Shown here piece after piece: positions 1 through 64,000 of a stretch of DNA of 64,000 nucleotides. Location: positions 434,001 through 498,000 of the forward strand of contig NZ_SWKN01000006.1 of assembly GCF_005871185.1 (NCBI RefSeq). The letters run 5' to 3'. A program made the position numbers and the translations under genes. Position 1 is the stretch's first letter. Each line of letters opens with the position of its first letter. The notes beneath the pieces are model-generated. The model saw only the letters and a program-made list of their open reading frames with translations. It was not told the DNA's origin and searched no databases. The stretch comes from Limnobacter alexandrii. GTDB taxonomy: Bacteria; Pseudomonadota; Gammaproteobacteria; Burkholderiales; Burkholderiaceae_B.

Positions 1-172
1 GTTGAAGCTCGCTGGAAATCACGGTTGCACCTTCAGTTAATAGGTAATTTTACCTTGCCAACTCCAATTTACACACAAAATCCAAGCCTTCGCCTTCACC
101 CGAATCTCCAACGCTCGCAAGTTGAAAATGCAAACTCGAGGGGGTCTTTGGCAAGGTACCTTGCACGCTGCA
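1..172. other. Non-coding stretch with two short inverted repeats
   Basis: No convincing gene is visible here. Two small symmetric elements stand out: AGGTAA-TT-TTACCT at 42-55 and the perfect 14-bp palindrome GCAAGGTACCTTGC at 151-164. The second lies just past the end of the convergent SRPBCC gene. They could be protein-binding sites or part of a weak transcription end, but no T-run follows either one. Confidence 0.3.
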
Positions 173-574
173 TCATCTTTCAGATTCAAGAAGTGTTTTT
201 AAGGAGTGAAGATCTGCTGCAACTGCTTGCGCGTCTTCCTCGAATTGCTGTTGCGGCATACCCGGTTGCTGGAACAAGGTGAAAGTGAATTCACTGCCGG
301 TGCCATTGGGCACCACACGCATGGGGTTGTGCACCACCACGCCCGATTCAAGCTGCACATCGTGATCGAGAACACCCAGCGTGTTCGCAGGTGCGAACCC
401 GATCCTCACCTTGCCAAAGGGCGCTTCGGCCACCCAGGCATCTCCTTGTTTGCTGACTTGAGATTGGGCCAGGCCAGCAGCCCATGCGGGGAGGTTTTGG
501 GGGTTTGAGGCGAAGGCATACACATCGGCCGAAGTGCGGTTGATAAAGATGGTGATGTGTTTAACAGCATTCAC
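173..574 (-). CDS. SRPBCC-fold (polyketide cyclase/START-like) protein
   Basis: A 133-aa cytoplasmic protein of the SRPBCC ligand-binding superfamily. The N-terminus (HITIFINRTSADVYAFASNP) is the typical first strand and helix of this fold, followed by the short strands and the long C-terminal helix (about residues 107-130) that closes the hydrophobic pocket. The chosen start is GTG at 574, because GAGGG lies eight bases upstream and no ATG in frame fits. The family binds lipids, polyketides or other hydrophobic ligands, and the ligand cannot be read from the sequence. It stands alone, 55 bp beyond the start side of the Ca2+/Na+ antiporter gene's stop codon and on the same strand, so the two may be co-transcribed. 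Confidence 0.75.
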   Translation of the reverse strand: MNAVKHITIFINRTSADVYAFASNPQNLPAWAAGLAQSQVSKQGDAWVAEAPFGKVRIGFAPANTLGVLDHDVQLESGVVVHNPMRVVPNGTGSEFTFTLFQQPGMPQQQFEEDAQAVAADLHSLKTLLESER

Positions 575-629
575 TTAATTTGCCCTCAGCAATTTATTGA
601 CAAACCACGTCAAGTTAACAAGAAGCCTT

Positions 630-1550
630 TTACTGCTGAAGAATGGCGGCAAGGTATGCAATGTACAGCGCCAGCAAAAAGACACCCCGCTTTCGTTGAA
701 TGAAGCCGTTGCGCGGAGGATAAGTGAACACCACCGCCACAACGCCGAACACCAGGGCAATGGCTACTTCATGCCAAGGAACGATGATGGGATGAATCAT
801 GGCTGCAACAGCGACGATGAAAATGCCGTTGAAAATATTGCTGCCCAGAATTGTGCCCAAGCCAACTTCATCATGACCTCGAATTTTGGCCATAAAAGTT
901 GTTGCAAGCTCGGGCACCGATGTGCCAATGGCCACAATGGTTGCGCCAATGATGAACTCATCGACACCAAAGGCAACCGCGATGCCTCTTGCCCCGGTGA
1001 CAATCAAGTTTCCGGCCGCCACCAGAAATGCGAAACCGGCAATGCAGGAGAGAATCACCAGCCACCTTCGCTGTTCGGCAAGCACCTCCTCTGCTGCGCT
1101 TCGCTGCTTTCTTGCTTCGACTATGGCCGCCACGATCCAGGCAATGAACATGCTGATCATCAAGAATCCATCGACCTGGGAAAGCTCGCCATCGAGAAAC
1201 AAAACAGCTGTAAAAACAGGGATCAGCAAGGCCACGGGGAAGTCCCGCTTGACGCTGTCGCGAGGACTTTGTATTCCGGAAATAACCAATGCCAGCCCAA
1301 GAATGAGGGCTACGTTCACCACATTACTGCCCAACGCATCGCCCAAAGCGATTTGCGGCTTTCCGGCCAAGGCTGAGCTGATAGAGACCGACAATTCCGG
1401 GCTTGATGTGGCAAATGCAGCAACCGTTGCACCAATGATGCCCGGAGACACCCTCGCCCAGTGGGCAAGGCCGACTGCACCGCGAACGAACAGCTCACCA
1501 CCAAGGCCTGCGCAAATAACACCAAGAAGTAAAGCTGTGTAGTCGTTCAT
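630..1550 (-). CDS. Calcium/sodium antiporter, CaCA family (YrbG-like)
   Basis: A 306-aa inner-membrane exchanger with the two inverted alpha-repeats that define the CaCA family. Repeat 1 contains GATVAAFATSSPELSVSI followed by GDALGSNVVNVALILG (about residues 40-85). Repeat 2 contains GATIVAIGTSVPELATTF followed by GTILGSNIFNGIFIVA (about residues 202-252). The acidic residue of each SPEL/PEL motif is the expected cation ligand. About ten hydrophobic segments are separated by a basic/acidic loop near residues 145-165. Family members exchange Na+ for Ca2+; the ion used here is inferred from the family. The start is ATG at 1550. Confidence 0.88.
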   Translation of the reverse strand: MNDYTALLLGVICAGLGGELFVRGAVGLAHWARVSPGIIGATVAAFATSSPELSVSISSALAGKPQIALGDALGSNVVNVALILGLALVISGIQSPRDSVKRDFPVALLIPVFTAVLFLDGELSQVDGFLMISMFIAWIVAAIVEARKQRSAAEEVLAEQRRWLVILSCIAGFAFLVAAGNLIVTGARGIAVAFGVDEFIIGATIVAIGTSVPELATTFMAKIRGHDEVGLGTILGSNIFNGIFIVAVAAMIHPIIVPWHEVAIALVFGVVAVVFTYPPRNGFIQRKRGVFLLALYIAYLAAILQQ

Positions 1551-1776
1551 GACAGTGTCGGAATTTAAATCATCAACAATTCAACGATCAGCCATTCGAT
1601 CAAATTGACGTATAGCTTGCTTAATCGACAAAACCCGAAAACCACGATCAATCTTATTTTGAGCAACAAGCGACGAAACACCACCCTGCATTTGAGGGGG
1701 CCGGTGATCCACGGCATTTTCGAATGAATGACAAAACTTCTCGCGAGCAATTATCTATTCCGCCAATTCCCCAGCT

Positions 1777-1804
1777 TGTAATAATCACAAAGTATGTTAT
1801 TACA
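1777..1804. promoter_or_regulatory. Perfect 8-bp inverted repeat upstream of ovoA
   Basis: TGTAATAA, a 12-bp spacer, then TTATTACA form a perfect inverted repeat 36 bp upstream of the ovoA start codon. The size and spacing fit a dimeric transcription-factor operator or a site overlapping the promoter. The rest of 1551-1839 is AT-rich and shows no gene. Confidence 0.5.
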
Positions 1805-1839
1805 GTAACTCATCATCCAGTCACTTCAGGTTTGCGCTT

Positions 1840-3993
1840 ATGAACTCCCCTTTACGTAACATGCACACCCAGGGTGAACATTTCCTGCGCACGCCTTTTC
1901 TGGCGGGCAACGACATCGAATCCAAACGAGGTGAATTGCTGCAGTACTTTCACGCCAGCTTTGACCGATATGAATCGCTGTTCGAATTGCTGACCTGCGA
2001 CGAGGCCTATTACAAAAAGCCGATCAACCTGCGCCACCCGCTTATTTTTTACCTGGGCCACACGGCCACGTTCTTCATCAACAAGTTTTTGCTGGTGGGC
2101 CTGATCGACAAGCGAATCGATCCACGGCTGGAATCCATGTTCGCTGTGGGCGTGGATGAAATGAGCTGGGACGACCTGGACGACGCCCGCTACGATTGGC
2201 CCACAATCGAGGAAGTATGGGCCTATCGCAAAAAAGCACGTGAAGTAATCGATGACGTAATTCGCCATACGCCATTCACGCTTCCAATTGGCTGGAACGA
2301 CCCCTTCTGGGCCGTGATCATGGGCATTGAACACGAGCACATTCACCTTGAAACATCATCGGTGTTGATGCGTCAACATGCCCTGCACTTTGTGAAACAA
2401 CACCCAGCCTGGCAACCTTGCCGCACCACAGGTGCCGCGCCTGCCAACAGCCTGGTGAACATTCCTGCGGGCAAAGTGGTGTTAGGCCGATCAATTACCG
2501 AACCCATTTACGGTTGGGACAATGAATACGGCCACCATCAGGCCGATGTGCCCGAATTTCAAACTGCACGGCATTTGGTCAGCAACGGTGAGTTCCTCGA
2601 ATTTGTTAACGCAGGTGCTTACACGAATCCGACCTATTGGGATGAAGAAGGCTGCAGTTGGCAACAATTCTCCCAAGCAACGCACCCCACCTTTTGGGTG
2701 CGTGCGCCCCACGAGAAAGATGGCTGGGCGCTTCGCCTGTTGGCCGAAGAAGTGGCCATGCCCTGGGATTGGCCAGTGGAAACCAATTACCACGAAGCAC
2801 GTGCCTTTTGCCGCTGGAAAGCGGAGCAAACAAGCCAGCCCGTGCGCTTGCCCACAGAAGACGAGTGGAATCGCATTTACGACCATGCACAACTGGCTGA
2901 TGTGCCCAACAATTCAAAGGCCAAAGCCAACCTGCACCTGGATCACTGGGCCTCTAGTTGCCCGGTGAATCAGTTTGCACACGGCGAATTATTCGATGTG
3001 GTGGGCAATGTGTGGCAGTGGTGTGAAACCCCCACCTACCCCTTCGATGGTTTCGATGTACACCCGATCTACGACGACTTCACCAGCCCGACATTCGACA
3101 ACCACCACAACATCATCAAAGGCGGCAGCTGGATTTCATGCGGCAATGAAAGTCGCCATGCTTCTCGCTATGCATTCCGAAAGCACTTCTTTCAGCATGC
3201 TGGCTTCCGCTATGTGGTCACCGACACGCCAGCGGTTAATCCTTTGTCAACCTATGAAAACGACGCATTGGTATCGCAATACGCCGAATTTCACTTCGGT
3301 GAAACTGCCTTCGGTGTACCCAATTTTGCAAAAGCCATGGCCGACATGGCCATGGATGCACACCAACGCTTGGGCAATGGCAAGCAAGGCCGCGCACTTG
3401 ATTTGGGCTGTGCCACCGGGCGCTCAACCTTCGAGTTGGCGAGAATGTTCAACAAAGTGGTCGGGATTGATTTCTCAACGCTGTTGATTCAAGTTGGTGC
3501 GCGCCTGAAAGAAACCGGTACCGTTCGCTACACCTTGCCCGATGAAGGTGAGTTGTTGAACTACTACGAACGCCGGCTCGACACCCTGGCCCTTGCAGAC
3601 ACGGCCGAGCGCGTCGAGTTCTGGCAAGGCGATGCTTGTAATTTGAAGAATATTCACACTGGATTCGACCTGGTGCTGGCCGCCAATTTGATCGACCGTC
3701 TTTACGCCCCGCGCCGATTCCTTGCTGACATCGCAAATCGAATCAATTCAGGCGGACTTTTGGTGTTGGCCTCGCCCTATACCTGGATGGAGGAATACAC
3801 CAAACGCGAAGAATGGATCGGCGGGTTCAAGAAAGACGGTGAATCGTACGGCACACTTGATGGCCTGAAAGACATACTGGGCGAACACTTCACGTTGGTG
3901 CAAGGGCCACAGGCTGTGCCTTTCGTGATTCGGGAAACACGGCGCAAACACCAATACACGCTGAGTGAAATGACGGTGTGGAAGCGCAAATAA
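1840..3993 (+). CDS. ovoA: 5-histidylcysteine sulfoxide synthase / mercaptohistidine methyltransferase (OvoA)
   Basis: A 717-aa bifunctional enzyme of ovothiol biosynthesis. It joins cysteine to histidine C5 using O2 and non-haem iron, and its C-terminal domain N-methylates the thiol-histidine. The N-terminal DinB-like domain carries the iron-binding HX3HXE motif (H165, H169, E171). The central FGE-sulfatase domain runs to about residue 465 and shows the family signatures RLPTEDEWNR, GNVWQWCE and IKGGSWISC. The C-terminal class I methyltransferase begins near residue 515 with the SAM motif LDLGCATGRS. Full length matches two-domain OvoA rather than the EgtB-only form. The stop codon lies 3 bp before the truncated tRNA-Arg repeat, so this is the last backbone gene on the left. 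Confidence 0.93.
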   Translation: MNSPLRNMHTQGEHFLRTPFLAGNDIESKRGELLQYFHASFDRYESLFELLTCDEAYYKKPINLRHPLIFYLGHTATFFINKFLLVGLIDKRIDPRLESMFAVGVDEMSWDDLDDARYDWPTIEEVWAYRKKAREVIDDVIRHTPFTLPIGWNDPFWAVIMGIEHEHIHLETSSVLMRQHALHFVKQHPAWQPCRTTGAAPANSLVNIPAGKVVLGRSITEPIYGWDNEYGHHQADVPEFQTARHLVSNGEFLEFVNAGAYTNPTYWDEEGCSWQQFSQATHPTFWVRAPHEKDGWALRLLAEEVAMPWDWPVETNYHEARAFCRWKAEQTSQPVRLPTEDEWNRIYDHAQLADVPNNSKAKANLHLDHWASSCPVNQFAHGELFDVVGNVWQWCETPTYPFDGFDVHPIYDDFTSPTFDNHHNIIKGGSWISCGNESRHASRYAFRKHFFQHAGFRYVVTDTPAVNPLSTYENDALVSQYAEFHFGETAFGVPNFAKAMADMAMDAHQRLGNGKQGRALDLGCATGRSTFELARMFNKVVGIDFSTLLIQVGARLKETGTVRYTLPDEGELLNYYERRLDTLALADTAERVEFWQGDACNLKNIHTGFDLVLAANLIDRLYAPRRFLADIANRINSGGLLVLASPYTWMEEYTKREEWIGGFKKDGESYGTLDGLKDILGEHFTLVQGPQAVPFVIRETRRKHQYTLSEMTVWKRK

Positions 3994-3996
3994 GGG

Positions 3997-4034
3997 ATGG
4001 CGCGGCTGGCGGGGATCGAACCTTCGGAGGCCAA
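3997..4034 (-). repeat. attL: truncated tRNA-Arg 3' end (island left boundary)
   Basis: Positions 3997-4022 match 43082-43107 base for base (26 bp), that is the last 25 nt of tRNA-Arg including its CCA plus one downstream base. It continues as TTCGGAGGCCAA (4023-4034), which is the anticodon-loop part of the tRNA, but a 13-nt block present in the intact gene is missing between the two pieces. The two copies are in direct orientation, as expected for att sites of an element that enters a tRNA 3' end. No other part of a tRNA is present here, so it is a fragment and not a gene. Confidence 0.85.
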
Positions 4035-4279
4035 GGGGAAAAGATGTATCTCATACAACTTACATTCACTCTAAACGACGTTAATTCGCGCTTTTCAAGA
4101 CGATGTGCATTTCTATACTTTGTTGCTTTCACACACAAACTGTGAGATAACACCATTTAACGTCTCGGTACTATTTCGCTATTTTTGTGGTTTTTGGAGT
4201 CTCGGCCCACTTTGCGGCACATCCGTAGGCGACTGAATTTTGTTCGTCACAGACTTTTCAAAGTCACTGCGAGACCACA

Positions 4280-5083
4280 ATGAGCAGCAAAACCGACCAA
4301 ACCACACCCAGCTTATTCAGTGACTACATCGTCTATGTCGACGAAAGTGGTGACCATGGCATGCAAAATTTGGATCCAAACTATCCAATTTTCGTCCTTG
4401 CCTTTTGCATATTTCACAAAAGGCATTACGCCAATCGCGTTGTTTCCGCACTGCACCAATTCAAGTTCCAGCACTTCGGTCATGACTTGGTTGTACTACA
4501 TGAACACGACATCAGAAAAGAAAAAGGCGCATTCACCTTCAAAAGCAAGCTGCAAAAAACCAAATTCCTGGACGAACTGAGTCAACTAATCAAAACCCAC
4601 AACTTTATTCTGGCTAGTTGTGTCATCGACAAATCAAAACTCAAAGGCTCGCCTGACCAAAACGAGAACCCCTATCATTTAGCACTAGGCTTTTGTTTGG
4701 AAACACTCTATGAGTTCCTGCAGGAGAAGAGTCAGCACAAGCAACTCACCCACGTAGTCTTTGAATGTCGAGGTAAAAAAGAAGACGACGAGTTAGAGCT
4801 TGAGTTTCGTCGGATGACCGATGGAGCAAATCGCGTTGGAATCAACTTCCCTTTTGAGATTATTTTTGCGGATAAAAAGGTGGATTCCCCTGGCCTGCAA
4901 CTGGCTGACCTCGTCGCTAGGCCGATTGGCCTTAACATTCTGCGCCCCGATCAACCAAACAGTGCTTTTGAAATCTTGAAGGAGAAGTTTTATTGCTCTG
5001 GAGGTCGAAAAAACGTCGGGCAAGGATATGAAAATTGGGGCTTAAAAGTTTATCCGCCCCAAAAAAGCGAAAAGCCCCGATGA
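4280..5083 (+). CDS. DUF3800 domain protein
   Basis: A 267-aa soluble protein. The N-terminus YIVYVDESGDHG is the diagnostic DES(G)D motif of DUF3800, and the C-terminal ADKKVDSPGLQLADLVA carries the second conserved acidic/Q-L-A-D block. These acidic residues suggest an RNase H-like metal site, but the biochemical activity of the family is not settled. It is the first gene of a four-gene run. Its stop overlaps the next small reading frame in an ATGA (5080-5083), a sign of translational coupling. The region from 4035 to 4279 upstream holds no gene, only a repeated GTCTCGG motif. DUF3800 genes are common in mobile and defence islands, which fits the place next to attL. Confidence 0.8.
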   Translation: MSSKTDQTTPSLFSDYIVYVDESGDHGMQNLDPNYPIFVLAFCIFHKRHYANRVVSALHQFKFQHFGHDLVVLHEHDIRKEKGAFTFKSKLQKTKFLDELSQLIKTHNFILASCVIDKSKLKGSPDQNENPYHLALGFCLETLYEFLQEKSQHKQLTHVVFECRGKKEDDELELEFRRMTDGANRVGINFPFEIIFADKKVDSPGLQLADLVARPIGLNILRPDQPNSAFEILKEKFYCSGGRKNVGQGYENWGLKVYPPQKSEKPR

Positions 5084-5229
5084 AACCCACCGAGGCTATA
5101 GCGCCGACCGGGAGCCCCCAATCCACTTGCTCGAAGTGTAAGCGATATAGCTTGTTCAAATCAAGTCTTCTCGGTGCAATCGTAACGATATTTGCAACGA
5201 TGTTGTCAAGCTGGGACACCGCCATATGA
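5080..5229 (+). CDS. Small 49-aa CxxC / single-span membrane peptide (overlapping start and stop)
   Basis: A short reading frame of 49 residues that shares an ATGA overlap with the gene before it (5080-5083) and a second ATGA overlap with the gene after it (5226-5229). Such overlaps on both sides are hard to explain by chance and point to a coupled, translated gene. The peptide has a polar N-terminal half with a CSKC pair (possible metal or redox site), a basic patch, and a hydrophobic stretch LLGAIVTIFATMLSSW near the C-terminus that could span the membrane. I recognise no family. It could also be only a leader that couples translation of the giant downstream gene. Confidence 0.55.
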   Translation: MKPTEAIAPTGSPQSTCSKCKRYSLFKSSLLGAIVTIFATMLSSWDTAI

Positions 5230-8200
5230 AAAATATCCCCAACTGGAATCCAAATCTAATCCAAGACTGTGGCCAGTTTGAGGATGCGCTTGCAGCGGTA
5301 ACCGACAAAATAGACCTTCCCGCTCACTTTGTAACCAATTTAAGACGAAGCTGGGCAATCGGGGAAGATCTACGTCTTCATAACGGGCTACGTAATCATA
5401 AGGTTGAGTCGGAAATTACTATCCCTTTTGCGGGAGGGGGCTTTCTCCATTACTGCCTTGGCTGGCTATGCACTACGCACTACAGGGAAACTTTACAAGC
5501 ATGGTCGCACCAAGATGATTTCTACAGAAACCTCCACCATCTGATCCATATAATCCGAAGCTACGATGCTTACGGAGCATGTGATCAGCAATTACAAACT
5601 ATCAATACAAAACGACCGATTTTCAGAGCTCAGCAAATTTCACGCGGTGAATACCCAATTGTTGAGCTGCTTTTTCAAAGTTGGCAGCAGCATCCCAATT
5701 TCGGCTATACACAAACCGCTTTGCTAATATTAAAGCAGTTGTTTGAATGCTATTGTTTCACCCATGGAAGCGTGATATTTCGCATGCCCCATCTTAAATT
5801 TCTCAATGAGATACGCCAAACTTTTGCGCCAGTAAACGAAAACCAAAACCGTGATTTTCTGATCCATCTGTTTCAACGCTTCGACAAGCCATCGAAAAGT
5901 GAAAAAGTATTCAAGGAAAAGTTAGAAACTGAACTTCGTCTATCGAGATCAACGACTGTTCTTCCAAACGATAACGAAACGAAATATCAGAGGAATATTC
6001 AGAAGAGTTTCTTGAATTTCTTTTCTCCGTCTGAAAAACCTGTTCTTTACTTTGGTCCAGACTCTCTTTCAGGGATCCAGTCTTTGAAATTGAACAGGTA
6101 CAAAATAAACGATGATGATGGCAAGGAAGTCCGGAGGTTAAAAGCGCTTTTTAAACAGAACTTCAGTAATGCGCAACCAGACGACCACACTGGTTCAAAC
6201 ATTGACGGTCATACCAAGGGACAACAAAACAACAATCAGGACGCCCCTGAGCTAGAGGCAAAAGCCATTGGGCAAGTACTGCTTGATTTCAACCTTTCGA
6301 CCTATTTCCCGACCAACCCACACTTGCCGCTTCAGGCTGAACATATCAGTGCCTACGCAACTTTGGAGGCGGGCAACACCAGCGAAATCACCAATGACAC
6401 TTTAGCAGACGTGTTAATTTGGATCGGATATCAAATCGGTGCCAACCTTGAAGGTGCGCTAGCACTCAGAGTCCATCATCTGCCAGAACCGGAGTTTGGA
6501 TTCATGGAGGATTTTTCCGCGATATGGAGACTTCGTCCATCACTTCAACATATCGGCAAAACGACTTTTCTTCATTCAGCTCTTTTGCCGTCCGAAAGGA
6601 TAGAGCGGAGATCTCTACCCACCAAACTCCAAAACTTTCTAAAGGACCAATGGAATATTCAAACCCATGAGAGCCTCTACGACCTGGCGATTGATAGAAA
6701 GTTCGATCCTGAGAAAATTGATCAGGTAAAAGTACATTTCGGGTTTGAATCGAATGCCTGGCTGCAAAGCAGCCGACGACTGATGCTCCTTGCACAAGGG
6801 CATCCAGAATCGGCAGCAATGTTGATACAAAAAAACGCTCGATCAGAGCTTCCTTCGAAATGCGCCTACTATTCCGTAATCCACAAAGAGAAAAACGTCG
6901 CGGGCTCCCCTTACGCTTTTGATCTTGAGAAATTTAGAGCCGATGTAGCTATCATGGTTAGCCAATTAAAGCATGCCATAAACAGCAAATCACTTTGCAT
7001 GTCTTGGAATGCTTGGGTTACCTACTTGATCTTCCGGATCTATCTAACAACGGGCGGGCGACCCGTTAAAGATGCATATTGCGATCTTGATTTATTCACA
7101 GACACTTTTGATCTCACGATTGTTGATGACAAAGATGTTTTACTAAGGGAGCCAAGACGTGTGGTACCACTTTGTAAATCGCTCGCTGATGAAATTGGCA
7201 TCTCCTATCGAAATGCTCTTAAACGCCTCGCCAATCTACTTCGAACCAACACGCCTAAGCTTTCGAAACAAATCGAATCGCTTCTCGTCACGCCAAGCCT
7301 TTCAAACACTCAAGGTATCCCATTTTTCTTTTTCCTGACAGAAAACGGTATTGAAGGTATTTCTGCGGATATAACACTCCTTGAAAATTTCGATACCTTA
7401 CAGGCCAATTTCTTGCGTCACTTTGTCAGTAACCACTGCGAGATCACCGATAGAGACATTGTGGATGGACTATTAGGCCATGAAAACGACAAGATTCCAG
7501 TTTACGGCGCATCAAGCCTAAGAACAATGAATAAGGATCACCAACGAGTTCGTGACTTTGCAGATAGGATCTTAAAGTTCCTAAATATTAGTGAATCCAT
7601 TGATTTTGAATTCAGTAGCAAAGACGTTGATGTGTGGGGGCAGTCGATACCCAAACGCTTTGGCTTGCAATTGCGAAGGACTGAACATAAAGCATTACAC
7701 AAGTCAGTTTCAGCGAGGGCCTACCAAGATGCGGAATCAATTATTGAAGGCTTGCGACCTGAACAGAAAGCACAAGATCGAATTGACAAAGCACTCAAAC
7801 AAGCCCAATTGGAGCTAAGCAACCGGATTCATTTTGATATCTATTTTTACAAGTTCACTCGGTTTCTTCGAAAGTTAGCACCAGGCCTTGACATGAAATT
7901 CTTCTCGCGTGTTGGCCGTACCGTCAACGAGAGAGTGCCAATCGACTTTTGTCGAAAATATTCGGAATACCGGGCGTCTCACCCAGGCATCATGGAGATC
8001 CTCCAATCCAACACCCAGGCGAAACAAAAGGTCAATCTTGAATTTCTGTTCGCACTCTCTTTAATCAAGCTAAATGGCATTACCTGTAAAATAGCAATTC
8101 AGCAGGTTCTAAAAGGAAATTACCTGCTTGGAACAGTATCCGATAAAACATTTATTGACATTCATTTTGTCGATACGCAGCCCCATCCGCTCACTCCGGT

Positions 8201-10661
8201 CAGACGGCACGAGCTTCATCGCCTGTCAATTCACTATTATGAACGGCTGGTCAATCAACTAAGCTTTCGCCAGAGCAGCAATAATTTGGAAAAACTAGGG
8301 CGTGACCTGCAGGCTAAAATAAATCGCCTCGGAGTCAGTGGATCATCGCTTAACACCAAAAAAGACCTACTTTATTATTTCGCTGAAATTGAGCAATCCT
8401 ACCAACTATACGAATTACCCGGTTGTTTGTCCGCGATTGCCTCAGGCGACACCAAGCATCGCAGCTCAAATTATCTAAGCTTTCAACAACTCACTGATCC
8501 TGACACAGATCACGTGGCAAGTAACGCTCGACTAGCGCCCGCAACTAAGTATCTCTCGCATGAAGTTATAGCGACCGATGCGATTGCATATCCCGATCCC
8601 GGTAACAAAGACCCTAATCCATCCCAAGCGACCGCTACAAGCTCATTTGTTAGCGCTACAGGACTCGAAATTAAGGATAACTTTTCTGGGGGCACCCATG
8701 ACCAAGCCATCGAGGAGAGCTCCACCTCGGACACTTTAACTGACTTCCATGAACAAGGGCTATTGTGTAAATCTGTCGCAAGCCATATTGAAGCAATCAT
8801 GGATGACGCCCTTGGCGCGATGCTAAGACTAAGTACAGAAATTGCAGCGAGACCCTCTCTGTGTAAATCGGCACTTTTAAGCTATGCCAAAGATATAGAG
8901 AGTAGAAGACCCTCTGGACGAAAAAGTTTGGCTAAAAGCACCAAGCTCAATTACTACGGAAGAATTGGGAATCTTTTTAAAGAGACCAACCTCGAGCAGG
9001 AAATCGATGATGAACAACTCGATGAGGCAATTGAAACCATTAACGGCTACCTACTGGACAGACAACAGATCCTGCAATCTGCTAAAGACGATCTGCGTCA
9101 AATTAGGGACCTATTCTCCAAACTAGCAGAACTGAATCCTTTGATGTCCGTGAAGTTCGACAGTATTGGTGCGGTTTATAACCCAGCCACACATCTCTTT
9201 TCTCAGAAAGAACTAAATCTGATCTTTAAAAAAATTCAAGAAACCCAGCCCGAAGCGGTTCAAGCAATTTTTGTTCTTCTTCGTCGTTTTGGTCTGAGGA
9301 AAACTGAGTCTCTCTTTCTAAAGCCCGTCAATCTGCAGCTTCTAGATACTACCCCGCTGCTCAGGGTGGTGGGCGATTCTGTTTTTAGACCCAAATTTCC
9401 TGCTTCCAATCGCTATGTGTTATCTCAAACTAAAATTACAAGTGAGGAGAAAGGGATCCTTCAAAGAATAAAGCACCGAGCAATCACAGCGAAAGCAAGT
9501 TACCTTGGCGATTTGATTCAGTCCTCTGCGCGCGAGATTAGTTTGCGTCTAAACCAAATCATTCGAAATGTTACTTTCAGAGGGAGTATTCACACCCTGC
9601 GACATACCTTTGCTGACGAGCTGACATATGGACTTTTTGAGAGTGCAATTTGCTGCAATCCTGACAATCCGTTAACCGGCGAAAGATTGATTCATACAAC
9701 ACCCGAAAACGTGAATCGCAAAACACTATTTGTCGCGAGCAGAATTCTCGGGCATGCAGGAACAACCACGCTACTAGAAACCTATTCACATCGCGGGTTT
9801 GAGGTTATCGACTCCTTGTACAACAGTCAATTTTGTGAAGGCGCGCTCGGGAACACTGATACTCAAAGCGAAAGTTTCGCCTTCTCATTGGCTTCAAGAT
9901 ACGGCCTTAAAGGTTCAGCTCATCAACTCGATGAGTCAATAAATCTGCGTACTTTTAACGTCAAAGACTACATTCTCGGATCACTTGATTACCTCAACCA
10001 ATCTAGCAATACGATAAATCCTTGTTCCACTGCCAACCCGAAAATCGCAAGCCGGCTCTATCATCTTGAAAATATATTTAGATCATTTCCGCCTAACCTA
10101 CGCCCTGCCCGCTTCGCTCACACGAAAACGAACGGCATTTTCCTGAGCCGAGCCTTCTACGAACGCCTTGAAAAACAATTACCTGATAATGCAGATACTG
10201 CTGACTTGATTCACCGAGTGCAGGCAACACCTGCAAAAACATCAGAAATATTGGCTCTTAAACGAATTCCATTTGAACTCAACTCTAACTTTGATCCACT
10301 CGGTAACTTCACTGAGGATGCTCATTATGTGATCCGCGAATCGATGAAAGAAAAGGATCTTGTGAATCTCATCCACATTTTAGACCTGCTTCAGTTCCTC
10401 GGATTCGACTCCAAAGATTTGTTCTTTTGGTCAAATTCTTACAGTCAAAAATGCGATATTCGGAATGTCTTGACAGATCTTGGACTGAGCACTCGATTCA
10501 GCTTATCAGTTGGTCCTGTGCGTCAAACAGTCAAGTTCAATATTGATCTAGAGACAGTGTGGGTCATTGGTGTCAAACGTCAAAAGAAAGACGTGCCTTT
10601 TTCGAATACCGAATTTTTCTGGATTGGATTGATTGTACATCTGTTAGCAGGAGGCTACTAA
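5226..10661 (+). CDS. Giant protein with two tyrosine-recombinase-like domains
   Basis: An 1811-aa protein. The C-terminal recombinase domain (about residues 1220-1540) has a full catalytic set: R1358 (FGLRKTES), H1456-x-x-R1459 (HTLRHTF), H1510 (ILGH) and Y1520 (ETYSH), preceded by a core-binding-like helical region. A second, more diverged domain lies at about 560-800: R612 (TTGGRPVKD), R731 (NFLRHF, with N728 replacing the usual His), H752 (LLGH) and Y760 (VYGAS). The first 550 residues and the last 250 match nothing I know. Known tyrosine recombinases are 300-500 aa, so the size and tandem layout are exceptional. GC is lower than in the backbone. The start ATG overlaps the previous stop, and its TAA abuts the next ATG. 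It may move DNA or act as a defence or regulatory recombinase. Confidence 0.8.
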   Translation: MKNIPNWNPNLIQDCGQFEDALAAVTDKIDLPAHFVTNLRRSWAIGEDLRLHNGLRNHKVESEITIPFAGGGFLHYCLGWLCTTHYRETLQAWSHQDDFYRNLHHLIHIIRSYDAYGACDQQLQTINTKRPIFRAQQISRGEYPIVELLFQSWQQHPNFGYTQTALLILKQLFECYCFTHGSVIFRMPHLKFLNEIRQTFAPVNENQNRDFLIHLFQRFDKPSKSEKVFKEKLETELRLSRSTTVLPNDNETKYQRNIQKSFLNFFSPSEKPVLYFGPDSLSGIQSLKLNRYKINDDDGKEVRRLKALFKQNFSNAQPDDHTGSNIDGHTKGQQNNNQDAPELEAKAIGQVLLDFNLSTYFPTNPHLPLQAEHISAYATLEAGNTSEITNDTLADVLIWIGYQIGANLEGALALRVHHLPEPEFGFMEDFSAIWRLRPSLQHIGKTTFLHSALLPSERIERRSLPTKLQNFLKDQWNIQTHESLYDLAIDRKFDPEKIDQVKVHFGFESNAWLQSSRRLMLLAQGHPESAAMLIQKNARSELPSKCAYYSVIHKEKNVAGSPYAFDLEKFRADVAIMVSQLKHAINSKSLCMSWNAWVTYLIFRIYLTTGGRPVKDAYCDLDLFTDTFDLTIVDDKDVLLREPRRVVPLCKSLADEIGISYRNALKRLANLLRTNTPKLSKQIESLLVTPSLSNTQGIPFFFFLTENGIEGISADITLLENFDTLQANFLRHFVSNHCEITDRDIVDGLLGHENDKIPVYGASSLRTMNKDHQRVRDFADRILKFLNISESIDFEFSSKDVDVWGQSIPKRFGLQLRRTEHKALHKSVSARAYQDAESIIEGLRPEQKAQDRIDKALKQAQLELSNRIHFDIYFYKFTRFLRKLAPGLDMKFFSRVGRTVNERVPIDFCRKYSEYRASHPGIMEILQSNTQAKQKVNLEFLFALSLIKLNGITCKIAIQQVLKGNYLLGTVSDKTFIDIHFVDTQPHPLTPVRRHELHRLSIHYYERLVNQLSFRQSSNNLEKLGRDLQAKINRLGVSGSSLNTKKDLLYYFAEIEQSYQLYELPGCLSAIASGDTKHRSSNYLSFQQLTDPDTDHVASNARLAPATKYLSHEVIATDAIAYPDPGNKDPNPSQATATSSFVSATGLEIKDNFSGGTHDQAIEESSTSDTLTDFHEQGLLCKSVASHIEAIMDDALGAMLRLSTEIAARPSLCKSALLSYAKDIESRRPSGRKSLAKSTKLNYYGRIGNLFKETNLEQEIDDEQLDEAIETINGYLLDRQQILQSAKDDLRQIRDLFSKLAELNPLMSVKFDSIGAVYNPATHLFSQKELNLIFKKIQETQPEAVQAIFVLLRRFGLRKTESLFLKPVNLQLLDTTPLLRVVGDSVFRPKFPASNRYVLSQTKITSEEKGILQRIKHRAITAKASYLGDLIQSSAREISLRLNQIIRNVTFRGSIHTLRHTFADELTYGLFESAICCNPDNPLTGERLIHTTPENVNRKTLFVASRILGHAGTTTLLETYSHRGFEVIDSLYNSQFCEGALGNTDTQSESFAFSLASRYGLKGSAHQLDESINLRTFNVKDYILGSLDYLNQSSNTINPCSTANPKIASRLYHLENIFRSFPPNLRPARFAHTKTNGIFLSRAFYERLEKQLPDNADTADLIHRVQATPAKTSEILALKRIPFELNSNFDPLGNFTEDAHYVIRESMKEKDLVNLIHILDLLQFLGFDSKDLFFWSNSYSQKCDIRNVLTDLGLSTRFSLSVGPVRQTVKFNIDLETVWVIGVKRQKKDVPFSNTEFFWIGLIVHLLAGGY

Positions 10662-11585
10662 ATGACTTTCTATGTAGTTCATAAACTTAAGGTGAAAAAT
10701 CCGCAATCACTAACAGAGGGCCAGGTATCTGAAAGTGCTAGATTATTCAAAACTACAAAAGCAAATCTTTTCCACAGAATTGCAGCCACTTACAGAGATC
10801 AAATTGATAGGTCAATTGAAGTCGGCGACTTGGTTAGTGACTCAGAAAGTGAACTCCGTTATTGGCAACTCGTCTTTGACATTTCATCGACAAAAGAAAA
10901 TGAGGAAGCAATTTTCGAACGGCTGGATTGGATTGATAATCACATCGTCGATATCGTATCAAGCCTGCAAGGTGTCGTGTTCGAACCGAAGCTCAATAGC
11001 ATTCACCGTGTAGGTAAGGACGACAACTCTAAACTTGATCATTTAGCCAAGGAACTAATCACACAGCAGGTTCACGAATTTGTTGTCGAACGTCTTGTCG
11101 AACACAACCAAATCAAGCTGACTAAGTTTTCTGGCTTGGGCCCAAACTCCGACGTTACAATACACCTCGCAGAACAAGTTAGCGGACTCCAGGACACGAC
11201 TCGCATTTATAAATTTAAAGGTCGAATCACAAGTTATGATATGAGTCAAAAAACAATCAAGGCATTGCGTAGTGAATCTTCAGATTATCAATCCAAAGAA
11301 CAGGAACAGCCACTAGATATCAAATTTAACAAAGATGTTGGCCCTGACGATTTATCAGATGAGCGAATGGAAACAACTCGTTCTGGAACTAATCTACAGG
11401 CAATGCGAAAACCGCGCGAAGAGACTTTTTACATTAATCCAAGTGACTTCGTGAATGTCGATCATCAGGCCAAATACATGCCGTGGGAAAGAAGATTTAA
11501 TATGGAAATCGAGTTCCACTATCAGATGCTGGAAAGTCGCAAACAGATATGCCTCAGAATGGACGATGCCTATATGGGCCTGTAA
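10662..11585 (+). CDS. Unrecognised protein, last gene of the tandem-recombinase operon
   Basis: A 307-aa protein without a family I recognise. Its ATG follows the TAA of the giant recombinase directly (TAAATG), so it is surely co-translated with it. It has no signal peptide or membrane span. The N-terminal two-thirds are predicted mixed alpha/beta with long charged helices (about residues 60-140), followed by a low-complexity acidic stretch (about 205-245) and a C-terminal block FYINPSDFVNVDHQAKYMPW. Constant association with the recombinase suggests a partner or accessory factor, which is inference only. No clear terminator is seen in 11586-11669. Confidence 0.75.
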   Translation: MTFYVVHKLKVKNPQSLTEGQVSESARLFKTTKANLFHRIAATYRDQIDRSIEVGDLVSDSESELRYWQLVFDISSTKENEEAIFERLDWIDNHIVDIVSSLQGVVFEPKLNSIHRVGKDDNSKLDHLAKELITQQVHEFVVERLVEHNQIKLTKFSGLGPNSDVTIHLAEQVSGLQDTTRIYKFKGRITSYDMSQKTIKALRSESSDYQSKEQEQPLDIKFNKDVGPDDLSDERMETTRSGTNLQAMRKPREETFYINPSDFVNVDHQAKYMPWERRFNMEIEFHYQMLESRKQICLRMDDAYMGL

Positions 11586-11669
11586 ATAAATTTGTGTAAG
11601 TGCATTCGGCCAATTAACCTCTTTCGAGGAAATGGACGAATTCACCAGAATACGCACTTGTGGTGATGT

Positions 11670-11870
11670 CTAAAATCGCCAATTGTATTTATGGCTGCGC
11701 ATAAGACTAGCCATACCCGCTGGCATGTGTACGAACATATTGGTTTTATCGCTAGGCCCTGCCTCGAATACCAATACCGTGAACTTGCCATTTTCGCTCA
11801 ACCTATTGGCCAAAACACTTCCGGAGGAGCCAGCTCCCACGCCTATAAAATCATATTGGGCTTGACTGTC
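11670..11870 (-). pseudogene. Truncated GMC oxidoreductase N-terminus
   Basis: The frame encodes only the FAD-binding beginning of a GMC-family alcohol dehydrogenase: YDFIGVGAGSSGSVLANRLS, then EAGPSD and MPAGMASLMRSHKYNWRF, where it stops at TAG. A full gene would need about 480 more residues (compare the intact GMC gene at 21479-23149). The open frame runs upstream to 11960 and overlaps the end of the hydrolase gene, but similarity begins only near 11858. The break lies 85 bp from the end of the four-gene recombinase operon, so it may mark where that module or a deletion joined the alkane cluster. Confidence 0.75.
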
Positions 11871-11913
11871 CACTAATTTGCTCCTCACAACTGCAATTTG
11901 ATCAATCTCTGAA

Positions 11914-12825
11914 TTAGTTCCGCCTGCATTCTGGCAACATGATTTTAAGCATCGCATCACGAACTAGCTCAGTTTGTTCCATAGGCAAAAAATGCGTAGT
12001 TCCAGCCAGAACCCTCACTTCGGCTGAGGGCAATATCTTTCCAAGACGTCTTTGCGCTAATGATGAGAAAGTTGAAGCGCGCTCCGCAGCTATTGCAACA
12101 ACAGGACACTTCAACTGACGAATGCCAGGCCACGGGTTATGCTCGGTTTGAGCGAATGTGGAGCTCTCCCACAACGGCGAGCATGCAAGACGAAGACGAT
12201 CTCCATCCTGTATAAAGGCATGTTGGACATAAGCCTCTAACCAAGACTCGGGCCAAGTCTTGAAGCCACCTCGACCACGATAGTTTTCCAGAGCTGAGAC
12301 ATAAGAATCGAACACATTCCGTCGGCGTGCGGCTCCAGCGGCCAACGACAACCGGTGTGATCGACGCAACAGCTTGGACAACCACAACATTCGGCTTTGC
12401 CATGAATCCATTATCACCGGCTCTAAAAGTATCAATCCCAACACTTTGTCTGGCTGGCGAGCAGCCGCCATAATGCTTGATGTAGCACCGATTGAATGAC
12501 CTCCAAGCCAAACTGGTTCATCCAACTTTGCCAACAACGCGGTTAGATCTTGATAGTAGGTCTCCCAACCGCGAAATGTAGAAGCAACGGCTGCATCAGA
12601 ACTTGCTCCATGTCCACGCATATCCCAAGCTATGATGTTGCACTCAACGGACAGTTCATCAAGAAGTGGCTTATAAAGACGACCATGGAAACCAGTCGCG
12701 TGTGCCCAGTGAAGCATGGGGCGTCCGTCAGACTGAGGCCACCGCCACAAGGTAATCTCTCGACCATCAGCGGCGAGAAATCCGTCTCGTTCGACAGAAC
12801 ATGATTTATTTGTTACCAATACCAT
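11914..12825 (-). CDS. Alpha/beta hydrolase
   Basis: A 303-aa alpha/beta-hydrolase-fold enzyme. It shows the oxyanion-hole strand WAHATGFHG, the DMRGHGAS turn, the nucleophile elbow GHSIG, and a C-terminal catalytic His in GTTHFLPMEQ. The start is taken as ATG at 12825, which overlaps the end of the thioesterase gene by 20 bp; longer versions lie deep inside that gene. The substrate is unknown; esters or lactones from oxidised hydrocarbons would suit the surrounding cluster. It is the third gene of a minus-strand run (13779 to 11914) that is divergent from a TetR gene. Confidence 0.82.
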   Translation of the reverse strand: MVLVTNKSCSVERDGFLAADGREITLWRWPQSDGRPMLHWAHATGFHGRLYKPLLDELSVECNIIAWDMRGHGASSDAAVASTFRGWETYYQDLTALLAKLDEPVWLGGHSIGATSSIMAAARQPDKVLGLILLEPVIMDSWQSRMLWLSKLLRRSHRLSLAAGAARRRNVFDSYVSALENYRGRGGFKTWPESWLEAYVQHAFIQDGDRLRLACSPLWESSTFAQTEHNPWPGIRQLKCPVVAIAAERASTFSSLAQRRLGKILPSAEVRVLAGTTHFLPMEQTELVRDAMLKIMLPECRRN

Positions 12826-13297
12826 CTTGATTCTTCCCGGAAGTAGAGAACAGCAACTGAACAACTCCGTTTGCGATCGGTGCAGTCCTTTCACTCTGCC
12901 AACAGCTCACCCTCACCAAACTGGTACGCCGACCTTGACGCACAATCTCCGCGTTCGCGAAAGTAATTTGCGCCGTGGCTGAGCGAAGGTAGTGGATGTT
13001 GCTTCCCAGAATACGGGGGCTGCGTAGTTGCGTATCTTCTCTTTGGGCAGCGATACGCGCTGTAATCTCAATCAAGGCTCCGATTACACCGCCGTGTAGT
13101 GCTGGCAACATGAAATTACCAATAAAAGCGTCACGGTAAGGCAGTTGAACAAATATCGCCTCATTGTGTTGTTGAACCTCGAGTCCTAAATGCCGTGAGT
13201 ATGGAATACTATCAAGTAAGGTCTGCCAAGCGTCATACTCGCTCTTTCCATCAAATGGGGTGGGACGAGGATGAGCAGGATCGACAGTACGACTCAT
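12806..13297 (-). CDS. PaaI-type hotdog thioesterase (1)
   Basis: A 163-aa hotdog-fold thioesterase. LPALHGGVIGALIEITARIA is the catalytic helix with the HGG turn used by PaaI-family acyl-CoA thioesterases, and SNIHYLRSAT plus the C-terminal GVVQLLFST are the usual strands. The ATG overlaps the stop of the upstream thioesterase gene (ATGA, 13294-13297), so the pair is translationally coupled. A tandem of two diverged hotdog proteins suggests they form a heteromer or handle different acyl-CoA lengths. Both lie beside the alkane genes, where fatty acyl-CoA is an expected product. Confidence 0.82.
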   Translation of the reverse strand: MSRTVDPAHPRPTPFDGKSEYDAWQTLLDSIPYSRHLGLEVQQHNEAIFVQLPYRDAFIGNFMLPALHGGVIGALIEITARIAAQREDTQLRSPRILGSNIHYLRSATAQITFANAEIVRQGRRTSLVRVSCWQSERTAPIANGVVQLLFSTSGKNQDGIGNK

Positions 13298-13779
13298 GCT
13301 CTTCCCCTTGAAGCCTCAGCCACTTGGAAGCGTTGGCCTTGGGTATTTCTTATAAATGTGGCACTACCTGTTGCTAGCGGCACATCATCACCTTCACAGA
13401 AGATTTCACAATAGATGAAGGCTACGTCGTCCATAAGATGGCGACAAGTGGCCACCGCCAACAATGAATGACTATCAACAGCGGGTCTTAGGTAATCCAT
13501 ATGCAAACTCAACGTAGCTATAGGAGTTAGCTCCTGTGCCTCAGCGAATACCGCAAGACCGCTGGCCGAGTCAGCTAGTGAATACAAAATACTCGTGCTT
13601 ACTTCCCTTTTTTCGGAATCGGCGAACATCCATGCCTGTGGGGTTAGACGCATACACACCTTACTGCCATTCACAAAGACTACCTGCATACCTAGATCGC
13701 TGTTGTGAGGGACCTGCTCGGTAAAACGCCGCGCAGTCTCTACGGCACCACATTGGTGAACTTTGTTTGGCTCAGTCAT
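13294..13779 (-). CDS. PaaI-type hotdog thioesterase (2)
   Basis: A 161-aa hotdog-fold protein. It has the DSASGLAVFA helix and the strand TLSLHMDYLRPA followed by GSATFIRNTQG, as in PaaI-like thioesterases. The usual HGG of the active turn is replaced by a different sequence (SILYSLADSAS), so catalysis may depend on other residues or on its coupled partner. ATG at 13779 is preferred; ATG at 13815 is possible, and neither has a strong ribosome site. It is the first gene of the minus-strand run facing the TetR gene. Confidence 0.75.
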   Translation of the reverse strand: MTEPNKVHQCGAVETARRFTEQVPHNSDLGMQVVFVNGSKVCMRLTPQAWMFADSEKREVSTSILYSLADSASGLAVFAEAQELTPIATLSLHMDYLRPAVDSHSLLAVATCRHLMDDVAFIYCEIFCEGDDVPLATGSATFIRNTQGQRFQVAEASRGRA

Positions 13780-13881
13780 CAGATTTGATCGCTCATTAAC
13801 ATTTGGGATTGGCATAAAAAAGACCAAAAGCAATTATTGCCATTGATAGTAATCGCCTAAAAGTTTACACACATCTTAATT

Positions 13882-13897
13882 TTGGTTGGTGAACCAA
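13882..13897. promoter_or_regulatory. TTGGTT-GGTG-AACCAA palindrome between thioesterase and TetR genes
   Basis: A perfect 6-bp inverted repeat with a 4-bp centre in the 250-bp divergent region. The position and symmetry suit an operator of the adjacent TetR-family regulator controlling both directions. Binding is inferred. Confidence 0.45.
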
Positions 13898-14025
13898 CTA
13901 AAGTCAAGAATATGTTCAAGCGGAAGGGCAACGACTTACACAATGGAATATTATTTGTGTGTAGATTCGGTCCATTTTGACAATGATGAGAAATACAATG
14001 TCCCCACTTAGGAGATGTACAAACT

Positions 14026-14682
14026 ATGGTTCAAAAACCGCCCATACCCGATAGTAAACTGGATGATCAGGGCAATGTTTTGTCAAATGCAGCACGACTT
14101 TTTCGCGAAAAGGGATTTGAGAAAACCTCACTTAAGGAAATCGCTGAAGCTTGCAATATGCTGCCAGGCAGCCTTTATTATCGATACAACACCAAGGAGG
14201 CACTTCTTGTTGAACTGATGCGCCGTGGAATTTACCTGGTAACAGAAGAGGTAGAATTGGCCTATGCCAGTTCGAATGACCCAGTCGAGAAGTTGCGTCT
14301 TTGCATCAATGCACATCTTCGAGCTCTGCTGGGTGATTCCGACATGGTCTATGTGCTGCTGTTTGAATGGCGAGCCTTGAGTCCAGAGGCACGGAAGGAA
14401 ATCATAAAACTGCGTGACCAGTACGAGTCTCTTTGGATAGATATTCTCGAAACAATGATCAGCCAGAGAGTTATTCAGAAAGACGTGGATAGTCGTCTTC
14501 TTCGACTGATTGGCCTTGGTGCCCTCAACTGGGTTGCAACATGGTTTGATCCAAATGGCTCCCATACACCGAACGACATTGGCAATTTCGTCTGGCAAGC
14601 TATTATCAAAGGTTTGATCAATCAAAATGCTCAGGGCGAACACTTGCACCGGTTAAAGCAGCTCAATCAACCGTTGATTTAG
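14026..14682 (+). CDS. TetR/AcrR-family regulator
   Basis: A 218-aa TetR regulator. The N-terminal HTH is clear: AARLFREKGFEKTSLKEIAE, then ACNMLPGSLYYRYNTKEALL, which matches the family's GxxxxxLYxxFxxKexLl recognition helix. The C-terminal ligand domain (about residues 75-200) is helical and rather large in aromatic residues, similar to regulators that sense fatty acyl compounds, but the ligand is unknown. ATG at 14026 follows an AGGAG. It is divergent from the thioesterase/hydrolase run and most likely represses it through the palindrome at 13882. Confidence 0.88.
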   Translation: MVQKPPIPDSKLDDQGNVLSNAARLFREKGFEKTSLKEIAEACNMLPGSLYYRYNTKEALLVELMRRGIYLVTEEVELAYASSNDPVEKLRLCINAHLRALLGDSDMVYVLLFEWRALSPEARKEIIKLRDQYESLWIDILETMISQRVIQKDVDSRLLRLIGLGALNWVATWFDPNGSHTPNDIGNFVWQAIIKGLINQNAQGEHLHRLKQLNQPLI

Positions 14683-14690
14683 ATCATAAA

Positions 14691-15749
14691 TCAACTAAAT
14701 TGCATAGCCTGAGGTTTGGTATTTAGCCTGAACGTCTCTGGCGGTTGGTCAAACCAGCGCTTAAAAGCACGCCTGAAGTTGGCACTATCATGATAGTTCA
14801 TCAACACAGCGATGTTCTCAATGGATAACCTGCTGTCGCACAGGTAGCTTGCAGCCTGTTGAGACATAATCTCATCTCGGATTTGCCGGAATCCGGTGTT
14901 TTCCTCTTTGAGTTTACGTGCCATGGTGCGCTTGCTCATGAATAGAGAAGCTGCCGCTTCATCTTCATTAAGGGTTCCGGGCGGACGGGACAACATCATC
15001 TTTTTAATTCTCGTCTGATAGCTAGGTTTGTGAGTCTGAAGTTGCGCGAGCATGGATTCACACTGCTGCAGAGCAAAGCGATAGCTTTCATGATTGGCAG
15101 AGGCGTTCGGCTCCAGACACAACGCCATCGGCAACCTGAGTTTTAAATGATCGCAATTAAAGAGAATCTGCCCCGACAAATAGTCGGAGTACAGCGCATG
15201 GTACTCGGGTGCCTGATGGGGGAAAAATATTTCAGCCTCATTTAGAGGTCGACCAATAATGAATTCACCAAACTCCAGAAGAACTTTAATTATCGTATCT
15301 GCCATGCAACGCTGTATGTCAGCATCAAGCGACATCCGAAAATGCAGTGTGCATTCGAGGTGAGTTTCAACTTGCTGCAAATTTAATTCAATGACGCTTA
15401 CCCGCGTTGGCAGAAATATATGTATAGCCTGTAGCGCACTGAGTAAATTTGGGCTGCTTGAAGCGGCAAACCCCATAGCACCATGCGTCGCCGGCGTGAG
15501 GCGCTTGCCCAACATTAAACCAAATTCGGGCTGGCCAGACAACACCAACGCATTTCGCAAAATCAGAACTTGTTGAGTTGCCGAGAGCAAGCCATCCTCC
15601 CTCAGAAACTGTCTAACTCCGAGTCCCGTTCCACGTAACAGAACTGGTAGCTGTCTAGCCGTCAGATCCAGCTCACGGGCAATAAGTCGTGAGTAATTTG
15701 ATGGGATATCGGCTGTAAGGTTTTGGGAAATATTCGCTTGCCGCGTCAT
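14691..15749 (-). CDS. AraC-family regulator beside the CYP153 operon
   Basis: A 352-aa activator with an N-terminal Arabinose_bd (AraC_binding_2-like) ligand domain (about residues 15-210) and a C-terminal double HTH. The HTH blocks are AAASLFMSKRTMARKLKEEN and IENIAVLMNYHDSANFRRAF. This architecture is frequent next to CYP153 and AlkB genes. ATG at 15749 is chosen because AGGTGG lies five bases upstream; a GTG at 15758 is the longer option. It is divergent from the ferredoxin-CYP153 operon, and paired GAAATGACC repeats lie in between. Confidence 0.88.
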   Translation of the reverse strand: MTRQANISQNLTADIPSNYSRLIARELDLTARQLPVLLRGTGLGVRQFLREDGLLSATQQVLILRNALVLSGQPEFGLMLGKRLTPATHGAMGFAASSSPNLLSALQAIHIFLPTRVSVIELNLQQVETHLECTLHFRMSLDADIQRCMADTIIKVLLEFGEFIIGRPLNEAEIFFPHQAPEYHALYSDYLSGQILFNCDHLKLRLPMALCLEPNASANHESYRFALQQCESMLAQLQTHKPSYQTRIKKMMLSRPPGTLNEDEAAASLFMSKRTMARKLKEENTGFRQIRDEIMSQQAASYLCDSRLSIENIAVLMNYHDSANFRRAFKRWFDQPPETFRLNTKPQAMQFS

Positions 15750-15789
15750 CAGCGCCACCTATCAAGGATGAGAATAACTGCATTGTCTT

Positions 15790-15864
15790 GAAATGACCCG
15801 GTGCCGTCAAGAAATGACCTCGCCGTTGTGTTGACGGCAATTTACTATCACTAGCGATGATAGT
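15790..15864. promoter_or_regulatory. AraC-type operator and inverted repeats before the CYP153 operon
   Basis: Three features are packed into 75 bp. GAAATGACC occurs at 15790-15798 and again at 15811-15819, exactly 21 bp apart, as expected for tandem AraC half-sites on one face of the helix. TGCCGTCAA (15802-15810) pairs with TTGACGGCA (15831-15839). ACTATCA (15844-15850) pairs with TGATAGT (15858-15864) close to the ferredoxin start. A similar AAAATGACCCC appears at 19096-19106 before the alkB fusion. Confidence 0.6.
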
Positions 15865-15883
15865 TACTAGTAGGAGAAACGCA

Positions 15884-16204
15884 GTGGGCAAAATCATTTT
15901 TATTGAGCATAACAATACAACTCACGTTATCGAATTCAAGGCTGGATCATCATTGATGCAAATCGCAGTCGATAACGCCATTCCAGGAATCGATGGGGAC
16001 TGTGGCGGGGAATGCGCCTGTGGCACTTGTCACATCATAGTCGCAGATGAATGGTTCGAAAAGATCGGTTCATTCGGTGATGGGGAAGAGCAGATGCTAT
16101 CGATGACGCCAGAGCGGGCAAAAACCTCACGTTTGGGCTGCCAAGTTAAAACCACTGAAGCGATGGACGGCATGACCGTTCGACTCCCAGAATTTCAGAT
16201 GTAA
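15884..16204 (+). CDS. [2Fe-2S] ferredoxin of the CYP153 system
   Basis: A 106-aa putidaredoxin-type ferredoxin. The cluster motif is DCGGECACGTCH (Cys spacing C-x5-C-x2-C) with the fourth Cys in RLGCQV. It passes electrons from the reductase encoded at 17765 to the P450 encoded 15 bp downstream. The GTG at 15884 is chosen as start because AGGAG lies eight bases before it; an upstream ATG at 15857 would place that ribosome site inside the gene. Confidence 0.92.
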   Translation: MGKIIFIEHNNTTHVIEFKAGSSLMQIAVDNAIPGIDGDCGGECACGTCHIIVADEWFEKIGSFGDGEEQMLSMTPERAKTSRLGCQVKTTEAMDGMTVRLPEFQM

Positions 16205-16219
16205 ATATCGGAGAGCCCC

Positions 16220-17632
16220 ATGTCAACACAATCCAAAACATTTGACCAAATTCAGACCAGAGTGATTAATGCCACCGCCAAGGTGATACCAATGCATTTG
16301 CAAATTCAGGGTCTGAAATTTTTGATGCGTGCCAAAAAGAAAACAATTGGCGCGCGCAGGCCCACGCCAAGCTTTGTTGAATACCCGCTGCCAGACGTAG
16401 GTACACTACGAATTGATGACATTGACGTGAGCAATCCGTTTTTGTACAGGCAAGGGCAATGGCGGGCCTATTTCAAGAGACTGCGTGATGAAGCCCCGGT
16501 GCACTTCCAGAAAAACAGTCCATTCGGTCCGTTCTGGTCGGTGACTCGCTATGAGGACATCCTGTTCGTCGATAAACACCATGACCTGTTTTCCGCCGAG
16601 CCGGTCATCATCCTTGGCGATCCCCCTGAAGGCCTCTCGGTGGAAATGTTCATCGCCATGGATCCACCAAAACACGATGCACAGCGGAGCTCCGTGCAAG
16701 GCGTAGTGGCTCCTCAGAACCTGAAAGAAATGGAGAGCCTAATCCGGTCTCGCACAGGGGATGTGCTCGACAGTCTTCCCGTGGGCCAACCCTTTGACTG
16801 GGTACCAACGGTATCAAAGGAGCTAACCGGACGCATGCTGGCCACGCTTTTGGATTTCCCTTACGACGAACGTGACAAACTAATTTACTGGTCAGACCTT
16901 TTAGCTGGTGCCGCATCAGCCACCGGTGGCGAGTTCACCGACGAGGAGGCCATGTTCGACGCTGCCGCCGACATGGCCCGCGATTTTTCACGACTTTGGC
17001 GAGATAAGCAGGCACGCCGCGCCGCAGGTGAGGCGCCAGGCTTTGATTTGATCAGCTTGTTGCAAAGCAGTGAGGATACTCGTGACTTGATTAACCGTCC
17101 GATGGAGTTTATTGGCAATCTGGCACTACTCATCGTCGGTGGTAATGACACTACCCGCAACTCCATGAGTGGAGGCTTACTAGCCATGAACCAGTTTCCG
17201 AAAGAGTTCAAGAAGCTCAAAGCAAACCCTGCGCTAATTCCAAACATGGTGTCGGAAATCATCCGCTGGCAAACACCTTTGGCCTATATGCGCCGAATCG
17301 CCAAGCAAGACGTTGAGCTTGGGGGACGGACTATCAAAAAAGGTGATCGAGTAGTGATGTGGTATGCATCGGGAAATCGGGACGAGCGCAAGTTTACGGA
17401 TCCGGATCAATTCCTCATCGACCGTTCTGGCGCACGTAACCACCTGTCGTTCGGCTATGGCGTTCACCGATGCATGGGCAACCGTCTGGCCGAACTACAA
17501 CTGCGTATCCTGTGGGAGGAATTACTCAAGCGCTTTGAAAACATAGAAGTTGTTGGTGAGCCCGAACGAGTGCAGTCGAACTTCGTGCGTGGCTATTCGG
17601 AGATGATGGTTAAATTGACCCCACTGCGATAA
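16220..17632 (+). CDS. Cytochrome P450, CYP153 family (terminal alkane hydroxylase)
   Basis: A 470-aa soluble P450. The haem-ligand loop is FGYGVHRCMGNRLAE with C418; the I-helix is LIVGGNDTTRNSMSGG; the K-helix ExxR is in MVSEIIRW. The block FIAMDPPKHDAQR and the C-terminal region are typical of CYP153A enzymes, which hydroxylate medium-chain n-alkanes and related compounds at the terminal carbon. It sits between its ferredoxin and ferredoxin reductase genes, the usual CYP153 operon order. Confidence 0.93.
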   Translation: MSTQSKTFDQIQTRVINATAKVIPMHLQIQGLKFLMRAKKKTIGARRPTPSFVEYPLPDVGTLRIDDIDVSNPFLYRQGQWRAYFKRLRDEAPVHFQKNSPFGPFWSVTRYEDILFVDKHHDLFSAEPVIILGDPPEGLSVEMFIAMDPPKHDAQRSSVQGVVAPQNLKEMESLIRSRTGDVLDSLPVGQPFDWVPTVSKELTGRMLATLLDFPYDERDKLIYWSDLLAGAASATGGEFTDEEAMFDAAADMARDFSRLWRDKQARRAAGEAPGFDLISLLQSSEDTRDLINRPMEFIGNLALLIVGGNDTTRNSMSGGLLAMNQFPKEFKKLKANPALIPNMVSEIIRWQTPLAYMRRIAKQDVELGGRTIKKGDRVVMWYASGNRDERKFTDPDQFLIDRSGARNHLSFGYGVHRCMGNRLAELQLRILWEELLKRFENIEVVGEPERVQSNFVRGYSEMMVKLTPLR

Positions 17633-17764
17633 TCTCTTTGACGCAGAATACAAGTTAATTCCTTTACAAGCAAACAGAGACGCCCGACCGCTGTTAGGGG
17701 GGCGCAATCATAATATTGTCCAGCTGGATAATCCGGTCTCAATAACGTGTTGGAGAGGGCGCTC

Positions 17765-18997
17765 ATGACAACGAAAGAAAAAGAGACGACAGTTGTCGTT
17801 GGAGGTGGGCATGCAGCAGGCGCGCTACTGACCACATTAATCCAGAAAAAATACCCGCATAATATAGTACTGGTAGGAGATGAGCCCTACCCCCCATACC
17901 AGCGCCCACCTCTGTCGAAGAATTACCTGGCGGGTAGTGTTGACCGAGAGTCGCTGTACTTGAAACCATCGTCGGTATACGAGAACGCGGGCCACCAGCT
18001 TAAACTTGGCGTGCGCGTTGAGCAGATAAATCGGAGCAATAAAACCATTCTCTTGTCTGATCAGAGCACTCTGACATACGATCGACTCGTCCTGGCCACT
18101 GGGTCACGGGTGCGACGTCTGAAAGTACCCGGCGCGGACTTGAAGGGAATTCATTATCTGCACGATATCGCCGACACCGATGTCCTGCGTGATCAACTAA
18201 ATCCGGGTAAACGGCTGGTGATCGTTGGTGGCGGCTACATCGGCCTAGAAGTGGCAGCAATCGCCATCAAGGCAGGCCTAGTCGTCACTGTGCTCGAATC
18301 CTCAGAACGCCTATTGCAACGTGTCACAGGACCAGAGATCTCAGAGTTCTTTTATTCAAAGCACCGCAGCGCGGGAGTGGATGTGCGGTTGACCACCACG
18401 GCTACCGAATTCGCAACTGACGGTCTCGGTCATGTGACTGGCGTAGTAGTGGCGAACGGGAATACCTTGCCAGCCGATATTGTGCTCGTCTCTGTAGGAG
18501 TAGTACCAGAAACCAAACTGGCAGAGTCCGCTGGACTGGCTTGTGATGACGGTATTTTAGTGGATGAACATACCCGCAGCAATGATCCCTCCATCCTGGC
18601 TATCGGCGACTGTACCCGCCACCGAAATCTTTTTTTCAAACAAATGCAACGGGTCGAATCGGTCGCCAACGCTGTCGAACAAGCCCGTACAGCGGCGGCT
18701 ACCCTGATGGGAGAGGACAAACCGTACCACCACGTCCCATGGTTCTGGTCGAATCAATATGACCTTCGCCTGCAAATGGTGGGATTGTCACAGAACCATG
18801 ATGAACGCGTCGTTCGCCGCGACATCGAGGGTGATGCATTTGCGGTTTTCTATATCAGGGAAGGTCGTCTAATTGCTGTTGACGCAGTCAACATGCCATT
18901 GGCTTTTATGGTCGGTAAGCGGCTCGTTTACGAGGGTAAGGACGTCAGTGCCGAGAAGTTGAGAGATCTGAACATCGCGTTAACTTCTTTAATCTGA
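17765..18997 (+). CDS. NAD(P)H-ferredoxin reductase of the CYP153 system
   Basis: A 410-aa FAD enzyme of the putidaredoxin reductase type. It has two dinucleotide-binding motifs: VVVGGGHAAGALLTTL for FAD at the N-terminus and VIVGGGYIGLEVAAIAIKAG for NAD(P)H near residue 150, plus DPSILAIGDCTRH of the FAD-binding second part. It supplies electrons to the ferredoxin at 15884. The start is ATG at 17765, with GGAGAG just upstream; a TTG at 17747 is less likely. The 130-bp gap to the CYP153 gene shows no terminator. Confidence 0.92.
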   Translation: MTTKEKETTVVVGGGHAAGALLTTLIQKKYPHNIVLVGDEPYPPYQRPPLSKNYLAGSVDRESLYLKPSSVYENAGHQLKLGVRVEQINRSNKTILLSDQSTLTYDRLVLATGSRVRRLKVPGADLKGIHYLHDIADTDVLRDQLNPGKRLVIVGGGYIGLEVAAIAIKAGLVVTVLESSERLLQRVTGPEISEFFYSKHRSAGVDVRLTTTATEFATDGLGHVTGVVVANGNTLPADIVLVSVGVVPETKLAESAGLACDDGILVDEHTRSNDPSILAIGDCTRHRNLFFKQMQRVESVANAVEQARTAAATLMGEDKPYHHVPWFWSNQYDLRLQMVGLSQNHDERVVRRDIEGDAFAVFYIREGRLIAVDAVNMPLAFMVGKRLVYEGKDVSAEKLRDLNIALTSLI

Positions 18998-19174
18998 AGT
19001 ATGTAAGAGTTAGCTTCCTTCAAAGGTAAATCAAACGACTACTGCATAAGATTGGCGGAAAAAGACCCCTTTTTGTCCGACGCACCTCTTTGCAGAAAAT
19101 GACCCCCTCCGCATAATAATTCTCATTTGGTCTATCGCCATTTCTCACATTATAAAAATCACTTGGAGGCGGAC

Positions 19175-21445
19175 ATGCTTCAATTTCTAAACAAAGGCTC
19201 AACCCACAAAGCCAATATAAACGGCAAACTCATTCATGTTGAAGCCGACGAAACGCTACTTCTAGCTGCTTTGCGTCAAAACGTCGAAATTCCCAATATT
19301 TGCAGAGTTGGAGGATGTGGTTCCTGCAAGTGTAAGCTCAAGGACGGCAGGGTTCAGGAGTTGACTGAGAGCGCGTACCTGCTCTCTGAGGAAGAGATTG
19401 CTGAAGGCTACATTTTGGCTTGTCAAAGTCGCTTGAAGTCGGACATTGAAGTGGAAATGGACGAGAGCGCCGCGATTACTTCTTCGCCAGTAGCGGGACG
19501 CATTGTGAAGCGCGAGTTCTTGACACACGACATAGCGAGAATTGACGTGCAACTTGATCAGCCAATCAATTACAAGGCCGGCCAATTCGCCGAGTTGACG
19601 CTGGATTCTGTCAAAAACGCACCTCGTAGTTATTCATTTTCAAATGCACCAGACAACCAAGGTCTGGCCAGCTTCACCATTCGCAGAGTGCCTAGTGGTC
19701 GGTTTTCAACTTATGTATTCGATAAGCTGGTCGAAGGGGAAATACTAACCGTACGAGGTCCCGGTGGAGACTTTTGGCTACGTGAGGGTGGAGAAAAGGT
19801 TGTATTTATCGCCGGTGGTAGTGGCCTGGCTCCAATACTTGGGATGCTTGAGGAGATGGAGCGCAAGGGTGATCGGCGCCCCGTTACGCTGTTGTTCGGT
19901 GCACGCACCGAACAAGATCTATACGAATTACATCGCCTTGACGCTTACACAAAGAATTGGCCTGGATTTCGGTTTGTTCCCATTCTTAGTGAAGATAATT
20001 CCAATCACAACTGGAATGGCTTGCGTGGCTTGGTAACGGACCATATTCGTAGGGAAGCTGCGGGTGCCACCCAAGCCTACTTATGTGGTCCGCCTCAAAT
20101 GATTGATGCTGCAATTAAGGAATTAAAGGAGAACAAGCTTGCAGCACAAGGTATTTATGCAGATCGCTTCGTAGTTCGAGAGGTTATGAACACTGGCTTT
20201 TATGGAGCGGTTGGTTTGCCCTTGATTGAGAGAACTCCGGCGACCATTGGTGATTATCTGAAGTTCATGATGTTTCATTTGATGGGAGTAATCGCAGTCG
20301 TTGCATATTTGGCGGGTGGCGCTTGGATCACTGCGGGTTTTGCGAGTTTGTTGGGCTTTTATGTTCTAGGAGACATGTTGACGGGCGACGACACAGTGAC
20401 ACCCGAGTACCGCAAGCCCTGGATTTTGACCGTTCAATTGTGGTTAGCTTTGCCACTCCTTTTGTTGATTGGTTTTTGCTTTATGTGGACGATGTCGACA
20501 GGAGATCCACTTGGTCTAGGTGAATTTGTCATGGGTCTTACCAGTTACGACGTCTTTGCGGCGCGGGAGGCAACCTCGTCTGTACATCGCTATTTTTCAG
20601 GGATTATTTACTATGGCTATTTGATTGGAATCATGGGCACTGTGGTTGCTCATGAATTAACGCATCGGACATGGGATCCCGTTTCGTTGTGGGTTGGGCG
20701 TTGGCTTCTGGCGTTTAGTTACGATGCGGGCTTTGCCATTGAGCATGTGTACGGTCATCATCGTTATGTGTCAACTGAGCATGATCCAGCGACAGCACCA
20801 CGTGGACGCAATGTATATCTTCACATAGTGCTCTCAACTATCAAGGGAAATATCAGTGCTGCAAAAATTGAAGCTGAACGCCTGAATAAAAAGGGACTCC
20901 CAGTAATGTCTTATCACAATGCGTACATTCGAGGCCTGCTCATGAGCGTGGTGTTGAATGTAGCTGCATTTTCGGTTGCGGGCTGGACAGGCGCACTATG
21001 TTTTAGCTTGGCCGCTTTATTTGGCAAATCCTTACTTGAAATCGTGAACTACATGGAGCATTACGGCATGGTGCGCTTACCTGAACAGCCTGTTCAGCCA
21101 CGTCACTCCTGGAATACGAACCGTCGAATGACATCATGGGGCATGTTCAACCTGAGTCGTCATTCGCATCATCATGCACAAGGCGAAGTGCCCTACCAGA
21201 ACTTGATGCCACTGCCTGATGCGCCTGTGATGATCGGCGGATACCTAACCACAATTTTTTTGACGCTTTGCCCGCCCCTTTGGCACAAGCTCATGACATC
21301 AAAACTAGTTGAGTGGGACCGACACTTTGCTTCCCCGGAGGAACAAATCTTGGCTCTTCGTGCCAATCAGCGAAGTGGAATTAAAGAGTTGGTCGACTAT
21401 GACCCCCGCCAATGGTCTCTTGATTCGATCAAGTATTCGACTTGA
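19175..21445 (+). CDS. AlkB-type alkane monooxygenase fused to ferredoxin and ferredoxin reductase
   Basis: A 756-aa three-domain protein. Residues 1-90 form a plant-type [2Fe-2S] ferredoxin (C43, C48, C51, C83). Residues about 100-340 form an FNR-type FAD/NAD reductase (RSYSFSNAP, GGSGLAPILGML, YLCGPPQM). Residues about 350-756 form the membrane-bound AlkB hydroxylase with all histidine boxes: HELTHR at 493, EHVYGHH at 523-529, NYMEHYG, and RHSHHH at 662-667. A single chain thus carries the whole route from NAD(P)H to the di-iron site, replacing separate rubredoxin and reductase. ATG at 19175 has GGAGG upstream. The product alcohol would pass to the GMC dehydrogenase encoded 33 bp downstream. 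Confidence 0.92.
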   Translation: MLQFLNKGSTHKANINGKLIHVEADETLLLAALRQNVEIPNICRVGGCGSCKCKLKDGRVQELTESAYLLSEEEIAEGYILACQSRLKSDIEVEMDESAAITSSPVAGRIVKREFLTHDIARIDVQLDQPINYKAGQFAELTLDSVKNAPRSYSFSNAPDNQGLASFTIRRVPSGRFSTYVFDKLVEGEILTVRGPGGDFWLREGGEKVVFIAGGSGLAPILGMLEEMERKGDRRPVTLLFGARTEQDLYELHRLDAYTKNWPGFRFVPILSEDNSNHNWNGLRGLVTDHIRREAAGATQAYLCGPPQMIDAAIKELKENKLAAQGIYADRFVVREVMNTGFYGAVGLPLIERTPATIGDYLKFMMFHLMGVIAVVAYLAGGAWITAGFASLLGFYVLGDMLTGDDTVTPEYRKPWILTVQLWLALPLLLLIGFCFMWTMSTGDPLGLGEFVMGLTSYDVFAAREATSSVHRYFSGIIYYGYLIGIMGTVVAHELTHRTWDPVSLWVGRWLLAFSYDAGFAIEHVYGHHRYVSTEHDPATAPRGRNVYLHIVLSTIKGNISAAKIEAERLNKKGLPVMSYHNAYIRGLLMSVVLNVAAFSVAGWTGALCFSLAALFGKSLLEIVNYMEHYGMVRLPEQPVQPRHSWNTNRRMTSWGMFNLSRHSHHHAQGEVPYQNLMPLPDAPVMIGGYLTTIFLTLCPPLWHKLMTSKLVEWDRHFASPEEQILALRANQRSGIKELVDYDPRQWSLDSIKYST

Positions 21446-21478
21446 GAGAAGCAACTAATTCTTAGTTTGGAGATTATT

Positions 21479-23149
21479 ATGGAATTCGATTTTGTAATCG
21501 TGGGTGGAGGCTCATCCGGAGCAACTCTGGCAGCGCGCTTGAGCGAAGATTCGTCAGTAACAGTGTGCCTTCTTGAAGCTGGTGGTCGTGGAGACAATTC
21601 CTTGATTCGAACACCTGCTGCAATGGTTGCGATGGTTCCCGGGCACGGAAAACTGAACAACTGGGCTTTTAATACAGTGCCTCAGCCCGGTTTAAACGGG
21701 CGTATTGGCTATCAGCCTCGCGGCAAGGCGCTGGGGGGTTCTTCAGCGATTAATGCCATGTTATACATCCGAGGACAAAGACAGGATTACGATGGCTGGG
21801 CAAACCTGGGTTGTGATGGTTGGGACTGGGACAGTGTATTGCCTTACTTTAAAGATGCCGAAAACAACGAGCGAGGTGCTGATCCATTTCACGGGGCCAG
21901 CGGACCACTTCATGTGTCGGATCAGAACAGCCCACGACCGGTGACTCGCGCGTTTGTTGAAGCAGCAAAAGCCTGGGGACTACCAGAGCAGCAAGACTTC
22001 AATACCGGTGACAATGAGGGTACCGGGCTATACCAGGTAACACAATTTCATGACCCGAATAAGCACGGTGAACGTTGCTCAGCGGCCGCCGCTTACCTTC
22101 ATCCCATAATGACCGAGCGTTCAAACCTAACGGTGCTTACAAACGCTCATGCCTGTCGCATTCTTTTGGAGAATCAGCGTGCAAAGGGTGTTTTTTATCG
22201 CCACAGCGGCAAGGAGTTTCTAGTTAAAGCCCGTCGCGAGGTGATCGTCTCTGCTGGTGCTTTTGGCTCCCCTCAACTCTTACAGTTATCCGGTGTTGGT
22301 AGACCACAAGACATCACCCCCTATGGCATTAGCATGGTGCACGAGTTAGCAGGTGTCGGGCAGAACATGCAGGATCATCTGGATTTCACACTGGCATTCA
22401 AATCCCTTGATACTGACAACTTTGGATTGGGTTTGGCAGGCGCGCTGGGATTATTCAAGCACCTTACTTCGTGGCGTCGAAATGGCACCGGTATGCTGTC
22501 CTCGCCTTTTGCGGAAGGAGCTGCATTTCTGAAATCATCGAAGTCAATTGATCGTGCAGATTTACAATTGCACTTTGTAATTTCTATAGTGGAGGACCAC
22601 GCGCGCAAACTACATTCAGGCTACGGCTTTTCTTGCCATGTGTGCGCGCTTCGTCCCTATTCTCGAGGAGAAGTTTTCTTGCAATCTGCGGATCCTTTGG
22701 ATGATCCAGGGATCGATCCAAAGTTCCTATCGGATCACAGGGATCTGGAAACTTTGATCAAGGGAGCAAAAATCACCCGTGAAATTTTGATGCAAAAACC
22801 ATTAGAGAACTACCGACATAAAGAACTTTTCGACGTGCATGAAGGCATGAGCGATTCTCAGTGGGAATCAAAAATACGCGCTAGAGCCGACACCATCTAT
22901 CACCCTGTAGGAACTTGCAAAATGGGAACCGACACAATGTCGGTTGTGGATGCGCAACTACGTGTGCATGGGCTGCAGGGACTAAGAGTGGTAGACGCGA
23001 GCGTGATGCCCACCTTGGTTTCTGGCAATACAAATGCACCCTCAATCATGATTGCCGAAAAAGCGGCTGATATGATCCTCGGTAAGAATCGAATCACCAA
23101 AACAAGTACAAGCCCTCAGATTAATGAGAAGGAGATGAGTCATGTCTGA
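21479..23149 (+). CDS. GMC-family alcohol dehydrogenase (AlkJ-like)
   Basis: A 556-aa FAD-dependent dehydrogenase. [20 protein letters not shown] is the FAD-binding start, [18 protein letters not shown] is the first GMC signature and [15 protein letters not shown] the second. The catalytic His is in [10 protein letters not shown] and the C-terminal asparagine in [19 protein letters not shown]. Between AlkB and aldehyde dehydrogenase genes it most likely oxidises 1-alkanols at the membrane, feeding electrons to quinone, as AlkJ does. The start is ATG 21479 with GGAG upstream. The last 8 bp overlap the aldehyde dehydrogenase gene. Confidence 0.9.
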
Positions 23150-24920
23150 GTCGTTAGGTAATTTATCGATAGAGCAGATGTCCGTTCAAAACCTTATACC
23201 TGGAGAGAAAACTGCTTCCGAAGAGACTCAACGCTGTGACGACGCTTTGTTGGTTCTCGATGGGAACAAACATGAATGGGCCCGTACCGACTGTACCGTT
23301 CGCATTTTCATTCTTCAAGAAATCAAGACTGCGCTTCTTCAACAATCTGAGGGCTGGGCTGAAATTGCAGCACGTCGCAAGCGTTTACCTGCAAGCTCTA
23401 CATTGAAAGGGGAAGAATGGTTAGCAGGTCCGTTGCCAGTAATGGCCACTTGCAATGGCCTTATTGAAACACTCTCCAAAATGGAAAACAAGGCCTTTCT
23501 AGCGCAACTACCCTATCGCCGAGTCGCGAAAGGTCAACTTGCTTTGAAAGTATTCCCGCATACCCTTTGGGACAAACTTCTTTTATCAGGTGTGAAGGCA
23601 GAGGTTTGGATGCAGCGCGGCGTAAATGAAGTTTCGATTGAAGCTGCCTCAGCCTATGATCTACCAGCCGGTGAAAGATCTGGAAAACTGGCCTTGGTGT
23701 TAGGAGCAGGCAATGTGGCAGCGATCAGTCCATTGGACGCACTCCACAAACTCTTTGTTGAAAACGAGGTCGTGTTGCTTAAACTCAACCCGATCAATGA
23801 TTATCTTTTTGATTATTTGCACGCTGCGTTCAAACCATTAATTGACCGCAATGCTCTTCGGATTGTGCGCGGCGGAAACCAACTGGGGGCGTATTTGGTA
23901 GAACATCCCTTAGTGGAGAGCATTCACATTACGGGCGCTGCCGCCACGCATGACCTGATCGTATGGGGTGAGGGGAAGGAGGCAGACAACAACAGGAAAA
24001 ACGACAAACCGCGTAATACCCGGCGCATTACTTCCGAGCTAGGTGCAGTTTGCCCGACCATTGTGGTGCCTGGTTCATGGACAAAAGCGGACATTCGCTT
24101 TCAGGCTGAGCAGATTGCGACACAAAAAATGCAAAATTCCGGTTACAACTGCGTGGCCATGCAAACGCTCATAGTGCCAGAGGGGTGGGAAGGAACAGAG
24201 GTACTACTTCGTGAGTTAAAGTCCATCATGACATCCCACGGTGGACGTGAGCAATATTATCCTGGCAGTCAACAGCGCTGCGCTGATTTTCGAGCGCATG
24301 GTGGCATAGAGTCTTTTGATCAATTTGGAAGGCTGACCTTTTTGGTGGCCGACTTTGATCAGGGCGAATCTGAATGGCTGGCCAACAATGAAGTGTTTGC
24401 TCCTGCCTTCACAATCAAATTTTTGTCAGGTGAATGCCCCAAAAACTACCTGGCCTCAGCCATTGATTTCGCGAATGAAAAATTACACGGTACTTTAGGG
24501 GCGAACATCGTGATCCACCCTGCAACCATTAAAAAAATTGGACGTGAAAAATTTGAATCGCTTCTAGGCCAACTTCGTTATGGCACCATCGCGATTAATA
24601 CATGGACTGGATTAGCCTTTCTTCTCAACGCCTGCCCTTGGGGTGCCTTTCCCGGTGCCAGTTTGAAAAAACCAGGATCGGGCATAGGTACGGTGCACAA
24701 CACCTGGATGCTAGAGCGTACTGAAAAAACAGTTGTTCAAGCGCCTTGGCGTCCTTTTCCGAGGAATTTATTGTCTTTGAATTTTAGCCTATTACCTCGA
24801 CCACCATGGTTTATAACAAACGGTAAACAACACATCCTTGGACGGTTATTAACCTATTTTTATTACCTTCCTTCGGTTTGGAAATTACCGGGAATTTTCA
24901 TCAATGCGCTCAAAGGATAA
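23142..24920 (+). CDS. Aldehyde dehydrogenase, long form with C-terminal extension
   Basis: A 592-aa NAD(P)-dependent aldehyde dehydrogenase. Visible elements are the nucleotide-binding part ([20 protein letters not shown]), the general-base region TSELGAVCP, the likely catalytic Cys in [10 protein letters not shown], and NEVFAPAF. It is about 90 residues longer than common family members; the C-terminal 70 residues are hydrophobic ([22 protein letters not shown]) and may attach it to the membrane near the alcohol dehydrogenase. It overlaps the GMC gene by 8 bp and has AAGGAG upstream. Expected role: fatty aldehyde to fatty acid. Confidence 0.87.
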
Positions 24921-25929
24921 CCCCTACCCTATCCCGACTAATTTGGGAAACACGGTAATTCATTACATTCCACAGATCGCCGAACAACTGAACACCAAAG
25001 GACTTGACGTGTTTGGTTGGCTTGCGGGTGTTGGGCTTGATGTAACCTGTTTGACTAAACCCGGTTATGAAGTACCTGTTGCAGCCTATAGTGCATTGCT
25101 GGAACAGGCCATTGAGTTGACAGGCGACAGTGGGCTTGGCTTGAGATTGGGGTGTAACCTCGTACCGAGCGCGCATGGAAATGTTGGATTGGCCGCGTTG
25201 TCAGCAAATACCATACAGGAGTCAATGCAAATCGTGGAAAGGTACGTACCGTTGCGGACGTCATTACTGGCTATTCGATCTGAAACAGTCAACGATGAAT
25301 TTCGAGTGGTGTTTGAACCGATACCAGGACTTGGAGAAATTGGCAATGTCGTTGCTGAAATTGCGTTGGGGACAGTCAAGAACATAATAGATGCAACAGT
25401 GGCTAGCAATAGTCCATGCCAAAGTATTCTATTTTCGATGTCTGAACCTTCGCATGCAGCCCTTTCCCGGGAATTGTTGGGTTGCGAAGTGCTTTACGGG
25501 CAATCGTGGACAGGCATCTCCCTCAATTATTCGGAAGTATTAAACCCGCTGAGTCATCGCGATGCGCTGGTTATGTCCGAAGCGCTATCAATTTGTCAGC
25601 GAGACCTGGAGCGCCTTGAATCGAACCATTCAATTGCAGCCCGTCTTGAACGGTTGTTATTGAAAAGTAAACAAGGAGAATTTCCAAATCAACATGTATG
25701 CGCTCAGACGCTGAATATGACTCCTCGTACATTTCACCGAAGGCTTCGGGAGAATGGAACCTCGTATCGAGATGTGTTAAACAAGGTACGTTGCCGCCTT
25801 GCTCATGAGTACCTGAAGATGATGCATTTGGGTGTAAAGGAAACAGCCTATCTATTGGGTTATGGCGATATCGCAAATTTTAGGAGGGCGTTTACCCGCT
25901 GGTATGGTTTTCCACCGTCCAAATTGTAG
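24904..25929 (+). CDS. AraC-family regulator at the end of the alk operon
   Basis: A 341-aa regulator with an N-terminal Arabinose_bd-type ligand domain (about residues 20-210) and a C-terminal AraC double HTH (CAQTLNMTPRTFHRRLRENG, then KETAYLLGYGDIANFRRAF). Its ATG lies inside the last 17 bp of the aldehyde dehydrogenase gene, so it is the last gene of the alkB-GMC-ALDH operon and may activate that operon in a feed-forward loop. It is related to the regulator at 14691 in domain layout. Confidence 0.87.
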   Translation: MRSKDNPYPIPTNLGNTVIHYIPQIAEQLNTKGLDVFGWLAGVGLDVTCLTKPGYEVPVAAYSALLEQAIELTGDSGLGLRLGCNLVPSAHGNVGLAALSANTIQESMQIVERYVPLRTSLLAIRSETVNDEFRVVFEPIPGLGEIGNVVAEIALGTVKNIIDATVASNSPCQSILFSMSEPSHAALSRELLGCEVLYGQSWTGISLNYSEVLNPLSHRDALVMSEALSICQRDLERLESNHSIAARLERLLLKSKQGEFPNQHVCAQTLNMTPRTFHRRLRENGTSYRDVLNKVRCRLAHEYLKMMHLGVKETAYLLGYGDIANFRRAFTRWYGFPPSKL

Positions 25930-26010
25930 GAAGTCTGTCAACTTATCTGAACTCTTTTTGATTTGTAAAGCTAACATTTTAAGCAACAAGTTGCGGAGAC
26001 TTCATTTTTG

Positions 26011-27042
26011 TTACTCAAGCAGGTCTCCCAAATCAATATCTTGGGCGGCAGAATTTGATTCGTCCCAGTAAGTTCCAATTGACGCTATCGGTGTACGTGT
26101 ACCGATATTTGCTGACCAGTAGCGATCTGAAAGATTAATCATCGTGAGTGTGGATATGTCCTCGACCAAGCGATACTGCTTGCTCGGCTTAAAATTCTGC
26201 GCCGCTGCCCAACGTTTAGTAGCATCCCTGAAACGCTTTTCGTCCCCAGCCGCCTGCGCCGATATTGCGTACATCACGTGTGCCAATCGCACACCGCTTC
26301 GCTCGCCAATCAACATTGAGCGATTGAAACTGCCCCAGACGTCTTTGCCTTCTGCCCCGCCAGGCAGGATGTTCCAAACGACAGATCTTGCTGCGAGAGG
26401 GACCCCCCACCATTTGGTGTTGGAAACGCATTTCAAGGCCCGTTCAGACAATGGTGCTATATCAGTTGGAACGCCGACCATTTGCTGAGATGCGATGTCG
26501 TTGATCACTGCCTGCAGGCCTGCGACTGTCCCTAATATGAAGGTAAGTTCATCGTAATCACGCTCAAAATTTGGGCATGTTTTGCCGTATTCAAAATCAT
26601 ACTTCTCCTCCAAATGACTGCGCATAACCTTGAATGCCGAGAACTGTCGTCTTGCGGTGATCTCAAGAAGGCGCTTTTGTGCAATTCGGGCATCTTGTGC
26701 ATCTGAAATTTGATTCGCGCGTGTGGCTCGCAGATAACGAAGTTCCTCATCAACAGAGCGCTTCTCAGAACACACTGCGGATGTGGTGTACAACAATGAT
26801 TCCAATAACGCTGGGTCGCCATAGAACGCTCGCGTGGCACCTGATATTAGAGGAAAGCCGCTGGTGGCAAACTGGCAACCCATGTCTACATCGTTCAGTT
26901 CAAGAATAGGTGGCACAATTCGGTCTTCCACGATGCCAATAGCAAAGTTTGTGATGCCGCCCTGAATGCTGGAACAACCAGTCAATATTGCTGCAGTTCC
27001 AAAGACCAAGAGTTTTTTTGTCAGTTTTTGTATCACTATCAT
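26011..27042 (-). CDS. Lipoprotein, possibly TRAP-associated TatT-like
   Basis: A 343-aa predicted lipoprotein: a basic start, a hydrophobic stretch (LLVFGTAAILTGCSS) and a lipobox LTGC around residue 23. The mature part is mostly helical with repeated alpha-hairpins, which recalls TatT, the trimeric TPR-like partner of some TRAP-type binding proteins. That match comes from memory of the fold and the gene neighbourhood, not from a clear motif. It is encoded 15 bp after the FadL-like gene and one gene after a periplasmic binding protein, so a role in passing hydrophobic ligands across the periplasm is reasonable. Confidence 0.6.
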   Translation of the reverse strand: MIVIQKLTKKLLVFGTAAILTGCSSIQGGITNFAIGIVEDRIVPPILELNDVDMGCQFATSGFPLISGATRAFYGDPALLESLLYTTSAVCSEKRSVDEELRYLRATRANQISDAQDARIAQKRLLEITARRQFSAFKVMRSHLEEKYDFEYGKTCPNFERDYDELTFILGTVAGLQAVINDIASQQMVGVPTDIAPLSERALKCVSNTKWWGVPLAARSVVWNILPGGAEGKDVWGSFNRSMLIGERSGVRLAHVMYAISAQAAGDEKRFRDATKRWAAAQNFKPSKQYRLVEDISTLTMINLSDRYWSANIGTRTPIASIGTYWDESNSAAQDIDLGDLLE

Positions 27043-27057
27043 GTCGATGCCTGCCCT

Positions 27058-28545
27058 TTAGAATCGCTCGGTGATGCTTACACCAAAAAAGTCGATGTCA
27101 AGTTTGGTTGTACCCTGAAAATCGCCCCCCCTTACTTCAGCAGGGCTGACTTGCCCGTTGGCACCGGTTGCGCCTGGCTCCAGGTCAAATTTCATATATG
27201 AGAAATTCAGTGTGGTATCCCGTCGCAACTCAAGTTGTGCTCCTAAGCCAAAGTATTGTCTGTCTGAGTCGGGTAACAGTGTAATTCGTGTGTCATCATC
27301 AATTACGCTGTTCTCTACTGCGTAGCCAGCTTTTAAAACGAGGCGTTTGAATGCTTTATAATTAAGACCAACGCGATAGCTGTTGGCTGCTACATAATTT
27401 TGTTGAATCTCTTGAAGTACCCGCCCATTCGATTCCCGAACAAATTTAAGATTTGTCACCGAAAAGTCCTGACGCGTGTAGCTGGCCATTAGATCAAGTT
27501 TGGGGCTAGCATGATGAAAAATACTCAAGCGAAGCTCATCCGGCAACGTGATGTCTTGCTTGATTCGTTGCTCCGGAAGCAAGTCGCCAGCAGCCTGCGG
27601 TCCGTTCACACCGAGTAAAGGACCTGATACCCCGATCAGTCCTCCATTAAGGAACTCCCTGAACTCAGCACCCTCCGCTGTTTCCTGTATTTTCAGTTTG
27701 CCACGCATACCGGTGAATTCCGTTTTCGGTCGATAGGAAATACCAATTCGTGTATTGATCGTGGGTTCCCAAAGCGCGCCGGCTTGTGCATTGAATGCCC
27801 AACCGAACATTCGCAAACTTAAATCAGCTTCTTCAGGAATAGGCGGTGCCAGCCCAGCGGCATTCAACCCATCAAGAAGTGTTGACCCATTGTTCAACAG
27901 CCCATCAACGGCATCCCGATAGTTCAGTTTCAGCTTAAGGGATTGAAAGTATCGCTCATAAGATCCATTGGCGCCAATCGACAAAGTCGGAGTAAGTTTG
28001 TAGCCAAACCCAAGGTTTGCCCGGCTGACCTTAAAGTCAATATCGCGGCCTTGGTTGCGTCCCGGAAAATTTTCATCGTAGCGAACAATCAGTGCATGGG
28101 AGGCGGCCCCTCCGAAACCAACAACGAGTTTTTTAGTAATTGGAATTGCTACGAACAGGTTGGGCGCAAGGGCAGTTGAATCGTATCCACTTTTTCGATT
28201 GAATTCCTGCCCAGCGCTGCCTGTAGTGCCGCTGTTCGTTGGAGATCCATCCGGTGTTTGACCGGAGGTGTAAGAGGTGTTGATACCAACAAATGCAGCG
28301 CCAAGTACAACTTCCGCTCTTTTGAGTCTGGTCAATGCAGCAGGGTTCGCAAATAGAACAGATGCGTCACCTGCTTCGGCAGCCATCCCCGCATTGGCAC
28401 TTCCCATAGAACTGATTGAGGTTGCATCAAATGCGGTTCCTCCCGCATATGCTTTGCTCGACAAAAAAGACAGAATTGGGGTTGCTGTCAATGCGCCTAC
28501 AATTAGCATCTTGAAGTTTGGGCAGTACTGTATTTTTTTGTTCAT
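27058..28545 (-). CDS. FadL/TodX-family outer-membrane transporter
   Basis: A 495-aa outer-membrane beta-barrel with a signal peptide ending near SSKAYA. The mature N-terminus GGTAFDATSISSMGSANAGM is the FadL hatch start, and ASVLFANPAALTRLK is the conserved NPA box. The chain ends in aromatic FFGVSITERF, suited to BAM recognition. FadL relatives import long-chain fatty acids, alkanes or aromatic compounds by lateral diffusion. ATG at 28545 is preferred over longer forms because it begins directly with the signal peptide. With its neighbours it likely brings alkanes to the hydroxylases encoded on the other side. Confidence 0.9.
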   Translation of the reverse strand: MNKKIQYCPNFKMLIVGALTATPILSFLSSKAYAGGTAFDATSISSMGSANAGMAAEAGDASVLFANPAALTRLKRAEVVLGAAFVGINTSYTSGQTPDGSPTNSGTTGSAGQEFNRKSGYDSTALAPNLFVAIPITKKLVVGFGGAASHALIVRYDENFPGRNQGRDIDFKVSRANLGFGYKLTPTLSIGANGSYERYFQSLKLKLNYRDAVDGLLNNGSTLLDGLNAAGLAPPIPEEADLSLRMFGWAFNAQAGALWEPTINTRIGISYRPKTEFTGMRGKLKIQETAEGAEFREFLNGGLIGVSGPLLGVNGPQAAGDLLPEQRIKQDITLPDELRLSIFHHASPKLDLMASYTRQDFSVTNLKFVRESNGRVLQEIQQNYVAANSYRVGLNYKAFKRLVLKAGYAVENSVIDDDTRITLLPDSDRQYFGLGAQLELRRDTTLNFSYMKFDLEPGATGANGQVSPAEVRGGDFQGTTKLDIDFFGVSITERF

Positions 28546-28689
28546 GTTATATCCGTCGGGAAATGAGGTCGTATTGCATTTCACTGAGTGCAAGACATAA
28601 ACCAGCTTTTCTATATCGCCAACAAGCGGCAGTCTCAAGATGCTTACAGAGACTGATTTGAGTGGCTTGGGTGGTTGAGACCAGGAGAT

Positions 28690-28726
28690 AAAAAGGCCGA
28701 TATGATCCTTTCTCGTCACATATCGG
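28690..28726 (-). terminator. Rho-independent terminator after the periplasmic binding-protein gene
   Basis: On the minus strand CCGATATG (28726-28719) and CATATCGG (28704-28697) form an 8-bp stem with a 14-nt loop, followed by CC and five T (28694-28690). It lies 12 bp past the binding-protein stop codon, so transcription of that gene may end here before the FadL gene. Confidence 0.75.
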
Positions 28727-28738
28727 ACTGGTCAACTA

Positions 28739-29797
28739 TCAGAACGTTTTGCTGTCAGGTGTGCATTCTGAGTCCGCCCGATTCACACTGCACCGGATTT
28801 TCTTCATGATGCTCAAACCCTGCTTGTCGTATATGCCTTGCTCGACAATCGACCCCCTGCTTTCCCTCAACATGATGGTGTACTTAATCATGTTTTCAGG
28901 GGTCAGGTCACTCCATGTTTTCTCTGGAATTGTTTGCTCTGCTCGAAGAATCAATTTCAAAGCACGATCATACTGACCGCTCCAATACTTTCTTGACTCA
29001 AGTCCAAAGCCGACCGGAAACTTGCTGGTGTTGATCACCATCTGATAGCTCAAGATCACAATCGGAAAACGATTGATAGCACCTTTGGTGCCAATGCCTC
29101 GATAGAGTTCTAGCGGTTTATATGCGGCGGCTGGTGCTGCAATCATGTCAACAATGCCATTGTTGAACTTGCTGGCGAAGTTGGTGATATCTGCAGAAAC
29201 TGGTTGAGCACCAATTTTCTGGATCATCACGGCCTGTGCCTTGTCATAGTCAAAAGCTGCAATTTTCTTGCCAGCAAGATCTTCAACGGTCTGGATTTTT
29301 CGATCGTTCAGCACTGGGTAAGCCGTCCCAAAAGGGATAATACCGGCGATCTCAAATTTTCCATTGATTGCGGTTTTTGTGGAGTTTGGTGAGGAAAATA
29401 CCTGAATTGCGCGACGTACTACTTCGTAACTGGCGTTCATGTCCACCTTGCCGTCTTTGACGATTGAGGATGCGCCCAGTGAGTCAATAGATGTAGTGAT
29501 GGCGTTGAATTGACGGGTACGGAAACCAGTCGCAAACACTGCATCACATTCACCCGCGATAAAGTCTTGAGTGGCAATTCGCTCATCCGTGTAAGCATGA
29601 ATTTTGACGTTGCCGCCCCAAGCTTTAGAGGCAACTTCATAGTCTTTAGCCATGGCAAAAATATCACCCGCAGCACCTAAAAGATCATATACACATAATT
29701 TTTGATTACCCTGCTGTGCTTGGGCGGATAAGCTGAATGAGCTTGCGAGCAGAAATGCCCAAAGTTTTTTGCGGCCAACGCGGGTAGTAAATTTCAT
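28739..29797 (-). CDS. Putative periplasmic solute-binding protein (TRAP/AdeT-like)
   Basis: A 352-aa exported protein. The signal peptide runs to about residue 28 (AFLLASSFSLSAQAQQ). The rest has a two-lobe binding-protein pattern: LCVYDLLGAAGD at the first strand, a CDAVFATGFRTRQF block, VEDLAGKKIAAFDYDKAQAV (as in DctP-type proteins) and a helical C-terminus. It resembles a group annotated as putative solute-binding proteins that occur without TRAP permeases. ATG at 29797 is used because GGAG is nine bases upstream. It is divergent from an AraC gene and followed by a terminator, FadL and a lipoprotein gene. Confidence 0.7.
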   Translation of the reverse strand: MKFTTRVGRKKLWAFLLASSFSLSAQAQQGNQKLCVYDLLGAAGDIFAMAKDYEVASKAWGGNVKIHAYTDERIATQDFIAGECDAVFATGFRTRQFNAITTSIDSLGASSIVKDGKVDMNASYEVVRRAIQVFSSPNSTKTAINGKFEIAGIIPFGTAYPVLNDRKIQTVEDLAGKKIAAFDYDKAQAVMIQKIGAQPVSADITNFASKFNNGIVDMIAAPAAAYKPLELYRGIGTKGAINRFPIVILSYQMVINTSKFPVGFGLESRKYWSGQYDRALKLILRAEQTIPEKTWSDLTPENMIKYTIMLRESRGSIVEQGIYDKQGLSIMKKIRCSVNRADSECTPDSKTF

Positions 29798-29861
29798 CGT
29801 TATTGTCTCCATATGGTTTTAATATTTCATTTGATTATTACATTGGTAAAAACATATACTC

Positions 29862-29897
29862 TTGACCATTGAAGACTATTTTTTGACCTTTGGAGAC
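29862..29897. promoter_or_regulatory. Tandem TTGACC repeats, probable AraC operator
   Basis: TTGACCATTGAAGAC (29862-29876) and TTGACCTTTGGAGAC (29883-29897) are direct repeats exactly 21 bp apart in the divergent region between the binding-protein gene and the AraC gene. The second copy covers the ribosome-binding site of the AraC gene, which suggests autoregulation. The pattern and spacing mirror the GAAATGACC pair at 15790. Confidence 0.6.
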
Positions 29898-29899
29898 AA

Positions 29900-30928
29900 A
29901 TGAGTCTTTTACTTAGATCGACGGTCATGTTGGGATTTCTTGAGGTATTGAGCAGTAGTGGTAGTGATGCTCGCGAAATTGCTTCGCGGTTTGGTCTGGA
30001 CCTAGACCTTGCGAATCAAGACAACGAGTTCGTCCCGATAGATGACTTTGTCAAGATGCTCGAATACGCCGCCAGAGCGAAGAATCTTCCCTGTCTCGGT
30101 TTAAGCATGTCTCCGTATCACGACATCAGCATCCTAGGCCCGCTTTCGCTGGTAATCAGCAATTTGCCCACAGTGCGCGAGGCAGTTGAATACGCAGCCA
30201 AACATATTGACATCATGAGCCCAGCAATTGAGATTGACAGTTTTCCGGAACCGTCACTGCCTCAAAGGTCCTCGTTCAATAGCTGGGTAAGTATTTCAAT
30301 TAATTTGGGAAAGCCGATAGTCCACACACAAACCTTGGATATTTGCTTGGGCAATCTTCACCGTTTTATAAAGATTCTGGCAGGCGATAATTATCAATTG
30401 ACTAAAGTAATCTTGCCTCATGGTTCGAAAAATCACCATGAAGTTTATGATCGATTCTTTGGTGCTCCTGTTGAGTTTGATCGTGACAAAGCAGCACTAC
30501 TCTTGAGTAATTCGACTCTGGCAACTCGGCTCGATAAGCCCAATATTGAGCTTAGTCACATCGTAGATCTACACATTCAAACCAATTTCCGAAGCCTCCG
30601 TGGTACTTATTCAGCGAGGACTGCCCAAGTAATCAAAAAAATACTTGGAAGAACAGTGTGCGACAAATCTGCAGTTGCTAACCTGTTGGCGATTCACCCA
30701 AGAACTTTGCAACGGCATTTGTCTGATGAAGGCACTTCTTTTGATCAAATAAAGACACAAATCATTTGTCAAGAAGCGATTCGATATCTCACCGAGACGG
30801 AAGTTTCTATGTCTCACCTATCCTCTATCCTAGGGTTTTCCGAACAGGCCACTTTAGTCAGATTCTGCAGGCGTCACTTTGGGCGCTCTCCCCTTGCTAT
30901 TCGAAAAAACACTGAACTTGCCTCCTGA
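29900..30928 (+). CDS. AraC-family regulator beside the uptake genes
   Basis: A 342-aa regulator with an Arabinose_bd ligand domain (about residues 15-200, containing LGLSMSPYHDISILGPLSLV) and an AraC double HTH (VANLLAIHPRTLQRHLSDEG and SHLSSILGFSEQATLVRFCR). It is divergent from the binding-protein gene and overlaps tandem 21-bp-spaced repeats, so it probably controls the binding-protein/FadL/lipoprotein genes and itself. It is the third AraC protein of the cluster. Confidence 0.87.
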   Translation: MSLLLRSTVMLGFLEVLSSSGSDAREIASRFGLDLDLANQDNEFVPIDDFVKMLEYAARAKNLPCLGLSMSPYHDISILGPLSLVISNLPTVREAVEYAAKHIDIMSPAIEIDSFPEPSLPQRSSFNSWVSISINLGKPIVHTQTLDICLGNLHRFIKILAGDNYQLTKVILPHGSKNHHEVYDRFFGAPVEFDRDKAALLLSNSTLATRLDKPNIELSHIVDLHIQTNFRSLRGTYSARTAQVIKKILGRTVCDKSAVANLLAIHPRTLQRHLSDEGTSFDQIKTQIICQEAIRYLTETEVSMSHLSSILGFSEQATLVRFCRRHFGRSPLAIRKNTELAS

Positions 30929-31718
30929 ATAACAGTGCCAACGGCATTCTGTTGATTTACACCCAGATTTGAATTGGGATTTGAATTGGGGTTTGCATTG
31001 AATTTTGCCCCCCCTTGGGGTCAGAATTATGTCTCGATTTTCAGTTTTTAGATCTGTTTTTCCTCCTTCCTGTTTTGCGTTGAACTGTGTTTGAAGCGGT
31101 AACTTTCGTTGCCTGTTTTACTTGTACTCGCGCCACAGCAAATCGAGTATGACGTGTTTGCGTTTCAATTCGCTGTGAATGAAAGCCGAGTTCGGTTGTG
31201 GGCGCTTCACGCTTGATGGCAAAGCAGGAGGAAACAAGCGCTGCTCATCTATTTTAACGCCAATTGAATAATCGATAGCGGCCATCTCGGCCCGTCACAG
31301 ATAGTCTCACGCGGTGATGGGGCCGGCTTTGATGACCTCAGCAATTTGCTGATTGGTGAACCCAAGCCGTTCGCGCAGCCGCAGTGTTTCTAAAATCTTC
31401 CTCATGGACAACCTCCGGTTAGGCATTGGTGTGGCCGCTGTTGTTTGGTTAAAAAACCAAGCAAGGCGCCACGGTTATCAGCGAGCGATTTTAGGTTTCC
31501 AGTTTATGCTGGAATCAGTGTCCAGTTTCGACCAAAATACGCAAAACAACCCTTGCCCGATGTTTTGCCTTGAACTACTCGAAATCTTTCCACTGCCTGA
31601 CCCGGTCATAGACCCGGTAAAGCCCAAGGCCACCAAATCCCGGACATGCTGCGCAGGTTCCTGTGCAGCTTCTTCGGCTTCTTGTGCTCGGTGGATACCA
31701 ACTTTGAATTCTTTAACT
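30929..31718 (-). mobile_element. Remnant of an IS21-family insertion sequence (boundaries approximate)
   Basis: No intact gene lies here. The core is a broken istA start (31118-31405). On the left, 30951-31020 begins TGTTGATTTACACCC and repeats TTGAATTGGG-like units, as in the multiple terminal repeats of IS21 elements. On the right, 31440-31540 holds AACTGG-type repeats upstream of the istA start. No istB and no clear inverted ends were found. From about 31560 to 31718 I see nothing definite. Confidence 0.5.
31118..31405 (-). pseudogene. istA N-terminal fragment, IS21 family, with in-frame stops
   Basis: The minus-strand frame reads MRKILETLRLRERLGFTNQQ at the start, then DYL-stop-RAE, then LFPPALPSSVKRPQPNSAF and IHSELKRKHVILDLLWREYK, ending in a stop. 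These are the HTH and the LFP...RP.P....IH.ELKRKGVTL.LLW.EY signature of IstA transposases. Two internal stop codons lie at the GPITA*DYL*RAE stretch, and the remaining 400 residues are missing, so it is dead. The ATG has GGAGG upstream. Confidence 0.8.
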
Positions 31719-32132
31719 TCACATGACCCTTGGCGTTTTTGCCTCCCACTCTCTCAAGAACAACGCGAAAGGCATCAAATCAAGATCATTTCCTAGCTCG
31801 AGCTCCGTCGCCCTCCAGCCCAAGATGGTTATTAACATCTGCTGACTGAAGCCTTGATCCTGAAATTTGCAACGATAAATCGACCCTGAAAACCCGTGAA
31901 AGTCCACGAAGCCATCCTGAATTTCGAAGCTAAGAATGCCGGAGTTCAGACTCCAGACAGCATCTTCACCATCATGAGGCGCCGAAACCAATCGATAAAC
32001 CACTCCTTCTTTGTCGATATATTTAATGACCCCCCACTGGTACGCCTGTTTAATTTGCGTAGACGACTTTTGGTTTTCCTGTGCAAACCTTTCATTGCTA
32101 GCTTTATCAGATGAGCCGGTTTTTTTGTTCAC
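31719..32132 (-). CDS. Unrecognised 137-aa protein of the integration module
   Basis: A small protein with no family I can name. After a polar N-terminus (about 30 residues) it has a strand-rich section (GVIKYIDKEGVVYRLVSAP, VWSLNSGILSF) and ends in a helix. GTG at 32132 is preferred because AGGAAG lies six bases before it; a GTG at 32171 is the longer option. It follows the AAA ATPase gene on the same strand after 117 bp and probably belongs to the same transcript. Confidence 0.5.
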   Translation of the reverse strand: MNKKTGSSDKASNERFAQENQKSSTQIKQAYQWGVIKYIDKEGVVYRLVSAPHDGEDAVWSLNSGILSFEIQDGFVDFHGFSGSIYRCKFQDQGFSQQMLITILGWRATELELGNDLDLMPFALFLREWEAKTPRVM

Positions 32133-32249
32133 CGTAATCTTCCTTACTGAACTGAGTCCTCCCCCATGCACTTCCGTTTTTCAGAGCATCAGGGGAGGAC
32201 AGTTTTTTTGATATATCGAACGCGGATCATCGCTGAGATCACTCGGCCT

Positions 32250-33701
32250 TCACACCTCAATGTGATCAAAGAACCTGACCTTGGCCCCCATCTGTTCCAA
32301 AGCGATCCTCACCGTGAGCTCCTGAATTAACTGTTTTCCACGAAGCGTTGCACCTCGCCCCAACCCCATCTGAGCAAGAGTTAAATCAACATGGCAGGCA
32401 ACCACACGATCCAAAATCGACTGAAGCAAACGAAGATCACCTTCTTGTCTTGCCAGAAAATTCAAAGCCTGCGGTGCGAAATCGACATTGCGATAGGCCT
32501 TCGCCAGCATGCTGCGAATAATGATCAATCTCTGGCTGCGATCAGGGTAAGAAATATCAAATACGTCAAACCGAGATCTAAGAGGGGCCGAAACCGAACT
32601 TAAATTATTCGAAGTCGCGACATAGATCACCCTTGAAGCGTCGAACTCAATGGACCCATATTCATCTCGCAATTCGCGGGCGGTTTGTGGCTCCAGTGCT
32701 GCAAGCAACGGCCCCTCAACAGGGTGCTGCTGAAATGAGGACATCTTGTCGATTTCATCGAGAAGAATAAGGGGCGAGGCTGTTTCACTTCTTGCCAATT
32801 CAGAGAAAATTAAACCCGTCTGACCGTTTCCCCATTTGTTGGATGTACCTGTCAGCACCCCACCCATTGATGTGGCCGAGATGTTTATATACGCGTAGCG
32901 GGTGTTCAGAGCCTCGGCCAATTCGCGAGCAAATGCGCTTTTACCTGTCCCCTTTGGTCCATCCAGCAAAATTGGCTTGAGCCTTCGCTCATGAGAGCTT
33001 TTTAAAGACCAGATTCGCATCTGCCTAAGCACGTGATCCACGACATGTGCAAAATTTGGAAAGTTAGATCGCAGGTTTTGCAGCCGCTTTTCAATCGGCG
33101 TGCTGGGCTTGATAATTCTTCTAAAGCCGTTGTTTTGAGACATTGAAACAAACAGCCGCCAGGAGCGACCAATACGTTCACGGTCCTCACCAATTTGTTC
33201 GACAAATTCTGATGTGGCTCTGGCTGTAAAGATCCGAGCCATACCCTTATATGCCCTTAGGTATGCTTTGCTATCACTCATGCACTCCTTCAAGTGCTTA
33301 AGAAACAAGCTCGTAGAGTCTGGAACTTTGAGATTCTCTGCTTTTTTCAACGCCTTTTGAGAGTGATTTTTCTTCTCCCCACCATCTTGAAATACCCAAC
33401 TGGGGTGCTCGTTCGGATTGTCAGACCACTTCTTCTTTAATTCTTCGAATCGCTGAGAGTCAAAAAAATCATGAAGTTCTTCATGAAAATCTAGACTGTT
33501 AAGTTGCCTGATAAATTTATCCTTGGAAAGCAATTGCATTCTGCTTTGCAGCTCTTCTTGTCGATTTCTAGGAATGAGAATTTCACACAAGTCGCTGTAG
33601 TAGTACTCACTGCAAACTACACTTTCCTGTTGGGGAATCCCTCTCCGTAGGAAAGCGGTCTCACCAAATGGATATTTGCTGCCCTGCCCCTGGTTATTCA
33701 T
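32250..33701 (-). CDS. AAA ATPase (Lon/CbxX-like core)
   Basis: A 483-aa ATPase. The AAA core at about 230-420 has Walker A DGPKGTGKSAFARELA, Walker B LILLDEIDK, a sensor-1 ATSNN and an arginine-rich APLRSRFDVFDISYP, close to the Lon-protease ATPase core. The protease domain of Lon is absent. The first 220 residues are helical and charged and unknown to me. Its ATG overlaps the stop of the HD-domain gene (ATGA, 33698-33701). It may remodel the integrase or a transfer complex; this is inference from the operon. Confidence 0.78.
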   Translation of the reverse strand: MNNQGQGSKYPFGETAFLRRGIPQQESVVCSEYYYSDLCEILIPRNRQEELQSRMQLLSKDKFIRQLNSLDFHEELHDFFDSQRFEELKKKWSDNPNEHPSWVFQDGGEKKNHSQKALKKAENLKVPDSTSLFLKHLKECMSDSKAYLRAYKGMARIFTARATSEFVEQIGEDRERIGRSWRLFVSMSQNNGFRRIIKPSTPIEKRLQNLRSNFPNFAHVVDHVLRQMRIWSLKSSHERRLKPILLDGPKGTGKSAFARELAEALNTRYAYINISATSMGGVLTGTSNKWGNGQTGLIFSELARSETASPLILLDEIDKMSSFQQHPVEGPLLAALEPQTARELRDEYGSIEFDASRVIYVATSNNLSSVSAPLRSRFDVFDISYPDRSQRLIIIRSMLAKAYRNVDFAPQALNFLARQEGDLRLLQSILDRVVACHVDLTLAQMGLGRGATLRGKQLIQELTVRIALEQMGAKVRFFDHIEV

Positions 33702-34849
33702 GCAGATTCTCCACGTACAAAATGATGGGCCAGCAAGACACTTTTCTCACCTTTATCGAATGCACGCGCGCTTGCGCAATCAGCTTCGTGCAACACAAAG
33801 CTCTCGGGAGTTTTACGCTTTCGAGCACCCGACTGATCATGCTGTCGCTTCACGGCGCAGATGGCATGTTCAAGCTGTAGTTCACGCTTAAGTGGATAAT
33901 TCCCTGAATTAGAGCAAGCCGCTGCGATCCACTTGAGCATGGTTTGCTCATGGCCAAGTAGTTTGCAATTTAGATTTGTAGAATAGACGTCTGGCGCAAG
34001 ACGGTAGTAATCGTCCACCTTGGCGGCATCATGTAAGAGTGCTGCAAGAAGTGTCAGACTTAAGTCAAAAGCGGGTTTACCTATGCTGCGTTGCCACGGC
34101 GACGCCGCTAAAAAGCCAAGCAAAACATTGGCCACAGTTTCTGCTGTGTGCAACACAAGTCCGTGATCGCCATTGTGATGACTGCGTGTTGAAGCCGCGT
34201 ACTTTAGGAACCTGGAGAAGCGGTTGCTCTGCAACATGATTCCCAAATAAAGGGAACGATCCTCGGGGGTTAGCAATCGAAACGCCTCACTCAAGAACTC
34301 GCACAGACTTGAAGCGCAGATTGCCGTGCTTGCAGCTTGATTCAACGTGGAAGGCAATTGAGCTATTGCGTAGTCGAAAGGATTGTATTCAGGCTCACCC
34401 TCAGCTGGGCTCAATCCCGACACCCAGCAGTTCTTACCATCATCAACAGCACGGGCCCACAACGAGGGAACAACCTTCACGACCGAGTGATCTCCCAGGC
34501 CATCTGCGCCACTACAGGCTAGGTTTACAAACAGCATTCCTTGGTAGATTTGATCAGCCGCAGCGTAAACCGGTATACCAAGCTTCACGTAAGTTACGCC
34601 CTCACGCTGCTGTCTTTGCGAAACATAGCCATGTTTGGCCACGCAAATGCCAGTACCAAGTTTTGCGAACTGCGGCATATTCAGACCAGAGAAAGCACCA
34701 GTGAAAAGCTGATTAGCATCTGGATTGATGCGAACCATTTTCTGAACACAAACTTTGTTGGCGTGAATACCTTGGCTTGAACGGACTGTTTTTTTATCGG
34801 CTTGAGCGCTAAGAGAGATATTACCGGTTTGAAGTTTTGGATTGATCAT
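33698..34849 (-). CDS. HD-domain protein (TraI_2 / YhaM-like)
   Basis: A 383-aa protein whose second half has an HD metal-phosphohydrolase pattern: RSHHNGDHGLVLHTAETVAN, then LLHDAAKVDDYYRLAP, then GHEQTMLKW. The HH..GGL..HT order is shared by YhaM exonucleases and by the TraI_2 domain of integrative conjugative element relaxases. At 383 aa it is much shorter than full TraI_2 relaxases and has no visible relaxase tyrosines, so it may be a stand-alone processing nuclease. It starts 2 bp after the integrase stop with GGAGAA upstream, so it is co-transcribed with it. Confidence 0.65.
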   Translation of the reverse strand: MINPKLQTGNISLSAQADKKTVRSSQGIHANKVCVQKMVRINPDANQLFTGAFSGLNMPQFAKLGTGICVAKHGYVSQRQQREGVTYVKLGIPVYAAADQIYQGMLFVNLACSGADGLGDHSVVKVVPSLWARAVDDGKNCWVSGLSPAEGEPEYNPFDYAIAQLPSTLNQAASTAICASSLCEFLSEAFRLLTPEDRSLYLGIMLQSNRFSRFLKYAASTRSHHNGDHGLVLHTAETVANVLLGFLAASPWQRSIGKPAFDLSLTLLAALLHDAAKVDDYYRLAPDVYSTNLNCKLLGHEQTMLKWIAAACSNSGNYPLKRELQLEHAICAVKRQHDQSGARKRKTPESFVLHEADCASARAFDKGEKSVLLAHHFVRGESA

Positions 34850-34851
34850 GA

Positions 34852-36306
34852 TTATTCTCCCTGAGTGTTCTTGTTTTGGTAGCTTTCAAACATTTGCAGC
34901 CATGGGCTTTGAATGGCAGGTTTGGAAGCTTGATTCACGCCGGTAACAGGTGCGGCGGATGTGGGTGCCGGTTTGGCTACTCGTGGTGGCTGGGCTTGCT
35001 CTAGGGCCTCCGAAACAGAGGACTTTTCCGCCACCGCCACAGAACTCGGAGCAATCGGCGGTGATACACCGGGACCCAAGTTGGCAGCCAACATGCGCTC
35101 AAACGCTGAGCCATCACGACGAGTCAAATTGGGTACATAGCGTGAGTACACCTTGAACAGCATTTCCGTGGAGGAATGCCCCATCTGAAATGCTATCCAT
35201 TCTGGAGACTCACCTGCGGCCAGCATCAGCGTGGCAAAGGTGTGCCGGGTTTGGTACGGCGTACGGAGTTTTAACCCCAGTGAGCGCAGCATGGGGTACC
35301 ACACCCGGTTACTCATGTTGCGGTTGGTCAGCGGCCCGCCATTGCCATTGGCAAACACAAATGGCGATTTCTTGCCCGTAACTTCCCACTGGGTTTTAAG
35401 GGCCTCATACACCTGCGGTGCCATTTGAATATCTCTGTTGGAATCGGCTGTTTTGGGCGTTTCCTCGTAGTCATCCACAATGGTTTCGCGAATGGTGACC
35501 AGGCGCTTTTCGAAATCGATGTATTTCCACTTCAGCCCATGAATTTCTCCAGGGCGCATGCCCGTGAAAAACTTCACCGTGAAGTAATTTCGAAAGTCTT
35601 CGCGGCAGTACTTGATGATCATCTCCACCTCTTCAATCGTGAAGGGCGTGACATCTGTCTTTTTGATCCGCATCCGTTTGATATTCTGGTACGGAGTGGT
35701 AAAGTTGAATCGATCAGCGGCTTCATCTAAGACCTGTTTCACAGACGTCATCACATGATTGATCCGTGAAGCTGACATTGTTGTTTCTGGTTTTTTGCCC
35801 GGGGCTTTGGCGAGAACTGAGCGAAATTCCAGAAGGTCCTGTTTGGTGATACTGCTGATCACCCTGTTTCCGAACTGCGGGATCAACCACTTTTCCAAGA
35901 TGTCCCGCTTGGTGCGAATGTTCGAGCGCTTCCACAGCGACTCGTTTTCTTCAATGAATTTCTGAGCGAATTCAGTGAAGGTGGGATGACCTGCGGTGGA
36001 AATTTTTTCCACTGATTGCCGCACCGACTGGTTGGTCATTGGAATGGAAACCATTGGCGAGGCGGGTTGATATTGCTGAGTTTCAAGGGCTTCGATTTTC
36101 TCGAGCAGACTACTACCTGGAAAGTAATTTCTGTAGCGAAACTGCCCTGCTTTGATCTCAGACTCAATCTGGTTCATCAGATGTTCGAGCTTGTATCGAT
36201 TCTGTTTCGAATCTGGCAAAACGGATCGTTCTCTACAGCGCTCCCCAAGATATCTAAAATCAAGGAAAAGCTGACCATTGTCTTTTCTTGCGCGTACGCT
36301 TCCCAT
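34852..36306 (-). CDS. Tyrosine-type site-specific integrase (DUF3596 arm-binding type)
   Basis: A 484-aa integrase. Residues 1-65 resemble the DUF3596 arm-binding domain, 105-200 the SAM-like core-binding domain, and 220-395 the catalytic domain with R251 (TGMRPGEI), K285, R354 (YQTRHTF, Tyr replacing the first His), H377 (MGHSS) and Y387. The 90-residue C-terminal tail is proline/alanine-rich and non-conserved. It is the best candidate enzyme for the tRNA-Arg att sites at 3997 and 43082, though it sits about 7 kb from the nearer one. It is followed by the HD and AAA genes and preceded by an excisionase-like gene. Confidence 0.9.
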   Translation of the reverse strand: MGSVRARKDNGQLFLDFRYLGERCRERSVLPDSKQNRYKLEHLMNQIESEIKAGQFRYRNYFPGSSLLEKIEALETQQYQPASPMVSIPMTNQSVRQSVEKISTAGHPTFTEFAQKFIEENESLWKRSNIRTKRDILEKWLIPQFGNRVISSITKQDLLEFRSVLAKAPGKKPETTMSASRINHVMTSVKQVLDEAADRFNFTTPYQNIKRMRIKKTDVTPFTIEEVEMIIKYCREDFRNYFTVKFFTGMRPGEIHGLKWKYIDFEKRLVTIRETIVDDYEETPKTADSNRDIQMAPQVYEALKTQWEVTGKKSPFVFANGNGGPLTNRNMSNRVWYPMLRSLGLKLRTPYQTRHTFATLMLAAGESPEWIAFQMGHSSTEMLFKVYSRYVPNLTRRDGSAFERMLAANLGPGVSPPIAPSSVAVAEKSSVSEALEQAQPPRVAKPAPTSAAPVTGVNQASKPAIQSPWLQMFESYQNKNTQGE

Positions 36307-36315
36307 GATGTCCCC

Positions 36316-36528
36316 TTAGATGCCAGAGGCCATCAATTTGGTGGATGCTGCTTTCTGCATATCGGCTTCAATCGCTTCCCAGATATACAAAATCTTGCGG
36401 CCACCAAAAGGACGAAAATAATGGCGACCTTCCAGCAACACTGAATCTTTCAAACGATCGCGGATGGTGCGCACGTCATATTTGATTCGTGTCGATAGCT
36501 CTTCAGTGGTTAAAAAAGTTTGTGACAT
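36316..36528 (-). CDS. Excisionase-like small HTH protein
   Basis: A 70-aa protein with a winged-HTH of the MerR/excisionase kind (FLTTEELSTRIKYDVRTIRD) and a wing with YFRPFGGRKILYIW. It lies 9 bp before the integrase gene in the same direction and has GGAGG before its ATG. Such small proteins direct excision or act on the integrase promoter. It is divergent from the HTH repressor, with two operators between. Confidence 0.75.
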   Translation of the reverse strand: MSQTFLTTEELSTRIKYDVRTIRDRLKDSVLLEGRHYFRPFGGRKILYIWEAIEADMQKAASTKLMASGI

Positions 36529-36574
36529 ATAGCCTCCATTACGTTAAACTTTCTGCACTCCAGATGATTTTTAT

Positions 36575-36640
36575 TCATCCTGGATGACATATTGCCACGC
36601 TAAAATGCATATGTCAACTATTTTTGTCATCCTGAATGAC
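36575..36640. promoter_or_regulatory. Paired TCATCCTGRATGA operators between excisionase and repressor genes
   Basis: TCATCC-T-GGATGA (36575-36587) and GTCAT-CCTGA-ATGAC (36626-36640) are two symmetric copies of the same motif, 52 bp centre to centre, in the 127-bp divergent region. The spacing of about five helical turns suits cooperative binding or looping by the repressor encoded at 36656, controlling both that gene and the excisionase/integrase operon. Confidence 0.65.
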
Positions 36641-36655
36641 ATTTGGATTTTTAGA

Positions 36656-36865
36656 ATGATTAAATGCCATTTATCAAGGCTCATGGGCGAGCAAAAATTG
36701 AAGGTTATAGACGTGGCGAGAGCCACTGGACTGAATAGAAATACGATTACTTTGCTTTACAACGAGACCGCCACTAGGGTTGATTTGGCAGCAATTGAGG
36801 CGCTGTGCAAGCTGTTCGACTGCCAGGTGGGCGACTTGTTTGAATTGGTAGACGAGCAGGACTAG
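36656..36865 (+). CDS. Cro/C1-type HTH repressor (HTH_26)
   Basis: A 69-aa single-domain regulator (KLKVIDVARATGLNRNTITL is the HTH, FDCQVGDLFEL the family C-terminus). The ATG at 36656 begins 15 bp after the second operator; no ribosome site is visible, so the transcript may be leaderless. It probably keeps the integrase operon silent. Four bp separate its stop from the SRAP gene, so both are likely co-transcribed. Confidence 0.82.
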   Translation: MIKCHLSRLMGEQKLKVIDVARATGLNRNTITLLYNETATRVDLAAIEALCKLFDCQVGDLFELVDEQD

Positions 36866-36869
36866 CGAT

Positions 36870-37571
36870 ATGTGCGGTCGGTATGTTCTCGAAGGACCAG
36901 TTTCCCGGTTAACAGCATATTTCGATGCACGTTATACGGAAGAAGAGAGCCGCTTCAAGAACAGCTACAACATTGCACCCACTACATGGGTACCTGTGGT
37001 GCGAATAAATCGAGAAGGCAAACGGGTAATTCTCAACCATGTTTGGGGGCTGATTCCCCATTGGGCAAAAGACAAATCTGGAAGTGCGAAATTGAATAAT
37101 GCTCGCGGAGAAACTGTCCATGAGAAGCCATCTTTTCGAACAGCTTTCAAAAAGTTTCGCTGTTTAATTCCCGCAAGCGGCTACTACGAATGGCAAGCCC
37201 CGTCAGAGGGCAGTGAAAACCGCAAGCAACCTTTTTATATTTACCCCAATGAAACACCCTACTTCGCAATGGCTGGCGTTTGTGATCACTGGATCGATAA
37301 AACAAGTGGTGAGCTTGTCATGAGCACTGCCATCATTACCACCGAACCTAGCGAGAAGCTGAAGCAAGTTCACGACCGCATGCCAGTGATGATCTCGAAA
37401 GAGGATTGGGCTGTGTGGTTGGATCCAAAGAATCAAGATGTGAAGGCACTAAGGCAACTTATTTCTAGTAGCGACGACTTGAATTTTCATGCTGTAGGAT
37501 TTGGCGTTAGTGGGGTTGGGAAGAATAGGATTGATTCCCAGGGCCTGATTGACCCGTACCAACCTGAATAA
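36870..37571 (+). CDS. SRAP-domain protein (YedK/HMCES-like)
   Basis: A 233-aa SOS-response-associated protein. It begins MCGRY, where Cys2 becomes the catalytic residue that forms a thiazolidine link with abasic sites in single-stranded DNA. NNARGETVHEKPSF, LIPASGYYEW and HDRMPVMI are the other conserved blocks. It protects abasic sites and so limits strand breaks. Mobile elements often carry SRAP genes, perhaps to guard the single-stranded DNA formed during transfer. The element's repressor gene is directly upstream. Confidence 0.92.
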   Translation: MCGRYVLEGPVSRLTAYFDARYTEEESRFKNSYNIAPTTWVPVVRINREGKRVILNHVWGLIPHWAKDKSGSAKLNNARGETVHEKPSFRTAFKKFRCLIPASGYYEWQAPSEGSENRKQPFYIYPNETPYFAMAGVCDHWIDKTSGELVMSTAIITTEPSEKLKQVHDRMPVMISKEDWAVWLDPKNQDVKALRQLISSSDDLNFHAVGFGVSGVGKNRIDSQGLIDPYQPE

Positions 37572-37702
37572 CGCCCGCGAAAGAACGACCTTTAAAGTAA
37601 TAAATGAGTTTAATGCATTGATTACTGCTTCCGCTTGTCGGCCAGAGCGGACCTGTGACTTTTGACTTAGAACGTCTCCAGAGAAATCTTAAACGGACTT
37701 TG

Positions 37703-37801
37703 TGTAACACCTGAGTTCGGCGGCATTTGAGGCGATGCCTGTTTTTGCGGAAGCAAAAATGGGTGACGGGTCAAATGTCCACTGTATCGATTTGTTAGAT
37801 G
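37703..37801 (-). other. attC-like site after the Lit-like cassette
   Basis: On the minus strand it starts with the perfect inverse core ATCTAAC (37801-37795), which overlaps the gene's stop codon, and ends in GTTACAC (37709-37703, one mismatch to GTTRRRY). The outer arms pair around CATTTGA/TCAAATG, and a strong hairpin (TTTTTGC-TTCC-GCAAAAA) sits in the loop. Length is 99 bp. It is weaker than the site at 40522 but has the same place and orientation relative to its gene. Confidence 0.55.
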
Positions 37802-38724
37802 CCGCTTTCTCGAAACTCATCAATCCTCGCCAAGTACTCAAAAAACAGCTCCTCAGCCGTTTCTATTTCAAGCTGTGCACAATCTACGCCCTTCTCAAGA
37901 AGGTATTTTTGGAGGGCAATACTTGCAAGATAGTAAATGTAGAACTTCGACTCCTCCTCCTCCAAATTGAGCGAACTGATACCGTTTCGGATGCGGTCAT
38001 GTAGGTGAGGGTGCTTTACCTGCCACAGACCCGAAATCTTCTCAGGGATAAAGACACAAGAGACGAGCAGCAAAACGATTGAAACCCCTACAAATCGGCG
38101 CTCACTTTCGTTTGTACCCGCCTCAATGAAAAATGTGGTTGCATAATTATCCGCATCTTTTTCTTGGTCAAGAGTCCAGTCTTTGTCTTCATTTACGACA
38201 TGTCCCAACACTAGGTGCCCGTACTCGTGAAATAGTAAAAAATTCACGGCCTGCAAAAAAAGGCTATTCACCTTTGGTACGTAAAACTGCTCAGCTTCGC
38301 TCTCCACTTTGGCTGGATTTGGGAGTTCATCTATGCTCCAGTCGGAATAACAACGGACAAACTTGATAGCCCAGCTCTGTAGCGCTGCCGCACGTTGAAG
38401 CAACGAATTGTTGAACTCTAAACTTCCGCTGAAAGTGCCGGCGAGCATTGGCTTCTGTATGCCTTCTTCGTAAAGTACGAAGCTCGAGTAAACAAATGCC
38501 CACAAATATGCAAGATGTGATTCATAGATTGTGATCTCTCTTGTTTTCACGTTTGCATGTGGCACTTTCGGAGGGACCTTGTCGAGAATCAACTCTAGGG
38601 TCGGGACCACTTTTCTACTCGCCACAGCCAATTCGAGATCGTGTGCATTAGATTGTGCACGTCGTTCAAATTCATAAACAACGTTGTGTTCCAGGATTGA
38701 GATTGGGAGCCTAGACTTACTCAT
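37795..38724 (-). CDS. HEXXH peptidase, Lit (U49)-like
   Basis: A 309-aa protein. FLLFHEYGHLVLGHV holds an HEXXH zinc motif (H166, E167, H170), and QEKDADNYATTFF 18 residues later provides the downstream acidic ligand, as in gluzincin-like proteases. Length and motif position are close to the phage-exclusion protease Lit (peptidase family U49), which cleaves EF-Tu on T4 infection; I did not compare the full sequence, so other HEXXH families remain possible. The start is ATG 38724 with AGGTGG upstream. It is flanked by attC-like sites and so looks like an integron cassette. Confidence 0.6.
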   Translation of the reverse strand: MSKSRLPISILEHNVVYEFERRAQSNAHDLELAVASRKVVPTLELILDKVPPKVPHANVKTREITIYESHLAYLWAFVYSSFVLYEEGIQKPMLAGTFSGSLEFNNSLLQRAAALQSWAIKFVRCYSDWSIDELPNPAKVESEAEQFYVPKVNSLFLQAVNFLLFHEYGHLVLGHVVNEDKDWTLDQEKDADNYATTFFIEAGTNESERRFVGVSIVLLLVSCVFIPEKISGLWQVKHPHLHDRIRNGISSLNLEEEESKFYIYYLASIALQKYLLEKGVDCAQLEIETAEELFFEYLARIDEFRESGI

Positions 38725-38730
38725 AAAGCC

Positions 38731-38799
38731 ACCTAACACTAACTTAACGGGTTGGTTTGAAGCGCCAGCGGAAAACTAATCCCGTTGACGTAATTGTCA
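38731..38799 (-). other. attC-like site after the beta-flower cassette
   Basis: On the plus strand AACGGG-TTGGTTT (38746-38758) pairs with AAAACTAATCCCGTT (38772-38786), making a stem with a bulge, and GTTAGGT (minus, 38737-38731) or GTTAAGT (38748-38742) fits the GTTRRRY core. The inverse core is poorly conserved. The stop codon of the gene lies at the other end. Confidence 0.55.
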
Positions 38800-39153
38800 A
38801 GCATTGAAGTACGTCTCCAGGTCATTCTGTGACCAGCTACCTCGACCTGGTTTGCCGGGAGCTCCTGCTAATCCGGGTCGCCCCGGCTTACCGCCAAAAC
38901 CAAGCGCACCCGGTGTACCACCGATCCCGGGCCGACTTGGCAGGTAACCAGTCGAATTTCGAAGAAATCCCAAAGCTTGATTGCGGTTATCGTAAAGAAC
39001 ACCGCCTTCGAACCAACCAATATGCTGACCTCTGAGCGAATAGACGTTTTCTCCGTTTATCCACGCTACAACTTGGCCTCGATTATTGCGGAAACAATCA
39101 TTATCGAAAATGACGGTGGCTTGACCATTTCGCCCGAACATCCAATCCGACAC
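38797..39153 (-). CDS. 4-fold beta-flower protein with collagen-like linker
   Basis: A 118-aa protein. Its first 65 residues are four repeated short units of about 14 residues each with an aromatic/glycine pattern (GQVVAWINGENVYSLRGQHI, GWFEGGVLYDNRNQALGF), typical of the beta-flower fold. It continues into a Gly/Pro-rich linker (GAPGKPG repeats) and ends in a short helix with the expected W..F residues (SWSQNDLETYF). The function of the family is not known. GTG at 39153 is used, with AAGGAGAGG upstream. It is a cassette between two attC-like sites. Confidence 0.7.
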   Translation of the reverse strand: MSDWMFGRNGQATVIFDNDCFRNNRGQVVAWINGENVYSLRGQHIGWFEGGVLYDNRNQALGFLRNSTGYLPSRPGIGGTPGALGFGGKPGRPGLAGAPGKPGRGSWSQNDLETYFNA

Positions 39154-39168
39154 ATTCCTCTCCTTGAC

Positions 39169-39249
39169 GCTTAACGTAGAAATGACCAGCGAACATTAGG
39201 CACGCGAACGCATACCGATAGGCCGTCCGTGTCTATTGCTATGTTATAC
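39169..39249 (-). other. attC-like site after the 420-aa cassette
   Basis: On the minus strand the site runs from GTATAAC (39249-39243; one mismatch to RYYYAAC, overlapping the stop codon) to a perfect core GTTAAGC (39175-39169). Both arms share a TAG.AAT pattern, giving an imperfect stem; total 81 bp. The beta-flower gene starts 16 bp further. Confidence 0.6.
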
Positions 39250-40506
39250 CTCTTCGCCCCGTTCTCGATCTGCGACTTCTTTCGGAATGATCCACCATCC
39301 GCCTCTCTTCGCCGGGACCAGCCGTTCGATTGCGATGTTTTCGAGATTATCTTGAGGTAGCCGAGCGACATCTGGCGCCGTCGGAGCCTTCGTGAACGAT
39401 TTGAGGTGTTCGACAAGTTTTCGCTCCACCTCCGGAGACAAGGGGATGGGAGCCTCACGAGAGGATTGAGCATTCGGGGCATGCTTTCTCCACAGCGAGG
39501 CGACGACGCCACCGGGGTCACCCGGCGGCTGGGGAGCCAACTTGTGCAAGCCGATCTGACGCTCCTCCTCTGGGATAGAGGAGAGTTCCTGATTGATTCG
39601 CGTGATATCGGCCTTCAGGTCCGGACCCCAGACGAAGTCTTGCCGTTTACTCAGAAATGCTGGTGCGCAGCGACGGTGGAGTTTGTCCCCCGACACGAAG
39701 ATGTGGCAGAAAGGCAAGTAGAAAAGATAGGCAATGTCAGCACGATTCGAGGGCCGATCGGAAGAGATCAGATTGGCCGCGAGCGCAATTTGGAAGAAGA
39801 TCTCGACTTTCAGCACGTGCGCCGCATAGCTTGCGAACTCCGCCAGCGACGGAAAGCCTGCGTCCGACCAACGCTGAATAATGGGACCCCACAGATGCTG
39901 CGGGATATGAACGAAGGAGAAGAGCAGACCGAGTTGCTGCTCCGGCGCAAATCTCGTATTCACAAGCGAGGCGGCGATGCCATACGCTTGCTCAATCGTC
40001 TTGCAGCTTTGAGGCGTTATGCCAAGTGCGCGCATCCTCGACGCAACTTCAGGCAGATTGAGATCCGACAGCATTGCACGCCAAGCAGAAGCCGACTCCC
40101 GTTCAATGTCTTGAAATTGCCCGCGCTGCCATCGGGAGAAGGCTTCGGCTTCGGGAGAATTCTTGAACACGACGCCCGCCTTGCCGTCTACGCCTCTGAC
40201 CGGTCGGCCCCCTGCAAGGGGAACTTGACCAAAGTGCGGCGCCTCATGACCCATCAGGTTCGCTATGCAGATCTGTGAGTGATGTACGCAAGGCGCTCCC
40301 GACATGACAGGCGTTTTGTCCGCAATGATGCGGACAAGGTCTTCAGGAGTTCGTGTACCTACACGGGTTCGCTTGCTCAGATCGGCGAGGGTTTCAACAA
40401 AAAACAAGGGGCAGATGACAGGCAGAAAGAAATGATCAAACCACACCGACTCATCGAGCGTGAGAGACTGCAAGAAGGATTTGTCGAAGAGCGCTATTGG
40501 ACCCAC
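39244..40506 (-). CDS. Unrecognised 420-aa cassette protein
   Basis: A soluble protein without a family I recognise. The first 45 residues (IALFDKSFLQSLTLDESVWF then FLPVICPLFFVETL) read like the first strand and helix of PIN-like nucleases, with D8 and E38 as possible metal ligands; that is only a guess. The rest is helical, with an HD/histidine-rich block SGAPCVHHSQICIANLMGHE near residue 75-95 and a basic, proline-rich C-terminus. GTG start at 40506. The gene has higher GC than the recombinase operon and sits between two attC sites. Confidence 0.65.
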   Translation of the reverse strand: MGPIALFDKSFLQSLTLDESVWFDHFFLPVICPLFFVETLADLSKRTRVGTRTPEDLVRIIADKTPVMSGAPCVHHSQICIANLMGHEAPHFGQVPLAGGRPVRGVDGKAGVVFKNSPEAEAFSRWQRGQFQDIERESASAWRAMLSDLNLPEVASRMRALGITPQSCKTIEQAYGIAASLVNTRFAPEQQLGLLFSFVHIPQHLWGPIIQRWSDAGFPSLAEFASYAAHVLKVEIFFQIALAANLISSDRPSNRADIAYLFYLPFCHIFVSGDKLHRRCAPAFLSKRQDFVWGPDLKADITRINQELSSIPEEERQIGLHKLAPQPPGDPGGVVASLWRKHAPNAQSSREAPIPLSPEVERKLVEHLKSFTKAPTAPDVARLPQDNLENIAIERLVPAKRGGWWIIPKEVADRERGEEV

Positions 40507-40521
40507 GGCGTCACCAACGAG

Positions 40522-40581
40522 GTCTAACGCCCAGCATCAGCGGCGGCGCGAAGCGCCGTCCGCTGCATGCTGTTGTTAGGC
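40522..40581 (-). other. Canonical attC site after the OLD cassette
   Basis: The clearest attC of the array. On the minus strand: inverse core GCCTAAC (40581-40575), arm CAGCATGCAGCGG, GC-rich loop, arm CCGCTGATGCTGG, core GTTAGAC (40528-40522). The two arms pair fully except for one extra G, the extrahelical base that sets the recombination strand in true attC sites. Both cores fit RYYYAAC and GTTRRRY exactly; length 60 bp. Confidence 0.9.
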
Positions 40582-40597
40582 GACCAAGGGGAGACTG

Positions 40598-42556
40598 TCA
40601 CAGCACCTCACCGATTTTGGAGAACAGGCGCTCGAAGCGTGCCAGTTCATCGGGCTTAAGTGTCGCAGCCGTCAGCGCCGGCAGTACCGCCTGCGCGACG
40701 CGGTAGTGGTTGAAGCCGCCATCCTTCAGCAGCGTGATGTTCTTTGCCTTGAGCCAGTGGTTGATGCGCTCGATCATGCGCGGCTGCGCGCCAAGATCGG
40801 CCGCGGTCAGCGTCACGCCGTTCAACTCCTTGCCGTAGGCTTGGTTGAACGCTTCGATATAGGCGTCGGTGGGCAACAGGTCTTCGATGTCGGCTTCGGC
40901 CGGAGCCGGGTCGATGAACATGGAGAAGTCGAGGACGCGCTTGCGCTCGATCAGTTTCTGCCGCACCAGGTCTTCCAGCTTCTGGTTAGGGCTGGCGGCG
41001 CGGTCATGCAACACCACGAGCTTCAGCTTGTTCGACCCGAGCAGCGCGACGAAGGTAGCCAACTTGTCCAGACCGCCGACCGGCACCAGAATCGCGTCCC
41101 CCACCCCCTGCTTGTCGCTGGCTTCCAGCAACGCGCCCATATGCTGCAGCAGAATCAGGTCCGCCGGCCCTTCGATCAGGACGTTTTTCTTGGCGATGAA
41201 GAGGTTCTGCGCGATGGAGTAGCCGAGCGCGGCCTGCAGCGGGAACACGCTTTCGTCCGATGAGCCGGCCAAGTCACCGGTGATCTTGGTGCCTTCCTTG
41301 ACGCGGTCTTCGACGACTCGCACTTCGTCCAGGCACGCGCTGTCCACCATGAAAGGCGAGTGTGTCGTGTAGATGATCTGATGCTGCGTCGACAGCTCGC
41401 GAATGTAGGCCAGGAAGTCGGCCTGCGCCAGCGCGTGCAGGTTCAGGCCCGGCTCGTCGAGCAGAAGAACGAGCGCGTCCTGCGTCGCGGCGCGCGACTG
41501 CACGGCGTCGAACCAGACCAAGAAGCTGAAGAACCAGATGAAGCCCTTGCTGCGCTGGTCAAACGGCACCGTGACGCCGTGGCGGCGGTTCTTAATGCGG
41601 ATATAGAGGTTGACACCGCTGTTGTAGGGCGCAACGTCCTTGCTATCGGTCTTGAGATCGAACTCTACGTCCAAGTCCTGGTTCTGCTTCCAGAACTCGA
41701 AGACCTTCTGGGTGATGTTCAGGCCGATGGCTTCTAGCTTCGCTTTCGCGGTTTCGTAGCCCTCGTCGCTCATCAACTCCTGCAGAGTCGTTCCGGCGAG
41801 CTGCAGAAGCCCCTGCGCGGTTTCGTCGGCGTCAGTCAATTGCTTCGCGGCTTCGCGCTGCTGCAGCGCAGGCAGATTGATCTTGCCTTCGAGCAGCTTG
41901 TAGTCGTCGAAGTAGAGGAACTTTGGCAGTGCCGGCAACAGGTAGGTCTGCCAGATATGGCCGTCAACCAGTCCCCAGCCGTTCGCCTTGATCGCCCGTG
42001 CACGCCACTGTGCAGCGAACTTCGCCAGGCGGTTGTCCGTTGGCAGGTTCAGGCCTTCGATTTTGGCAAGCACGTCGGCGAGCGACGTGGCCCCGGCAAA
42101 GACTTCGTCCTGGTGCTCCAGATCGCTTAGCGGCTTCTGCTGCGCGACCAAGGCCGCTTTCTGGTCGATATGGAAGCCGATGGTATTCGTGTTGGCGATG
42201 GTCGTATCGCGTATGAAGGTACTGCCGGCGGCGACGATCTGCGCACCCCCGAAGACTTCCTTGTTGATCGTGTCGGCCAGCTCCTTCTCGATGCGAAAAG
42301 TCAACTGCACGACCTTCTGATAGTTTTTCGCCTCGTGCTGAGGTCGGTAGCGCACCAGGTCCTTGCGCGGGTAATCGGCGACGTAGTCGTATCCGGCGGC
42401 GCCGAGCGGCAGCGCTTTATACAGCGCTTCGAGGAAGGCCGTCTTGCCGGACTCGTTCTTGCCAACCAGCACCGTCACGTCATCGGCAAGCGCCACGGGC
42501 GTTGAATCCTCAATGGACTTGTATTTCCAGACCTGCGCCTTGACGAGTGTTAGCAC
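40598..42556 (-). CDS. OLD-type ATPase with TOPRIM nuclease domain
   Basis: A 652-aa protein. The N-terminal ATPase has Walker A VGKNESGKTAFL (K38) and later LLLDEPGLNLH (Walker B and signature region) and YTTHSPFMVD (H-loop). A TOPRIM-like domain follows from about residue 450 (NVLIEGPADLILLQHMG as the metal-binding Glu block, then LVVLHDRAAS). This is the order of OLD-family (overcoming lysogenization defect) nucleases, many of which defend against phages, alone or with a helicase. No helicase gene is adjacent. GTG at 42556, with GGAGGG before it. GC-rich compared with the island. It is the first cassette of the array. Confidence 0.82.
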   Translation of the reverse strand: MLTLVKAQVWKYKSIEDSTPVALADDVTVLVGKNESGKTAFLEALYKALPLGAAGYDYVADYPRKDLVRYRPQHEAKNYQKVVQLTFRIEKELADTINKEVFGGAQIVAAGSTFIRDTTIANTNTIGFHIDQKAALVAQQKPLSDLEHQDEVFAGATSLADVLAKIEGLNLPTDNRLAKFAAQWRARAIKANGWGLVDGHIWQTYLLPALPKFLYFDDYKLLEGKINLPALQQREAAKQLTDADETAQGLLQLAGTTLQELMSDEGYETAKAKLEAIGLNITQKVFEFWKQNQDLDVEFDLKTDSKDVAPYNSGVNLYIRIKNRRHGVTVPFDQRSKGFIWFFSFLVWFDAVQSRAATQDALVLLLDEPGLNLHALAQADFLAYIRELSTQHQIIYTTHSPFMVDSACLDEVRVVEDRVKEGTKITGDLAGSSDESVFPLQAALGYSIAQNLFIAKKNVLIEGPADLILLQHMGALLEASDKQGVGDAILVPVGGLDKLATFVALLGSNKLKLVVLHDRAASPNQKLEDLVRQKLIERKRVLDFSMFIDPAPAEADIEDLLPTDAYIEAFNQAYGKELNGVTLTAADLGAQPRMIERINHWLKAKNITLLKDGGFNHYRVAQAVLPALTAATLKPDELARFERLFSKIGEVL

Positions 42557-42610
42557 TATGCCCTCCGATTTCTCATGATTCCATCAACTGCGAGCGGGCT
42601 AGGATTGGTC

Positions 42611-42617
42611 GCCTAAC
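42611..42617 (-). other. Upstream recombination core of the cassette array
   Basis: GTTAGGC on the minus strand, 55 bp before the OLD gene, is a perfect GTTRRRY core. It marks the outer edge of the first cassette, where attI or another attC was once joined. Nothing resembling intI is visible between here and the tRNA. Confidence 0.6.
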
Positions 42618-43082
42618 TTGATTTATCGAATAACAAAGGCGATATCCATTTATCCGCACATAGCAAAAGATTTCTTTAAATTAACTATTTCAAATATTTA
42701 CAAAGCATCGCATGAACAGGATGAAAAATAAACCTAGGTTATTCGCCGCAAAATGTTGAACCTGGAACTCGATTTCGAAGGTCAGATCTATCATCGACAA
42801 CTGCTAAGGTTCCGAAGTCTGCTTTTGCAAATAACTCAGACGTCCCAGCCATCAGTCCTAATGGCTTCTTCGGCCGAATTGCGGTTACTCAATCAAAACA
42901 AGCGAATAATTTGGGCACAAGTGTGCCCTATTTCAAACCGATACTCTTGTGCCCATCGTGCCCAAAATTTTTGGGCACAGAATGGGCACAAACATGCTGA
43001 GAAAAACAAGCAGATTTTGGATAGAGAAGACTAGTTTTTGACGGAAACACCCAAACGGCGGGCTTTCGGAGGAAAACGAAAA
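42618..43082. other. Gene-free right end of the island
   Basis: About 465 bp without a convincing gene. A 93-codon open frame at 42753-43034 has no family features and spans the repeats described below. The likely content is the arm region of the attachment site. Confidence 0.5.
42911..42991. repeat. Cluster of GTGCCCA inverted repeats next to attR
   Basis: Six copies of GTGCCC(A) in both directions. GGGCAC-AAGT-GTGCCC lies at 42913-42928. A 45-bp near-perfect double palindrome lies at 42947-42991, where TTGTGCCCAT pairs with ATGGGCACAA and GTGCCCAAAA with TTTTGGGCAC. The cluster is 90-170 bp from the 26-bp att repeat, a suitable place for arm-type integrase or excisionase sites. Confidence 0.65.
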
Positions 43083-43107
43083 TGGCGCGGCTGGCGGGGA
43101 TCGAACC
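43082..43107 (-). repeat. attR: 26-bp direct repeat inside tRNA-Arg
   Basis: The 3' part of the intact tRNA-Arg, identical over 26 bp to 3997-4022 in the same orientation. It marks the right end of the island and restores a complete tRNA. Confidence 0.85.
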
Positions 43108-43158
43108 CACGACCCTTGGCTTCGGAGGCCAATACTCTATCCACTGAGCTACAGCCGC
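43083..43158 (-). tRNA. tRNA-Arg (anticodon CCG)
   Basis: A 76-nt tRNA. Acceptor stem GCGGCTG pairs with CAGCCGC, followed by discriminator G and an encoded CCA. The anticodon stem TTGGC/GCCAA holds loop CTCCGAA, giving anticodon CCG (reads CGG). The T arm is GTGGG-TTCGATC-CCCGC and the D arm GCTC..GAGT. It is the integration target of the island. Confidence 0.95.
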
Positions 43159-43235
43159 GCGAGAAGGCGTTAGTGTACACCAGCGCCGGTATCTAGGATA
43201 CTGAGGGCAACTATCCACCGTATTGCACTTATAAA

Positions 43236-46200
43236 ATGAAATTTGCCCCCATTCTTCGCTCCAAATCGGTGCTGATTCCGCTCTTTGTCATTGTTTTCTT
43301 CTACCTGTTTGCTTGGGCTGGCCTGCCACGCCTGGTGCACTGGCAAGCTGAAAAACAGGTGCTTGAGCGTTCGGGCCATGTGTTGAACATGGATCTGCCC
43401 GAGATCAACCCCTTCAAGCTGACTGTGCGCATCCCGAAGCTGAACCTGGCCACGCCAGAGGGCGAGCAACTGGTGTCGTTCGAGCATTTGTTTGTCGATG
43501 TATCGGGCACCGACCTGTTCACCGGGCTGATTGCGATGGATCAAATCGACCTGAAAAACCTGAACCTGAATGTGGCCCTGCTGCCTGAGGGCAAGAACAA
43601 CTTCACCGCCCTGCTGGATGCCTTTAAAACCGACGAGCCCGAAGAGGAAGAGAACACCGAGCCACCTGCCTTTTTGCTTAGCCACCTGCTGATTTCCGAT
43701 GCCGCGGTAAATTTTGAGGACCGCCGCAAACCCGACGGTTTGAAAACCACATTTGCCCCGCTGAACCTGGAGTTACGCGACCTGGCCACCCGTTCAGAAA
43801 ACGATGGCGACTTTGTTCTGAATGCAGTCACCGGTCTGGATGCGGAGTTGAAACTGCGCGCGCAAATTCAGTTGGCTGACCCTTCAGCGGTGGGCGAGTT
43901 TTCACTCACCGGCTTGAACATTGCGAAGCTGGAACCGTTGCTGGCCCCCTTGCTGCCCACAGCTCCACCGGCTGGCAGCGCCGACCTGGCTTTGGATTTT
44001 GATGTAAACCTGAAAGACGCCAGCGAGGAAATTCCGCCTAAGGTGTTCATCAACAACATCAATGCTGAAGTGCGCGAATTCAATATTGCAGCCAAACCGC
44101 AAGGTGCCAGTGCTGCGGCTCAATTCAACAAGTTGAACATCAACAACGCAAGCTTTAATTTGCAAACCAACAAGGCCGAGTTGGCAGGCATTGTGCTGGC
44201 GGGCTTGCAACTGAACCACAGCAACAAGGCCAAAGCAATTGGGCTCGACGCCATTGAGGTGGGGCCAATCGCGGTCGACCTGACCGAGCAACATGCCGAG
44301 GTGAACGCAGCAACGCTGAAAGGCGGGCAAGTGAATGTAAAGCGCAATGCCAAGGGCGAACTTGATTTGATGGCCGCGATTAACGACTGGATTCCCCCAG
44401 CCAAACCAGCGGAAAAACAAGCTGAGGCCGAAGGCGCGACTGCCGAGGAATCCAAGCCTTGGACGTATGCCGTCAACACCATCGACCTTTCTGGCATTCA
44501 AGCGAACATTCAAGACCAAACTGTGAGCCCTGCGCTGAACATTGGTCTGAACAATATTGCAGTATCAACAAGCGGTGTCACTCAAGACCTTTCAAAAAAC
44601 CTGCCCTTGAAGGCCAGCCTGAATGTGGCCAGTGGCGGCAGCATTGCAGTGAATGGCACCATCAACCCCAGCACCACCGCCACACAAATGAATGTGGAAG
44701 TGAATGCACTGGCGCTGAAGCCCGCACAGCCTTTCATCGCCCAGTTTGCCAAATTGAACCTGGTGAGCGGCGCCATTTACACCAAGGGCAAAGCCACCTA
44801 CAACGCCAAAGAACAAGGCTATGCGGGCAGCTTGACGATTGGCAGCCTGCGGCTGAATGAAGCGGGCACCAACAACTCGTTTTTCGAATTCAAAAAGCTG
44901 TTCACGCCTGGCCTGCGTGTGAATGCTCAAGGCCTGAACATTCAACGCTTAACGCTTGAAGGCCTGGATACGGCACTGTTAATTGCGAAAGACAAATCGA
45001 CCAACATCAGCCGCATTTTGGTGAACAAGGAAGAACCGAAAACCGCGACCGCACAAACACCTGAACCAGCGAAAGGCGCCGACAACTCGCCCCCCGCATT
45101 CGCAGTCAACATTGACCGCTTCAACATCGTCAACAGTGAAATGGACTTTGCAGATGAATCGCTGTTCATTCCGTTTGGCACACGCATTCACAGCCTGGAA
45201 GGTGTGGTGAATGGTTTGTCCAACAAGCCGGGCACGCGCGGCGAGCTGGCCCTGAAAGGCGCGGTTGACGAATTCGGCGAGGCCGATGCGCAAGGCACCA
45301 TCAACCTGCTCGACCCCACCAATTACATGGACGTTGCCGTGAAATTCAGCAATGTGGAAATGCGCAATTTAACGCCCTATTCAGGCACGTTTGCCAACCG
45401 CAAAATTGAGTCGGGCAAGTTGTCGCTGAACCTGGTGTACAACATTGAAAACCAACAGTTGAACAGCAGCAACCAGGTGATCGTCGACAAACTGAAACTG
45501 GGTGAGCGTGTGCAGAGCCCACAGGGCCGAGACCTGCCGCTTGAACTGGCCATTGCCATTCTGGAAGACAGCAACGGTCGCATCGATTTGGGCCTGCCCA
45601 TTACTGGCGACTTGAACGACCCACAGTTTAGCTATGGTGCCATTGTGTGGAAGGCCATTGGCAATGTGCTGACCAAAATAGTAACTGCCCCTTTCCGCGC
45701 ACTGGGTGCCTTGTTTGGTGGTGGCGATGCCGATGAGCTGGGCAAGATTGAGTTCACTGCTGGCGCCAACACGCTAAGCCCTTCACAACGCGAAGGCCTG
45801 AAGAAGTTGGGTGAAGCATTAACCACCCGCCCAAACCTTGCGCTGACCGTACAAGGCACATGGGCACCCGCCGACAAAACTGCCATTCAAAACTTGCAAA
45901 TGCGCCGTGCCGTGGCGGTTCAAGCTGGCGAGAAACTGGAAGCCAACGAGAACCCTGGCCCCTTGGCCTTGAACAACGACGCCACTCAAAAAGCACTGGA
46001 AGCGTTGTTCGAAAAACGCTTCAGTGGCGGTGAATTGGCCTCGCTAAAAACAGGCTTCAGAAAGGCCAACCCGGGCCAACTGGAACAGGGCGTGGCAGGC
46101 AAGGCGCTGGGCCAAATTACCAACCTGTTTAAAGACACACGCGAGTTGAGCGATTCAGAAGTGAATGCCCTGAAAGGCAAAAACTTTTATGCCGTGCTGG

Positions 46201-46400
46201 CGCAAAAGCTGCAAAATTCTGAAGAAGTCAGCGCTGCGCAATTGCAAGCCTTGGCCACACAGCGCCAGCAAGTGGTCAGCACGGGGCTGACCACAGCGGG
46301 TGTTCCCGCCGAGCGCGTAAAAACCGACGCCCCCAAAGAAACCGAGGCGAGTGATGAAAAAACCGTGCCGATGGAATTGGGTGTGGCTGTTAACAAGTAA
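43236..46400 (+). CDS. AsmA-like DUF748 protein
   Basis: A 1054-aa envelope protein with one N-terminal membrane anchor (SVLIPLFVIVFFYLFAWAGL) and a very long repetitive beta-rich periplasmic part of the DUF748/AsmA type, thought to shuttle or arrange lipids between membranes. Conserved block: LDLGLPITGDLNDPQFSYG near residue 785-805, where the usual family C-terminal part starts. The last 230 residues include an OmpA-like stretch (FTAGANTLSPSQREGLKKLG). It is the first backbone gene after the island; the start ATG lies 77 bp from the tRNA 5' end and is read away from it. Confidence 0.87.
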   Translation: MKFAPILRSKSVLIPLFVIVFFYLFAWAGLPRLVHWQAEKQVLERSGHVLNMDLPEINPFKLTVRIPKLNLATPEGEQLVSFEHLFVDVSGTDLFTGLIAMDQIDLKNLNLNVALLPEGKNNFTALLDAFKTDEPEEEENTEPPAFLLSHLLISDAAVNFEDRRKPDGLKTTFAPLNLELRDLATRSENDGDFVLNAVTGLDAELKLRAQIQLADPSAVGEFSLTGLNIAKLEPLLAPLLPTAPPAGSADLALDFDVNLKDASEEIPPKVFINNINAEVREFNIAAKPQGASAAAQFNKLNINNASFNLQTNKAELAGIVLAGLQLNHSNKAKAIGLDAIEVGPIAVDLTEQHAEVNAATLKGGQVNVKRNAKGELDLMAAINDWIPPAKPAEKQAEAEGATAEESKPWTYAVNTIDLSGIQANIQDQTVSPALNIGLNNIAVSTSGVTQDLSKNLPLKASLNVASGGSIAVNGTINPSTTATQMNVEVNALALKPAQPFIAQFAKLNLVSGAIYTKGKATYNAKEQGYAGSLTIGSLRLNEAGTNNSFFEFKKLFTPGLRVNAQGLNIQRLTLEGLDTALLIAKDKSTNISRILVNKEEPKTATAQTPEPAKGADNSPPAFAVNIDRFNIVNSEMDFADESLFIPFGTRIHSLEGVVNGLSNKPGTRGELALKGAVDEFGEADAQGTINLLDPTNYMDVAVKFSNVEMRNLTPYSGTFANRKIESGKLSLNLVYNIENQQLNSSNQVIVDKLKLGERVQSPQGRDLPLELAIAILEDSNGRIDLGLPITGDLNDPQFSYGAIVWKAIGNVLTKIVTAPFRALGALFGGGDADELGKIEFTAGANTLSPSQREGLKKLGEALTTRPNLALTVQGTWAPADKTAIQNLQMRRAVAVQAGEKLEANENPGPLALNNDATQKALEALFEKRFSGGELASLKTGFRKANPGQLEQGVAGKALGQITNLFKDTRELSDSEVNALKGKNFYAVLAQKLQNSEEVSAAQLQALATQRQQVVSTGLTTAGVPAERVKTDAPKETEASDEKTVPMELGVAVNK

Positions 46401-46411
46401 ACCATCAATGG

Positions 46412-47317
46412 CTAAACAATAAACCCTGCCTTGCTGGCCAACACCTCGCGGGTTACCCGAATGAATTCGCGGGTTTTGGCGGGCATGGGGTTGGCATAGG
46501 GGCACACGGCGAAAATGTCGGCCGGTGCACCCGCCCAGTCGGGCAACACACGCACCAGCGCACCGGTTTTTAGTTCTTGCTGAATATCCCATTCAGAGCG
46601 CAGCAACACGCCCTTGCCCTGCAAGGCCCATTGCACGGACACATCACCGTCGTTCGAGCTGACCGGCCCGTGCACCTTCACGCTGGTTTCCTGTTTGCCA
46701 TTGCGCAGTTGCCAGTTGTTGAAGGTGTGGTTCTCTTGCCGAATTACCAGGCAATCATGGCGGGTTAAATCGGCGGGTGTATTCAACTGCCCTGCCAGGG
46801 CCAGATACGAAGGCGCGGCACACAACACACGGCGGTTGCTGGCCAGTTTTTGGGCAATCAACCGTTGGTCTGGTGGCTCGCCAAATCGCACCGACAAATC
46901 AAAACCGCCCTCAATCAAATCAATCGGGTGGTCGGTCAGTTCCAGTATCACTTCCACGGCCGGAAACTCGGCATGGTAAGCCGACACCACATTGGCCACA
47001 TGTTTGCGACCAAAACCCAAACTGGCATTCACCCGCAGCAGGCCACGCGGGGTATCTTGCCCGGCACGCAAGGTGGCTTCCAACACATCAATTTGGCGAA
47101 GAATATTGGCACCCTCGGCCAGGTAACGCTCGCCCTCTGCACTTAAACCTATGCGCCGGGTGCTGCGGTGAAGCAAACGCACACCCAGCCTTTTTTCCAG
47201 TGCAGCCAAGCGGCGGCTAACGGCAGGCGGTGTTACATCAAACGCCATGGCGGCGCTGGCCAAGCTTTCATGGCGCACCAGTTCAGTGAAAAAGGCAAGG
47301 TCGGACAGTTGCTTCAA
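46412..47317 (-). CDS. LysR-family regulator
   Basis: A 301-aa LysR regulator: winged HTH at the N-terminus (SLASAAMAFDVTPPAVSRRL), then LEKRLGVRLLHRSTRRIGLS and a two-lobe effector domain. TTG at 47317 is used because GAGG is five bases upstream and no ATG lies before the HTH. It is convergent with the DUF748 gene and divergent from the TauE/SafE permease gene, which is its probable target. Confidence 0.9.
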   Translation of the reverse strand: MKQLSDLAFFTELVRHESLASAAMAFDVTPPAVSRRLAALEKRLGVRLLHRSTRRIGLSAEGERYLAEGANILRQIDVLEATLRAGQDTPRGLLRVNASLGFGRKHVANVVSAYHAEFPAVEVILELTDHPIDLIEGGFDLSVRFGEPPDQRLIAQKLASNRRVLCAAPSYLALAGQLNTPADLTRHDCLVIRQENHTFNNWQLRNGKQETSVKVHGPVSSNDGDVSVQWALQGKGVLLRSEWDIQQELKTGALVRVLPDWAGAPADIFAVCPYANPMPAKTREFIRVTREVLASKAGFIV

Positions 47318-47432
47318 GAAAACCTCACATTGATTCGTGCGTATTTGTTAATAATATTTTAAATATTGAATCATTGTAGATATTTTTATAACGAATAAAC
47401 TGAGCGCTTCCACATTTACGGCACACCACCCC

Positions 47433-48209
47433 ATGTCTTGGCTCGCTCTTCCTGATTTGCTCCTTGTTTTGTCGTTGGGCGCGGCTTTGGGTTTCTTCGG
47501 TGGGCTGTTTGGTATTGGGGGCGGCATTATCGCCGTCCCGCTTTTTATTATCGGGTTTGGCATGGACCAGGCCTTGGCCCAAGGCACTGCACTGGTGTTG
47601 ATGGTGCCCAATTTGCTGATTGGCTGGTGGCGCTACAACCAACACCACAAGCTGCCCTGGCTGGCCGTGGCGGCGATTGGTATCACTGCCACCGTGACCA
47701 CCTGGCTAACTGCCAAGCTGGCCGTGCAACTTGATCAAGATGTACTGCACTGGATATTCAACCTGTTCATTCTGGCCGTGGGCCTGCGCATGCTGTTGCT
47801 GCGCAAGAACCCCAGTGCCACTGCAAACAACAGCGATCAACCCCGCACGGCCACCATGCCCTTGGTTGGCGTACTGGGTGGCACCAGCATGGGTTTGCTG
47901 GGCATGGGCGGCGGCCTGGTGGCCACACCCATGTTAACCACGGTGTTCAAGCACACCCAAACCACGGCCCAGGCTTTGTCGCTGGCGCTGGTGGCCCCAA
48001 GTTCAGTCATGGCATTGACCACGTATGCCAACGCGCATCGCGTGAACTGGGAATTGGGTTTACCCCTCGCTTTCGGCGGCTTGTTTACCGTGTCTGCCGG
48101 GGTGGCCATTGCCCACTACCTGCCTGAAAAAGCCCTGCGCCGAAGCTTTGCGGCGGTCATGATCATTGCTGCTTTCTGGCTGATTTTGCAATCACTACAC
48201 ACGCACTAA
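47433..48209 (+). CDS. TauE/SafE-family permease
   Basis: A 258-aa membrane protein with about eight spans. Each half has the family's glycine motif: FFGGLFGIGGGIIAVPL near the start and GTSMGLLGMGGGLVATPML in the middle. The family exports or imports organosulfonates, sulfite or related anions; the substrate here is not defined. It is divergent from a LysR gene, the usual arrangement. Confidence 0.88.
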   Translation: MSWLALPDLLLVLSLGAALGFFGGLFGIGGGIIAVPLFIIGFGMDQALAQGTALVLMVPNLLIGWWRYNQHHKLPWLAVAAIGITATVTTWLTAKLAVQLDQDVLHWIFNLFILAVGLRMLLLRKNPSATANNSDQPRTATMPLVGVLGGTSMGLLGMGGGLVATPMLTTVFKHTQTTAQALSLALVAPSSVMALTTYANAHRVNWELGLPLAFGGLFTVSAGVAIAHYLPEKALRRSFAAVMIIAAFWLILQSLHTH

Positions 48210-48258
48210 GCTTTTCCGGTAAGAATAGGGGCTTGTCCACACTTGCCCTTGTTGCTTG

Positions 48259-51126
48259 ATGAAGCTGGCGACCCTGTTTCGATTCGTGTTGTTTGCCACT
48301 TTGCTTGGCTTGGCCTCCAATGTGTGGATGGGCGAGCGTGCCGACCAGTTGCAAACCTCGCAAACAGCACTACTCACTGCCCGCCTGAATGCCATCAATG
48401 AATTGCGCCTGCTGCAATCGGAATTCGATGCACTGCAAACTTTGGTGGCCGCCTTTGTGGTCAGTAAAAACAGCCAGCACCTGGTGAACTACTACGAACT
48501 GCTGGATGCACACGCCGGTGCGCGCAAGTACGCCCAACCTGTCGACAATGTATACTGGAGCAAGCTGATTGCCGGTAACACTCAAGCTGTTCCGCTGATG
48601 CCGGCTGAGGGCGAAACCCTGGAAAGCCGCCTGCTTGCCCCACAAAACGTAGCCCCCAACTTGAGCGGAGAGCTTAAGGCCTCAGTGGACAATATTCTGG
48701 CCTTAAGCCGCAAGCTGCGCGAACGTGAGCAAATTGTGTTTGCCCTCACCCAAGGCCTGTACAACCCGGAGGCCGGCAAGTATGTCTCAGAGGCGCCGGT
48801 GCGCGACGACCTGGCCATTCAAATGTTGTTCTCGGAAGAATACCTGGGCATGAGCAATGCCATTCGCGCTGAAATTCAGGGCCGAATTCGTGCAGTCGAG
48901 CTTGGCTTTCAAACCGTAATCGCCGAGCAGGCAGACAACATCAAAGCCACTGCCAATTTCGACCTGTACCTGGGCTTGCTGGTAACGCTGATGGCCCTGC
49001 TTGGCCTGGCGGTGCTTCAACGATTTGTGGTGGCCCCCTTGCGCGACCTGAACAAGGTGAGCAAACAAATTGCGCAAGGCAATTACAACGTCACCTTGCC
49101 TGAACCACGCTTTGTGACCGAGATGAGCAACCTGGTCAAGGGCTTTGCCCTGATGATTGGCTCATTCAAACGCGAACTGGAACAAGGGGAAGCGGCGCGG
49201 TCTGCCGAGTTGATTGCGCTGGAGGCAAAAATGGGGCGAGAACGCGCCGAAGCGCAAGTGGAAGCGCGCGGCATGTTGTTGGCCAATATGAGCCATGAGA
49301 TCAGAACGCCCATGAATGCCATTTTGGGCATGACCGCGCTCACCTTGAAATCCGATTTGCCCGAGCAAGAGCGCAACTACCTGTTGAAAGTGCAAGACGC
49401 GGCGAGATCGCTGCTGGGTTTGCTCAACGACATTCTGGATTACTCCAAGGCCGAAGCGGGCATGGTGGAATTCGAGCACATTCCGTTTACGCTGGATGAA
49501 GTACTGGCCAATTCATTTCTTGCCGTGCAAAGCCAGGCTGCCAGCCGCAAACTGATGTTGCTGAACGAGATTTCACCCGGTTATTCCAATCAGCTGGGCC
49601 AGCGCCTGGTGGGCGACCCTTCCCGCTTGCGGCAGGTGCTCAGCAACCTGCTGAGCAATGCTGTGAAGTTCACGGAAAGTGGTTCAGTGCGGGTGTATTC
49701 GAAACTGCAAACCCGCTCGGACAGCGGGCTTGATTTGCGCATCGAAGTGCACGACACAGGCCAGGGCTTGAGCAAATCGCAGGTAGACCGTATTTTCGAG
49801 AAATTTGCACAAGGTGATTCAAGCGTAAGCCGTGTGTATGGCGGCACGGGCTTGGGCTTGAGTATTGCCCGCGAGTTGGTGATTCGCATGGGTGGCGAAA
49901 TTTCAGTGGAAAGCACGCCGGGTGTGGGCAGTTGTTTCTGGTTCTCGGTGCCGGTGGTGTATGACAGCGATATATTGATTGAACCCTTGCCACTGGGCTA
50001 CCAAAGCGGTGTGCTGTTGCACCAGCCTGGGCCTGTGGCCGATTGCGTCATGTCGGTGCTGCATGCCACTGGCATGGAAGCCACCCTGGTAAGCACCCTG
50101 GGTCAGTGCATGCGGCATTTGGATGAGAACAGCTGCGACTGGGTGTTGCTGCAATCCGATTTGCTGGACCCTGGCGAGCCGCTGCCCGCCGAACTCCTAG
50201 AGCACCTGAGCAACCCGGCTTTGCGCGTGGTGGCCATAGACCGAGACCTGCTGTCAGCCGACAGCACTCTGCTTCAACTGCTTCCCATTGAACTGAGCAA
50301 ACAATTACTGCACCTGGCCCACCCGGTGTTGATGCAAGACATTTGCGCGGCACCTCGGCCGGAGTTTCAGCCAGTCGAACAGTCAAACAAAGTGCGCGAG
50401 TACCCGGACACCTTGCAAGGCAAGCGGGCTTTGGTGCTTGAAGACCACCCAGTGAACCAGGAACTGGTGTGCTCCTACCTAACGGCAGCAGGCATGCAAG
50501 TGACCATGTGCGCGCACGGCCAGGAGGCAGTTGAATTGCTGGACCCAGACGATGCGCCCGACTTTGACGTGATCATCACCGATCTTGAAATGCCGGTGAT
50601 GGATGGCTATGAGTTTACAGAATGGCTGCGCGACCAAACCCGCTGGATGGACACCCCTCTCGTAGGGCTGACCGGGCATGCCTTCTCGGAAATACGCAAC
50701 CGCTGTCTGGATTTGGGCATGGACGACTTCATTGCCAAGCCTGTGGAGGCACGCGAACTGTATGCCACCTTGGCCGAGCTGCTGCGCACCGAAGTGGCAT
50801 TGCCCAGGCACGCTGCACAGCAGGCAACACCCAGACCACCTGCCTTGCCCAATTTGTTCATGGAGCACTGTGCCGACCTGCCCGCCAAGTTGCGTGGGCA
50901 CTTAGACCAGCTGGACGAAGCCGCCTTCGTGCGTGAAATACATTCCATGGTGAGCCTTCTGGCCCTGCTGGGCGAAAAAGCCTTGCACCAAATATTCCGC
51001 GAATTTGAACAAGGCTTGAACAATCAAACCGTCGAAGCCAGAGAAGTGCTGGATCAAATTCGCACCGTGTGGCCTGCCTTGGTGAAGAAATATTCGGAGT
51101 TGGCTGAGAAAGCCACCCCCGCCTAG
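48259..51126 (+). CDS. Unorthodox hybrid histidine kinase (HK-REC-HPt)
   Basis: A 955-aa inner-membrane sensor. Span 1 lies near residues 7-25, then a helical periplasmic domain (about 30-230), span 2 (YLGLLVTLMALLGLAVL), HAMP, HisKA with H346 (MSHEIRTPMNAILGMT), HATPase_c (VFDxxGTGLGLSIA-type, YGGTGLGLSIARELV), a degenerate middle receiver (about 575-690), a full receiver with D775 (ITDLEMPVMDGYEF) and a C-terminal HPt with H895 (EIHSMVSLLALLG). ATG at 48259 is preferred to the TTG just before it. The signal is unknown. Confidence 0.88.
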   Translation: MKLATLFRFVLFATLLGLASNVWMGERADQLQTSQTALLTARLNAINELRLLQSEFDALQTLVAAFVVSKNSQHLVNYYELLDAHAGARKYAQPVDNVYWSKLIAGNTQAVPLMPAEGETLESRLLAPQNVAPNLSGELKASVDNILALSRKLREREQIVFALTQGLYNPEAGKYVSEAPVRDDLAIQMLFSEEYLGMSNAIRAEIQGRIRAVELGFQTVIAEQADNIKATANFDLYLGLLVTLMALLGLAVLQRFVVAPLRDLNKVSKQIAQGNYNVTLPEPRFVTEMSNLVKGFALMIGSFKRELEQGEAARSAELIALEAKMGRERAEAQVEARGMLLANMSHEIRTPMNAILGMTALTLKSDLPEQERNYLLKVQDAARSLLGLLNDILDYSKAEAGMVEFEHIPFTLDEVLANSFLAVQSQAASRKLMLLNEISPGYSNQLGQRLVGDPSRLRQVLSNLLSNAVKFTESGSVRVYSKLQTRSDSGLDLRIEVHDTGQGLSKSQVDRIFEKFAQGDSSVSRVYGGTGLGLSIARELVIRMGGEISVESTPGVGSCFWFSVPVVYDSDILIEPLPLGYQSGVLLHQPGPVADCVMSVLHATGMEATLVSTLGQCMRHLDENSCDWVLLQSDLLDPGEPLPAELLEHLSNPALRVVAIDRDLLSADSTLLQLLPIELSKQLLHLAHPVLMQDICAAPRPEFQPVEQSNKVREYPDTLQGKRALVLEDHPVNQELVCSYLTAAGMQVTMCAHGQEAVELLDPDDAPDFDVIITDLEMPVMDGYEFTEWLRDQTRWMDTPLVGLTGHAFSEIRNRCLDLGMDDFIAKPVEARELYATLAELLRTEVALPRHAAQQATPRPPALPNLFMEHCADLPAKLRGHLDQLDEAAFVREIHSMVSLLALLGEKALHQIFREFEQGLNNQTVEAREVLDQIRTVWPALVKKYSELAEKATPA

Positions 51127-51251
51127 GGGAAACCTATCCCCACAAATGGTGAACCTCCCCGTAAACGGTGAACCCTCACCTATGCGATGCCACACCAGTA
51201 ATTTGCCGACGACAATACATAAACGATGAACGGCAAGGCACTGGATTCAGC

Positions 51252-51818
51252 ATGACCATTCGAGCACCCTACCAAGTGCTGCACAGCAGCCCTTACAAAA
51301 AGTACTCCTTCGAGCGCGAGGTGTTTTTTGAAACGCTGGGTGCCTGCTGGGCATTGAGTTCCCGCAACGTCAGCGGCCTGTTCGCCATGCAGTTGCAAAT
51401 TGACTTAAGCCGTGTGCAGTTGTTGTACGGCGTACCCAGTTCGCATTTGCCCGAACCACTGCTGTTTCAATTCTTGAATGTGTTTCAAACCCGGCCACGC
51501 AATGGCGCGCATGCACAACACATGCATGCTGAGCACAATGCGCTGGAATTGATTGAAGACATGAATGAAGCGGACTTCCTGAACTTCACCACTGGCTTTC
51601 AAGACGCGGTGAATCAAATTCTTGAACCGCTGGATTGCTGGACCAAAGAATGTCAGCAAGCCCACCTCGCCCTGAAATACTATGGCCTGAACCTGGTGGA
51701 GACGGGCATGCGTGAATCGAAATTCAAGCGCACCTACGCTGACCTGTTGGTGAACTACCTGCTGACCACACAGCGCGTGTTCTTGCAGGAAAGCAAAACC
51801 TCCACTTACAACCTTTAA
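51252..51818 (+). CDS. Unrecognised 188-aa cytoplasmic protein
   Basis: No family is recognised. It has no signal peptide or membrane span, and is helical with a histidine-rich patch (HAQHMHAEHNALELIEDM). ATG at 51252 is preferred; a longer reading to 51168 has a rare, cysteine-rich N-terminus and includes the repeat pair GGTGAACC at 51147 and 51166. It follows the histidine kinase gene by 125 bp on the same strand and could be functionally linked. Confidence 0.6.
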   Translation: MTIRAPYQVLHSSPYKKYSFEREVFFETLGACWALSSRNVSGLFAMQLQIDLSRVQLLYGVPSSHLPEPLLFQFLNVFQTRPRNGAHAQHMHAEHNALELIEDMNEADFLNFTTGFQDAVNQILEPLDCWTKECQQAHLALKYYGLNLVETGMRESKFKRTYADLLVNYLLTTQRVFLQESKTSTYNL

Positions 51819-51833
51819 TCGCGCCGCCAGGTT

Positions 51834-53117
51834 TCACCCTAAGCGCGGGCGCAGGTGCTGGCGCAACACCATTTTCAATTCAAGAAAGACATCGGGATCG
51901 TTCAGCAAAGTCATGTGGTGCTTTTGCGCAAAGGTGACCCGTTGTGCTTTGCCACTGTCGTCGGCCAATGCAGAATCGGGAGTCACCAAACCATCGCCCA
52001 CGGTGGTGTTCAACCACGATGAGGTGTGGTCGCCAATCGTAGAGCCGATGAGGTGAAACATCACTTCTTGCCCGTCGCGGGTTTGCAGGGCACCAAGGCC
52101 ATGATCCAGATCACGAATGCCGCGTGAACGCACGCCCAACACCCGCCCAATGGGTTTGGACAATTCAAATTTGCCAAACAATTGCTCGCCTGCCGCAGCC
52201 AAACGGGCCAGCGGTGCGCCAGCATGTGGAGAACCCAAACACACCACATCGCGAATGGCGCGCTTCAAAATAATGTCGTCATCAGTCAGCGCTTCAACCA
52301 CCGCACGACTGACCAAACCTCCCATGCTGTGGCCCACCAGGGTAATGCCTTCAACAGCCACGGGCCAGTTGCGCACCAGCTTGTTCAACATGCGCTTGAA
52401 CTGACGGGCATTGGAATCAATGTTGCGGCCGGTGTTGTAACGCAGGTAAAGCGAAGTGACCGGGAAATCGTCTTGCAGCTTCTCGCCATAAGGGCGTGTG
52501 GCGGGCTCGCTGGGGTTGTAATACATCTGCCAGCTGTCTTCGTTGCAGCACAGGCCATGCACAAAAATAACGAGATGGTTTTGTGCATCGGGAAACTGCG
52601 CCATCAGTGCGGCCTGGTCTGCTTCCAAAGCCTGACCGTTGGCATACAGATTCATGTGCACTTGCATGGGGTTGCGTGTGGCCACCAAATGGTCACCAAA
52701 CACACCATTGATTGCACTTGAAATGGCAGAGATCCGTTTGTCGGTTTTTGCATTCGGTACGCTGGGCACGGGTAGGTGGTCCACATCGTCCATCAACTCG
52801 CCACCCATGGCCTGGTCGATAATTTGTGGCGAGGCCAAACTTTGGTTGGCTTGCCGCACTACCCAGGCCGCACCGGAAAACACGCCTTTACCGGCCTCGC
52901 GCACAGCGCCATACACCAGGTCGGTAATTTCATTGTGAACCGATTCAACAGGTTTGCTGGCATTGAGCGTGGCTGTACCCACAGCCTTGAATGGCATGTC
53001 GCTGATGGCCCTGTGAAATTCATGCACGCGGGTGGTGGCTTGCGCAATGGTGTCACCCACAAACATCAAGGTGCCTTCCAGTTTTTCGCCAGTGCTGGGT
53101 GTTTCTTTTTTGCTCAT
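51834..53117 (-). CDS. Alpha/beta hydrolase (lipase/esterase-like)
   Basis: A 427-aa protein. The first 160 residues are helical, then the hydrolase core begins at LVIFVHGLCCNEDSWQ, with the nucleophile elbow VGHSMGGLVSRAVVE and GSPHAGAPLAR. This GHSMGG/GSPHxG order resembles PGAP1- or lecithin-acyltransferase-like lipases. The C-terminal catalytic His is probably in QKHHMTLLND. ATG at 53117 has GGAGAC upstream; a longer start would run into the permease gene. It occupies the place where an ABC ATPase gene would be expected after AapM. Confidence 0.82.
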   Translation of the reverse strand: MSKKETPSTGEKLEGTLMFVGDTIAQATTRVHEFHRAISDMPFKAVGTATLNASKPVESVHNEITDLVYGAVREAGKGVFSGAAWVVRQANQSLASPQIIDQAMGGELMDDVDHLPVPSVPNAKTDKRISAISSAINGVFGDHLVATRNPMQVHMNLYANGQALEADQAALMAQFPDAQNHLVIFVHGLCCNEDSWQMYYNPSEPATRPYGEKLQDDFPVTSLYLRYNTGRNIDSNARQFKRMLNKLVRNWPVAVEGITLVGHSMGGLVSRAVVEALTDDDIILKRAIRDVVCLGSPHAGAPLARLAAAGEQLFGKFELSKPIGRVLGVRSRGIRDLDHGLGALQTRDGQEVMFHLIGSTIGDHTSSWLNTTVGDGLVTPDSALADDSGKAQRVTFAQKHHMTLLNDPDVFLELKMVLRQHLRPRLG

Positions 53118-53206
53118 GCGTTGTCTCCGGACTATTAGTGAACAAATGTACACTGAATGCATTTTTCGCGCTAGAAATTCAACTCTAACGGTGACAGCCC
53201 TGTGTT

Positions 53207-54193
53207 CTATTTGACCGTTTTCGACAAGCCAAAGCAATAGGCCCAGTACACCAGCCCAATGAACAAATACCCTTCCAGGTAAAAACTGCGCCACTGTACA
53301 TCGCCAGCCAATGCAAGGCTGAGCGAACCAGTCAATTCAAACAAAGCCACGATGGTGACCAGTGAACATTCCTTGAACAAGGTGACAAAACTGTTGGTCA
53401 GGCTGGGCAGGCATGCACGTATGGCCTGCGGCAACACCACATGTACATTGCGCTGAACCACATTCAAACCCAGCGCCTTGGCGGCTTGGCCTTGGCCCTG
53501 CGGCACCGCTTGCAATCCACCACGCAACACTTCTGCCAAATAAGCGGCGCTAAACAGGGCAATGGTCAGCAGCACGCGTGTAAACAAATCTAGCCCCTCG
53601 CCGGGCAGCCACAAGGGCAATACAAATGCAGCGAGAAACAGCACGGTGACCAGCGGCAAAGCGCGCAGCAACTCGATGTAGGCAATGCAAAACCGCCGCA
53701 AGGGTGCAAATGGCGATTGCCGCCCCAAGGCCAGCAACAGCGCCAGCGGAAATGCCAAGCCAAACCCCACAGTGCTTAAGATCAAGGTAAGTGGCAAGCC
53801 ACCCCACAGGTTGGTGGGCACCGTGGGCATGGTGGCAAAACCACCATGAAGCAATGCGGCGCTTAAGGGCACTGCGATTGCCCACAAGGTGAACGCTGTG
53901 TTGGGCTTGAAAATTCGGGCGGCGGTTGCGAACAACAAGGCCGACCACACCACCAGCACCGTGGCTGCGCGCCATTGTTCTTCTACCGGGTAACGGCCAA
54001 ACAAAATAAGGCGCCATTTTTCAGCCACCACGCCCCAGCAGGCACCCTGCCCCGCAGCTTGTTGGCAGGCTTGCAAATCAGGGCGAAACACCGCACTAAG
54101 CAGTGCCCAATCCAATAGCGCCCAGGCCAATGGGGCCAACAACACGGGCAAGGCCACCCACAGAAAACGATTAAGCAACACGGCGGGGTTCAC
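53207..54193 (-). CDS. Amino-acid ABC transporter permease (AapM-like)
   Basis: A 328-aa membrane protein with several hydrophobic segments and a C-terminal binding-protein-dependent permease domain with the EAA-type loop (GQAAKALGLNVVQRNVHVVLP). GTG at 54193 overlaps the TGA of the partner permease (GTGA), so the pair is coupled. The family takes up polar L-amino acids. No ATPase gene follows. Confidence 0.86.
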   Translation of the reverse strand: MNPAVLLNRFLWVALPVLLAPLAWALLDWALLSAVFRPDLQACQQAAGQGACWGVVAEKWRLILFGRYPVEEQWRAATVLVVWSALLFATAARIFKPNTAFTLWAIAVPLSAALLHGGFATMPTVPTNLWGGLPLTLILSTVGFGLAFPLALLLALGRQSPFAPLRRFCIAYIELLRALPLVTVLFLAAFVLPLWLPGEGLDLFTRVLLTIALFSAAYLAEVLRGGLQAVPQGQGQAAKALGLNVVQRNVHVVLPQAIRACLPSLTNSFVTLFKECSLVTIVALFELTGSLSLALAGDVQWRSFYLEGYLFIGLVYWAYCFGLSKTVK

Positions 54194-55017
54194 AAGGCCC
54201 CCCGATTCACACGTGCGTTGAGCACATTCATCAAACCAGCAGCCACAGCGCTCAACAGGGCGTAAGTGATCAAGATAATCAGCACGCACTCCACAGCTTT
54301 GCCACTTTGATTAATTGCCGTGTTGGCCACGGACACCAATTCCGGATAGCCCACCGCCACACCCAGCGATGCATTTTTAAGCAAATTCAAATACTGGTTG
54401 GACAATGAAGGCACCACCACGCGCAAGGCCAAAGGCAACACCACGTAGCGGGTAGTTTGGGCGGTGTTCAGGCCCAAAGCCAAAGCACCTTGCCGCATGC
54501 CAGGCTTCACGGCTTGTACCCCCGCACGCACAACTTCAGCAACAAAGGCAGCGGTGTACACCACCAGTGCAAGCAGCACGGCCAGGTATTCCGGGCTGAG
54601 TACCCAGCCGCCTTCGATCGAAAAACGCCCGCGCACAGGTGCCTCGGAAAATGTGGGAAAAGCCAAACCGCTTTTGCTTAAGAACACCGAGTCGCCCCAA
54701 GACCAGGCCTGGCTGGCAATGGGCAAAAACTGGGTGATGGCAAAGTAAATGGCCAGCAGTTGAAGCAACAAGGGCACATTTCGAAACAGGTTGATATAGC
54801 CCCTGCACAAACCTTTCAATAGCGGGTGGTGGGCCAACTGCCCCAAGCCAATGAACAGGCCCAACAGGGTGCTTAGCACCAAGGCAGGCAAGCCCACCTT
54901 CAGTGTGTTGAGCAAACCCGCCAACAGTATTTGCCAGTAGGGCGAGCTGAAGGCCACTTGCAGCCAGCCTTCACTGAGGCCAAAACCGGCGGGGTCGGTC
55001 AGGAATTCAAAGTTCAC
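54190..55017 (-). CDS. Amino-acid ABC transporter permease (AapQ-like)
   Basis: A 275-aa permease of the His/Glu/Gln family with LNTLKVGLPALVLSTLLGL and the conserved loop MRQGALALGLNTAQTTRYVVLP. At 275 aa it is shorter than most AapQ proteins (about 390), because the N-terminal extension is missing. GTG at 55017. It is the middle gene between the binding-protein and AapM genes. Confidence 0.85.
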   Translation of the reverse strand: MNFEFLTDPAGFGLSEGWLQVAFSSPYWQILLAGLLNTLKVGLPALVLSTLLGLFIGLGQLAHHPLLKGLCRGYINLFRNVPLLLQLLAIYFAITQFLPIASQAWSWGDSVFLSKSGLAFPTFSEAPVRGRFSIEGGWVLSPEYLAVLLALVVYTAAFVAEVVRAGVQAVKPGMRQGALALGLNTAQTTRYVVLPLALRVVVPSLSNQYLNLLKNASLGVAVGYPELVSVANTAINQSGKAVECVLIILITYALLSAVAAGLMNVLNARVNRGAL

Positions 55018-55029
55018 CGGTGCACACCT

Positions 55030-56049
55030 TCAACGCAAAGGTGGGGCATACATCAGCCCGCCCTGAGTCCACAAGGCGTTCAAACCACGCTCCAGTTTCA
55101 AAGGCGATTGCCTGCCCAAATTGGCCTCGAACACCTCGCCGTAATTGCCCACTTGTTGAAGAATTTTTACCACCCAGTCGCGCGGCAAGCCCAGTGGCTT
55201 GCCCAGGTTTTCTGCACCGCCCAGCAAGCGCTGCACGGCCGGGTTTTTGCTGTTCAGCGCTTCGTCGATGTTGGCTTTTCCCACACCCAGTTCTTCGGCT
55301 TCGATCATCGCAAACACCACCCACTTCACGATGGCGAAAAACTCGTCATCCCCACGCTGCACGGCAGGGCCCAGTGGTTCTTTGGAAAACACTTCAGGCA
55401 GCACCACGTAATCATCGGGCTTGCCGCTCTGGCTGCTTTTCAAACCAATCAGTGCCGACACATCGGTTGAAAAAGCCTGGCAACGCCCACTGAAAAAAGC
55501 TTTGTAAGCCGCCTCGAAGTTGTCGTAAACAATGGCCTTGGCTGTGATGCCTTGCGTGCCCAGGTAAGTACTCAGGTTTTTCTCGTTGGTGGTGCCTGAC
55601 TGCACACATATTTCAGCGCCCTTCAATTCTTTGGCGCTTTTCACGCCAAAGCGTTTGTGCATCAAAATGCCTTGCCCATCGTAATAGGTGATCGCGGCAA
55701 AGTGTGCATTCAAACCAGCATCACGGCTTAATGTCCAGGTGGTGTTGCGTGAAAGGATATCGATTTGCCCAGCCTGCAGCGCGGCAAAACGCTGTTGCGA
55801 ACTAAGCGGCGTAAACTGCACTTTCTGAGCGTCGCCCAGCACGGCTGCGGCCACGGCACGGCACACAGCCACATCCAGCCCGCGCCACTGCCCGTCGCTG
55901 CCCAAGGCAGAAAAACCGGCCACACCACTGCTGACGCCGCAGCGCACGGCATCGCGCTTTTTGATTGATTCAAGCACCGGGCCTGCATGCGCTGCGTTTG
56001 CAAAACACAAAGCAATCAACACACCACAATACAATTTGAACACCTTCAC
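55030..56049 (-). CDS. Amino-acid ABC transporter substrate-binding protein (AapJ-like)
   Basis: A 339-aa periplasmic binding protein with a signal peptide cut near NAAHAGP. RCGVSSGVAGFSALGSDGQW is the AapJ/general L-amino-acid signature, and DGQGILMHKRFGVKSAKELK plus GAEICVQSGTTNE continue it. GTG at 56049 overlaps the YdcF stop (GTGA), linking all four genes in one transcript. Confidence 0.88.
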   Translation of the reverse strand: MKVFKLYCGVLIALCFANAAHAGPVLESIKKRDAVRCGVSSGVAGFSALGSDGQWRGLDVAVCRAVAAAVLGDAQKVQFTPLSSQQRFAALQAGQIDILSRNTTWTLSRDAGLNAHFAAITYYDGQGILMHKRFGVKSAKELKGAEICVQSGTTNEKNLSTYLGTQGITAKAIVYDNFEAAYKAFFSGRCQAFSTDVSALIGLKSSQSGKPDDYVVLPEVFSKEPLGPAVQRGDDEFFAIVKWVVFAMIEAEELGVGKANIDEALNSKNPAVQRLLGGAENLGKPLGLPRDWVVKILQQVGNYGEVFEANLGRQSPLKLERGLNALWTQGGLMYAPPLR

Positions 56050-56891
56050 TGGCTGCCCCCCGATTCATAGGCACCACTCACTTTCAACTGCAAACGGCCC
56101 AGGTGCTCTTTAATCGCAATGGTGCTTTCGTCCAGGGCCTGAGGTTTGGGTAGCCATTCCCAAAATGCGCGGTCTTCGTTCAACACACGGATGTCGGTGC
56201 GCACCGGGTACACGGTAAAGCCCGCTTTTTCAAACCACAACACCGAACGGCCCATGTGGAAGGCCGAGGTGACCAGCGCAATGCTGCGCTCGCCTTCACC
56301 CAATAATTCTCGGGTGCGAAGTGCATTCTCGAAAGTGGTGCGCGATTGGTCTTCGATCAACATGGCCTGGTCTGGCACGCCCATGTCGAGCATGAACATT
56401 TTCATGCCGGGGGCTTCGGCTTCCTTGCGCGGGTCGGCTGAAAATTGCCCGCCGCTGAGCACCAGGCGCGGGGCAATACCCTGCTTGTACAACCTTGCGC
56501 CTTGCCAAACCCGGTCGCCTGCGTCGTTCACATCTGGCAGTGCGCGCACACCAGCGTATGTGCCCTCCAGCCCACCACCCAACACCACAATGGCGTCCAC
56601 TTGTTCAGCCAAAGGTCGGCTGGCCTCCATGACCAAGGCCTCGTCTTCCAAAGGACCCAGCAGGGCTTCACCCACCCAGGGCAGGCTGAACGCCAACAAC
56701 TGCAACTGGGCCAAAACAACTACCCGCGCGCGCCAGGGGCTTGGCAGCACCATGCCGAACATGGACAAGGCAATCCACAACCCCAAAGGGCTTAGCAACC
56801 AGATGGCGTATTTGGTTAGCTCTGCAGCCAAGGCATTCTCCGCAAATAAACTCAAGGCCCATTGTAGACGTGTCACTACGCCTGCAAGCAC
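56046..56891 (-). CDS. YdcF/SanA-like (DUF218) membrane protein
   Basis: A 281-aa protein with two N-terminal membrane spans and a DUF218 domain: DAIVVLGGGLEG, then VWQGARLYKQGIAPRLVLSGG, EDQSRTTFENA and ALVTSAFHMGRSVLWF. ElyC and SanA of this family act in envelope biogenesis, at the undecaprenyl-phosphate or outer-membrane barrier level. The start is uncertain (GTG at 56891 is the longest). Its stop overlaps the AapJ start. Confidence 0.82.
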   Translation of the reverse strand: MLAGVVTRLQWALSLFAENALAAELTKYAIWLLSPLGLWIALSMFGMVLPSPWRARVVVLAQLQLLAFSLPWVGEALLGPLEDEALVMEASRPLAEQVDAIVVLGGGLEGTYAGVRALPDVNDAGDRVWQGARLYKQGIAPRLVLSGGQFSADPRKEAEAPGMKMFMLDMGVPDQAMLIEDQSRTTFENALRTRELLGEGERSIALVTSAFHMGRSVLWFEKAGFTVYPVRTDIRVLNEDRAFWEWLPKPQALDESTIAIKEHLGRLQLKVSGAYESGGSQ

Positions 56892-56932
56892 GCTACACTG
56901 CGTTCTTCAACCACTCATGCGTGCCCGTTACC

Positions 56933-57406
56933 ATGCCCTTTCCCAACCACCAGCTCAGCATGACGGTGCTGATGACTCCCGACATGGCCAACTTCAGCGG
57001 CAAAGTGCATGGGGGGCATATTCTGAAATTGCTCGATCAAGTGGCCTACGCCTGTGCAAGCCGCTATGCGGGCATGTATGTGGTCACCTTGTCGGTCGAC
57101 CGGGTGCTGTTTCGCCAGCCCATTCGCGTGGGCGAATTGGTGACGTTTTTGGCCAGCGTGAATTACACCGGCAACACCTCAATGGAAGTGGGGATCAAGG
57201 TGGTTTCAGAAGACATTCACAAAGGCATTGCCACGCACACCAACAGCTGCTTTTTCACCATGGTGGCCATGAATGCCGATGGCTCACCTGGCAAAGTGCC
57301 GCCCCTGGAGCCCCGCACCGACGAGGAAAAGAAGCGGCATGCGAATGCAGCGTTGCGGAAAATTCTGCGCAAGGAACATGAAGAGCGAATGAACAATCTG
57401 AAGTAA
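56933..57406 (+). CDS. Acyl-CoA thioesterase (BFIT/YciA type)
   Basis: A 157-aa hotdog thioesterase. MTPDMANFSGKVHGGHILKL holds the YciA-type catalytic helix start (N/D and HGG), followed by CASRYAGMYVVTLSVDRVLF and SCFFTMVAMN. The ATG at 56933 agrees with the family start; a GTG at 56921 is possible. It hydrolyses short- to medium-chain acyl-CoA. It is read divergently from the YdcF gene. Confidence 0.85.
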   Translation: MPFPNHQLSMTVLMTPDMANFSGKVHGGHILKLLDQVAYACASRYAGMYVVTLSVDRVLFRQPIRVGELVTFLASVNYTGNTSMEVGIKVVSEDIHKGIATHTNSCFFTMVAMNADGSPGKVPPLEPRTDEEKKRHANAALRKILRKEHEERMNNLK

Positions 57407-57440
57407 ACTAATTCGTAACTTTACCTATCACGACCTACCA

Positions 57441-57797
57441 ATGAATTTGAGCAGTTTGTCGCCGGAAATCGATTTGGAAACCACGCTGGATCGCCTTTGT
57501 GGAGATTCTGCCTTGCTGATCGAAATTCTTGATTTGTTTCTCGACGAGTTTTCTGCCGAGCAGCCACATCTACTTAAGCGAATTCGCGAAGAGGACTTCG
57601 CCGAGCTTGCGAGCAAAGCGCATTATTTTAAAGGCATTGCACAGAACCTGGGTTTGATCAGATTTCTGCCCGAAGTCATGTTACTTGAGCAAGCCGCAAA
57701 ACAGAGTGACGCTGCTTGCTGCACCCAGGCGGTCAATTCCTTAAACCAGATTACCCAACACCTGTTGTCGCTGCGCAAAAGCATGCCGGGCCACTGA
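57441..57797 (+). CDS. HPt phosphotransfer protein
   Basis: A 118-aa single-domain HPt protein. ASKAHYFKGIAQNLGL carries the phosphorylated H61. It is convergent with the hybrid kinase gene that ends only 7 bp away, and since both neighbouring hybrid kinases lack an HPt domain of their own, this protein is a good relay partner for them. Confidence 0.83.
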   Translation: MNLSSLSPEIDLETTLDRLCGDSALLIEILDLFLDEFSAEQPHLLKRIREEDFAELASKAHYFKGIAQNLGLIRFLPEVMLLEQAAKQSDAACCTQAVNSLNQITQHLLSLRKSMPGH

Positions 57798-57804
57798 AGC
57801 AATT

Positions 57805-59406
57805 TCACACCTCGGGCAGGTATTTGGCCAACACTTCGATCAGCTTGCTGCGATCCAGTGGTTTGGTCAGGTAGTCATTCATGCCAGCATCCAGGCATTT
57901 TTTGTCTTCACCTACCATGGCATGCGCAGTAAGCGCCACCACGGGTATGTTTTGGTTGACCCCAGGCACCGCGCCACTTCGAATGGATTTGGTGGCCTCA
58001 TATCCGTCCATCACTGGCATTTGTCCATCCATCAACACCAGGTCGAATGATTCCTTGGCAAGCAAGTCAAGCGCCTCTTGTCCGTTGTTGGCAATTCTGG
58101 ATTCAAGGCCAAGTCGTTCCAGTACTTTGCACACCACCATCTGGTTCATGGCTGCGTCTTCAACCACCAGAATTTTTCCTCGAAATTGCCCAGTCACTGG
58201 TGCAACGACAGCCAATTCGGCAAGGCGTTTTCCAGCATCCGTCTCAATTGGGGTTTGAACCACCAACTTCAAAGTAAACACAAGCTCGGTTCCCTGATTC
58301 AGCGCACTTTTCAACTGCACCTGCCCACCCATAAGCTCCACCAGTTCCTTCACAATGGCCAAGCCAAGGCCGCTGCCTTGCGCACGCCGGGTGCTGGAAT
58401 TGTCGACCTGCGTGAAACGTTTAAACAGGTTTTTTTGATGCTCTGGCGCGATGCCCACCCCGGTGTCTTTCACCGTGAATTCAAGCACCGCCTGTTGCCC
58501 GATTCGGGACACTTCCCGGCAACTGACTTTAACAAAACCCACATCAGTGAACTTGATGGCATTGCCCACCAGGTTCAATAGAATTTGCCGCAGCCGCACC
58601 GAATCGCCCAGGTAAGTGGTGCTGGGCAATGCCCCTGCCGAGCACTGCAATTCAATCTTTTTGCTTTGTGCATCAAAACTCAGGGCGGCCTCTACATCAG
58701 CAAGTACTTCAGAAATTTCAAGCGGATTGTGGCGCAGGGTCATTTGCCCGCTTTCCACTTTTGAAATATCGAGAATGTCGTTGAGCAGGCTGAGCAAGGA
58801 GGCTGCACTGCGCTTGGAGGCCGCAGCAAGCTGAAGCTGCTCGGGTTTCAATTCTGTGTCGAGCAGCAGGTCGAGCGTACCCAACACGCCATTCATGGGC
58901 GTACGAATTTCATGGCTCATATTGGCCAGAAAAGCGGCTTGTGTTTTCTGAGCCTGCAGGGCAAGTTCCTGAGACTTCCTTAGCGACGCCTCACTTTGAC
59001 GTCGGGACACGATTTCCTGAGCCAGTGCCGAATTAATTTGAGTCAACTTGCCAAGGTCGGGTAAGGCCATAATGTGTTTTAGTTTGGGCAACAGGTAAAT
59101 TGCAGTGGCCACTGACACAAGGGCGGTGATTATTTTTGTAATGCCCTGCGTGTAATACAACGGAACCCACAGGGTCAGAATACCCATCACGTGTGTAACA
59201 CCACAGGCCAGAATGAATGCGGCGAACAGGTAATAAATGGGCTGCAATTCTGCGTCAGGTCGCCGCTTGGCGACATACACAATACCAATCGGGATCGAGA
59301 AATAAGCGATTGCAATTAATAGGTCTGAGATAACATGCATGGCCAGCAGTTGCGGATTCCATGCAATACAAAAGCCATGTGGCAGGTACTCGATCACGTT
59401 GTTCAT
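57805..59406 (-). CDS. Hybrid histidine kinase with ethylene-receptor-like membrane domain
   Basis: A 533-aa sensor. The N-terminal three-span domain has HVISDLLIAIAYFSIPIGIV and AAFILACGVTHVMGILTLW: D28, Y35, C68 and H72 fall three residues after plant ETR1 D25, Y32, C65 and H69, which hold Cu(I) and ethylene. There is no GAF domain, unlike plant receptors. It continues with a coiled coil, HisKA H165 (MSHEIRTPMNGVLG), HATPase and one receiver with D460 (LMDGQMPVMDGYEA). ATG at 59406. It sits downstream of a binding-protein gene. Confidence 0.9.
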   Translation of the reverse strand: MNNVIEYLPHGFCIAWNPQLLAMHVISDLLIAIAYFSIPIGIVYVAKRRPDAELQPIYYLFAAFILACGVTHVMGILTLWVPLYYTQGITKIITALVSVATAIYLLPKLKHIMALPDLGKLTQINSALAQEIVSRRQSEASLRKSQELALQAQKTQAAFLANMSHEIRTPMNGVLGTLDLLLDTELKPEQLQLAAASKRSAASLLSLLNDILDISKVESGQMTLRHNPLEISEVLADVEAALSFDAQSKKIELQCSAGALPSTTYLGDSVRLRQILLNLVGNAIKFTDVGFVKVSCREVSRIGQQAVLEFTVKDTGVGIAPEHQKNLFKRFTQVDNSSTRRAQGSGLGLAIVKELVELMGGQVQLKSALNQGTELVFTLKLVVQTPIETDAGKRLAELAVVAPVTGQFRGKILVVEDAAMNQMVVCKVLERLGLESRIANNGQEALDLLAKESFDLVLMDGQMPVMDGYEATKSIRSGAVPGVNQNIPVVALTAHAMVGEDKKCLDAGMNDYLTKPLDRSKLIEVLAKYLPEV

Positions 59407-59432
59407 TTGCAAATTACCCGGATAAAAATCGT

Positions 59433-60425
59433 TCAGCGATACACAAAATCCACACGGTCCGATTTGTGTTCTCTCAGGAAGCTTGCGTCAATATAATTCA
59501 AGTACTCCGGTTCTCTCGCCACACCGCTGCGAACATGGCCCTCGCGTTTGGCCCATCGGGCCTGACCCTGAAGGGTACTCACCAGCGACTGCTGCAAGGC
59601 AATCCGAAAGTTGTACGCTTGCCAGTTGCTGTCAATGTATTCCTGATTGGCCAGTTTGTATCTAAGCAGCGTGGACTGCGCCCGCGAGGGGTAATCGCGA
59701 ATGTAATTCACGGCATCGTCCAGGGCCTTCATTACGCCATGCACCTCTCTCGGTTGCATGTGCTTGAATTGATTGCGCACACTTAGATTGAATGTTTGGG
59801 TGTACAAAAAGGGGGCTGGCACCAGTGCAATGTCATGGCCCCCTTGCTGCATTATTTTTACTGCCCACGGCTCCCAAACAGCGATGGCGTCCACACTGCC
59901 TTTCAACATGGCCTTTGGCAGCTCGGACACCGCCATGGGTACCTTGATAACCTGCTTGGGATCGATGCCCTTGAACAACAGGAAAATATCCATGTAGTAA
60001 TGCGACGCCGATTTGGGCACATAGCCAATTCGCTTGCCAACAAGGTTTAACTTGCCATCGTTAAGCAAAGTACGAGACACGAGAAATTTGAGATTGTCTT
60101 TGTTGTTGGCGAAAGAGGCCAACACTGAAATTGGCTTGTCCTCGAAGGCCGCGAACATGACAGGCAATTCAGACGAACCTGCCAAATCTGCCGCTCCACG
60201 GCCAAGGGCCTGCAGGCAATCCCGACCACTTTTACATTCGACCAGCACCGGTTTAACCTGATACTTCTCGAAGAACTTTCGTTCTGCAGCCACATAAAAT
60301 GGCAAAGACATCGGCGTTTGGGGCACTGCAAAACGCACGGATTGCGCCGCCTCCGCACTTTGGGCGGCAAGAAGAAAAGCGAGCAGCAAGGAAAAGACCC
60401 AAGTGCTGAACCCAAACTGTTTCAT
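59433..60425 (-). CDS. Solute-binding protein, NMT1/SsuA type, paired with a histidine kinase
   Basis: A 330-aa exported protein (signal peptide ending AQSAEA). Typical NMT1/SsuA features: RFAVPQTPMSLPFYVAAERK, GAADLAGSSELPVMFAAFED, GKRIGYVPKSASHYYMDIFL and DAIAVWEPWAVK. No ABC permease or ATPase is nearby; instead a hybrid kinase gene follows after 26 bp and another precedes it (120-bp gap). It is clearly paralogous to the partial protein at 63260. It may bind a small organic or sulfur/thiamine-like ligand and present it to a sensor. Confidence 0.85.
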   Translation of the reverse strand: MKQFGFSTWVFSLLLAFLLAAQSAEAAQSVRFAVPQTPMSLPFYVAAERKFFEKYQVKPVLVECKSGRDCLQALGRGAADLAGSSELPVMFAAFEDKPISVLASFANNKDNLKFLVSRTLLNDGKLNLVGKRIGYVPKSASHYYMDIFLLFKGIDPKQVIKVPMAVSELPKAMLKGSVDAIAVWEPWAVKIMQQGGHDIALVPAPFLYTQTFNLSVRNQFKHMQPREVHGVMKALDDAVNYIRDYPSRAQSTLLRYKLANQEYIDSNWQAYNFRIALQQSLVSTLQGQARWAKREGHVRSGVAREPEYLNYIDASFLREHKSDRVDFVYR

Positions 60426-60545
60426 TGCGACAGCCCTCTCGATTTAACAACTCCATGTTGCATCGATGAGAACCGTTCGCATGGCTGAATAAGGGGGGAT
60501 TCGACCCTTCAGTTTGTTACTTTACATAATTTCACAAATTAACAT

Positions 60546-63263
60546 TTAGTGTAGTTGGGCCTTGAGTTTCAGATGTGTACCCCAGCGCTTCACTGCGTCT
60601 AGTACCTTGTCGATTTGCAAAGGCTTGACCAGCACCTCATCCATACCGGCAGCCAGCGCCATTTGGTGATCCGCTTGCATCACGCCTGCGGTCAGGGCAA
60701 GAATGGGCAACTGACGCAAACCCAATTGGTCACGCAAGTACTGGCAGGTTTGCATCCCATCCATTTCAGGCATTTGTACATCCATTAAACAGACATCAAC
60801 GCCCACGTGATTGGATTCTCCTAGAACCTGAATGGCGGCTTTTCCAGATTCAGCAAGAATGACTTTGGCGCCATGTGTTTCAAGAATTTTTTTCAGGATC
60901 ATCAAATTCAGTTTGTGGTCATCCACAGCCAACACTGTTAGGCCAGCGAGAAACATCAGCTCATTTTGATTTTGCAGACGTTGGACAGCGTTGGTTTTGC
61001 TTGAACCAGTGCCAGTAAGCTCTTGCAACACATTGCTCAAAGCAAGAAAGGAAACAGGTTTAAGCAAAACGGAATCGAGTTGGCCATTGGACAAGGCCAC
61101 TTGCAGTTGCTCTACTTCTTTGGGCCACGCCATCAGTGCCACTTTGACCAAACCCGGCTTGTTGGCGGCTTTCAACTTGCTGGCAAATTCAAGCCCACTC
61201 ATTCCACTCAAATTGCTGTTGACCACAAACAAGCGGGTGCGCAGGCCAGGTGCCATACTCAAGGCCTGTTGCGAGTTAACGAAACTTTGAGCCGAAACAC
61301 CACACCATAGAAGCATCTCATTCACGCTCTCCAGTTGCGGTTTAAAGCTGTCCACCACCACCACATCACAATCCAGTTCGAATTTGCTTTGTTGAGTGGC
61401 TGCAGTGTCGCCCAAGGTCAACATCAATGAAAAAGCAAACAGGCTGCCCTGCCCCGGTGCACTCACAGCAGAAATGGTACCGCCCATCAACTCCACCAGC
61501 TTCTGACTTAAAGCCAAACCAATACCAGTGCCCCCGAACCGACGCGAAATGGACGAATCGGCTTGAGAAAAGGACTGGAACAGACGTTTCATGGCGCCTG
61601 CATCCATGCCCAGGCCCGTGTCTTGAATGATGAAGCGCAACACGCAATGGTGAGTATCCAGCTGATCCAGCGTAACCCCCACTTTGACATAACCATTTTC
61701 GGTAAACTTGACCGCATTGCCCGCCAAATTCACGAGCACCTGCCTCAGTTTGGTTTCGTCACCCACCAGTGAATCGGGCACATTGGGCGCCACAGACACC
61801 ACCAGTTCAAGCGACCTGTCGGCCACGGCACCTGTCATCAAATCGGCCAGGGAATCCACCAAATGGCGAACAGAAAACGGCCGCCTCTCAAGCTCCATGG
61901 CGCCTGCTTCAATCTTGGACACATCCAGCACGCCGCTGACCAAATCGATCAAACCACGACCAGCATTCTCAAGCTTTTCAACAAAATCAAGTTGGGAAGA
62001 ATCTAGCTTGCTTTGTTTCAGGATGTACGCGAGCCCCACCACCGCATTCAATGAAGTGCGAATTTCATGGCTGATATTGGACAAGAATTCGCCTTTGGCT
62101 TTGCTGGCCGATTCTGCCAACAATTGGGCGTGGCGAATTTCCTCTTCAACCCGTCGGCGCTCGGTGATGTTTTGAAAGGCGCCGCGAATCATCCACGGCT
62201 TGGCGTGGCTGCCCTCGCCTTGAAAAGTAATTTCGCCAAACACATGCACCCAAATCAAATTGCCTTTGTAGGTTCTGAATTGCAGTTCAATGTTCAGATC
62301 CTTGCCGGTTCGCACCGCATCGGCCATGGCATTGGACAGCTTCTCCGCTGAATCGCTCGGATACAGGCTCATTGCCTCCTCAAGCGTAGGCTGATGAGTA
62401 AAGTCTGCCTCCACAATGTCGTAAATCTGCCTGGACCAGCGAAGCTCGTTGGTGTTGACATTCAATGTCCAGGCGCCCACGCCGCACATGCGACCAGCCA
62501 CCTCCAACAAGTGGGTTGTGGCTGTCAAGTCATCAAGACGTGCGCTCAATTCAATGGCAAGCTTGTCCAGCGCTGCAGCCACATCGCCCAACTCATCACC
62601 TTCGGGCAATTCGCAACGCACCTGCAAATTGCCGTTGCGCATCTGCTGGGCTGCATGCTCAATTTTCTGAAGGGGTGCCACCACGCGAAAACGAATTAAC
62701 AAAAGCAGCAGAAGCGAGTTCAAAGCGAACAAAACCACAAATATTGACAACACATTCCTGCGCTTCTGCGTCAGCGCTTCCTGCTGGGCAAACGCCGCAT
62801 CCGACACCTTGTAGCTGATCTCGGCCAACTGCTCTGCTTCAGAAATCAACCGGTCCACAAGCACACTGCTGCGCCGCTCTTCCAGCGCGGTTTCATTCAA
62901 ACTGGTCAAGTGAGAATAACCACTGAACAGCACGGCCAAGTCAGCCAAACGCTCCTCGAGTCGCTTGGCCAGATCACTGGCTTCCTCGGAAAAATGCAGC
63001 TGCTCCAGTTCATCGGTCATTGACTGGTGGACAACCCACCATTGGCGCAAATTGGTGTCTGTCACGTAAGTAGAGACCGTATGCGTCAACACCAGCATGC
63101 GCGTGCTCAATCGGGATATCTTGCGTGCCGCCTTGTTCTGCTCGTGCATTTCCATGCGTTGCGCATCAATCGACCAAACCACCACGCTGGCCAGTGCAAC
63201 CATTCCGAACAACAACAAAAGGGCGATGCTCACCCCATGGTTTAAACGCAGAATCGGTTTCAT
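60546..63263 (-). CDS. Hybrid histidine kinase with HAMP, PAS and two receivers
   Basis: A 905-aa membrane sensor: span 1, a helical periplasmic part (about 40-165), span 2 (VLSIFVVLFALNSLLLLLLI), HAMP, PAS/PAC (about 240-375), HisKA with H399 (ISHEIRTSLNAVVG), HATPase (RFGGTGIGLALSQKLVELMGG), a first receiver that lost its Asp (N682 in FVVNSNLSGMSG) and a second full receiver with D828 (LMDVQMPEMDGMQT). Its ATG overlaps the stop of the upstream binding-protein gene (ATGA, 63260-63263), so both are coupled. Phosphate may leave via the HPt protein at 57441. Confidence 0.9.
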   Translation of the reverse strand: MKPILRLNHGVSIALLLLFGMVALASVVVWSIDAQRMEMHEQNKAARKISRLSTRMLVLTHTVSTYVTDTNLRQWWVVHQSMTDELEQLHFSEEASDLAKRLEERLADLAVLFSGYSHLTSLNETALEERRSSVLVDRLISEAEQLAEISYKVSDAAFAQQEALTQKRRNVLSIFVVLFALNSLLLLLLIRFRVVAPLQKIEHAAQQMRNGNLQVRCELPEGDELGDVAAALDKLAIELSARLDDLTATTHLLEVAGRMCGVGAWTLNVNTNELRWSRQIYDIVEADFTHQPTLEEAMSLYPSDSAEKLSNAMADAVRTGKDLNIELQFRTYKGNLIWVHVFGEITFQGEGSHAKPWMIRGAFQNITERRRVEEEIRHAQLLAESASKAKGEFLSNISHEIRTSLNAVVGLAYILKQSKLDSSQLDFVEKLENAGRGLIDLVSGVLDVSKIEAGAMELERRPFSVRHLVDSLADLMTGAVADRSLELVVSVAPNVPDSLVGDETKLRQVLVNLAGNAVKFTENGYVKVGVTLDQLDTHHCVLRFIIQDTGLGMDAGAMKRLFQSFSQADSSISRRFGGTGIGLALSQKLVELMGGTISAVSAPGQGSLFAFSLMLTLGDTAATQQSKFELDCDVVVVDSFKPQLESVNEMLLWCGVSAQSFVNSQQALSMAPGLRTRLFVVNSNLSGMSGLEFASKLKAANKPGLVKVALMAWPKEVEQLQVALSNGQLDSVLLKPVSFLALSNVLQELTGTGSSKTNAVQRLQNQNELMFLAGLTVLAVDDHKLNLMILKKILETHGAKVILAESGKAAIQVLGESNHVGVDVCLMDVQMPEMDGMQTCQYLRDQLGLRQLPILALTAGVMQADHQMALAAGMDEVLVKPLQIDKVLDAVKRWGTHLKLKAQLH

Positions 63264-64000
63264 GGGTACACGAAATCCACCGCAGCAGGTTTTATTTTCC
63301 TCAGCAGGCTTGAGTCAATGAAGTTCAAGAATTCTGGCTCAGCCAATGAATTGTCCACATGTCCTTCGCGGCGAGCCCAACGGGCTTCACCCTGAACTGT
63401 GGTCAACAGTGACTGCTGCAAACTCAACTCAAATTGGTAAGTGGGCCAGGTCGCCTTGATTACATCAAGATCTACCCCCGCGTTGCGCACCAAAATTTGC
63501 TTGGCTTCATTGGGGTTTTTCTTGATGAACTGGATTGCCTCATCCAGTGCAGTCAATACGGCCTGTGTTCGTTTTGCCTGGGTTAAGCGATACTGATTGG
63601 TCGCCATCAAATTAAAAGTCTGGCTGTACAACTTGGGCACGCTCATCACGGCCACCTCTGGCCCACCCATGCGCAAAGCCACCTGCCCCCAAGGTTCCCA
63701 CACGGAAATGGCGTCGACATCGCCCTTGATCAGCGCATCAGCCAAAGCCTCCGCCCCCATTGGCACGGGCACTACCGTTCTCGGGTCTATTCCCTGGTAG
63801 AGCAAAAACAAATCCATGTAGTAATGCGAAGAGGCCTTTTCCACGTAGCCAATTCGCTTGCCTGCCAAGGCTTGAACTCCCCCTTTCACTACCGATTTTC
63901 GGACAATGAATTTCATGTCTTCTTTGTTGGTCACAAAAGTGGTGATCAGGCTGATGGGTTTGCCTTGATAAGCAGCAAACATGAAAGGCAAATCCGATGC
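63260..64000 (-). CDS. Solute-binding protein, NMT1/SsuA type (runs off the window)
   Basis: C-terminal 247 residues of a binding protein; the N-terminus and signal peptide lie beyond 64000. SDLPFMFAAYQGKPISLITT, GKRIGYVEKASSHYYMDLFL and DAISVWEPWGQVAL align with the paralogue at 59433. The stop overlaps the start of the hybrid kinase, which suggests that the two proteins work together as ligand receptor and sensor. Confidence 0.85.
   Translation of the reverse strand, partial: ASDLPFMFAAYQGKPISLITTFVTNKEDMKFIVRKSVVKGGVQALAGKRIGYVEKASSHYYMDLFLLYQGIDPRTVVPVPMGAEALADALIKGDVDAISVWEPWGQVALRMGGPEVAVMSVPKLYSQTFNLMATNQYRLTQAKRTQAVLTALDEAIQFIKKNPNEAKQILVRNAGVDLDVIKATWPTYQFELSLQQSLLTTVQGEARWARREGHVDNSLAEPEFLNFIDSSLLRKIKPAAVDFVYP

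Follow-up and report, generated by a model that had tools for sequence, protein, structure and literature searches.

A tightly packed group of four genes in the genome of the bacterium Limnobacter alexandrii raises the question of what its largest product, a protein of 1811 amino acids, does and why it is encoded where it is. The group lies within a stretch of 64,000 nucleotides that was analyzed at its full length (the window, to which coordinates refer unless another locus or contig is named). An earlier note on this DNA described four tightly joined genes, for a DUF3800 protein, a small CxxC peptide, a tandem tyrosine recombinase and an unknown protein, and suggested that they could be a self-mobilizing unit, a DNA-rearranging defence system or a regulator of island excision. 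The coordinates of the open reading frames bear out the tight packing: all four read in the same direction on the plus strand, span 4280–11585, and meet at the junctions ATGA (genes 1 and 2), ATGA (genes 2 and 3) and TAAATG (genes 3 and 4). Gene 1 (4280–5083, plus strand) encodes 267 amino acids with a match to PF12686 (E 1.5e-20), so its assignment to DUF3800 stands. Gene 2 (5080–5229, plus strand), a frame of 49 amino acids with a CxxC motif, is doubtful as a protein gene. Motif alignment and profile searches point to a twin tyrosine recombinase of 1811 amino acids as the product of gene 3 (5226–10661, plus strand), and gene 4 (10662–11585, plus strand) encodes 307 amino acids without a known family. 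Pfam searches gave no match for genes 3 and 4, and in NCBIfam gene 3 has just a weak XerC match (E 0.03), far below cut-off. A search at E 1 of NCBIfam, which we take to contain models for the Gamma-Mobile-Trio proteins GmtX, GmtY and GmtZ, returned no match of those names for any of the four proteins. The predicted model of gene 4, built from an alignment of three rows only, has a pLDDT of 42.3.

Within the genus, genes 1, 3 and 4 are co-present in the same 6 of 16 Limnobacter genomes, the present one counted, and a search among 60 relatives located gene 3 in those six only. Gene 2 is present in all five versions of the module that were compared. Across the 49 codons, dN does not fall clearly below dS, and the most distant copy (genome G014) lacks conservation of the C-terminal half. 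Gene 2 may therefore be a leader, or it may not be a gene, and this is the part of the original description that is in doubt.

The borders of the surrounding DNA indicate that the four-gene module does not stand alone: it forms the left end of a genomic island targeted to a tRNA. The island measures 39,111 bp (3997–43107) and is bounded by a 26-bp direct repeat of the 3′ end of tRNA-Arg(CCG). The left copy of the repeat (3997–4022, minus strand) is the displaced tRNA 3′ end, and a 13-nt piece matching tRNA nucleotides 27–39 extends this fragment to 4034. The right copy (43082–43107, minus strand) overlaps the 3′ end of the intact tRNA-Arg(CCG) gene (43083–43158, minus strand), the target of insertion. 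A comparison of the ends of homologous loci by BLAST, a check proposed in the earlier note, gave an identical left border, at window position 3997/3998, in 5/5 module-bearing relatives. Furthermore, the module lies directly inside the displaced tRNA fragment in all six Limnobacter islands, the present one included. The tRNA repeat at both ends is accompanied by a phage-type integrase inside the island and by an empty site in a relative: in genome G003, window positions 1787–4022 adjoin 43080 onward, the overlap being the repeat itself, and the right flank is matched in pieces up to 46682. A similar empty site is present in G007. A link to island mobility is upheld by this position next to an att end; the self-mobilizing unit gives way to a module that is one end of a tRNA-Arg island whose other half carries an arm-type integrase.

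The island appears to have been mobile in the recent past. Compared with Limnobacter MED105 (G006), there are 3 mismatches over 3997–43186, as against 144 and 193 mismatches in the 1-kb bins that begin at 43000 and 44000, and the left flanks of the island are unlike between genomes. Because the divergence from MED105 jumps at the border, the left flanks differ and G003 has an empty site, the 39-kb island has evidently moved between Limnobacter species very recently. A more distant relative, the island of G014, has a gene 3 that is 61% identical. Its att end is the same, its cargo differs for the most part, and its tRNA is about 40 kb from the module on the same contig. A non-coding block in the left end (4121–4185), containing the motif CACA-N5-TGTG, is largely unchanged in G014. 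Exchange between islands is also seen. At one locus in G005 (L017), genes 3 and 4 do not differ from those of the window, and the first 1.2 kb, comprising the att end and genes 1 and 2, match the version in G001; on this pattern the att end has evidently been exchanged between islands.

The DNA between the two ends contains several further features. The cargo at 14026–30928 includes a P450, a ferredoxin and reductase, a desaturase, a GMC oxidoreductase, a FadL-type porin and AraC regulators, which suggests degradation of a hydrophobic compound. Between the integrase and the tRNA are genes for a Lit-like peptidase (37795–38739), a 420-aa protein and an OLD/AriA-like ATPase (40598–42556), and this region (37795–42556) looks like a defence patch. 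A 51-bp dispersed repeat (42610–42660) has copies of 84–88% identity to the left of the G001 att site and to the left of the G007 tRNA. Just after gene 4, 55–57 bp within 11578–11634 match G004 at 98–100% in six listed places, three of which are no more than 10 bp from a contig end; the segment is probably an insertion-sequence end that has remained behind the module. The match to G001 stops at window position 11566, about 20 nt before the stop codon of gene 4, and the 4.9 kb beyond gene 4 in that genome, up to the contig end, has no match to the window. The match to G012 breaks at 11564; about 1.9 kb of other DNA follows before it continues at 11656. A switch of cargo after gene 4 in several islands was considered and rejected: G012 has an insertion difference (about 1.9 kb versus 91 bp) with shared cargo beyond it, and the switch holds for G001 only.

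The claim in the earlier note that the 1811-aa protein joins a complete recombinase domain to a diverged one agrees with the alignments, in which the C-terminal domain is the complete one. This domain, YR2 (residues 1202–1551; 8829–9878, plus strand), has the full catalytic set R1358, K1390, H1456, R1459, H1510 and Y1520. In an alignment of 17 rows, four of which are Limnobacter module copies, R1358, K1390, R1459, H1510 and Y1520 occur in 17/17 rows and H1456 in 16/17. PF00589 (Phage_integrase) scored above cut-off in YR2 in four of five gene 3 relatives scanned (E 1e-6 to 2e-15), with E 6e-4 in the fifth, and YR2 aligned with arm integrases at an hhalign probability of 94.7. The other domain, YR1 (residues 545–800; 6858–7625, plus strand), is a putative degenerate catalytic domain recognizable by motif positions only: R612, K636, N728 in place of the first His, R731, H752 and Y760. 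Across the same alignment, R612 and K636 occur in all 16 rows that have that stretch and R731 and H752 in all 17; the first His is present in none (Asn stands there in 16), and the nucleophile Tyr is found in 6/17, in a column that depends on the alignment. A YR1 profile gave no significant match to YR2, to the arm integrases or to proteins of strand-biased circularizing integrative elements (SEs), and an AlphaFold model of the YR1 fragment, made from three rows only, has a pLDDT of 33.5, too low for use. It is for its conserved motif positions that YR1 is judged to be a recombinase domain.

Taken as a whole, the sequence comparisons assign the 1811-aa protein to a family of twin tyrosine recombinases that is deeply diverged and in which the two halves are either fused or split into two genes. 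The gene 3 profile found members in 5 of the 398 genomes searched across the phylum, and a broader twin profile in 11 of the 399 searched in the order, which we take to be Burkholderiales; the present genome is counted in both. Fused proteins of about 1800–1870 aa occur in G303, G038, G655, G636 and G537. Split genes are seen in G166 (821 + 1075 aa), G785 (862 + 1059 aa) and G608 (863 + 1023 aa), and on contig C32 of G655 the split is at a different break (775 + 1320 aa). Truncated copies are present in G369 and G704, and MED105 carries a second twin copy that is 22% identical. Searches of plasmids and phages at E 0.001 returned no gene 3 relatives, nor did one scan of viral contigs. Searches of open-licence literature, a scope outside which most subscription journals lie, gave no description of the family among the titles and abstract openings listed; the twin recombinases, and their pairing with an integrase at the opposite end of an island, appear to be undescribed.

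The neighbours of the twin genes in other genera are unrelated genes. A gene 4 profile matched none of the open reading frames across nine twin loci outside Limnobacter, and BLAST of gene 4 against chosen neighbours in five more gave nothing significant (best 0.11); no DUF3800 gene was seen among the Pfam-scanned neighbours of twin loci outside the genus. Since gene 4 and DUF3800 were not found at these loci, the twin recombinase looks to be the only shared core beyond Limnobacter. Co-occurrence of the partners, which the earlier note had asked about, is therefore confirmed within the genus, by the 6 of 16 genomes, and fails outside it: homologues standing without these partners, named there as evidence against a four-gene system, are what the loci tested contain. 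The module is more aptly seen as the form taken in Limnobacter by one terminus of a broader class of tRNA islands, which have recombinases towards both ends.

The recombinase towards the other end of the island is an arm-type tyrosine integrase (34852–36306, minus strand; PF12167 and PF00589), referred to here as the proximal recombinase. Directly downstream of it are genes for a 383-aa protein without a known family (33698–34849, minus strand) and an AAA ATPase (32250–33701, minus strand), and the islands of G012 and G014 contain matches to parts of this block. Between the integrase and the tRNA, a pattern search revealed five GGGCACA repeats within 78 bp (42913–42990), which are candidate arm sites for the integrase. 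Since the whole window contains 14 copies of this heptamer against 11.8 expected by chance, it is the cluster that counts. No such repeats were found at the left end of the island. The repeat is also GGGCACA in G001 and G014, and it is GGTCACA in G012 and G013. Among seven gaps between tRNA and integrase in other genera, repeats of the GGGCACA type are found in two (six copies in G785 and four in G650), and the other five have no clear repeat.

A search of 399 genomes of the order, apparently the same draw as in the twin search, at E 1e-80 and with up to three candidates scored per genome, identified the subfamily of this integrase in 19. It is present in 10 of the 11 twin genomes versus 9 of the 388 others (Fisher p 4e-14; 7.6e-13 without the present genome), values that are inflated by shared ancestry, because 7 of the 9 integrase-positive, twin-less genomes are in families that also hold a twin genome. 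The one twin genome that lacks the integrase, G704, has only a short, weak twin match. At two distant loci, arm integrases lie close to the twin genes, at 0.5 kb (L093) and 2.5 kb (L123). Within Limnobacter, a search at E 1e-20 gave no integrase match in G001 and G005, both of which are drafts with islands that run off their contigs, and the draft genome G013 has part of the integrase near the tRNA with no module detected.

The geometry of the Limnobacter island is repeated in some other lineages. The surroundings of the integrase were examined for 16 of the 17 copies in other twin genomes. An intact tRNA lies at 0.7–5.1 kb from eight of these 16 copies, all in other genera: tRNA-Arg(CCG) in G608, G636, G663 and G650, tRNA-Met in G785 and G038, and tRNA-Pro(CGG) in G608 and G663. 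The other eight have no intact tRNA within the stretch examined, some of them being near contig ends; two of the eight, at L137 and L147, have tRNA fragments only. For the opposite end, a search for displaced 3′ pieces of tRNAs covered 14 twin loci other than the Limnobacter module, and five of them have such a fragment. These are G537 (a 50-nt alignment with a 7-nt gap, 4.4 kb away), G369 (31 nt, adjoining the truncated twin copy), contig C6 of G636 (18 nt, 98 bp away), G166 (593 bp away, with no second copy found by exact pattern) and, weakly, G038 (12–13 nt, 7.4 kb away). Wherever a fragment is present, with the window counted and one case weak, it is upstream of the twin gene and on the opposite strand (6/6). 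No fragment was seen at the remaining nine loci (L022, L092, L095, L117, L119, L120, L121, L122 and L124), of which L095 and L117 have contig ends less than 0.3 kb upstream, and L022, L092, L119 and L120 were scanned with a T-arm pattern only; none was seen at the short G650 locus.

Two further observations concern individual loci. Displaced tRNA-Arg and tRNA-Pro fragments occur at L137 (7273–7321) and L147 (10188–10235), together with an integrase of the subfamily and with no twin detected; these are possibly islands without the distal half. Loci L118, L135 and L136 (G038, contig C1, 1350000–1439999) seemingly comprise two islands in tandem at a tRNA-Met cluster, each with its own arm integrase, and the second has the start of a twin recombinase only.

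Comparison with known systems shows that the island itself is of an ordinary type. It shares with tRNA-targeted integrase islands and ICEs the repeat of a tRNA 3′ end, an arm-type integrase, variable cargo and empty sites, and it differs from them in having a second, twin recombinase at the opposite end. The closest kinds are GInts and SEs. The report on GInts (ginABCD; Bardaji 2017, PMC5385486) describes a left-end operon that reads inward, transfer between species, several tyrosine recombinases, one of which (GinC) is without one catalytic residue, and a small fourth protein, all of which resemble the present module. Furthermore, the G001 match ends at the last stop codon, as in the rule given there for ginD. 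In contrast, GInts as described have three separate integrase genes and imperfect repeats of 10–17 nt at protein genes (PMC5385486), whereas here there is one giant fused recombinase, a DUF3800 gene comes first, and the repeat is an exact 26 bp of tRNA; the word tRNA is absent from the main text of that paper. What also sets the present case apart from GInts as described is the additional recombinase towards the opposite end.

The second kind, SEs (intA-tfp-intB-srap), resembles the present arrangement in having two live recombinases, one dead protein of recombinase fold and an auxiliary protein (PMC10214605, PMC9345347). SEs are described with terminal inverted repeats of 13–19 bp and a 6-bp spacer in attS (PMC10214605, PMC9345347); the ends here form a direct repeat of a tRNA. 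IntA, Tfp, IntB and Srap of SE-6945, the only SE compared and represented by single sequences, gave nothing significant against the twin family, the best being Srap (E 0.011, 2.5 bits). RIT and Tn554 elements likewise have several recombinases per element but, as summarized in PMC10214605, these are encoded by separate small genes (315–410 aa in RIT); both are set apart by description.

These findings lead us to propose, with a probability of about 60%, that a tRNA-targeted island has its recombination machinery in two halves, of which the module is the distal one, and that the two lie on either side of attP when the island is excised as a circle. The map suggests how such a circle would be arranged. 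On one side of the 26-bp attP would be the GGGCACA arm sites and the arm-type integrase, and on the other the DUF3800, twin recombinase and gene 4 set, with integrase and module alike transcribed away from attP. Integration at the 3′ end of tRNA-Arg would restore the tRNA and pull the two halves apart, one to each end of the island. The integrase and an active YR2 would catalyze strand exchange, and YR1 may be a catalytically dead partner in DNA binding or assembly (a scaffold), like GinC in GInts and Tfp in SEs. That integrase and module would act together, possibly in one complex, is inferred from their co-occurrence and from analogy with these two systems: GInts require all four gin genes (PMC5385486), and SEs encode the dead recombinase-fold protein Tfp in an operon with two live recombinases (PMC10214605). 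More tentatively, such islands may be a class of integrative element in which the recombination machine is a single locus around attP only while the island is a circle; the integrase, the active recombinase and its fused dead twin may form a heteromeric complex, and the separation of the halves could itself be a switch between the circular and integrated states.

An alternative account is that the arm-type integrase alone moves the island and that the twin recombinase controls direction, stabilizes the island end or keeps another island from entering the same tRNA. The nine of 399 genomes that have the integrase with no twin detected would fit this, as would the draft G013, with part of the integrase by the tRNA and no module detected, and the restriction of arm-like repeats in the window to the integrase end. 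A pure regulator would, however, have no need of a catalytic center, and YR2 keeps its nucleophile in 17/17 rows and the full catalytic set in 16; we regard this account as unlikely.

It is improbable that the twin recombinase is a passenger, or a separate mobile element, that persists at island ends by chance. Such an origin would be compatible with the unrelated neighbours in other genera and with the 9/14 other twin loci at which no tRNA fragment was detected, but it sits poorly with the co-occurrence of twin and integrase subfamily, and with an orientation to the fragment that is constant wherever one is present (6/6, one weak). About as improbable is integration of the island by the module on its own, in the manner of ginABCD, with the conventional integrase as the leftover of a nested element. 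The module is beside the left att in all six Limnobacter islands, G001 and G005 have no integrase match, and the G001 match stops close to the end of gene 4, as described for ginD (PMC5385486). Set against this, G001 and G005 are fragmented, the junction rule comes from one island, and subfamily integrases are near tRNAs at 8/16 copies in other genera. An origin of the att site through the module only was not adopted, since the subfamily integrases are near tRNAs independently. A defence system that rearranges DNA is very improbable: the Lit-like and OLD/AriA-like genes are in the same island but at least 26 kb from a module that is tied to the att end, and PADLOC (E 0.01) gave no match for genes 1, 3 and 4.

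The reading of the module as the distal half of an island's recombination machinery has wider relevance for this family of proteins. It concerns a protein of 1811 amino acids that has no name above cut-off in Pfam and NCBIfam, and whose relatives in at least four other genera stand beside displaced fragments of tRNAs. The twin family could serve as a marker for the island end that is usually difficult to locate. Beside GInts and SEs, these elements would add another lineage of islands in which one dead recombinase domain accompanies two live ones, and the twin family allows the reason for keeping a dead partner to be tested directly by genetics.
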